From contig PMTR01000162.1 of NCBI GenBank assembly GCA_003167255.1, forward strand, positions 254 through 33,136: a stretch of DNA of 32,883 nucleotides, given 5' to 3'. Below are positions 1-32,883 of the stretch, in pieces (the stretch's first letter is position 1; the number at the start of each line of letters is the position of its first letter). The notes beneath the pieces were generated by a model, which had not been told where the DNA came from, searched no databases, and saw nothing but the letters and a program-made list of their open reading frames with translations. A program made the position numbers and the translations under genes. The stretch is from Bryobacterales bacterium. Its GTDB lineage: Bacteria; Acidobacteriota; Terriglobia; Bryobacterales; Bryobacteraceae.

Positions 1-18
1 GTCAATTGGCTACGGGAA

Positions 19-132
19 CCCACGGCTCACGCCGTGGGCTATGTTGTTTCGCCCTCCGGGCTTGGTGCTTTGGTTGCGGCTATGCCGCTCTGCGGGGCAG
101 CCAATCATGGCTGCCGCCGGCTTTCAGCCGGC
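19..132. repeat. Palindromic intergenic repeat cluster (REP-like)
   Basis: This gap beyond the 3' end of the flavin reductase gene contains several perfect or near-perfect hairpins. At 19-38 an 8-bp stem CCCACGGC/GCCGTGGG surrounds TCAC. At 116-132 a 7-bp stem GCCGGCT/AGCCGGC surrounds TTC. A shorter GCCC-TCC-GGGC hairpin lies near 50-60. I see no convincing protein: the open frames here have no recognisable motif. Similar palindromes recur at 8738-8851 and 11955-12281, so I treat this as one of a dispersed intergenic repeat class. Membership of a named family is not established. Confidence 0.6.
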
Positions 133-166
133 GCTTCGGGGCCTGCACACCGGCCGGCGATTTCTT

Positions 167-673
167 CTACTCCCCCAACCGCCGGTACCCGCTCGCAAAA
201 TGCACCAGCGGCTTCCCTTCCACAACACGCGCCGCCACCATCTGCGCCAGGAAAATATCATGATCGCCGGCCCGAATGCGCTCTACCGTGCGGCACTCCA
301 TCGCGGCCAATACACCCGCGATAAGTGGCACTCCGTTGGCACCGGGTTCCCAGTCGATTCCTTCGAAACGGTCTTGCCCTTTGCGCGCGAAGCGCTCCGA
401 AAGGGGCCGCTGGTTTTCCGCCAACACATTGATTCCAAAATAAGAAGCCGCGCGGAAAATCTCAATCAGGCTGACCGCGTGTCCCAGGCAGATGGAAACC
501 AGCGGCGGATCGAGTGAAACCGATGCGAAGGAATTCACCGTTAGCCCGTGGGGCGTGCCTTGGCCGTCTCTTACGGTGGCAATTGTGATCCCTGTGGCGA
601 AGCGCCCGCTGGCCCGCCGGAATTGCTCGCTGGTGAGCGGCGCGGCCTGTCCGCCCAATCCCTCGCTTGACAT
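167..673 (-). CDS. Flavin reductase-like domain protein (168 aa)
   Basis: The product resembles the small FMN-binding flavin reductases (HpaC/RutF type), which reduce free flavin with NAD(P)H to supply a partner monooxygenase, or use the flavin for their own reaction. Visible family features are FRRASGRFATGITIAT near residues 18-33, GLTVNSFASVSLDPPLVSIC near 43-62, and GDHDIFLAQM near 136-145. The 168-aa length is normal for the family. I chose the ATG at 673 because homology begins shortly after it; an open frame continues to 865, but that extension lies inside the neighbouring HU gene on the other strand. No partner monooxygenase lies in the window, so the substrate is unknown. Its start codon overlaps the -35 element of the divergent HU promoter. 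Confidence 0.85.
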   Translation of the reverse strand: MSSEGLGGQAAPLTSEQFRRASGRFATGITIATVRDGQGTPHGLTVNSFASVSLDPPLVSICLGHAVSLIEIFRAASYFGINVLAENQRPLSERFARKGQDRFEGIDWEPGANGVPLIAGVLAAMECRTVERIRAGDHDIFLAQMVAARVVEGKPLVHFASGYRRLGE

Positions 674-696
674 GTGGATAAATTCAATCCTATCAT
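667..696 (+). promoter_or_regulatory. Sigma70-type promoter of the HU operon
   Basis: TTGACA at 667-672 is a perfect -35 hexamer. It is followed by 18 nt and then TATCAT at 691-696, a five-of-six match to the -10 consensus. Transcription would begin near 703, giving a leader of about 48 nt before the TTG start at 752. The -35 element overlaps the ATG of the divergent flavin reductase gene (671-673), so initiation here could interfere with that gene. Predicted from sequence only. Confidence 0.6.
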
Positions 697-740
697 GTAG
701 TTGACTGATGCGGTGAGTAGATTCGCCCGGTCCCCGGACA

Positions 741-746
741 AGGAGG
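741..746 (+). promoter_or_regulatory. Strong ribosome binding site fixing the HU start
   Basis: AGGAGG at 741-746 lies 5 nt before the TTG at 752. This supports TTG as the start instead of the upstream ATG/TTG codons of the longer open frame, which would begin right at the predicted transcription start. Confidence 0.75.
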
Positions 747-751
747 CTGTT

Positions 752-1021
752 TTGATCAAGCTGGACATCATCAATGAAGTCGTGAACCGAACCGGCATCA
801 CGAAGACCAAAGCGGAGATGGCCGTCGAGACGGTTTTCGAATCCATGAAGAAAGCTTTGGAACAAGGCGACCGCATTGAGTTACGCGGATTCGGCGTCTT
901 CAACGTGAAGCCTCGCAAAACTGGCATCGGGCGCAACCCGCGCACCGGCGCGGAAGTATCCATTCCGCCGGGCAAAGCCGTGCGCTTCAAGCCCGGTAAG
1001 GAGTTACAGACGCTGCAGTAG
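752..1021 (+). CDS. HU/IHF family DNA-binding protein (89 aa)
   Basis: A small histone-like protein that binds and bends DNA as a dimer in the nucleoid. From the TTG start the product is 89 aa, the normal HU length. The family signature is clear: GFGVFNVKPRKTG at about 47-59 followed by RNPRTG at 61-66, the beta-arm tip that contacts the minor groove, and the KAVRFKPGKEL C-terminal helix region at about 75-85. An open frame continues 17 codons upstream, but those residues are not HU-like and the AGGAGG site points to 752. The gene leads a probable operon with a membrane protease, two glycosyltransferases and a prepilin peptidase. HU and IHF subunits cannot be separated by eye, so no symbol is given. 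Confidence 0.93.
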   Translation: MIKLDIINEVVNRTGITKTKAEMAVETVFESMKKALEQGDRIELRGFGVFNVKPRKTGIGRNPRTGAEVSIPPGKAVRFKPGKELQTLQ

Positions 1022-1047
1022 GCGCCGCGCCACGCGGCCGGTTTATT

Positions 1048-2013
1048 GTGTCCTCCCAGGATTTCTCTCCTGCGCCGTATCCTCTGTATGCCGAAGCCGG
1101 TACGGGAGAGCCGTACGCACTTCCCGAATTCCGCACGCGAGAACGGTATTGGCTTCATAGTCTGTTGTTTGCGCTGACGCTCCTCACCACCACGGTGGTC
1201 GGCGCGGCGATGCAGTCGGATTTCAACCGCAACATTCCCTTCGACGTCGAGCGCGTCTTCGACCTCTATTCGTGGATTTGGCGGCATCCCTCGTTCCTCC
1301 TCCACGGACTTCCCTTCTCTCTCACTTTGCTGACCATCCTGCTCGCCCACGAGTTCGGCCACTACCTCGCCGCCCTCTATCACCGCGTGGATGCCAGCCT
1401 GCCGTATTTCCTGCCGTCGCCCTTCCTGGGCACTTTCGGAGCCTTCATCAAAGTACGCTCGCCCATTTATTCCAAGCGCGTCTTGTTCGATATCGGGGTT
1501 TCAGGTCCGTTAGCCGGTTTCGTGTTCGTGCTGCCCGCGCTGGCCATCGGCCTCGCGTTCTCTAAAGTGATACCCGGGATTGTCCACCAGGGCAGCCTGC
1601 AGTTCGGCGTGCCCGGCCTCGAGCGCCTGCTGGAACTGTTGATCTTTCCGGGCGCGGCGTCGGCCGATATTTATCTGCACCCGGTGGCGCGCGCGGCCTG
1701 GGTCGGGATGTTCACTACCGCGCTCAACCTGCTGCCCATCGGCCAACTGGATGGCGGCCACATTCTGTATTCGTTCTTTCCGGGACGGCACCGCCTGGTT
1801 TCCCGCCTGGTGGCGCTGGCGCTGCTGCCGCTGTGCTGGTTCTGGTGGGGATGGATGCTATGGGGGCTCGGTATGCTATGGCTGGGCCGCCACCATCCCA
1901 TGATCGTCGACGACACGGATTTGGGCATCGGCCGGCGCAAGCTGGGCCTCGTGGCCTTGATCATTTTCGGCCTGTGCTTCATCCTGATTCCGCTCCGCGC
2001 GGGCGGGCTGTAG
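1048..2013 (+). CDS. Site-2 protease family membrane metalloprotease (M50, 321 aa)
   Basis: An integral membrane zinc protease of the M50/site-2 protease clan, which cuts substrates within the membrane. The zinc motif HEFGH is at residues 101-105, within a hydrophobic segment, and the distal motif NLLPIGQLDGGH is at about 227-238, with Asp235 as the expected third ligand. Several hydrophobic segments (about 38-54, 88-100, 150-170, 255-280, 297-316) support multiple membrane spans. The conserved-looking GAFIKVRSP stretch (131-139) lies between the motifs. No PDZ domain is visible, unlike RseP. The start is GTG at 1048, 26 nt after the HU stop codon. Substrate unknown. Confidence 0.88.
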   Translation: MSSQDFSPAPYPLYAEAGTGEPYALPEFRTRERYWLHSLLFALTLLTTTVVGAAMQSDFNRNIPFDVERVFDLYSWIWRHPSFLLHGLPFSLTLLTILLAHEFGHYLAALYHRVDASLPYFLPSPFLGTFGAFIKVRSPIYSKRVLFDIGVSGPLAGFVFVLPALAIGLAFSKVIPGIVHQGSLQFGVPGLERLLELLIFPGAASADIYLHPVARAAWVGMFTTALNLLPIGQLDGGHILYSFFPGRHRLVSRLVALALLPLCWFWWGWMLWGLGMLWLGRHHPMIVDDTDLGIGRRKLGLVALIIFGLCFILIPLRAGGL

Positions 2014-2019
2014 GCGGCC

Positions 2020-2757
2020 ATGAAGATCACCGCGGCCATCATCACCCTCAATGAGGAGCGCAACATCGCACACGCCATCGAGAGCCTGCGCTGCGCCGAT
2101 GAAATCCTGATTGTGGATAGCGGCTCCGTGGACCGCACCGTGGAACTCGCGCAGAATCTCGGAGCGCGCGTGCTGGAAGCCGGTTGGCGCGGCTATGCCG
2201 GCCAGAAGAACCTCGCCACCGACCAGGCCGCCAACGATTGGATCCTTTCGCTCGATGCCGATGAAACCCTCAGCGAAACTCTCGAAGCCGAAATCTGGAA
2301 CCTCAAGAAGAGCGGCCCTGCGTTCGACGGCTACACCATGCCGCGCCTGGCCCGCTACCTGGGCCGCTGGATCTATCACTCCGGCTGGTATCCGGACCGC
2401 AAGATCCGCCTCTACGACCGCCGCAAGGCCAAGTGGGTGGGCGATTTTGTGCACGAGTCGGTTGAGGTGCAGGGCCGCCTCGGACACTTGCAGGGTAACC
2501 TGCTGCATTTCACCTGCGAATCGCTTTCCGAGCACGTCAAGACCATGGACCACTACACCACTCTGGCCGCGCAGGAACTGGTCGCGGACAAAGTGAAAGT
2601 GCCCTTGACGCGCCTGATTGTGGACCCGGCTTGGACCTTCGTCAGGACTTATTTTTTCAAAGCCGGATTCCTGGACGGCCCCGAAGGCCTCACCATCGCC
2701 CAGATGGCGGCCTTCTACGTGTTTTTGAAATACTCCAAAGCGAGAAACATGAGCTGA
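2020..2757 (+). CDS. Family 2 glycosyltransferase, WaaE-like (245 aa)
   Basis: A cytoplasmic GT-A fold glycosyltransferase that would transfer a sugar from a nucleotide sugar to a lipopolysaccharide core or other surface glycan. The N-terminus ITAAIITLNEERNI (3-16) is typical of GT2 nucleotide binding, VDSGSVDRT (32-40) is the usual loop, and DAD at 79-81 is the metal-binding DXD motif. The region around YLGRWIYHSGWYPDRKIRLYDR resembles the LPS core WaaE/KdtX group. It begins 6 nt after the protease stop and its TGA overlaps the ATG of the next glycosyltransferase, implying co-translation. The acceptor is not predictable. Confidence 0.88.
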   Translation: MKITAAIITLNEERNIAHAIESLRCADEILIVDSGSVDRTVELAQNLGARVLEAGWRGYAGQKNLATDQAANDWILSLDADETLSETLEAEIWNLKKSGPAFDGYTMPRLARYLGRWIYHSGWYPDRKIRLYDRRKAKWVGDFVHESVEVQGRLGHLQGNLLHFTCESLSEHVKTMDHYTTLAAQELVADKVKVPLTRLIVDPAWTFVRTYFFKAGFLDGPEGLTIAQMAAFYVFLKYSKARNMS

Positions 2758-3646
2758 TGCGCATTCTGCATCTCGACGCCGGGAAGGAATTGCGCGGAGG
2801 CCAGTGGCAGGTGCTTCGTCTGCTGGAAGGTCTCGCGGCGGCGGATGTCGCCTCCACCCTGCTGGCGCGCGCCGGCTCTCCGCTCTTTGAAGCCGCGCGC
2901 CGCCAGGGCCACCGCGTGGAGCCTCTGGGCCTGGCGCGCACCGTGCTGCTCGCGCGCCGCCATGACTTGCTGCATGCCCACGATGCGCACAGCCACACCC
3001 TGGGCGCGATGGCGGGCAGCGGCGCGCTAGTGGTTTCGCGGCGCGTGGCTTTTGCTCCAGGCGGCGCGCCGGGTAGCCGGTGGAAATACGGCCGCGCGCG
3101 CCACTACCTGGCGGTCTCGGAGTTTGTCAAAGCAGTCCTCGAATCGGCCGGCGTGCCGGAAGAAAACATTAGCGTGGTGTACGACGGCGTGCCGTTGCTC
3201 TCGCCCGCCCAAGGCTCCGCCGTAGTGGCGCCGGCTTATGCCGGCGATCCGCAAAAAGGCGCGCCGCTTGCGCTCGAAGCGGCCCGCCTGGCCGGCGTCG
3301 AGCTCCAACTTTCGAACGATCTCGAACGTCACTTAAAGGAAGCCGCGGTCTTCGTCTACATCACGCACAGCGAAGGGCTGGGCTCGGGAGCCCTGATGGC
3401 GATGTCGGCGGGCGTGCCCGTGGTGGCCAGCCGCGTGGGCGGGCTGCGGGAAATTGTCCGCCATCGCGAGACCGGCCTGCTGGTGGAGAACCGCGTGGAA
3501 GAGATCGCCGCCGCCATCCGCGAATTGCTGGCCGAGCCGGCCTTGGCGCGTCGTCTCGGGCTCGCCGCGCGGCGCGACGTGATGGAGCGGTTCACCGTCG
3601 ATCACATGGTTCGCCATACCATGGAAATCTACCGTCGGGTCCTCTC

Positions 3647-3650
<4 letters not shown>
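2757..3650 (+). CDS. Glycosyltransferase family 4-like protein (297 aa)
   Basis: A GT-B fold glycosyltransferase, probably acting with the preceding GT2 enzyme on a surface glycan. The C-terminal donor-binding region is recognisable: HSEGLGSGALMAMSAGVPVVAS at about 204-225, then GGLREIV and TGLLVE. At 297 aa it is shorter than the usual 350-400 aa, and the segment linking the two Rossmann domains (about 145-190) is compressed. The usual EX7E pair is incomplete: Glu206 is present, but the second position is Met214. I chose ATG at 2757, which overlaps the upstream TGA (TGATG); the frame is open 42 codons further upstream, but that part lies inside the GT2 gene. Confidence 0.82.
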
Positions 3651-4447
<797 letters not shown>

Positions 4448-4477
4448 GCCCCTCCGCGAGCATTCACACAGAAGAAC

Positions 4478-6964
4478 TCACCGGCGGCCCAGAAACCGCA
4501 GCCGGAAATTGAGCGCGCGCGCCTGGCCGCCGTATTGCTGCAAATAAGTCGGGCCGCCCACCACATTGCCCACCACGTTCGGATTGGAGTGGCCGGTGAT
4601 GTTATTGAAGCCTCCGCGCAAGGCCACGCGATAGCCGCGTATGGAAAGCTGGCGTTCGATGAACAGATTCAGCTCGAAGAACTGCCGGAAGCGATGGTCG
4701 TCGACGGTTCCCACCAGTTGCCCGTACGGATCCTGAATCGAAAACGGCAAGCCCGAATGCCAATCCAGCAGGTAGGCGATCGCCCAGCTTCTGCCCCACG
4801 CCGGAAGATAGCCCCAACTCAGCAGGCGGTTCGGCGCATCCCACGGCAAAGGGCCGTTGTCGAGGGAGATGCTCAAAGGCTGATCGATGGTTCGCTCGAT
4901 CACGGCATTGGATAGTGCCCGGCTGCGCGTGTAGCTCACCATCCACTCAAAGCGGCCCTTGAGCGGCTGGCGCAATGCAATCTCGACCGAATCATACTGG
5001 TCCTGGCGGTGGTTGGTCAGCACGTAGCCGGCGGTGAGCGGAGCCGGGTTCGGCGCGCCGGCCAGGATCGCCGGCAACTGTTCCGCGGCGGGCAGGTTGT
5101 TCTCGTAGTCGAACCCGCGCGACGAGCGCCGCCGCAGCCACTGGAGCTTGGCCTGCAGCAGTTTGGGCAGAACGCGGTCCACACCCAGATTCCAGACATC
5201 GGCGCGCGGATTCTGCAGGTTCGGCCCCAGCGCGAAGACCGACGCCACCGGGCCGTAGATCACGTTGCCGGCGCCGTCGAAATAAGTCGAGCTGGCGGAT
5301 TGATCGAGCGGCCGCGTGAACAACTGCAGATTGGTGGGATCGATGATCCGCGCAAAGCCGCCCGAAATGCGCGTGCCCTCCATTCCCGGCGGCGAGATCG
5401 CAAATCCGGCGCGCGGCGATGAGTTCAGGCGGTCGAGAAGGTAGTCCTGGTCGGCGCGCCATCCCATCTCCACCAGCAGCCAGGGCCGTACTCTCCAGGA
5501 ATCCTGCACGTAAAGCGCGCTCTCATAATTGGCGCGGATCAAGTGGCCCGGTCCGGTGAAACTGATCGCGCGAACCGTGGTGCCCGCATTGTTCAGGTAA
5601 TCGATGCCGGATCGGCTGACGTTCTGCTGGTAGTCCAGATGAACAATGTCGGCTCCGGTCTTCAATTGGTGCTCGCCCATCCAGTGGAAAGAAGGCAGAA
5701 AATAATTGGCCATCCCCTGTTGCCGCTGGGCGTCCCGGCGCGCGTTCGCGTAATTGTTTCCCAGGCGGCCGTTGGGCGTGATCAGATAAGGTGAGCTGCC
5801 TTGCGGCACTTCACCGCTGTGCGTGAGGCTGGCCGCGAATCCGAACTCGATGAGCGAGCTCCGCGAAAACGAATGCTGGTCCTTGATATACCCGAACCAT
5901 TGGTTGGAGCGGCGATTCACTGTGGTTTCGCGAGGGTCCAAGTAAGAAATCCCGTTGCGCGGCGCATACCAGTAATTGAACAGCAGGCCGACGAACAGAA
6001 TGTTCTTGTCGCTCAGGTTGACCTGGTTGTGCAGCAGATCGTTGAAGCGCCAGCTTATGGAAGAATTCTGGCTGGCGGGGAGCTGCGGCACGGTGGTGCG
6101 GATGAATTGCAGTTCGGCGCTATTGAAAAACCAGGCGCGCCCCTTTTTCCATGGGCCGGAAATGTTGCCGCGCGGCGACCAGCTCGAGATCCGCAATCCT
6201 TGGCCGATGTCGATGCCCGGAAACACGTTGGTGGCCGAGTATTTGAACTCGTCGCCGCCGGTCCGCGCATGCAGGATCATGTTTCCCGCTTCGCCCCGTC
6301 CCGTCTCGGCCCCCGACGGCGACGCCTGCACATCCACCGATTGCACGGACTCCAGACTCATGCGGGCGTCGAATCGCCCCGTCAGCGGGTCATTCAATTG
6401 GAAGCCCTCGAAGCTGTACTGAGCCTGGTCTTCCGATCCGCCAAACAGGTGTACGCCGCCGCTCGAATCCTGCACCACCCCCGGGATCATCCGTAGCCCG
6501 CTGCGCAGATTGTTCTGATCGGGAAACGGCACGTCGTAGAGCGTGCGGCTGCTGAGCGTGGTCTGTGGCGAGACCCGATCCATGTCGATCATGCCCGGAT
6601 CGCCCTTGACCTCGATCGAGGTGCGGATTTCGTGGATCGACGGCAACGCGATGTGCAGTTCGAAAGGCGGCTCATCGGGCGGCGTGGGGGGCACGGCGAT
6701 CGAGGGTTTGGAGACGACGTAGAAGCCTTCGCGGTCGACTTTCAGCGAATAGGCGCCCGGAGCCGGCAACTGCAAGAGGAAGGAGCCGGTCGGATCGGAA
6801 ACCGCCTGAAAGCTCTTGGTGGCGGCAAGGTCTTCAAGGGTCACTCTGGCGCCGGCGACGGGCGAGTTGGTTTCGTTGGTCACGCGGCCGGCCACGCGCA
6901 CCTGGGCGCGAGCCAGCGGGCACATGCTCACGACGATGCAGACGCAAACCCCCGGCAGCCGCAT
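4478..6964 (-). CDS. TonB-dependent receptor with carboxypeptidase-regulatory domain (828 aa)
   Basis: An outer membrane receptor of the Oar-like type abundant in acidobacteria. Residues 1-21 form a signal peptide ending in ARAQ. About 22-100 is a carboxypeptidase-regulatory-like beta sandwich (VAGRVTNETNSPVAGARVTLEDL and onward). A plug-like region follows (RMIPGVVQ, QYSFEGFQLNDPLTGRFDA, ETGRGEAGNMI), then a long stretch of alternating strands with many aromatic residues consistent with a barrel. The C-terminus ends LRFLGRR instead of a terminal aromatic residue, which is slightly atypical. At 828 aa it is at the small end for the type. It starts 38 nt downstream of the hybrid histidine kinase on the same strand and converges on pilD across a 30-nt gap. 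Ligand unknown. Confidence 0.87.
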   Translation of the reverse strand: MRLPGVCVCIVVSMCPLARAQVRVAGRVTNETNSPVAGARVTLEDLAATKSFQAVSDPTGSFLLQLPAPGAYSLKVDREGFYVVSKPSIAVPPTPPDEPPFELHIALPSIHEIRTSIEVKGDPGMIDMDRVSPQTTLSSRTLYDVPFPDQNNLRSGLRMIPGVVQDSSGGVHLFGGSEDQAQYSFEGFQLNDPLTGRFDARMSLESVQSVDVQASPSGAETGRGEAGNMILHARTGGDEFKYSATNVFPGIDIGQGLRISSWSPRGNISGPWKKGRAWFFNSAELQFIRTTVPQLPASQNSSISWRFNDLLHNQVNLSDKNILFVGLLFNYWYAPRNGISYLDPRETTVNRRSNQWFGYIKDQHSFSRSSLIEFGFAASLTHSGEVPQGSSPYLITPNGRLGNNYANARRDAQRQQGMANYFLPSFHWMGEHQLKTGADIVHLDYQQNVSRSGIDYLNNAGTTVRAISFTGPGHLIRANYESALYVQDSWRVRPWLLVEMGWRADQDYLLDRLNSSPRAGFAISPPGMEGTRISGGFARIIDPTNLQLFTRPLDQSASSTYFDGAGNVIYGPVASVFALGPNLQNPRADVWNLGVDRVLPKLLQAKLQWLRRRSSRGFDYENNLPAAEQLPAILAGAPNPAPLTAGYVLTNHRQDQYDSVEIALRQPLKGRFEWMVSYTRSRALSNAVIERTIDQPLSISLDNGPLPWDAPNRLLSWGYLPAWGRSWAIAYLLDWHSGLPFSIQDPYGQLVGTVDDHRFRQFFELNLFIERQLSIRGYRVALRGGFNNITGHSNPNVVGNVVGGPTYLQQYGGQARALNFRLRFLGRR

Positions 6965-7002
6965 TGCCTTTCACGATCTTACGTGAATCGAAGCTCGCAC
7001 GC

Positions 7003-8547
7003 TTACTCGCCCGCGTGCCGCGCCTGGTCGTCGCCTTCCAGCACCTCGCGCACTTTGGAGGCGAGCGCCGCCGGAGTGAACGGCTTGGGCAGAAATGCTA
7101 CGTGCCGGCTCTTCACGCCGCGCCTTTGGATGGCGCTTTCGCTGTGGCCCGAGATGTACAGCACCTTCATATCCGGGCGGCCGCGCAGCAGTGCCCGCGC
7201 CAGATCGCGTCCGCTGGCGTTGGGCATGACGACATCCGTGATCAGCAGGTGAATCTTGCCGCGGCAGGCACCGGCAAGCGCGCGGGCCTGCGCCGGCTCG
7301 GCCGCTTCCAACACCCGGTAGCCCTCGGCTTCGAGCGTCTCGCGTACCAGCGCGCGAACCATCTCTTCGTCTTCCACCAGCAGAATGGTTTCGGCGCCGC
7401 CCACCGCCGCGATACGCGCCGCCGGCGGCGAGGCAGCCACCGTGCGGTCCACCAGCGGCAGGTAAACCTGGAAACACGTGCCGCCACCCGGGCTGCTCAA
7501 CACATCCACCGCGCCGCCGCTCCGCTTGACGATCCCGGCCACTGTGAAAAGTCCCAGGCCCGTGCCGGCGCCCGCGCTCTTGGTGGTGAAGAACGGCTCG
7601 AAGATACGCGCCCGCGTGGCTTCGTCCATGCCGCAGCCGGTGTCGCTCACCATCAGCAAAACATAGGGCCCGGATTTCAGCGCGGGCGGGCGGCCGTGAT
7701 GATCGCGCGCCACCGTCGCGTTTACGGTTTCGATAGTCAGCACTCCGCCCTTGGGCATGGCGTCGCGGCTGTTCACGGCCAGGTTCAGCAGCACCTGCTC
7801 GACCTGCCCGGCGTCGGCCATCACGTGCCCCAGTTCCTCGCCGAGCGCCAGCCGCAGTTCGATATCTTCGCCGATCAGGCGCTTCATCATGGTGCTCAAG
7901 CTCGAGATCACTGCGTTCAGGTCCAGGGGCTTGAGTTCCGTAGTGCGGCGCCGGCTGAAGGCCAGGAGTTGGTTGGTCAGTTCGCCCGCGCGCTCGGCCG
8001 CCTTCACAATCTGTTCGGCGGAATGGCGGCTGGGATCGTCCTTGGGGGCCTTGGCGAGAATCAACTGGCTGTAACCGGTGATGATGGTCAGCAGGTTGTT
8101 GAAGTCGTGCGCCACCCCGCCCGTAAGCATCCCGATGGCTTCCATCTTCTGCGCCTGGTGCAACTGGTCTTCGAGCTGCCGCCGGCTGGTGATGTCCATT
8201 ACCACTGCGAGCGCCGCGGTCCGCCCGCCGTATTGGATCTCGTGGACCGCAATCTCAACGTCGATGAGCCGGCCGCCGCGGCACCTGTGGCGCCCCGCGC
8301 GCGCTGTCGGCCGCGCCGCGCTCTTCAGCTCATCGAGTGAACGGCCGGCCTCTTCGGGCGCTTCCACCGCATCGAGCGTCATGCCCGTGAATTCTTCGCT
8401 GGTGTACCCGTACAACGCGCAAGCCGCCGCGTTGGCCGCAAGAAATTCCGCGGTAGCCGCATCCACAATCCACATGGGCTGCGGGTGCTCTTCGAACAAT
8501 AACCGGAATTTCCGATCCTGATTGGCTAAAAGCCGCTTCACCGGCAT
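7003..8547 (-). CDS. PAS-histidine kinase-receiver hybrid (514 aa)
   Basis: A cytoplasmic hybrid sensor kinase with no membrane segment. A PAS domain covers about 12-120 (FRLLFEEHPQPMWIVD, ALYGYTSEEFTGM). The dimerisation and phosphoacceptor region has His147 in GGVAHDFNNLL. The ATPase domain shows the N box around Asn259 (LLNLAVNSRDAM), G1 DTGCGM (302-307), the F box FEPFFTTK and G2 GTGLGL (328-333). The C-terminal receiver (about 386-505) has acidic residues Glu392/Asp393, phosphoacceptor Asp438 in LLITDVVMP, and Lys488 in LPKPF. There is no DNA-binding output domain, so phosphate presumably passes to another protein or stays within the receiver. The HDFNN H-box is typical of this hybrid subfamily. 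It may be co-transcribed with the downstream TonB receptor gene. Confidence 0.93.
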   Translation of the reverse strand: MPVKRLLANQDRKFRLLFEEHPQPMWIVDAATAEFLAANAAACALYGYTSEEFTGMTLDAVEAPEEAGRSLDELKSAARPTARAGRHRCRGGRLIDVEIAVHEIQYGGRTAALAVVMDITSRRQLEDQLHQAQKMEAIGMLTGGVAHDFNNLLTIITGYSQLILAKAPKDDPSRHSAEQIVKAAERAGELTNQLLAFSRRRTTELKPLDLNAVISSLSTMMKRLIGEDIELRLALGEELGHVMADAGQVEQVLLNLAVNSRDAMPKGGVLTIETVNATVARDHHGRPPALKSGPYVLLMVSDTGCGMDEATRARIFEPFFTTKSAGAGTGLGLFTVAGIVKRSGGAVDVLSSPGGGTCFQVYLPLVDRTVAASPPAARIAAVGGAETILLVEDEEMVRALVRETLEAEGYRVLEAAEPAQARALAGACRGKIHLLITDVVMPNASGRDLARALLRGRPDMKVLYISGHSESAIQRRGVKSRHVAFLPKPFTPAALASKVREVLEGDDQARHAGE

Positions 8548-8698
8548 TTGGAACTCACCCCACTCTGCGTAATCGGCGTCAGGGAAGGTGAAAACGTTAT
8601 CAGCCTACATCAAAGAATTGCGCGGGTGCGTCCGTTTTCGTACAAACGCTTCAAGGGAAAAGTACTGGATCGGCTATACAGTTATTAGACGATGACTC

Positions 8699-8728
8699 AC
8701 CAAAGCTATTGAGACCAAAGCTATTGAG
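8699..8728. repeat. Perfect 15-bp tandem direct repeat
   Basis: The sequence ACCAAAGCTATTGAG occurs twice back to back (8699-8713 and 8714-8728). It lies about 150 nt upstream of the kinase start. The 15-bp period does not match the 10.5-bp helical turn well. Function unknown; it could be a binding site or a simple duplication. Confidence 0.85.
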
Positions 8729-8737
8729 ACTCGGGTT

Positions 8738-8851
8738 TTGTGGGGCAGGATGGTATCCTGCGCCCCGGTTGGCAACCGGCGCCGGGCGGCCATTTGGAAA
8801 GGCCGGCAGGCGGGTTACCAACCCGCCGCAGGTTGCCAACCTGCCCCACAA
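8738..8851. repeat. Palindrome cluster bounded by 12-bp inverted repeats
   Basis: The outer arms TTGTGGGGCAGG (8738-8749) and its exact reverse complement (8840-8851) enclose a chain of smaller hairpins: GCAGGAT/ATCCTGC, CCGGTTG/CAACCGG, GGCGGGTT/AACCCGCC and CAGGTTG/CAACCTG. The whole 114-bp block could fold on itself. It sits just beyond the M16 stop codon. It is probably a dispersed REP/BIME-like element; transcribed from the peptidase gene, it could also act as a 3' structure. Confidence 0.75.
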
Positions 8852-8866
8852 GTCGTGCCGCATGCG

Positions 8867-11743
8867 CTACTGGAACACGCCCGCGGCTTTGAAATCGCCC
8901 GCCTTCACGATCGAGAGGCCGTTGGGATCGATGTGCTTGCGGAAGGCCGCGTTCACCTGCTCCACGGTGAGCGCCTGCATCCTGGCTTCCAGGTCCGCAT
9001 CCCACTTCAGCGGCCGGTCGAGTTGCAGGTGCGACGCCAGCAGAGTCAGCAGCGCTCCATCCGTCGAGCGGCCCACCATGCGCGCGTCCAGGATGGCCTT
9101 CTTCGCCTCGGCCAATTCCGCCGCCGTGAAGCCGTCCTTGTACGCCTTCCTCATCTCATCCAGGAAGCATTCCTCCACCTTCGGCCCCACCTTGGGATTC
9201 AGACTGACCGTGCCCGCGAGCGTGGCCGCATCGCCTTCGGCCGGGATGGTCATGCGCGCGTTGGCGCCATAGCTCAGGCCTTCGCGGTTGCGGATGCGGT
9301 CGGAGATACGCGAAGTAATCGGCTCGCCAAACATGTAGCTGGCCAACACCATCGCCGGATAGTCCGGATCGTTCTGCGACAGTTGGAACCGCTCGCTGGC
9401 CATGAATTCGGCGTTGGCCTTATCCGGCGTTTCGATTTTATCGTTGATCGGCGCCACCTTCTTGAACGGCGTCACCAGCGATTTGTAGGCCTTGGAAGTG
9501 TTCCAGTTGCCCAGCAATTCGCCCGCGGCCTTTTGGATTTCCGCCGCATCCACCGGCCCCACCACCGCCAATACGCCGTAGTTGGCGCCGTAAAACTGTT
9601 CCTGGAATTTCCGCGCGTCTTCGATGGTCACCTTCTGGATCTCCGGCACTTGCTCTTCGCGCGTGGGCGAGTACTGCACATCGCCCTTGGCAAACGGGCT
9701 GATGTGCCGGCTCAACCGGTCCTGCGCCAACTGATTCGGCTCCGTCGGAACGACCTCCAGCGCTTTCAGCCGCTGCGTCTTGGCGCGGTCGAAATCTTCC
9801 TGTGGGAGCAACGGCTCCTTCAGCATCTCTACCGCCAGGCGCATGGCAGGCAGGAAATTCTGCGCCGGAGCCGTAATAGTGGCCGTCGCGCTCGACATCC
9901 CGCCGCCGCCACCCGCGCCGCCACGCCCGCCGCCACCGCCGCGCCCGCCGCCAAAACCGCCGCCACCACCGCCGCCGCTCACCGTCACCCGCGCATTCAG
10001 CTTGCGCATCTCTTCGGTGATCTGTTGCCGTGTATGGCTCCTCGTACCGGCCATCAGCATGCCGCCCGCGAACGACGCCGCTTCCCGCTGGCCCACCAGC
10101 GACTTGGCGTCGCCGAAGCGCAACTCGATGGTGCCCGTCACCTCGTTGTTCTCGGTCTTCTTGGACAGAACCGCCACCTTCATTCCGTTGGCCAGCTTGG
10201 AATACACCGCGCGGCTTTGAATGTTGGCGATGGCCGGATCGAAAGTCTCGCCGTGCACCACGCTCACGGTGCTCTTGTAATTCTTCATGGTGGCGTCGAG
10301 GTCGGGGGTGGCCGGCACCACCGTGCGATCCGGGTTCATATCGGGGATGTAATAACCCACCGTGCGATTGGAGGGTTTGAAATACAACTTCGCCACGCGC
10401 ACCAAGTCGGCCGGTTGAACGTCCTTCAACCGGTCGTGCTGCAGGAACATGAGCCGCCAGTCGCCCTGCGCGATGGCGTTATTCAATGCCCCAGTGGCAA
10501 TCGATTGCGGATTCGACAAGCTGTTCTCCAGCCCCAGCAGAAGCTGCGATCGCACGCGCTCCACATCGGCCGCCGTGGGTGGGTTGCTCGCCACGTCGTC
10601 GATCGCCTTGAAGATGGCATCGCGCGCCGCGTCGGGCGTTTGGTCTTTGGTCAGCGTCGCGGAAAACTCCACCAGGCCCGGGTCGTGCCGGCCCTGGAAC
10701 CCCATGTTGGCCGATTGCGCCAGCTCCGTATCCACCACGAACTTGGTGAGCCGGCCTTCGTTCGGATCGTTGGCGCCACCGCGTCCGCCCCGGCCGCCGC
10801 CGCCACCGCCGCCGCGTCCGCCGCGCCCGCCGCTGCCGTTCATGATGCCCGCCAGCACCTGCAGAGCCGCCGAATCCGGATGTCCGGCCGCCACCGCATG
10901 GTAAGCCACGATCACGTTCTGACCCTGTCCCACGCGCCGCAGCGCCACAAACCGCTCGCCATCCTGCGAAGGCTCGATGGTGTAGGTCTGATCCAGCACC
11001 CGCGCCGGCCGCGGAATGTTGCCGAGGGATTCGGCCACAAATTGCAGCGTCTTGGTTTCGTCGATCCGCCCGGTCACCACCAGCACTGCGTTGTCGGGCT
11101 GGTAGTACTTTTTGTAAAACGCCATGGGGCGCGTGTACGGCACGTTCTCCAGGTCTTCTTTCGACCCGATGGTCGACTTCCCGTAGTTGTGCCAGATGTA
11201 TGCCGTGGCCGCCACGCGCTCGCGCAGAATCGACGCCGGCTGATTCTCGCCGCGCTCCAGTTCATTGCGCACCACCGTCATTTCGGTGTCCAGAATCTGC
11301 TTGGTGAATTTTACGTTCACCATCCGGTCGGCTTCCAGGCCCAGCGCCCACTTGAGATTTTCATCGCTGGCCGACACGGTCTCGTAGTAGTTGGTGCGGT
11401 CTTCCGAAGTCGTCCCGTTCCAGTTCGCCCCGTGGGCCACCAGTTCTTCCTTGACCTTCCGGCCGTTGGTGGTCTCGATGAAATCCAGGTGTTCCAGCAG
11501 GTGCGCCATGCCGGTTTCGCCGTAGCCCTCGTGGCGCGAGCCCACCAGGTACGTCACGTTGACGGTGACCTTGGGTTCCGCCGGATCGGGATACAGCAGC
11601 ACCCGCAAACCGTTGGGATAATCATATTCGGTGATGCCTCCCATGGAGACACCCTTTTGGACGCCCGCCGGCAATGTCTGGGCAAATGCGGCCGCCAACC
11701 CGCAGACGCAGAGTACGGCGGCAAGGACGAGGATTCGTTTCAT
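8867..11743 (-). CDS. Secreted M16 family zinc metallopeptidase, two-domain (958 aa)
   Basis: A pitrilysin/M16-type protease exported through a signal peptide (MKRILVLAAV through residue 21, cut after FAQ). The inverted zinc motif HLLEH is at 81-85 and the distal ligand is Glu161 in VVRNELERGEN, the expected spacing. The second M16 half (from about residue 520) lacks the motif: LRFGDAKSLVGQREAASFAG occupies the equivalent place, so it is the usual inactive partner half. Two glycine/arginine-rich insertions are unusual, at about 300-322 and 586-613. I chose ATG at 11743 because a clean signal peptide follows; the frame is open to 12328, but that part crosses repeats and a transposase remnant. 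Product probably periplasmic. Confidence 0.92.
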   Translation of the reverse strand: MKRILVLAAVLCVCGLAAAFAQTLPAGVQKGVSMGGITEYDYPNGLRVLLYPDPAEPKVTVNVTYLVGSRHEGYGETGMAHLLEHLDFIETTNGRKVKEELVAHGANWNGTTSEDRTNYYETVSASDENLKWALGLEADRMVNVKFTKQILDTEMTVVRNELERGENQPASILRERVAATAYIWHNYGKSTIGSKEDLENVPYTRPMAFYKKYYQPDNAVLVVTGRIDETKTLQFVAESLGNIPRPARVLDQTYTIEPSQDGERFVALRRVGQGQNVIVAYHAVAAGHPDSAALQVLAGIMNGSGGRGGRGGGGGGGRGGRGGANDPNEGRLTKFVVDTELAQSANMGFQGRHDPGLVEFSATLTKDQTPDAARDAIFKAIDDVASNPPTAADVERVRSQLLLGLENSLSNPQSIATGALNNAIAQGDWRLMFLQHDRLKDVQPADLVRVAKLYFKPSNRTVGYYIPDMNPDRTVVPATPDLDATMKNYKSTVSVVHGETFDPAIANIQSRAVYSKLANGMKVAVLSKKTENNEVTGTIELRFGDAKSLVGQREAASFAGGMLMAGTRSHTRQQITEEMRKLNARVTVSGGGGGGGFGGGRGGGGGRGGAGGGGGMSSATATITAPAQNFLPAMRLAVEMLKEPLLPQEDFDRAKTQRLKALEVVPTEPNQLAQDRLSRHISPFAKGDVQYSPTREEQVPEIQKVTIEDARKFQEQFYGANYGVLAVVGPVDAAEIQKAAGELLGNWNTSKAYKSLVTPFKKVAPINDKIETPDKANAEFMASERFQLSQNDPDYPAMVLASYMFGEPITSRISDRIRNREGLSYGANARMTIPAEGDAATLAGTVSLNPKVGPKVEECFLDEMRKAYKDGFTAAELAEAKKAILDARMVGRSTDGALLTLLASHLQLDRPLKWDADLEARMQALTVEQVNAAFRKHIDPNGLSIVKAGDFKAAGVFQ

Positions 11744-11842
11744 GGATTCAGGACCTTCGCACCGGATTATATCAGGTGGCATGCCGGTCGCAAGACCTGC
11801 TCGTTCTTCGCCACCACCGAGACGCGCGTGGGGTGTCGGCGG

Positions 11843-11974
11843 AGCTTCATAAAGCATCGGGAATACATAGCGGCGAACCCGGTGAAGGCGGGACTGGAGA
11901 GGCCCGAGGAGTTCCCCTATTGTTTCCCGTACCTGGCAAGGAGGAAGGCAGCAGGGGCTAAAGCCCTGAAGTGA
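11843..11974 (+). pseudogene. C-terminal remnant of a REP-associated tyrosine transposase (RAYT)
   Basis: The plus strand encodes KHREYIAANPVKAGL, then RPEEFPYCFPYL, then RRKAAGAKA before a TGA at 11972-11974. This matches the conserved C-terminal end of Y1 transposases of the RAYT group (pattern HxxYIxxNPVKAGLxxxPEEYPYCSxYL). The catalytic HUH motif and tyrosine are absent: only about 40 codons remain, and upstream sequence in this frame does not look like the family. Palindromic repeats begin within its final codons (GGGCTAAAGCCC), as expected from the RAYT/REP association. It lies upstream of the M16 gene, on the opposite strand. Confidence 0.75.
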
Positions 11975-12281
11975 CTGCCTCCAACGGCACGGCTGAAGCC
12001 ATGCCCTGATACAAGGCATGAGCCTCGGCCTGGTCGACGCGCGGTGGGACCGGCAGGAACTCCGTACCGAAATATAGAAACTCCAGGGGCAGGCTTCAGC
12101 CTGCCAAACCCCGCGCGCGAAGCGCCCGTAGCCCGATCTTCTCACAGACATTCGGTGGTGACGCTGTGGCGCACGCACGAGTGCGCAGCCGGCCCCCAGG
12201 CCGGCTTGTCGTGAGTGACAGGCGCCTGATTCTTCGAGAGAAAAGCGGGACGAGGGCGTCCCGCGCGGACCAGGGGGTCCG
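11955..12281. repeat. Cluster of REP-like palindromes downstream of the RAYT remnant
   Basis: Perfect hairpins include GGGCTAAAGCCC near 11955-11966, GGCAGGCT-TC-AGCCTGCC at 12088-12105, AGCCGGCC-CCCA-GGCCGGCT at 12187-12206, GGGACG-AGGG-CGTCCC at 12247-12262 and CGGACC-AGGG-GGTCCG at 12266-12281. The last two share an AGGG loop and a similar stem design. Open reading through this stretch gives arginine/proline-rich peptide without domain character. Confidence 0.7.
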
Positions 12282-12364
12282 CCCTCCAACAATGCCGAAT
12301 CTCCAGCTTTGGAAAAACTAAGTGGCATTGCGCCACTTGATCGGGCCGGATGGTGTCGAGCGCC

Positions 12365-15300
12365 TTACTGAATTGGAATCAGAATAGGTGGGCTGGTCTG
12401 GCCGCCCGCGCTTATGGTGACCGGCACGCTGCTGCCCGTGGGAACACCGGCGGGGATCACGGCAGCCACCAGGTACAGACCTGGAAACTGCGGCGACAGG
12501 GACTGCGTTACCACAGCCGGCTGATTTCCGATCAGCACCTGGAGCGGGGCCACAGCGTGGGACCCCGCGGACCCGGGCAATCCGCCATCGGCTACCGGCG
12601 GACTCACGGCGCCCAGCCCCAGGCAATTGAGCACTATGGTGTCGCCGACGTGCGCCGGCGTGCTGGCGGATACCGTGTAGTAAGTGCCGTTCGGGTAATT
12701 GGCATAGTCCGTGACTCCGCCCAGGCGGTCCAGGATGGTGGGCTCGGCGGTCGCCACGTTGAAGGAGACCGGCTGGGACAGGATGGTGCCGCGCTGCACC
12801 AGAATCTGCTGGGGCGCGTTCAGACTGTTATTGGTGAGGGAATATGGGACCACCGCGTCCACCTGCGCGTCGCTGACGTAGTACAGCGGCAACGGCCTGA
12901 GGCCGATGAAGACCTGGGTGTCGACCAGCGTGGTCGCCAAGGGGAATCCGGACGTCCCCGAGGTTTCGGCCAGGCCCGAACCGTAGATGGAGATCACTTC
13001 GCCCGGCGCCAGGGAGACGAATTGGGCGCCGCCAAACACGCTGAAAACTCCCACCTCATCAAACAACGGGGGCGTCTGCGAAGCCAACGAACCACTGGTC
13101 TGCAGATCGCCCGAGATCCCGTTTGCATCCGCGGCATGGACCGCCAGATTCACGTAGGCCGAGGGATTATGCGTGTGCCAGGTGCCTTCCCAAAGTCCCC
13201 CTTGCAGAGGTGACAAGGTGGCTTGGGTATCGCCGTTGGAGAAGTCGACACTCACCGACCCGGACTGGAGTGGCATGCCGCAGTCATCTTTGACGAAGAC
13301 TCCGAGTTTGATGCCAAAGCCGGTGGAGCCGGTGAAGGCCTCGTCGGGCTCGGTAAGGATGGGCTGCAATTTGGTGGGAGTGCAGGCCGTCGTGCCGGGC
13401 GGGCCGCTGGCGCGGGCGCTGGTCCCGGGAATGCCGCCGGAAGATGTGCCGCCCGCCTTGGTCACGATCACCTTTACCGTTAACCGGCGGACGTTGCCGT
13501 CATCGAATTGCAAAGTCACGATACCTGTGTAGACTCCGGGCGCCAGCGAAGTAGTGAAGGGCTGCACCACGATGGGCATGGGATTCTGGGGATCGAGCGT
13601 GGCATCCCCAGGCAGAGTGACGATCGAAAGTCCGGAATCGGCGGACACCACCGAGCGAAACGTCTTGGCTTTGCCGCTGATGTTGTAGACCAGCACGTTC
13701 TGTGAACCGGGCGACGGCCCTCCGGCGGTGGCAGTGAACAGCAGCGATCCGGGCACGATGGCGGCTCCGGGATCGGAACCGGCTTTTTGCACCTGCAGGA
13801 CCACGGTGAGCACCTGGGGGCTGTTGGCGGCGTCGGGCGCGTCCACTTCCACCAGCCCATAGTAGGTTGTATCGCCCGCCAGCCCCGAGGGGTCCACGGA
13901 GACGGTGACGGTAGGCGGGCTCTGCGAGGGATCGGTGCTTCCGCCGGCGGAAGACACCTTGAGCCAAGCGGGAGTGGGGGTCGCGACGCCATTCACCGGA
14001 AATGGCGGGACAACCTTGGAGGCGAAGGTGACGGCTTTGGTGCCGATGTTGCGCACCGCGAAGGTCTGGGGAGGGACTACGCCGCCCTGGGCCACGCCGG
14101 TGAAAAGGAGGCCCCGCTGCGACAGCAGGATGGCCTGATCGGACGCGTTGACCGCGATAGTCACTGGGACGGAAAGGGGTGTCGCACCGGCGCCGACCGG
14201 CGTTACGCCGACCGTGCCGCTGAAAGTGCCGGGGCCGAGGCCCAGGGCGGCGGGATCGGCGGTCATGGTGAGGATGGCGGGAGAGCCCGGCGAGGCCTGT
14301 CCGGAGGTTTGGGAGAGCGTGAGCGGCTTGGCGCCCGCCGGGGTAGCGATGGTGGCGCTGGCGGTAAAGTTGAGGACGCCGCCGCCGCGGTTGGAGATGG
14401 TGAGCTTCTGACTCTGGGCGGGACTGGACTTGGCGAAAGAGAAGGAGAAGTTCTGGGGATCGAGCGGCGCCAGCGAGGGGGGCTGCGCCGCCGAAACCGA
14501 GAACGTCACCAGGATGGTGGTGACAGGCGGAATGGCGTTGGGGGCCAGAACGGTGATGGTGCCGCTGTACGTAATGTTGGTGCCGGTGGCCGGCAACCGC
14601 GATGGATCGGCGGTGACGTCGATCAGCCTGGGCGCCACGCCCGATTGCGGCGTGACCGCCAGCCAGTTGCCGCCCGAGGTGGTGCTCACCACGATAAAGA
14701 ACCCCAGTCCGGGAACGGAACCGCCCCCGGGAACCGAGCCACTGATGTTGAAACTTTGCGATTGCGTGGGAGCCCCGGTACTCTGTCCGGAGAAGGTCAG
14801 GCTGGAGGTCGAAACCTGTATCGCTGGCGGAGCCGCCAGCACCTCGCGAACGCGAAAGTTGCCGGTATCGGCGATGAGAACATTCCCAGCGGTGTCGGCG
14901 GCGAGACCCTGAATATTGTTAAACGTGGCGTTGATGGCGGGACCGCCGTCCCCGGAAAACCCGCTCACGCCGGCATTCCCCGCCAATTGGGAAATGGCGC
15001 CATTGGGAGCAATCATGTAAACCATGGGGTAGTAAACCGCGCCCCCTACACCAGGCGCCCCATAGGGCACGTAGACGTTTCCGGCTGCATCCACCGCGAC
15101 AGTGGTCGGCAGGTAAATGGATGCGTCGGTGGCTAAACCGCCATTCACGGGAGGCCCAATGGCTCCGTTGCCTGCGAAAGTGGTAACGGCGCCGGATGGC
15201 GACACTTCACGGACTCGGGAGTTACCAGCGTCGGCAATATAAAGGTTGCCTATGCCATCCAGCGCCAGACCATAGGGAGAGCTCAGGCAAGCGCCATTGC

Positions 15301-17140
15301 CGCCGCAGGATTTCGCGCTGCCGGCGTAAGTGGTTGCCACGCCGCTGGGAGTCACCTTTTGTACGGTACTGGATTGGGAATCGGAAAGATAGATATTGCC
15401 GGACGGGTCCACCGTCACACCCACCGCCTCGAATCCCTTCACTGGAGAGCTGATCGTGCCTTGCGGCGTTACTTCGCGGATCTCGCCATTCAGGGAGTCG
15501 CCGATGAAGAGATTGTTCAGTCTGTCGACGGCTAAGCTGGCGTAAAACAAGTAAAGAGAGGCTAAGTTTGCCTGCCCCCCGTCGCCTTGGCCGCCGGTGA
15601 TTCCATTCCCGGCGAGAGTTTTGATGATGCGCGGATTCCCGGGCGCCACCTCATAAACCCTGTCGTTACCCTCGTCCGCGATATATACATTGCCCACCGC
15701 GTCCGCGGCGACGGCTGACGGAAAATGGAACGTGGCGGAAGTGGAGGGCCCGCCATCGCCGGAAAAGCGGAACTGGCCGCTGCCGGCCGTTGTGTTGATG
15801 ATTCCCGCCGTGGTAATCGCGCGGATTACATAATTACCAGCGTCGGCGAAATATACATTTCCGGCTGTGTCGACGGCCAGGCCCGTGGGTGAGCTCAACA
15901 ACGCATTGCGCGCGGGCCCGCCATCGCCGGAGTAGCCCACGCCGGCGCTGCCGGCCAGGACGTGTATGATGCCGTCAGCCGTAACTTTACATATCATGTT
16001 AACGGACGAGATATAGAGATTATTCAGAGAATCGACGGCGACGCCCTCCGGTTCAAGTGGCGACCTGGTGGCGGCGGCTCCGTCGGACGCGTTGCCGCAA
16101 GTACGGCTGCCGGCTACGGCAATGAACACTCCGCCGGGAGGGACTTTGTAAACCCGGCAAGCGTCAGGGTCGGCGATATACACGTTGCCCAAGGAGTCGG
16201 CGGCCACCCCGGTAGGAAATTTGAGAGCGCCGTTGCCGGCGAGAGTGCTGATGATGCCGGCGGGCGTGATCTTGCGCACGCTGCTGTCTTTTTCACTTGG
16301 GTCGCAATCGCCGACATACACGTTGTTCAAATTGTCGACGGCCACGGCTAACGGCTGGATGAATGTGGCGAAGATAGCCTGCCCGCCGTCTCCGGTAATG
16401 CCAGATCCGCCGGAACCCGCTATGGTGTTGATGATTCCGTCCGTGGTGATCTCGCGGATGCGGAGATTGTTGGTATCGGCGACATAGATGTTGCCTGCGC
16501 TGTCCAGCGCAAGGGCATACGGACCGTCCAGCGATGCGTTGACTGCCGGGCCTCCATCTCCGGAGAACCCGGCGATCCCATTGCCGGCAACCGTGGTCAG
16601 GATTCCGGAGGGGGAAATCCGGAGGATCCGATTATTGCCCGGATCGGCAATGTAGTAGTTGCCGTTCTTGTCGACCGCGACGTCCAGGGGGTCGATCTGC
16701 GCTTGCGGCGCCGGTCTGCCGTCCCCGGTGAATACGAAATCGGCGCCGGCGAGTGTCGTCACGATCCTCTGCGGAGCTGGAGTTGTGGCGCTGCCGCCGA
16801 TCGATATCGAAAACGACCTTGGCGCGGAGCGATTGCCCGCCGTATCGCTCACCGCAACGTTGAACTGGAAAGGGCTCCCCGGAGCGAAAATGGGCGTGCC
16901 GCCAACCACTCCGGCGGCAGCGTCGAGCGTGAGGCCCGGCGGCAGGGATCCGCTGCTGACGGTCCAGTTGTAGGGCGGCACGCCACCGGTGGCTGCCAGG
17001 GTGGCTGTATACGGGCTGCCGACTGCTCCGCCGGCCAGCGACGCCGCGGTCACGGTCAACGGCGATACCGTCTGGCCGCCGGCTATGACTCCCATCGTCA
17101 AAAAGGAAAAGAGCCCCAATGCGACGGACGCGGTACGCAT
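12365..17140 (-). CDS. Giant secreted NHL-repeat protein with Solibacter C-terminal domain, copy 1 (1591 aa)
   Basis: A probable exported surface or extracellular protein. Residues 1-23 form a signal peptide. About 24-115 is a putative Ig (He_PIG) domain (LAATGGVPPYNWTVSSGSLPPGLTLD). About 125-770 holds many NHL repeats, each with a GDGGPA..A.L..P..vAvD..GN.YiAD..N.rIR pattern, expected to form beta-propellers. About 772-1215 contains three or four Ig/BACON-like modules (SLTFSGQ, GGNWLAVTPQSG). An Ig-like domain starts near 1251 (CTPTKLQPIL). The end, about 1368-1591, is the Soli_cterm domain (APGEVISIYGSGLA, YYVSDAQVDAVVPY, final SPPILIPIQ). I chose ATG at 17140 for its signal peptide; the open frame to 17281 reads through a TonB-receptor remnant. 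Ligand unknown. Confidence 0.88.
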   Translation of the reverse strand: MRTASVALGLFSFLTMGVIAGGQTVSPLTVTAASLAGGAVGSPYTATLAATGGVPPYNWTVSSGSLPPGLTLDAAAGVVGGTPIFAPGSPFQFNVAVSDTAGNRSAPRSFSISIGGSATTPAPQRIVTTLAGADFVFTGDGRPAPQAQIDPLDVAVDKNGNYYIADPGNNRILRISPSGILTTVAGNGIAGFSGDGGPAVNASLDGPYALALDSAGNIYVADTNNLRIREITTDGIINTIAGSGGSGITGDGGQAIFATFIQPLAVAVDNLNNVYVGDCDPSEKDSSVRKITPAGIISTLAGNGALKFPTGVAADSLGNVYIADPDACRVYKVPPGGVFIAVAGSRTCGNASDGAAATRSPLEPEGVAVDSLNNLYISSVNMICKVTADGIIHVLAGSAGVGYSGDGGPARNALLSSPTGLAVDTAGNVYFADAGNYVIRAITTAGIINTTAGSGQFRFSGDGGPSTSATFHFPSAVAADAVGNVYIADEGNDRVYEVAPGNPRIIKTLAGNGITGGQGDGGQANLASLYLFYASLAVDRLNNLFIGDSLNGEIREVTPQGTISSPVKGFEAVGVTVDPSGNIYLSDSQSSTVQKVTPSGVATTYAGSAKSCGGNGACLSSPYGLALDGIGNLYIADAGNSRVREVSPSGAVTTFAGNGAIGPPVNGGLATDASIYLPTTVAVDAAGNVYVPYGAPGVGGAVYYPMVYMIAPNGAISQLAGNAGVSGFSGDGGPAINATFNNIQGLAADTAGNVLIADTGNFRVREVLAAPPAIQVSTSSLTFSGQSTGAPTQSQSFNISGSVPGGGSVPGLGFFIVVSTTSGGNWLAVTPQSGVAPRLIDVTADPSRLPATGTNITYSGTITVLAPNAIPPVTTILVTFSVSAAQPPSLAPLDPQNFSFSFAKSSPAQSQKLTISNRGGGVLNFTASATIATPAGAKPLTLSQTSGQASPGSPAILTMTADPAALGLGPGTFSGTVGVTPVGAGATPLSVPVTIAVNASDQAILLSQRGLLFTGVAQGGVVPPQTFAVRNIGTKAVTFASKVVPPFPVNGVATPTPAWLKVSSAGGSTDPSQSPPTVTVSVDPSGLAGDTTYYGLVEVDAPDAANSPQVLTVVLQVQKAGSDPGAAIVPGSLLFTATAGGPSPGSQNVLVYNISGKAKTFRSVVSADSGLSIVTLPGDATLDPQNPMPIVVQPFTTSLAPGVYTGIVTLQFDDGNVRRLTVKVIVTKAGGTSSGGIPGTSARASGPPGTTACTPTKLQPILTEPDEAFTGSTGFGIKLGVFVKDDCGMPLQSGSVSVDFSNGDTQATLSPLQGGLWEGTWHTHNPSAYVNLAVHAADANGISGDLQTSGSLASQTPPLFDEVGVFSVFGGAQFVSLAPGEVISIYGSGLAETSGTSGFPLATTLVDTQVFIGLRPLPLYYVSDAQVDAVVPYSLTNNSLNAPQQILVQRGTILSQPVSFNVATAEPTILDRLGGVTDYANYPNGTYYTVSASTPAHVGDTIVLNCLGLGAVSPPVADGGLPGSAGSHAVAPLQVLIGNQPAVVTQSLSPQFPGLYLVAAVIPAGVPTGSSVPVTISAGGQTSPPILIPIQ

Positions 17141-17335
17141 CCATCGCGCACCGGTCCTTCCCGGGTAGCTCCGCCGCCTGTGCCTTCCGCCCCTTGCTGT
17201 CCCCACAGCCCCTCCTCGCAGAGTCTCAAATGTATCACTACCGCCGGCGTTCCCTCGTATTACTATTTTCGCCCCCACCATGAGTTGGTTCTGCCTTGCG
17301 GTTTCGGCTAGTCTAACACGAAAAGATAGAACGCC
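17141..17335. other. Gap between the two NHL genes
   Basis: This 195-nt spacer separates the stop of copy 2 from the start of copy 1. It contains the TonB-receptor tail remnant at 17260-17311. No terminator hairpin with a T-run is visible after copy 2, so read-through into copy 1 is possible. A GAAGGA at 17155-17160 (minus strand) is a poor, distant ribosome site for the start at 17140. Confidence 0.5.
17260..17311 (-). pseudogene. Remnant of the 3' end of a TonB-dependent receptor gene
   Basis: On the minus strand this stretch reads LAETARQNQLMVGAK, matching the end of the intact receptor at 21821-25069, LTETAREIQLMVRVKW. By hand alignment about 40 of 52 bases agree with 21821-21871, including CCTTGCGGTTTC and CACCATGAG on the plus strand, with one indel. 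It lies directly upstream of NHL copy 1, where a receptor gene would be expected if the array were built from receptor/NHL units. The stop codon is lost by the indel. Confidence 0.7.
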
Positions 17336-20300
17336 CTACTGAATCGGGATCAGAATAGGTGGGCTGGTCTGGCCGCTCAGGCTGATGGTGACCGGTACGC
17401 TGTTGCCCTTAGTTACACCGGCCGGGATCACGGCATTCACCTGGTAGAGGCCTGGGTATTGCGGCGACAGCGCTTGAGCTACCACGGCCGGCTGGTTTCC
17501 GATCAGCACCTGGACCGCGGCAACAGCCTGGGACCCCGCGGCCGTGGGCAAGCCTCCATCGGCTACCGGCGGCGTCACCGCGCCCAGCCCCAGGCAGTAC
17601 AGCACGAGGGTGTCGCCGGCATGCGCGGGGCTGGTGGCCGAGACAATGTACGGCGAGCCCCCGCTGGCCGGATATGAGGTGACCGCGTTGCCGCCGCTAT
17701 AGATGGTGGGCTCGGCGGTCGCCACGTTGACGTAGACCGGCTGCGAAAGCGTGTTGCCGCGCTGCACCACAATCTGCAGGGGCGCGTTGAGGCTGTTATT
17801 GGCGAGGGAATACGGGACCACCGCGTTCACCTGCGTGTCGCTGACGTAATACAGCGGCAAGGGTCTGAGGCCGATGAAAACCTGGGTGTCCACCAGCGTG
17901 GCCGATAGGGGCGCGGGCGGCGCCGCCAGCGCGGTCTCGGCCAGGCCCGAGCCGTAGATCGAAATCACTTCGCCCGGCGCCAGCGGCGCAAACGTGGCGC
18001 CGCCAAACACGCTGATAATCCCCGCGTCTTCAAACGCCGGGGGCGTCTGCGAGGCCAGCGTCCCGTTGGTCTGCAGGTCACCCGAGGTCCCTTGAGGATT
18101 CGTCGCGTGCACTATCAGGTTCACGCTGGCCGAGGGATTGTGCGTGTTCCACGTGCCTTCCCAGAGTCCCCCTTGCAGAGGTTGCAGCGTGGAGGTGGTA
18201 TCGCCGTTGGAGAAACTGACCGTGACGGAGCCGGATTGCAGCGGGTTGCCGCAGTCATCTTTGACGAAGACTCCGAGCTTGATGCCAAAGCCGGTGGCGC
18301 CGGTGAAGGCATCGTTGGGCGCGGTCAGAATGGGCTGCAATTTGGTGGGCGTGCAAGCCGTTGCGTCGGCTGGGCCGCCGGCGCGCGCGTTGCTCCCGGG
18401 AATTCCGCCGGAAGAGGCCCCGGCCGAATTGGTCACGATCACCTTGACCGTCAAGCGGACGACTCGGCCGTCGTCGAACTGCAAAGTCACGACGCCGGTG
18501 TAGACTCCCGGACCGAGCCCGGAGGTGAAGGGCTGCACCACGATGGGTGTGGGATTCTGGGGATCGAGCGTGGCATCCGTCGGAAGGGTTACCAGAGTAA
18601 GTCCGGGGTCGGCGGACACCACCGAGCGAAAGCTCTTGGCGTTGGCGGTGATGTTGTACGCGAGCACATTCTGCGAGCCAGGCGACGACGCCCCGGCCGC
18701 AGCGGTGAACAGCATCGATCCGGGCGTGAGCGCGGCTCCGGTGTTGGCGCCGGCTGGCAGCAACTGCAAGACCACCGTCAGCACCTGCGGGCTGTTAGCC
18801 GCGTTGGGTGCGTCCACTTCCACCAGACCGTAGTAGGTTCCGGCCACCGACAGCTTGGATGGGTCCACGGTGACTGTGACGGCGGGAGGACTCTGTGCGG
18901 CATCGGTATTTCCGCTGGTGGGAGAGACGCTGAACCAGGCGGGCGTAGCGGGGATCGGGATCGCTTTCGCCGTCCAGGCGACGACTCCGGTGCCGATGTT
19001 GAGCACGGCGAAGGTCTGCGGAGGGATGACGCCGCCCTGGGCCACGGCGGTGAAAAAGAGCCCGCGCTGCGACAGCAGGATGGCCTGACTGCTCGCACTG
19101 ACCGTGATGGTCACGGGCACGGATAGAGTGGTTGAGCCGGCGGCGGATATGACGATCGTGCCGGTGAACGTGCCGACGCCGAGGCCGGTAGGATCGGCCG
19201 TCACGGTCAGGATGGCGGGAGAACTGGGCGTGGCCTGTCCGGAGGTTTGCGAGAGCGTGAGCCACTTGGCTCCTGTCGGGGTAGTGATAGTGGCGGCGGC
19301 GGTGAAACTGACGGTGCCACCGCCGGAATTGGAGATGGTCAGCCGCTGGCTTAGGGCGGGAGTGGATTTGGCGAACGAAAAGGAGAGTCTCTGGGGATCG
19401 GACACTAAAAAGGCAGGCAGCGCGGGCGAGACTTGGAACGTCACCTTGACAGTACTTATGGGCGGGCTGGCGTTCGGCGTGGCAATCGTGATGGTGCCCT
19501 GGTAGGTGCCCGGCGAGGTCAGAGTGGAAGGGTCGGCCACCACGTTGATCAGTCTCGGCGCCGCCCCGCTCTGCGGCGTGACGGACAACCAGTTGCCGCC
19601 CGTCGCCGTCGTTACCGTGAGTGAGAACGCCAAGCCGGGCACGGACGCGATGCTGAAGCTTTGCGTGGGCGCGGGAGCACCGGTAGCTTGCCCGCTGAAG
19701 TTGAGATTCGCGGCCGACACCTGCACCGCGGGTGGGATTGCGAGCACCTCGCGGATGCGGTTGTTGCCGGTGTCCGCGATAAAGAGATTACCCAACCCGT
19801 CCACTGCCACCGCCGTAGGTGACAAGAGTTGGGCGGCAACCGCAGGCCCGCCGTCTCCCGCGTAGCCCGCAATCACCCCGCCGGCAATGGTCGTGATGGC
19901 GCCATCGGGAGCTATTTTCAGAACCGCATCTTCCCCCACCGCCCCGCCCCCTCCGGCCATGTAGAGGTTTCCGGCCTGGTCGGTTGTGAGGCCCGCCCGG
20001 CTGAAGCGGCTTTCGAGCACTGTCCTGGTTCCATCCGGAGCGATTCGAACCACCTGGTTCCCAGCCAACGTGCTCCCCAGGCCGGAACGATCCGCGACGA
20101 AGAGATTGCCCGACGGGTCCACGGCCACGCCGTAAGGACAGGAAAACCCTCCGATCATGTCCGTAACGGTCCCGGCGCCGAGAGCGATTTTCAATACCTT
20201 TCGCACCACAGGGTCTGGATCCGCGGCGTAGAGATTGCCGGATGAGTCAAGAGCCAAACCCGCGGGCCCCGCGTATCCCAGAAAGCAATAGGAGTCGCCG

Positions 20301-21655
20301 GCGGTGTTCGCGCCCGCCCGAACCAGAGTGGAGATTCTGTTGTCGGGACCGATCTTGCGAACGCGATTATTACCGGCATCCGCGACGAAGAGCGATCCGT
20401 CGGCGGCAGCGGCCAACCCATCGGGCAGAAAGATGGAGGCTTGGAGCGGAGGACCTCCATCTCCCGCGAACGTCGGATTCCCATCACCGGCGATGGTTGT
20501 AATGATCCCCGCGGAATTTACTTTCCGCACGCGGTTATTTCCAGTGTCGGCGATGAGGAGATTACCAGTTGAATCCACCGCCAGGCCGGCCGGCCCGTTC
20601 AAGGCGGCGCTGATTGCGGGGCTATTCTCCCCGGCAAAACCATACCTCCCGTTGCCTGCCACCGTGGTAATCGTGCCGCCGGAAGAGACCACCCGAAGCC
20701 TGCCATTTCCTCCGTCGGCGATATAAATCGCTCCATGCGCGTCGATCGCCAGGGCGGAGGGACCGTTGAGCTCCGCACTCGCCGCTTTTCCTCCATCTCC
20801 CGAAAAACCGGCTTGGTCTACTCCAGCGATGCGCGTGACCGTGCCGTCCGGCGCGATCTTGTCCACAATATCGCTGGTGGTCGCAAAGAGAGATCCGCTG
20901 CCGTTGTCTGTAAAGCTGCCGGCGGAAACATAGACATCGCCGGCCGCGTCGGCGGCCAAGCCGAAGCATAGCGAATCCGTGGAAGTCAGCTTGGTGGTTT
21001 GCCCTCCCGGAGTGACCTTAAAGACACCCTGATAAACAGCGCTACAAACATACAGGTTGCCGGCTGGATCGAGCGCCACTCCGCCGTAGGAGAGCCCCGC
21101 GGGCGTAGTCACGATGCCGTCAGGCGTGATCTTATTCACGGTTCCGCCGTCTCCCTGAACGAAGAGATTTCCGGCGCCATCGACGGCCACTGAGAAAGGG
21201 AAGTTCAATGTGCTGGTGCCGCCCCGGACCACCGTCGAAATAATTCCGTCGGGAGTCATTTTCCGCACACAGTTATTGCCGTTGTCCGCGATATATAGAT
21301 TGCCGTGGGAGTCGAAGGCGAGCCCGAAAGGCCCATTGAGCGCGGCATTGGCCGCCGGGCCGCCGTCTCCCGAGTAACCCTTCGTTCCGTTACCCGCCAC
21401 TACGGTCAAGGTTCCTTGAAGATCGATTTTCAGTACCAAAGACGTCGCCGGGTCCGAAACGTACACGCTGCCGCCCGAGTCAATCGCAATACCGTAGGGA
21501 AGGCCCAGCGGCGCGTTGACGGCTGGCATCGGAGAGCTTGGGAAGACAAAATCCGTCCCCGCGACTGTTGTGATGACTCCCTGTGGGAAGCAAATCGGGG
21601 CGCAAGATAGCCACAGCAAAACGCATCCCATGCGCGGCAGACGGCTGTTTCTCAT
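17336..21655 (-). CDS. Giant secreted NHL-repeat protein with Solibacter C-terminal domain, copy 2 (1439 aa)
   Basis: A paralogue of the neighbouring gene. A signal peptide (MRNSRLPRMGCVLLW to about residue 25) is followed directly by NHL repeats from about 26 to 640 (GYSGDGGPAANAALNGPFGLAFD, LYIADNGNNCVRKM); the N-terminal Ig domain of copy 1 is missing. Ig/BACON-like modules follow from about 643 (NLNFSGQATG), then the CTPTKLQPIL domain near 1098, and the Soli_cterm domain at about 1215-1439 (APGEVISIYGSGLAETA, final SPPILIPIQ). From the BACON region onward the two proteins are nearly superimposable and the DNA is also highly similar. ATG at 21655 is preferred over the TTG at 21667. It lies downstream of a TonB receptor gene on the same strand. 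Confidence 0.88.
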   Translation of the reverse strand: MRNSRLPRMGCVLLWLSCAPICFPQGVITTVAGTDFVFPSSPMPAVNAPLGLPYGIAIDSGGSVYVSDPATSLVLKIDLQGTLTVVAGNGTKGYSGDGGPAANAALNGPFGLAFDSHGNLYIADNGNNCVRKMTPDGIISTVVRGGTSTLNFPFSVAVDGAGNLFVQGDGGTVNKITPDGIVTTPAGLSYGGVALDPAGNLYVCSAVYQGVFKVTPGGQTTKLTSTDSLCFGLAADAAGDVYVSAGSFTDNGSGSLFATTSDIVDKIAPDGTVTRIAGVDQAGFSGDGGKAASAELNGPSALAIDAHGAIYIADGGNGRLRVVSSGGTITTVAGNGRYGFAGENSPAISAALNGPAGLAVDSTGNLLIADTGNNRVRKVNSAGIITTIAGDGNPTFAGDGGPPLQASIFLPDGLAAAADGSLFVADAGNNRVRKIGPDNRISTLVRAGANTAGDSYCFLGYAGPAGLALDSSGNLYAADPDPVVRKVLKIALGAGTVTDMIGGFSCPYGVAVDPSGNLFVADRSGLGSTLAGNQVVRIAPDGTRTVLESRFSRAGLTTDQAGNLYMAGGGGAVGEDAVLKIAPDGAITTIAGGVIAGYAGDGGPAVAAQLLSPTAVAVDGLGNLFIADTGNNRIREVLAIPPAVQVSAANLNFSGQATGAPAPTQSFSIASVPGLAFSLTVTTATGGNWLSVTPQSGAAPRLINVVADPSTLTSPGTYQGTITIATPNASPPISTVKVTFQVSPALPAFLVSDPQRLSFSFAKSTPALSQRLTISNSGGGTVSFTAAATITTPTGAKWLTLSQTSGQATPSSPAILTVTADPTGLGVGTFTGTIVISAAGSTTLSVPVTITVSASSQAILLSQRGLFFTAVAQGGVIPPQTFAVLNIGTGVVAWTAKAIPIPATPAWFSVSPTSGNTDAAQSPPAVTVTVDPSKLSVAGTYYGLVEVDAPNAANSPQVLTVVLQLLPAGANTGAALTPGSMLFTAAAGASSPGSQNVLAYNITANAKSFRSVVSADPGLTLVTLPTDATLDPQNPTPIVVQPFTSGLGPGVYTGVVTLQFDDGRVVRLTVKVIVTNSAGASSGGIPGSNARAGGPADATACTPTKLQPILTAPNDAFTGATGFGIKLGVFVKDDCGNPLQSGSVTVSFSNGDTTSTLQPLQGGLWEGTWNTHNPSASVNLIVHATNPQGTSGDLQTNGTLASQTPPAFEDAGIISVFGGATFAPLAPGEVISIYGSGLAETALAAPPAPLSATLVDTQVFIGLRPLPLYYVSDTQVNAVVPYSLANNSLNAPLQIVVQRGNTLSQPVYVNVATAEPTIYSGGNAVTSYPASGGSPYIVSATSPAHAGDTLVLYCLGLGAVTPPVADGGLPTAAGSQAVAAVQVLIGNQPAVVAQALSPQYPGLYQVNAVIPAGVTKGNSVPVTISLSGQTSPPILIPIQ

Positions 21656-21820
21656 TTTCGGGCTCAACGTATTCTATCGTGAACTGGCACACTTTGACGG
21701 GCGCGATCCACGCAGGGTTCGAACGCCCTACTGAATCAGGATCAGAATCGGTGGACTCGGTCTGGCCGCCCAGGCTGATGGCGACGGTATACTGTTGCCC
21801 TTGGTCACACCGGCGGAGCA
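21656..21820. other. Gap between TonB receptor and NHL copy 2
   Basis: A 165-nt spacer. It contains an NHL-gene tail remnant (21721-21815) next to the receptor stop, then about 65 nt before NHL copy 2. A weak -10-like TAGAAT lies about 20 nt upstream of the copy 2 start on the minus strand, without a convincing -35 element. Confidence 0.5.
21721..21815 (-). pseudogene. Third copy of an NHL/Soli_cterm gene 3' tail (remnant)
   Basis: These ~95 bases match the 3' end of NHL copy 2 (17329-17424), including 17 identical bases spanning the stop codon (GAACGCCCTACTGAATC, plus strand). On the minus strand they read AGVTKGNSIP, then shift frame to the ISLGGQT segment, against AGVTKGNSVPVTISLSGQTS in copy 2. 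The match continues past the stop into the 3' flank. Only the last ~28 codons survive, immediately downstream of the TonB receptor stop, so the body of a third paralogue was lost at this junction. Confidence 0.85.
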
Positions 21821-24800
21821 TTACCATTTCACTCTCACCATGAGCTGTATCTCCCTTGCGGTTTCAGTTAGCGGGATCAGGCCGGGAAAGCCCGACTGCT
21901 CCGGTTTTCGGCCGTACAAAGCCACTCCAAAGTCGGACGTGCCGGCGGCTAACGCTTGAGGGGTGGGGATAGTGGAATCGGGATTGCCCAGGTTGGCGTG
22001 GTTCAGCGCGTTGAAGAAATCGGCGCGCAACTCGATGCGGCCGGCTTCGCCCAGCTTGCGCACGGCGATGGACCGGCTGACGGAGAGATCGGCATTGTAT
22101 AGTCCCGGGCCGGTAATCGCGTTTCTCCCGGTGTTGCCGAGCGGCGTAGACGGGGAAGGGTCGGCGAAAGCGGCGGGCGATAACAACAGCCTGCCGCCAA
22201 AGCCGGGCGCCGGCTGATTGGTGAACTCTTGCGCCTGGTTGACCAGGTTGCCGCGACGGTTGATGATGCCGGTGGCGACGGTGCTCGCGTAGATGGAATA
22301 GGGAAAGCCGGTGCGGAACGCGGCCAATCCGGAGAGCTTCCAGTCGCGTAAGGGAGCCCAGGCCCGGGACGAGCCGCGCGGGTTGGGAATAGCGGCGGTC
22401 CCCATCAGAACCAGGTTCTGGCGCTGATCGAAATCGGAGTTGCCGCGATCGACGCGAAGGTCGCCGACCCTGGAGAACGCGGCTCGTGGCTGAGACCCGG
22501 CGCCGGCGGTGAGACTGGCGAACGACAGGTCGAAGAAATCGCCGGCCAGCAGCGAACTCTGGTTGTCGATGCTGTGGCTCCAGGTATACGCGGCCTGGAA
22601 CTGCACGCCGGACGTGTGGTAGCGCGCGAGCGCAGTGAGCGCGCTGTAGTTGGAGGAGCCCTGGTTGGCGATGTAGGAAATATCGGGCAGGGATTGTTTG
22701 GTGCTCGACCCGCGGTTCAGGACATCGGTCGAGATCAGGCGCCGGCCGAGCGTTTCCAGGCCGTTCACTTCCAGGGTGACGCTGCGGGCGAGCGACTGTT
22801 GCACGCCGAGGAACGAACTCCAGACGTAGGCGTTGCGGATGCGGGCGTCAATCCAGGTGAGAGGCGGGAAAGTGGGGTCCACGCTCTGCCCGGCGAATTG
22901 CGGCAGCGTCTGCGCCGCCGTCGCCAGGTAGTTGGCGGTGGGAGTCGAGATGAAGAAGTCGCCCAGCGAAGAGTTATTGTTGCTGACATTCCGCCAGAGA
23001 TTGTCGTACGGCCGATCGTAGAAGATGCCCGATCCGCCACGCAGAAGCGTGCCTCCATTGGCGGTGAGAGCGTACGACGCACCCAGGCGGCCGGCCCATC
23101 CGCGATTGTCGCCGGCATAGATCGGCTGGCCGGCGGCTTCCGGCGCCAGCCGGGCGCCGGTGATTTCGGCTCCTGGGGGGCCGGGCTGCAGCAGGAGATC
23201 CTTGACCGCGCCGGTGCCCCGCGGAGCGCCGAAGTTTTCGTAGCGCAAACCGTAGTTGAGCGTAAGGCGGGGCGTGGCGCGGTAGGTATCCTGCGCGAAG
23301 AAGTGGAACTGGTTGTAAGTATATTGCCGGTCGAACGAAGGGATCTGTAGCCTGGGCAGCGCGGTGCGGTCCACCGAAGCCGAAAAACCGTATGGCGCGG
23401 ACTGGGCAAATTGCAGGACGGTTTCGAACACGAATTCGCCATCGCGGCCGAATGTGAGGTAGCCATCGATCGAGCGCAGCAGCACGCCGCCGCCCAGTTT
23501 CACCAGGTGTGGTCCGCGCGACCAGACGAACTGGTCGGTGAATTCGAAGGTGCGGCTGCGGTTCTTGTAGGCGTAGGCGGACAGGCTTCCGGGCAGCAGT
23601 ACGCCACCGTCCGTGGCAAGGGTGGCGATCTCCGGGTGGGCGCGGTCCCAGGAAAGATCGTCGTCGCTCCAGCTCACGCGCGCTTCGTTGACGCGGCGCG
23701 GCCCCATATTGCTGGTGAGCGCGGCCATCATCGAGAAAGTGTTCTGGAGGAGCGGCGAATCGAAGCCCTGGTAGGGCGACCAGATGAACTGCGGCCGCTC
23801 CACGCGCGCGGAGGCCACGCGGCCCATCAGGTGATGAACGCCGCCGGCGGGCGTGTAATCCAGCCGCTCCAGGAACAGCGACCGGTTGACGAAGCTGGGC
23901 AACGATACGGGCACGGAGTCACTCAGCGCCGTCGAAATCGGCGCGGCCCAGGGATGGGATTGCAGCAGGTTCAGGGCGGCCGACGCCGCGGGCCCGGTAA
24001 CCGGGTCGCTCTTCAGGCCGGCCAGGTAATTGACGAATCCGGTGGTGGGCAATTGAACCGTGACGGGATCCCCGTAGCCGCGGCTGCGGAAGTATTCGAA
24101 GGACGTGGAAGTGAACAGGCGATTCGCGCGGATCGGGCCGCCCGCCTGGAATCCCGGCTGCGTCTCGTGGAGCGGGGAACGCCGCAGGCCCGTGCGGTTC
24201 CGCTGGAAGTCGTTGGCATTGAGGGCGTCGTTCTTGGCGTAGACGTACCCCAGCCCGTGCCACTGGGTTCCCCCGGCTCGCGTCACCGCGTTGGCCAGAA
24301 CGCCGGCGGTGCCGCCGTACTCCGCGCTGAAGCTGTTGGTGGAGATGCGATATTCCTGGATGGCTTCGGGCGCCGCGGTCACCAGCGGGCCGGTGACCAG
24401 GTAGTTGTTGTTCTCCACGCCGTCCAACAGGAAGTTGGATGACGTGGGTCTTTGGCCGTTCACGGAAAGTCCCAGGCCGCCGGACGAAGCCGTGTCCGCG
24501 GTGACGCCAGGCTGCATGATCAAGGTGGTGTAGATGTCGCGCCCGGCGAGCGGCAGTTCCTGGATCTGCTGCGGATCCACCACCTGCGACACCGAAGCTT
24601 CGAGCGACCCGCTGGCGGCGCGCGACGGCTCCACGGTGCGGCTGCGGCTGGTATCCACATCGGGGCCATAGAAATTCACGATGGCCTGGCTGCCCGGAAA
24701 AAAGACGCTGCGATACTCTCCGGTCTCCCAGACGTCGTTCAAGGGCCGCAGTTGGAACGAAAAATCCAGCCGTCCGGCCACCCGCACTTCCACGCCGTAC

Positions 24801-25069
24801 AGTTCCTGGGCCTGGTACCCGGCGGCGGAGACCTGCAACCGGTAGGTGGCGGGCGAGAGCAGCGGCACCACGAAGTAACCGGCGGCGTCCGTGTGCACCA
24901 GGTGGCTGGAATCGCTGGACGAGCCCAGGCACTGGACGGACGCCTGCGCCGGCGGCTTGCCGGATATCGAATCGACGATGCGGCCGGAAATCATGCCTTG
25001 CGTGGTCTGGCCGAACGCGGACGCGATGGCGCCGGCCAGGCAAGCCGCGAACAGTAAGGTCCGCCTCAT
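21821..25069 (-). CDS. TonB-dependent receptor with carboxypeptidase-regulatory domain (1082 aa)
   Basis: A full-length Oar-type outer membrane receptor. Signal peptide residues 1-21 end AFGQ. The carboxypeptidase-regulatory-like domain covers about 24-105 (ISGRIVDSISGKPPAQASVQCLG). The plug (about 160-280) shows PLAGRDIYTTLIMQPGV, NGQRPTSSNFLLDGVENNNYL and EYGGTAGVLANAVTRAGG. A long barrel region follows, and the protein ends RVKW with the terminal aromatic residue expected of an outer-membrane barrel. Its ATG overlaps the stop of the caspase/TPR gene (ATGA at 25066-25069), so the two are translated together. A fossil copy of its last codons lies at 17260-17311. Substrate unknown; this receptor class is often linked to polymers or large ligands. 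Confidence 0.92.
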   Translation of the reverse strand: MRRTLLFAACLAGAIASAFGQTTQGMISGRIVDSISGKPPAQASVQCLGSSSDSSHLVHTDAAGYFVVPLLSPATYRLQVSAAGYQAQELYGVEVRVAGRLDFSFQLRPLNDVWETGEYRSVFFPGSQAIVNFYGPDVDTSRSRTVEPSRAASGSLEASVSQVVDPQQIQELPLAGRDIYTTLIMQPGVTADTASSGGLGLSVNGQRPTSSNFLLDGVENNNYLVTGPLVTAAPEAIQEYRISTNSFSAEYGGTAGVLANAVTRAGGTQWHGLGYVYAKNDALNANDFQRNRTGLRRSPLHETQPGFQAGGPIRANRLFTSTSFEYFRSRGYGDPVTVQLPTTGFVNYLAGLKSDPVTGPAASAALNLLQSHPWAAPISTALSDSVPVSLPSFVNRSLFLERLDYTPAGGVHHLMGRVASARVERPQFIWSPYQGFDSPLLQNTFSMMAALTSNMGPRRVNEARVSWSDDDLSWDRAHPEIATLATDGGVLLPGSLSAYAYKNRSRTFEFTDQFVWSRGPHLVKLGGGVLLRSIDGYLTFGRDGEFVFETVLQFAQSAPYGFSASVDRTALPRLQIPSFDRQYTYNQFHFFAQDTYRATPRLTLNYGLRYENFGAPRGTGAVKDLLLQPGPPGAEITGARLAPEAAGQPIYAGDNRGWAGRLGASYALTANGGTLLRGGSGIFYDRPYDNLWRNVSNNNSSLGDFFISTPTANYLATAAQTLPQFAGQSVDPTFPPLTWIDARIRNAYVWSSFLGVQQSLARSVTLEVNGLETLGRRLISTDVLNRGSSTKQSLPDISYIANQGSSNYSALTALARYHTSGVQFQAAYTWSHSIDNQSSLLAGDFFDLSFASLTAGAGSQPRAAFSRVGDLRVDRGNSDFDQRQNLVLMGTAAIPNPRGSSRAWAPLRDWKLSGLAAFRTGFPYSIYASTVATGIINRRGNLVNQAQEFTNQPAPGFGGRLLLSPAAFADPSPSTPLGNTGRNAITGPGLYNADLSVSRSIAVRKLGEAGRIELRADFFNALNHANLGNPDSTIPTPQALAAGTSDFGVALYGRKPEQSGFPGLIPLTETAREIQLMVRVKW

Positions 25070-27957
25070 TGATTTCCGCTTCCCAGTTTGCCGAGCGCCG
25101 CATGCATGCGTTTGCGCGCGGCCCCATCGGGCGCGGACTGTAAGGCTTTTTCGTACGCGGACCTGGCTTCGGCGTTGCGGCCCAGAGCGGCGTAGGCCTG
25201 GGCGGCTTGCTCCAGGATCCCCGGGTCGCCGGGCTGCAACTCGAGGGCGTGTTGCAACTGGGTGACCGCAGCGTCCGGCTTGCCAATTTGCATATCCACA
25301 CCCGCCAGCGCGGTGCGTGCGGCCACGTAGTCCGGGCGCGCGGCGACTACCTTCTCGTATTCATGAGCCGCTTCGTCGTTGCGGCCCGCGGCGGCCAATG
25401 CAAGAGCCAGGCTGAGCCGCGACGGCAGATGGGCCGGATCTCGCGCGAGGTTGTCCCGCCACAGGGCGAGCGCTTCGGCGAGACGTTTGGCATCGGCGGC
25501 CAGCAGCACTGCCAGATTGTGGCGCGCGGCCAGGAGCGCGGGATCGCGGTCCAGTGCCTGCTTGTAGAACTGCTCGGCTTCCGCTCGCCGGCCGGCGGCG
25601 GCTTTGAGCGATCCCAGGGCGTTGAGCGCCTGGGAATTGCCGGGTTCGATCGCGAGGGCTTGTCGATACATGGACTGGGCGTCCGCCGGACGGTTCATGC
25701 GCTGATAGAGCAGGCCCAGGTTGTAAGGCAGGTAGGCGGCGCGCGGCGCCAGCCGCATGGCTCGCTGATAGACCTTGATGGCGTTGTCGTAATCGCCCTT
25801 CTCGGTGTAGGCCAGCGCCATGTTGTGCAGCGGGTAGGCCCAGTACGGCGCCCGCCGCGAAGCGTCACGGAAAGCCGCAATCGCCAGATCGTAGTTGGCG
25901 CGCTCCAGATAGGCAATGCCCAGCCCGTTGTAAGCATAGGCGCGCTCGCCGTCGAGACCGATGGCCCGTTCCAGCAGGGCCGCGGCGCGCGCATAGTCTT
26001 TCTCGAAGATGGCCGCGCGCCCCTCGCAAAACGTCATGCGGCTCTGGAGATAGAGGGAATCGGGCGCCAGGGGTAGCGCCGCCTCGAAATAGGCCGCGCC
26101 GCGAAGGAAATCGACCCGCCGCTGCGGCACGCGGTCCCCGGCGAGATAGGCCAGCAGCACTTCCTGGCCGCGATCTTCCAGAGCAACGCGGAGTTTCTCG
26201 GCTTCGCGTTGGTAGTCGTCGGACTTAAGCTGCGACTTGAGGGCGGCCAGAAACGTGAAGGCGCCCAGATCTTCCGTATTCAGGATGCGTCCTTCCGCAA
26301 TCGCCTTCTCGAATTGATCCAGCGTTGTGGCTCTGTCCTGATACTTGAGCCTGCTGAGCGTGGAAGGGGGCGCCGGAACGGCCGAGGGCGCCCGTGGGGC
26401 CGGGGCGGTGAGGCTGCGGCTGGCAGTCAGCACAAGCCTGGTGTAATCCTTCAGCTCGATGCCCGGCCTGTCCATCCGCGCCATCACGCGTGTCTCGTCG
26501 ATATCCCCGATGGTTTTCGGAATCTGGCGGCTGGCGGTGGACTCCTGAACCTGTTCCGTCACATAGTCCCTCAGCTCATCCATGGTGACTTTGCCGTCGC
26601 CGTTCAGGTCGGCGCGGCCATCCAGCGCGCTGATCAGGAAGTAGGTGAATGCGCCGTGCCCGCCGCCATAATTGAAGCCCTCGATAGCGACCTGGTCTTT
26701 CTGCGCGGCCAGCATTCCGAACATGTCCACGTCCGTTGGATTGATCGCGCCCGCGGCCTTATTGGTTTTGCTGGCATCCGGTTCGATTTGCCCAATATGC
26801 CCCGCATGGCAGACGTCGACAAACAACAGCAGCCGTTTTACGTTACCCAACTGGCTGGAGAAGAGTTGGCGGATATCGTCCATGGGGATTCCGCTGGTGG
26901 CCAGGTCTTCCGAATTGCTGTCGTACGTGACGATGAAGCCTTTGCTCGAGTTGCCCACGGGAAAACTCGCGCCATGCGAAGCGATGAAGAGCAACACGGT
27001 ATCCTTCGGGCCGGCACGCTTTTTGAGATGAGTTTCGATGGCGTTTTGAATGGCGCTGCGCGTGGCCGCCTGGTTGGTCAGCACCACGATGTTGTCGTCC
27101 GGAATCGCTCCGGCACGAGGGCTCTTCAGCAGGTTATCCAACTCAATGGCATCCCGGTCCGCAAAGTTCAGCGGGTTGATGTTCTTATCCTGGAAACTGG
27201 AGATGCCCACCAGCAGCGCATACGTCTGGCCTTCCTCCTCCCGCTGCGGGACCGCCACTCCCCGGCTCTTCGCGGCGCCCTCTACCAGCAGGAACAAGCG
27301 GCTGTGCGCCCACCCGGCGTCCGGCCATGCGGCCACCACCTTCCGCATCTCCTCGGCGGCATCGGCATTGAGCCCATACTTTTCGAAGACCCAGGCGCGA
27401 GCCAGGTGGTTGACCGGGTAGTTGAGGTTGGCCGCTTTGTCCAAGGCGGCGAGTTCGGAGGTCGCCTGAGCGCGCCGCCCGGCGGGCAGTTGAAGAAGAC
27501 GTTCCTCCAGCGTTTGCGGACCGGCTTCAGTTGATTGTCCCTGCGCCACCGCGGCGCCGGCATGTTGCTGGCTGGCGATCACGAAGCGAGGAAGCGGCGG
27601 AAGAAAGCAGCCCGCCGCGGGTTTCTGATCCGCGAACTTGCCTGCCCGGAGTTTCACCCCGCGCGGTTCAAAGAGCGCGTCGCCATCGGGCGAGAGCGTC
27701 TGCTGGGTATTGCCGCCGCACGCCAGAAAGTTGACCGAGCCGCCTTCCGACCGCAGAGCGTCGCCGGAGAACAGGATGTCCCCCGGTTTGGCGTTCAACG
27801 GCAAGTCGGATCCGGCACGCACGATCTTGGCTCCACTCCCCGCCAAGATCAGGGCGAGGGGCGCTTCCGCGGCTTCCTGGGCGGCGGCCGCAAAACTGCA
27901 CACAAGCAGCAGCAGAGCCACGGATATGCGTGCTGAAATGCTCAACACACTGCCCAT
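25066..27957 (-). CDS. FecR-like / caspase (C14) / TPR fusion protein (963 aa)
   Basis: A secreted or periplasmic protein with a caspase-fold cysteine protease. Signal peptide about 1-27 (ISVALLLLVCSFAAAAQ). About 35-120 resembles a FecR domain (KPGDILFSGDALRSEGGSVNFL). The caspase domain covers about 245-500: TYALLVGISSFQD, catalytic His328 in FIASHGAS and Cys383 in FVDVCHAG. Within it a canonical EF-hand loop runs Asp450-Glu461 (DLNGDGKVTMDE). After a linker rich in Ala/Pro, TPR repeats fill about 640-960 (YNGLGIAYLERANYDLAIAAFRDA). The catalytic dyad is intact, so it is probably active, perhaps calcium-dependent. It is the first gene of a unit with the overlapping TonB receptor. Target and trigger unknown. 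Confidence 0.92.
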   Translation of the reverse strand: MGSVLSISARISVALLLLVCSFAAAAQEAAEAPLALILAGSGAKIVRAGSDLPLNAKPGDILFSGDALRSEGGSVNFLACGGNTQQTLSPDGDALFEPRGVKLRAGKFADQKPAAGCFLPPLPRFVIASQQHAGAAVAQGQSTEAGPQTLEERLLQLPAGRRAQATSELAALDKAANLNYPVNHLARAWVFEKYGLNADAAEEMRKVVAAWPDAGWAHSRLFLLVEGAAKSRGVAVPQREEEGQTYALLVGISSFQDKNINPLNFADRDAIELDNLLKSPRAGAIPDDNIVVLTNQAATRSAIQNAIETHLKKRAGPKDTVLLFIASHGASFPVGNSSKGFIVTYDSNSEDLATSGIPMDDIRQLFSSQLGNVKRLLLFVDVCHAGHIGQIEPDASKTNKAAGAINPTDVDMFGMLAAQKDQVAIEGFNYGGGHGAFTYFLISALDGRADLNGDGKVTMDELRDYVTEQVQESTASRQIPKTIGDIDETRVMARMDRPGIELKDYTRLVLTASRSLTAPAPRAPSAVPAPPSTLSRLKYQDRATTLDQFEKAIAEGRILNTEDLGAFTFLAALKSQLKSDDYQREAEKLRVALEDRGQEVLLAYLAGDRVPQRRVDFLRGAAYFEAALPLAPDSLYLQSRMTFCEGRAAIFEKDYARAAALLERAIGLDGERAYAYNGLGIAYLERANYDLAIAAFRDASRRAPYWAYPLHNMALAYTEKGDYDNAIKVYQRAMRLAPRAAYLPYNLGLLYQRMNRPADAQSMYRQALAIEPGNSQALNALGSLKAAAGRRAEAEQFYKQALDRDPALLAARHNLAVLLAADAKRLAEALALWRDNLARDPAHLPSRLSLALALAAAGRNDEAAHEYEKVVAARPDYVAARTALAGVDMQIGKPDAAVTQLQHALELQPGDPGILEQAAQAYAALGRNAEARSAYEKALQSAPDGAARKRMHAALGKLGSGNQ

Positions 27958-27995
27958 GGTAAGAGGTTCATTTGGCGCAAGTTCAGATTCTTACG

Positions 27996-28023
27996 AGTAT
28001 ACTGGTTTCCGGACGATTCGCAA
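27996..28023 (-). promoter_or_regulatory. Sigma70-type promoter of the caspase/TonB unit
   Basis: On the minus strand TTGCGA (28023-28018) is followed by 16 nt and TATACT (28001-27996), a four-of-six -35 and five-of-six -10 match. Transcription would start near 27989, giving a leader of about 30 nt to the ATG at 27957. The insertion sequence begins 17 nt upstream of the -35, so the core promoter survives while any upstream activator site is now separated by 1.9 kb. Confidence 0.5.
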
Positions 28024-28031
28024 GACAAACA

Positions 28032-28040
28032 TTATTCCGG
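28032..28040. repeat. Target site duplication, left copy
   Basis: TTATTCCGG at 28032-28040 abuts the left end of the insertion sequence and is repeated exactly at the right end. Confidence 0.88.
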
Positions 28041-28057
28041 CAGCCGTTTCGGATATT
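28041..28057. repeat. Left terminal inverted repeat of the IS
   Basis: CAGCCGTTTCGGATATT pairs with the reverse complement of 29910-29926 at 14 of 17 positions; the core GTTTCGGA is perfect. Confidence 0.82.
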
Positions 28058-28231
28058 CTTGCATCTCGAAGGATCCAAGGGCCGGTAGGGCTGAGCAATC
28101 AGAGGATTTGAGTTGCTGGGCTGTCAGGGGCGCATTTTCGGGGAGGGATTTCCCACGGGCTGAGGAGCCGCGGGAATGAGCAGGTAGTTTTTGAGGACAG
28201 ACAGCGACCCAGGCGGCGATTCCGGTTTCGA

Positions 28232-29417
28232 TCAACCGGTGTCGAAAGATGGTTTGGATAGGCTGAGCCAAAGGACGCGACATAATTGGTCAGCCGATAG
28301 AACCCGGTGGGTGCCACGATGCAGATAGCGGATTCGGTAGAGCCGTTCGATGACGAGGACCAACAGGACGAGCAGCCAGCCGATCAGAATGCTGTTGGGA
28401 TGGTGATGACAGATGTGCTCCAATCCGTAGCGGTTCTTGGCATCATTGAAGCCTTGATTTTCGATTTCCCAACGGCTTTTGGCGAGGTGATACAGCGAGA
28501 GGCTGCCGACGCGGCGTGAGGGCAAGTTGGTCAGCCACTGGGCCTCGACAATGGTCTTATCCGGTTTGTGTTGGCGATAGCGGATGACGCGAACACGGTC
28601 CCAACGCAACGTCTCCCAAGGGGCGAAGTCGTCCGCATCCCAGACCTCCAGGCGGTCTTTGCCATCGCGATAGACTCTGGTCGGCGGACAAGTAGCGAAG
28701 CGCCGTTCGACGGATTGAGAAAGTTCCGGGAGGTTGTCCTTGAGGCGAGCGATTACAGGAATGCCGGCGCGGTCTGCGGCGTGCAGAAAGGGAGCCGTAG
28801 CGTACTCGCCATCGACCACCAGGTAATCGGCAAAGCGGGCGCCCAACTGGCTCCGGGCGCGGGCGAGCAGGCGCTGACCGGCGGCATACTCGCTGTCGCC
28901 GGGGCCGTAGGGTTCGACGTCGAAGGGAAGCGACAGGCCGGTTCCGACGACGCTGATGCTGGCCATCTGGTGGGAGTAAGCGATCACTTCTTTGTTGGCG
29001 TTGTGCTGCGGCCTGCAATACTCGCAACCTCGGTGAGTGCTGTGTCCAGCGGTGGTGCCATCGATGGCCAGACCAACCAACCGCGAATCCTGGAAGGCTT
29101 TGTTGCGCTTGGCACGGTGGAGCGTGCCGATCAAGGCGGCTCGCGTAACTGCCTGGTCCAGGCGTTCGGTGAAGTAGCCCAGGGCGTCATCGCCAAAAGA
29201 CTGCGGCACGCACAAAGCGCGGCAACCCGAGCGCACCAACTGTTCTACGGCATGGAAGCTGACCTCCCGCAGCAGACGGGATCAACATGGACCACAACAG
29301 CGTGCGAGCGGCAATCCGCGGTTGCGGCCGGCCATCGCCCGGCTGCTGCAAGTATTTCAGCAATCCGAGACACTTGGCCGCATAGCGGAACAGGCTGTGC
29401 GGCGAGGGCGATTTCAC
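28232..29417 (-). pseudogene. DDE transposase, disrupted by a frameshift
   Basis: The N-terminal part is in one frame (29417 to about 29280; FRYAAKCLGLLKYLQQ, then TLLWSMLI) and the rest in another (RLLREVSFHAVEQLVRSG to the stop at 28232). The change falls near 29277-29283, at CCCGTCTGCTG on the minus strand: removing one base (or adding two) restores LI-RLLREV. The second part has the catalytic signature: Asp in GLAIDGTTAG, Asp in DYLVVDGEYATA, and Glu in SRWEIENQGFNDAK. The joined product would be about 395 aa, normal for such transposases. The first ORF overlaps DUF6788 by ATGA. I see no slippery run, so a real mutation or a sequence error is likelier than programmed frameshifting. Confidence 0.85.
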
Positions 29418-29770
29418 CGGCGGGTCTTGTGGTGCTGTTGCCGCGCCAAAATGAGCAGTTCGGCGTTGGCGGTGAGGATCTCGCGCACCGCGTCTTGAAA
29501 CTCACGTCCAGCCTCCACGCGTTGGCGCACGTCGTCGATCCATTCTTTGGGAATGCGTTCGACGCGGCGTTTGCCGTGAGACATAAAGGTGAAGGTCCAA
29601 GCCTCGTGGCCTTGGCCTTCGGCGCAATGACAGGTAGGTTTTCCGCAACGGGTACGGCTGACGGTCAGCGAACCGGGGAGGAGTACGGCAGGAACCGGAA
29701 AACGGCGAAGGAGATCGAACTTGCGCTGACGCCAGCGGGCAGCTTGCGGCCCTTTTGGGTCGGGGATCAT
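29414..29770 (-). CDS. DUF6788-like accessory protein of the IS (118 aa)
   Basis: A small basic protein with a cysteine cluster, RTRCGKPTCHCAEGQGHEAW, near residues 40-60. This resembles the DUF6788 family, often found beside transposases, with an RCGKPxCxCxxGxGH pattern preceded by LLPGSL. The C-terminal half is probably helical (VRQRVEAGREFQDAVREIL). The pattern suggests a zinc knuckle and nucleic-acid binding, but function is not established. Its stop overlaps the transposase start (ATGA at 29414-29417). The ATG at 29770 follows a 22-nt inverted repeat with no spacing, and I see no Shine-Dalgarno sequence. Confidence 0.75.
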   Translation of the reverse strand: MIPDPKGPQAARWRQRKFDLLRRFPVPAVLLPGSLTVSRTRCGKPTCHCAEGQGHEAWTFTFMSHGKRRVERIPKEWIDDVRQRVEAGREFQDAVREILTANAELLILARQQHHKTRR

Positions 29771-29792
29771 CTTGTAGTAAATATACTACAAG
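29771..29792 (-). promoter_or_regulatory. Perfect inverted repeat abutting the DUF6788 start codon
   Basis: Arms CTTGTAGTA (29771-29779) and TACTACAAG (29784-29792) are perfectly complementary around a 4-nt loop. The repeat ends exactly where the ATG at 29770 begins. It is AT-rich within a GC-rich region. It could be an operator for a dimeric repressor, or an RNA hairpin covering the ribosome site and limiting transposase expression. Function is inferred. Confidence 0.7.
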
Positions 29793-29909
29793 AAAAACAG
29801 AAAATCAAGAAAATGTTTCGAGTGCGAAAATAGGAAGCCTTCGAATAGCTGCTCAAAAACAGTGACGAAACACGGTAGGCTGCTGGTCCAACGCGCTACT
29901 GGTCAATCA

Positions 29910-29926
29910 AAGTTCCGAAACTGCTG
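29910..29926. repeat. Right terminal inverted repeat of the IS
   Basis: AAGTTCCGAAACTGCTG, the imperfect complement of the left end at 28041-28057. Confidence 0.82.
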
Positions 29927-29935
29927 TTATTCCGG
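29927..29935. repeat. Target site duplication, right copy
   Basis: TTATTCCGG, identical to 28032-28040. An unaltered 9-bp duplication points to a single, fairly recent insertion. Confidence 0.88.
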
Positions 29936-30006
29936 CCCCATCTCTCCGAGCGCGGCGCCTCCGGGACGATCCTTCATCCGGCCCCGGTTACGCTATCTTG
30001 TTAACC

Positions 30007-30549
30007 ATGACCCTCGACATCGGCTGCGGTAGCCGCAAGACGGAACCCGACTCGATCGGCATCGACGTCTCCCCCGACTCGGCCGCCGATCACGTCTGGA
30101 ACCTCGACTGCTATCCCTGGCCGCTCGAAGACGCGCGCTTCAGCCGCATCCACATGTCTCACGTCATCGAGCACCTCGACGACCCCATGCGCGCCATGGC
30201 GGAGGTCTACCGCGTGGCGGCCGACGGCGCCGACGTCTTTATCGTGACGCCGCACTTCAGCTCGCATAACTCCTACACCGACCCCACCCACAAGCGCCAC
30301 CTGGCCGCCGCCAGCTTCGAATACTTCACCGGCCGCGATTTTCCGAGCTTCGCCGGCGCGCCCTTCCGCTTCGACATCGTCGATTGCACGCTCACCTTCG
30401 GCGGCAACTTCGTGCTCGATAATCTGGGCCGCCTGATCTCCGGCGCGTCGATGAAGTGGTATGAGCGGCACGCCGCCTGGATCTTCCCCGCGCTCGACAT
30501 CCGCTGCCATTTGCGCGCGCGCAAGCAACCTTCATGCGAGCAAGCATGA
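30007..30549 (+). CDS. Class I SAM-dependent methyltransferase (180 aa)
   Basis: A small cytoplasmic methyltransferase. The SAM-binding motif I is right at the N-terminus (TLDIGCGSRKTEPDSIGIDVS, about 2-22). The acidic end of strand 2 is GIDVS, and the post-motif stretch IHMSHVIEHLDDPMRAMAEVYRV is typical of the Methyltransf_11 type. The enzyme is compact, lacking residues before motif I. I chose ATG at 30007; a TTG lies three codons upstream. Its TGA overlaps the ATG of the next gene, a membrane glycosyltransferase, so it may modify a glycan, a lipid-linked sugar or a related substrate, but the substrate is not shown by sequence. The IS right end lies 80 nt upstream. Confidence 0.82.
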   Translation: MTLDIGCGSRKTEPDSIGIDVSPDSAADHVWNLDCYPWPLEDARFSRIHMSHVIEHLDDPMRAMAEVYRVAADGADVFIVTPHFSSHNSYTDPTHKRHLAAASFEYFTGRDFPSFAGAPFRFDIVDCTLTFGGNFVLDNLGRLISGASMKWYERHAAWIFPALDIRCHLRARKQPSCEQA

Positions 30550-32057
30550 CGCCAAACCCGTGGTTTCAGAAGTTCGTTCAGACATGGCCAGACCGCTTGC
30601 TAACGCGCGCGGCTCGGATCGGAGCGCGACGCAACACAGCGTTCTTTTTCGGCGCCCTGTTCGCCGTAATGTTGGCGCTGCGGCTGTGCCACTCGCACAT
30701 CCTGTGGGCGGATGAAGATTACCATTTGGCCGCCGGCCTGCAAACACTGCACGGCAAAGTACTCTACCGCGACCTGTGGTACGACAAGCCGCCTCTGGCC
30801 GCGTGGCTCTATGCCGCCCTGGGCGCGCTGCCGGGTTGGCCGCTACGCCTCTTCGACGCCGTCTGGGTGCTGGCCATCTGCGTTGCTGTGTGGCGCTTCG
30901 CCCGCGATCTGTGGGGCAGGTACGAGGCCTTTTTAGCCGCCGGGCTGATGGCCTTCTTTCTCAATTTCGATTTCCCTTCCGCCGTGATCCCGGCCGCGCC
31001 GGACCTGCTGCTGCTGCTGCCCCACGTCGCGGCCGTTCACTGCGCGTGGAAGCGGCGGCCCCTCTGGTCGGGCCTCTGTTGCGGCATCGGCTTCCTGTTT
31101 CACACCAAGGGCGTCTTCGTGTTGGCTGTGTGCGCGGTGGCCGCCTGGCCCGCGCTGCCGCTGCTGCTGGTGGGCTTCGCGATTCCGAACGCGGCGGTTT
31201 TCGCGGTTCTTGGGGCCGCGGGCGCGCTGCCCGATTACCTCCTGCAAGTCTGGCGATGGGGATTCGCCTACGCCGGCAGTTCCTCCGAACCGCAACCGGT
31301 GCTCAACGGCATTAGGCGGGTTCTGGATTGGTCGGGCTTCCACGCTGCGCTGGTTTTGGGAGCGCTGGCGTGGTTCTTCAGTGGGACGGGGCGCGCGGTG
31401 ACAGACGACAAAAAGCGATCGTCTGTCCCACTTGCCGCGTGGCTCGGGATCGGCTTTCTCGGCGTGGCGCTCGGGGGGCGTTTCTTCCCGCGCTACTTTT
31501 TTCTGATTCTGCCGCCGCTCGTCCTGGTCTCCGCCCGCGCCATCGCCCGCCGCAAAGCCGTCGCGGTGATCGCCGCTATCGCGCTACTCATTCCTCTCGT
31601 CCGCTTCGCGCCGCGCTATTTCACGCTCGCCTTCCAAGCGAATACGGCCTGGACCGACATCGCACTCGACCAGGACAGCCGCGCCGCCGCCGCGCTGGTC
31701 AACGCCCGCAAGCAGGCTGGCGACACGCTGTTCGTGTGGGGATACCGCCCCGGCCTCTTCGTCTATACGCGACTGCCGGTCGATTCGCGCTGTTGGGATT
31801 CGCAGCCACTCACGGGCGTGCCGGCCGATCGCCATCTGCGCGACGCCGTCTCGCTGATTCCCGATTGGGCGGCGCGCAACCGCGTGGAACTGGCCGCTAC
31901 GCATCCGGCTTTCATTGTCGACAGCCTGAGCCTCGCCAATCCGCGTCTGGCGCTCGACACTTACCCCGAACTCCGCGTCTGGCTGGCCGGATACAGCGTG
32001 GTGGCGAGGACGCCTCTCAGTTTGATTTATCGGAATAAGGCTTCGGCACCGCGCTGA
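30546..32057 (+). CDS. GT39/ArnT-like membrane glycosyltransferase (503 aa)
   Basis: A polytopic GT-C fold enzyme that would use a polyprenyl-phosphate sugar on the periplasmic side. After a first membrane span (about 32-48) comes the acidic loop motif HILWADEDYHLAAG with Asp56-Asp58, where the catalytic/metal acid is expected. It is followed by WYDKPPLAAWLY (78-89), a hallmark of GT39/GT83 relatives. Several more hydrophobic spans follow, then a soluble C-terminal part (VNARKQAGDTLFVWGYRPGLFVY). The ATG at 30546 forms an ATGA overlap with the methyltransferase stop; an ATG four codons earlier (30534) is also possible. The last 31 nt overlap the 3' end of the convergent ZIP gene. Acceptor unknown. 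Confidence 0.83.
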   Translation: MTPNPWFQKFVQTWPDRLLTRAARIGARRNTAFFFGALFAVMLALRLCHSHILWADEDYHLAAGLQTLHGKVLYRDLWYDKPPLAAWLYAALGALPGWPLRLFDAVWVLAICVAVWRFARDLWGRYEAFLAAGLMAFFLNFDFPSAVIPAAPDLLLLLPHVAAVHCAWKRRPLWSGLCCGIGFLFHTKGVFVLAVCAVAAWPALPLLLVGFAIPNAAVFAVLGAAGALPDYLLQVWRWGFAYAGSSSEPQPVLNGIRRVLDWSGFHAALVLGALAWFFSGTGRAVTDDKKRSSVPLAAWLGIGFLGVALGGRFFPRYFFLILPPLVLVSARAIARRKAVAVIAAIALLIPLVRFAPRYFTLAFQANTAWTDIALDQDSRAAAALVNARKQAGDTLFVWGYRPGLFVYTRLPVDSRCWDSQPLTGVPADRHLRDAVSLIPDWAARNRVELAATHPAFIVDSLSLANPRLALDTYPELRVWLAGYSVVARTPLSLIYRNKASAPR

Positions 32058-32800
32058 ATTACCGCCGCGCCGGCTACGCCCGCCGCCGCCGAGAGGAACG
32101 TCAGTGCGGGGCCGCGCCGCTTCCACTCTTCGTGGACCGCGTGGTAACCCAGGTAAGCCAACCAGCCCGCCGTCAGGCCCAGCGGGTACATGATCCAGCG
32201 CGTTCCCAGATGGGAAGCTGCCAGCAGTCCCGCCACGCCGCCCAAGAGCGTGGAGCCCTCGGCCACCACGCACCAGCCCATGGCGGTTCCGCGGTTCCGC
32301 ACGGCCGCGCGCAGAATTCCGCCCAGCGCGATGCCCTCAGGCAGTTTGTGCAGCGCTACCGCCAGCGGCACCGCAACGCGCAACCCCAGCGGCGCGACCG
32401 ATTGCACGGTGGCCACGCTCCAGCCATCCAACAGGCTATGCACCGCCGCCGCCGCGATCAGCGGACCCGCGAATCCGTGCAGTTCCGTCGAGCAGGCGTC
32501 GTGGTCGTGGTTGTGCGCGCACGTCGGGCAAACCGGGTACGCGTACCGGTTGATCGCGATCAGCAATCCATACCCGGCCACGAACAGCGCGCCGCTTGCC
32601 AGCCAGCCGGTTTGTTCCGCCAATTCCGGCAGCAATCCGAAGAGCGCCACGCCCAGCAGCACGCCGGCGCTCAGCGGCACCACCAGACGCGCGCGCTCGC
32701 GCAACCCCGTGAGCCACACGCCCAGGGCCGCGCCGGCCACGCCCACAGCCGTGGCCAGTAAGGGGATAGCAATCCCGGAAGTGATGGAAGGAACGGGCAA
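32027..32800 (-). CDS. ZIP family metal transporter (257 aa)
   Basis: A cytoplasmic-membrane transporter of the ZIP family (zinc, iron or manganese uptake). The paired metal motifs are clear: HSLLDG (121-126) and HKLPEG (151-156), the H-x3-D/E sites of TM4 and TM5. Seven or eight hydrophobic segments are visible. Between TM3 and TM4 is a Cys/His-rich loop, CPTCAHNHDHDAC (91-103), a plausible metal-capture site. No ATG lies near the N-terminus; the TTG at 32800 gives a sensible first span but no good ribosome site, so the start is uncertain. Its 3' end overlaps the convergent glycosyltransferase by 31 nt. Metal specificity cannot be told. Confidence 0.87.
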   Translation of the reverse strand: MPVPSITSGIAIPLLATAVGVAGAALGVWLTGLRERARLVVPLSAGVLLGVALFGLLPELAEQTGWLASGALFVAGYGLLIAINRYAYPVCPTCAHNHDHDACSTELHGFAGPLIAAAAVHSLLDGWSVATVQSVAPLGLRVAVPLAVALHKLPEGIALGGILRAAVRNRGTAMGWCVVAEGSTLLGGVAGLLAASHLGTRWIMYPLGLTAGWLAYLGYHAVHEEWKRRGPALTFLSAAAGVAGAAVIQRGAEALFR

Positions 32801-32844
32801 GACTTTACTGTAGCGTAACGGTGACTTTGGGCCGAGGAGTGGCG

Positions 32845-32883
32845 ATGATCAAGCGCGTAAAAGACACCGGCGGTAGAGTCGAG
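32845..32883 (+). CDS. 5' end of a gene running off the window
   Basis: An ATG at 32845 is preceded by GAGGAG (32834-32839) at 5-nt spacing, a strong ribosome site, and opens a frame MIKRVKDTGGRVE that is still open at the window edge. It diverges from the ZIP transporter gene with a 44-nt gap between starts. Only 13 codons are visible, so no function can be given. Confidence 0.4.
   Translation, partial: MIKRVKDTGGRVE

Follow-up and report, generated by a model that had tools for sequence, protein, structure and literature searches.

Most TonB-dependent receptors that have been studied are importers, and bacterial caspases, which occur in defence contexts, are usually discussed as intracellular death or defence enzymes. 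In the FecA-FecR-FecI system a TonB-dependent receptor is paired with an exported partner, and the output is formed by an anti-sigma factor and a sigma factor. A partnership with a protease has been published for Oar of Myxococcus xanthus, which is required for the secretion of PopC (PMC6434023). In Burkholderia, according to the passages of the article used here, an exported LysM-FecR protein is encoded together with a CHASE2 histidine kinase (PMC5192318). A survey of prokaryotic caspases gave OmpA, transporters, Lactamase B and sigma factors as operon partners in the sections cited here, trmE as the neighbour of the Xanthomonas-type metacaspases in Xanthomonas, Xylella and Stenotrophomonas, and a CHASE2-metacaspase fusion in Trichodesmium; the word "TonB" is absent from its main text (PMC3501461). 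CHASE2 has further been described, in an article likewise used in part, as a variable part of the second component encoded beside TRADD-N proteins (PMC8195603). Among the matches listed in a search of the open literature (subscription papers lay outside it), no description was found of a module joining a TonB-dependent receptor to a caspase, with or without a CHASE2 cyclase.

The locus described here is from a Bryobacterales bacterium and lies in a stretch of 32,883 nucleotides, the whole of which is referred to as the window. Its features are as follows.

25066-27957, minus strand: caspase-TPR protein of 963 aa (reading frame, Pfam, AlphaFold model)
21821-25069, minus strand: Oar-type TonB-dependent receptor of 1082 aa (reading frame, Pfam)
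17336-21667, minus strand: large NHL-repeat/BACON/Soli_cterm protein, the first downstream of the receptor (Pfam, NCBIfam)
12365-17281, minus strand: second NHL-repeat protein, 1638 aa, resembling the first (Pfam)
28232-29239, minus strand: DDE_Tnp_1 transposase gene, immediately upstream of the caspase gene (Pfam)
27996-28023, minus strand: weak sigma-70-like promoter match (9/12) ahead of the caspase gene (motif scan)

The initial annotation had both reading frames right, in coordinates as well as in strand, and it had noticed that the two genes overlap: the ATGA at 25066-25069 contains the stop codon of the caspase gene and the start codon of the receptor gene, a 4-base overlap. The giant proteins that it saw downstream carry NHL repeats according to Pfam (17336-21667 and 12365-17281), and the C-terminal end of the first of these is a Soli_cterm domain in the NCBIfam scan of that protein. 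The transposase gene at 28232-29239 occupies the side of the caspase gene where some relatives have a CHASE2 cyclase gene. Shuffled sequences gave 1.8 sigma-70-like matches on average and the region itself two, so that the match at 27996-28023 alone is no evidence for a promoter.

From its N-terminus the caspase protein consists of a hydrophobic segment (the signal), a beta domain (residues ~35-113), a helical part, a Peptidase_C14 domain (residues 246-481; 63.3 bits against a Pfam cut-off of 21.4) and a superhelix of many TPRs (residues ~540-960). Because of the signal peptide, the caspase is predicted to be located outside the cytoplasm. The AlphaFold model (mean pLDDT 81.7, 16 sequences) has the caspase-hemoglobinase fold, with residues 244-497 matching Arabidopsis metacaspase 4 (Z 24.2, rmsd 2.5, 218 aligned residues); the search with the whole model was dominated by TPR chains, and the caspase fold emerged only on a second look. 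At the sequence level, the profile matched the solved yeast-type metacaspase-1 (E 1.8e-6). His328, Asp381 and Cys383 were invariant in all 22 aligned caspase domains, and His328 and Cys383 were also unchanged in the 16 rows of a smaller alignment. Given the invariant catalytic His and Cys in 22/22 domains, caspase activity is expected. Asp381, two residues before the Cys, is at the metacaspase position which we take to be associated with cleavage after basic residues.

Two parts of the first description of this protein were not confirmed. The N-terminal part had been called FecR, but six family members gave no Pfam match to FecR up to E = 10. The model of the N-terminal domain had no PDB match at E <= 0.001, the best weak fold match being the C-terminal domain of MtxA (E 0.016), and a sub-threshold match to DUF7354 was present in five of the six members. 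The FecR identity is thus unconfirmed. The EF hand was rejected as a defining feature, as the EF-hand_5 match was sub-threshold (18.6 bits versus a cut-off of 25.9) and the stretch concerned was missing from the caspases of some relatives in the alignment.

A C14 domain followed by TPRs is shared with the Xanthomonas-type metacaspases, proteins of near 100 kDa that were also reported from two Acidobacteria; in the sections cited here these carry a polysaccharide deacetylase domain (PMC3501461), whereas PF01522 was absent from the caspase protein in the Pfam search at E <= 0.001. The caspase fold is common to metacaspases (metacaspase 4, Z 24.2), legumains and MALT1, from which the present protein differs by its signal peptide, its fusion to TPRs and its linkage to a receptor. 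No subtilisin family was among its Pfam matches at E <= 0.001.

In the receptor, Pfam recognised a CarboxypepD_reg domain (residues 27-107), a Plug domain (161-255) and an OMP_b-brl_4 barrel (262-1044). The three families (PF13620, PF07715 and PF25183) were all above cut-off and together form an Oar-type architecture, with the barrel assigned to PF25183 where the published definition has PF00593. A TIVTF-like stretch ahead of the plug is conserved in the core clade of these receptors and may correspond to a TonB box. The linker that joins the carboxypeptidase-regulatory domain to the plug does not support the cleavage site for which a search had been suggested: 24 aligned receptors have no invariant Arg or Lys there. 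The SR of the GPDVDxSRS stretch is common in the core clade, with H, Y or none in relatives.

The locus resembles FecA-FecR-FecI in that a TonB-dependent receptor has an exported partner. It differs in that the partner has no Pfam match to FecR, that the STN domain (PF07660) is absent from the Pfam matches of the receptor at E <= 0.001, and that a protease, together with a cyclase in some relatives, takes the place of the anti-sigma and sigma factors. There is also a likeness to Oar-PopC, in which a receptor with a CarboxypepD_reg extension and a plug is functionally tied to one extracytoplasmic protease. In the passages of that report used here, PopC is a subtilisin without signal peptide, whereas the protease of the present locus is a C14 protein with a signal peptide and TPRs (PMC6434023). 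Moreover, the caspase gene is here coupled to the receptor gene, with a CHASE2 cyclase gene joining them in some relatives, and the likeness to Oar is one of architecture.

The initial annotation had proposed a search for the same gene pair in acidobacterial relatives. The pair is indeed conserved and co-inherited, so that the refuting condition named there, a pair kept by none of the relatives, did not apply, and it is part of a wider module in some of these relatives. In a survey of 200 genomes of the class (match at E <= 1e-120, three candidates scored per genome), the receptor type was present in at least 21. The caspase subfamily (residues 1-500, E <= 1e-45; class sample of 200, apparently the identical genomes to judge from its positives and listed negatives) was found in 15, all of which belonged to the 21 receptor-positive genomes. 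The hypergeometric p for this overlap is 3.7e-18 if the genomes are treated as one sample of independent genomes, which they are not. The caspase gene was within approximately 7 kb of the receptor gene in 14 of the 15 caspase-positive genomes, G165 being the exception. For G024 the count relies on two contig ends, each bearing one part of the caspase; in G086 caspase and receptor are separated by the cyclase gene and a further large gene.

When a caspase profile was applied to the receptor contexts, a C14 domain was present within approximately 7 kb in 16 of the 21 receptor genomes (G000, G024, G041, G062, G069, G074, G076, G086, G090, G106, G134, G169, G176, G207, G223 and G227), with two linked loci each in G000 and G041. 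Five genomes had no nearby caspase. In G165 caspase and receptor are 47 kb apart on one contig, with the cyclase gene at the caspase; in G045 a caspase was not found in the fetched stretches; and in G049, G126 and G211 a contig end adjoins the receptor. The set of 23 linked loci used below comprises the window, locus C62 of its genome, 16 others from the 21 genomes, G025 (with only part of the receptor, at the end of a contig), L185, L187, L190 and L194. A phylum-wide sample, in which the best two candidates per genome were scored, yielded the receptor type in at least 2 of 297 genomes; these two, G000 and G024, were already known, and we attach little weight to absence elsewhere. The subfamily caspase also occurs without this receptor type. 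It stands alone in G074 (contig C2), adjoins a different receptor in G207 (contig C113), and in G023, where the cyclase is present, the only receptor is a different one at 8.5 kb.

Both families are expanded in the genome of the window, with 10 Pfam C14 matches plus two more places found by protein search and approximately 130 first-look candidates for TonB-dependent receptors. Where receptors, caspases and NHL proteins are this numerous, the two genes might be neighbours by chance, their overlap being a matter of compact packing. Control loci speak against this. Relatives of another receptor of the window (P0007) are present in 91 of the 200 genomes, and no C14 domain was found at the 20 P0007-type loci fetched from these. 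With the receptor alignment as query, named public genomes yielded 78 loci from the best 80 matches: 15 of the present receptor type (L180-L194) and 63 other receptors. None of the 63 was accompanied by a C14 domain or the module cyclase, which brings the count of caspases at control receptor loci to 0/83. The 15 loci of the present type had a C14 domain in seven cases (L184, L188 and L189 look, by their length, like contigs already counted), and at two others the module cyclase stands at the contig edge; six had neither caspase nor cyclase, and two of these six, L181 and L191, come from a single genome and have complete flanks. Starting from the caspases, nine others in the genome of the window stood in fetched contexts that contained no receptor, some of these contexts being cut short by a nearby contig end; the tenth (C62:9039) lies beside the second module locus of that genome and was excluded from the nine.

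The trees of receptor and caspase for 23 pairs, including the unlinked pair of G165 and the two-contig pair of G024, were highly correlated (Mantel r 0.953, a value reached in 0 of 2000 permutations), much of which could be due to shared species history. More telling is that duplicate pairs stay together. In both trees the C62 pair, which is the second one in the window's genome, is sister to one of the two pairs from G041, a member of another family (SH-aLRT 97 and 99); this grouping involves long branches. The other pair of G041 groups with G062 and G076, again in both trees (100 and 100). On the receptor tree with 24 labelled loci, the order changed between divergent and codirectional at least 6 times, the orientation of L182 and L183 being taken from the cyclase as their caspase lies beyond the contig end. 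As the pair is still adjacent after these changes, its adjacency has outlived rearrangement. At the six loci where the caspase gene directly precedes the receptor gene, a receptor start always overlaps or touches the caspase stop: in four the overlap is of 4 bases, in one the start lies on the last base of the stop, and in one it comes immediately behind the stop. Two of these six loci are from near-identical relatives and two more are close, and three of the four 4-base overlaps have an alternative second start 15 or 18 bases further. With control loci, rearrangements and duplicates all against it, the idea of a chance neighbourhood is already contradicted, and we find it hardly credible. At one of the G041 loci (L099, G041:C62, 7929-18393), the genes for caspase, NHL protein and receptor follow each other in this order with overlapping ends.

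Gene linkage, the signal peptides and the type of receptor, in which large ligands are moved or their presence is transmitted, therefore favour a module that would cut in the periplasm. We give an even chance to the reading that a secreted, metacaspase-like TPR protease and a dedicated Oar-type receptor form an envelope module that is inherited as a unit and, in a minority of cases, stands behind a CHASE2 cyclase. At the outer membrane the receptor would move or sense a single protein or peptide, and the TPR part would dock this putative cargo, or the receptor itself, in the periplasm. The caspase domain would then cut the cargo or a partner there, probably on the C-terminal side of Arg or Lys. 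At the loci that have it, the CHASE2 cyclase may serve as an optional reporter of the periplasmic outcome, sending a signal inwards by a cyclic nucleotide. The suggestion of an envelope system in the initial annotation gains support from the class of the receptor, from the signal peptides and from the CHASE2 cyclase that some relatives encode next to the caspase; regulated proteolysis tied to ligand uptake or sensing, as had also been proposed, remains a putative function.

The cyclase could not be seen in the initial annotation because it is absent from the window. A gene with CHASE2 and a class III cyclase domain (Guanylate_cyc in Pfam) is located upstream of the caspase gene at 9 of the 23 linked loci (G024, G074, G086, G106, G134, G176, G207, L190 and G227); the window and 13 other linked loci are without it. 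It also precedes the caspase gene in G023 and G165, and in L182 and L183 it adjoins the receptor gene where the contig ends. The frames of cyclase and caspase overlap in G023, G024, G086, G106, G134, G176 and G207. In G227 (L088, G227:C3, 9606-15185) CHASE2 cyclase and caspase-TPR protein are joined in one frame in which the mid hydrophobic segment is kept, a fusion that may be an assembly error rather than natural. Two CHASE2 matches are present elsewhere in the genome of the window; their regions contained no match to the module cyclase at E <= 1e-12, and this genome seems to lack it. The arrangement recalls the Burkholderia operon, in which the gene of an exported partner also lies beside that of a CHASE2 membrane sensor; there the output is a histidine kinase, and neither a caspase nor a receptor is named in the passages used here (PMC5192318).

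A bolder and more doubtful interpretation, which we hold only tentatively, is that the loci encode a hitherto undescribed form of trans-envelope proteolytic signalling in Acidobacteriota. Engagement of the receptor would lead to a cut by the periplasmic caspase, the CHASE2 cyclase would respond to that same event and the signal would reach the cytoplasm, many lineages, including that of the window, having kept the receptor-caspase core only. At the other extreme, the receptor may import a peptide or protein that the caspase merely digests as a nutrient, with no signalling involved. Import is what most studied receptors of this kind do, and a genome with approximately 130 first-look candidates is rich in them. 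A digestive protease would be unusual, in our judgement, in having an invariant pocket Asp and TPRs, and it would hardly explain why its gene is coupled to that of a CHASE2 cyclase at 9/23 linked loci; we consider nutrient acquisition improbable.

Other genes recur around the pair. In G106, G134, G165, G176 and G207 (loci L086, L087, L089, L090 and L126) the next gene after the caspase encodes a protein of Lactamase_B_2 fold, conceivably a cyclic-nucleotide phosphodiesterase. Ser/Thr kinase genes were present near the receptor at several module loci; as these were also found at controls L172, L177, L208, L211, L224, L227, L232 and L239, the kinase was rejected as a part of the module. Related NHL-type proteins were encoded at 11 distinct loci of this receptor type (the window, L049, L084, L089, L090, L095, L097, L099, L102, L128 and L191); the 83 control loci had none at the thresholds applied. 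TIGR03437 matches were present in 92 of the 200 class genomes, among them all 21 receptor-positive genomes, and many other genomes with at least 13 such matches had no subfamily caspase at the threshold used. A role of the caspase as maturation enzyme for Soli_cterm proteins, considered by analogy with sorting proteases, was rejected as a general role.

The recurrence of large secreted NHL-type proteins beside the receptor also bears on a different view of the transport direction. The receptor could be an export channel, either for the caspase, which would leave via Sec and act at the surface or outside, or for a protein matured by it. This has to be taken seriously because Oar of Myxococcus is required for the secretion of PopC, a published case, in the passages used here, of a TonB-dependent receptor needed for protease secretion (PMC6434023). 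The Oar-type domain architecture of the present receptor and its tie to one protease subfamily fit such a channel. However, the PopC described in the same passages is a subtilisin without recognisable signal peptide, unlike the caspase (PMC6434023); a 963-aa protein with a long TPR superhelix would be a bulky cargo; and the direction of transport is not visible in sequence. We regard export as possible but unlikely, and prefer the envelope module in which the caspase would act in the periplasm.

Since bacterial caspases are known from defence contexts, a function in cell death or against phages was also considered, in which the receptor would be the entry site of a phage or bacteriocin and its engagement would cause the caspase to kill the cell. 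A PADLOC scan of both proteins returned a generic caspase profile for the caspase (3.8e-21), in addition to weak PrimPol and TPR matches, and nothing for the receptor. In one relative (L047, G013:C392, 3-3688), on a short contig and without this receptor, the caspase-TPR gene overlaps a TIR-domain gene by 4 bases. Against such a role, the signal peptide leads one to expect the caspase outside the cytoplasm, the inheritance is duplicated and looks largely vertical, and a search of the plasmid collection found no match (E <= 1e-30). A death or anti-phage system is thus very unlikely, and the periplasmic envelope module remains the reading that we prefer.

The module may be built of known families in a new combination, with a mechanism that is proposed here. 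A secreted caspase and one receptor constitute a defined gene pair with which the roles of these proteases outside the cytoplasm can be addressed. They also raise the question whether TonB-dependent receptors team up with dedicated proteases more widely than in Oar-PopC, and they provide a putative partner for one receptor type among the very many of soil Acidobacteriota.

Some further genes of the window deserve mention. A second receptor gene, shorter than the first (4478-6964), is preceded at a distance of 38 bases by a PAS-histidine kinase-receiver gene (7003-8547, minus strand), and the two are possibly another sensor-receptor pair. The NHL proteins are followed by an M16 peptidase gene (8867-12328, minus strand), the frame of which begins approximately 190 residues before a likely signal peptide. 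Two frames for glycosyltransferases and one gene for a prepilin peptidase (A24) are arranged consecutively at 2020-4447 on the plus strand.
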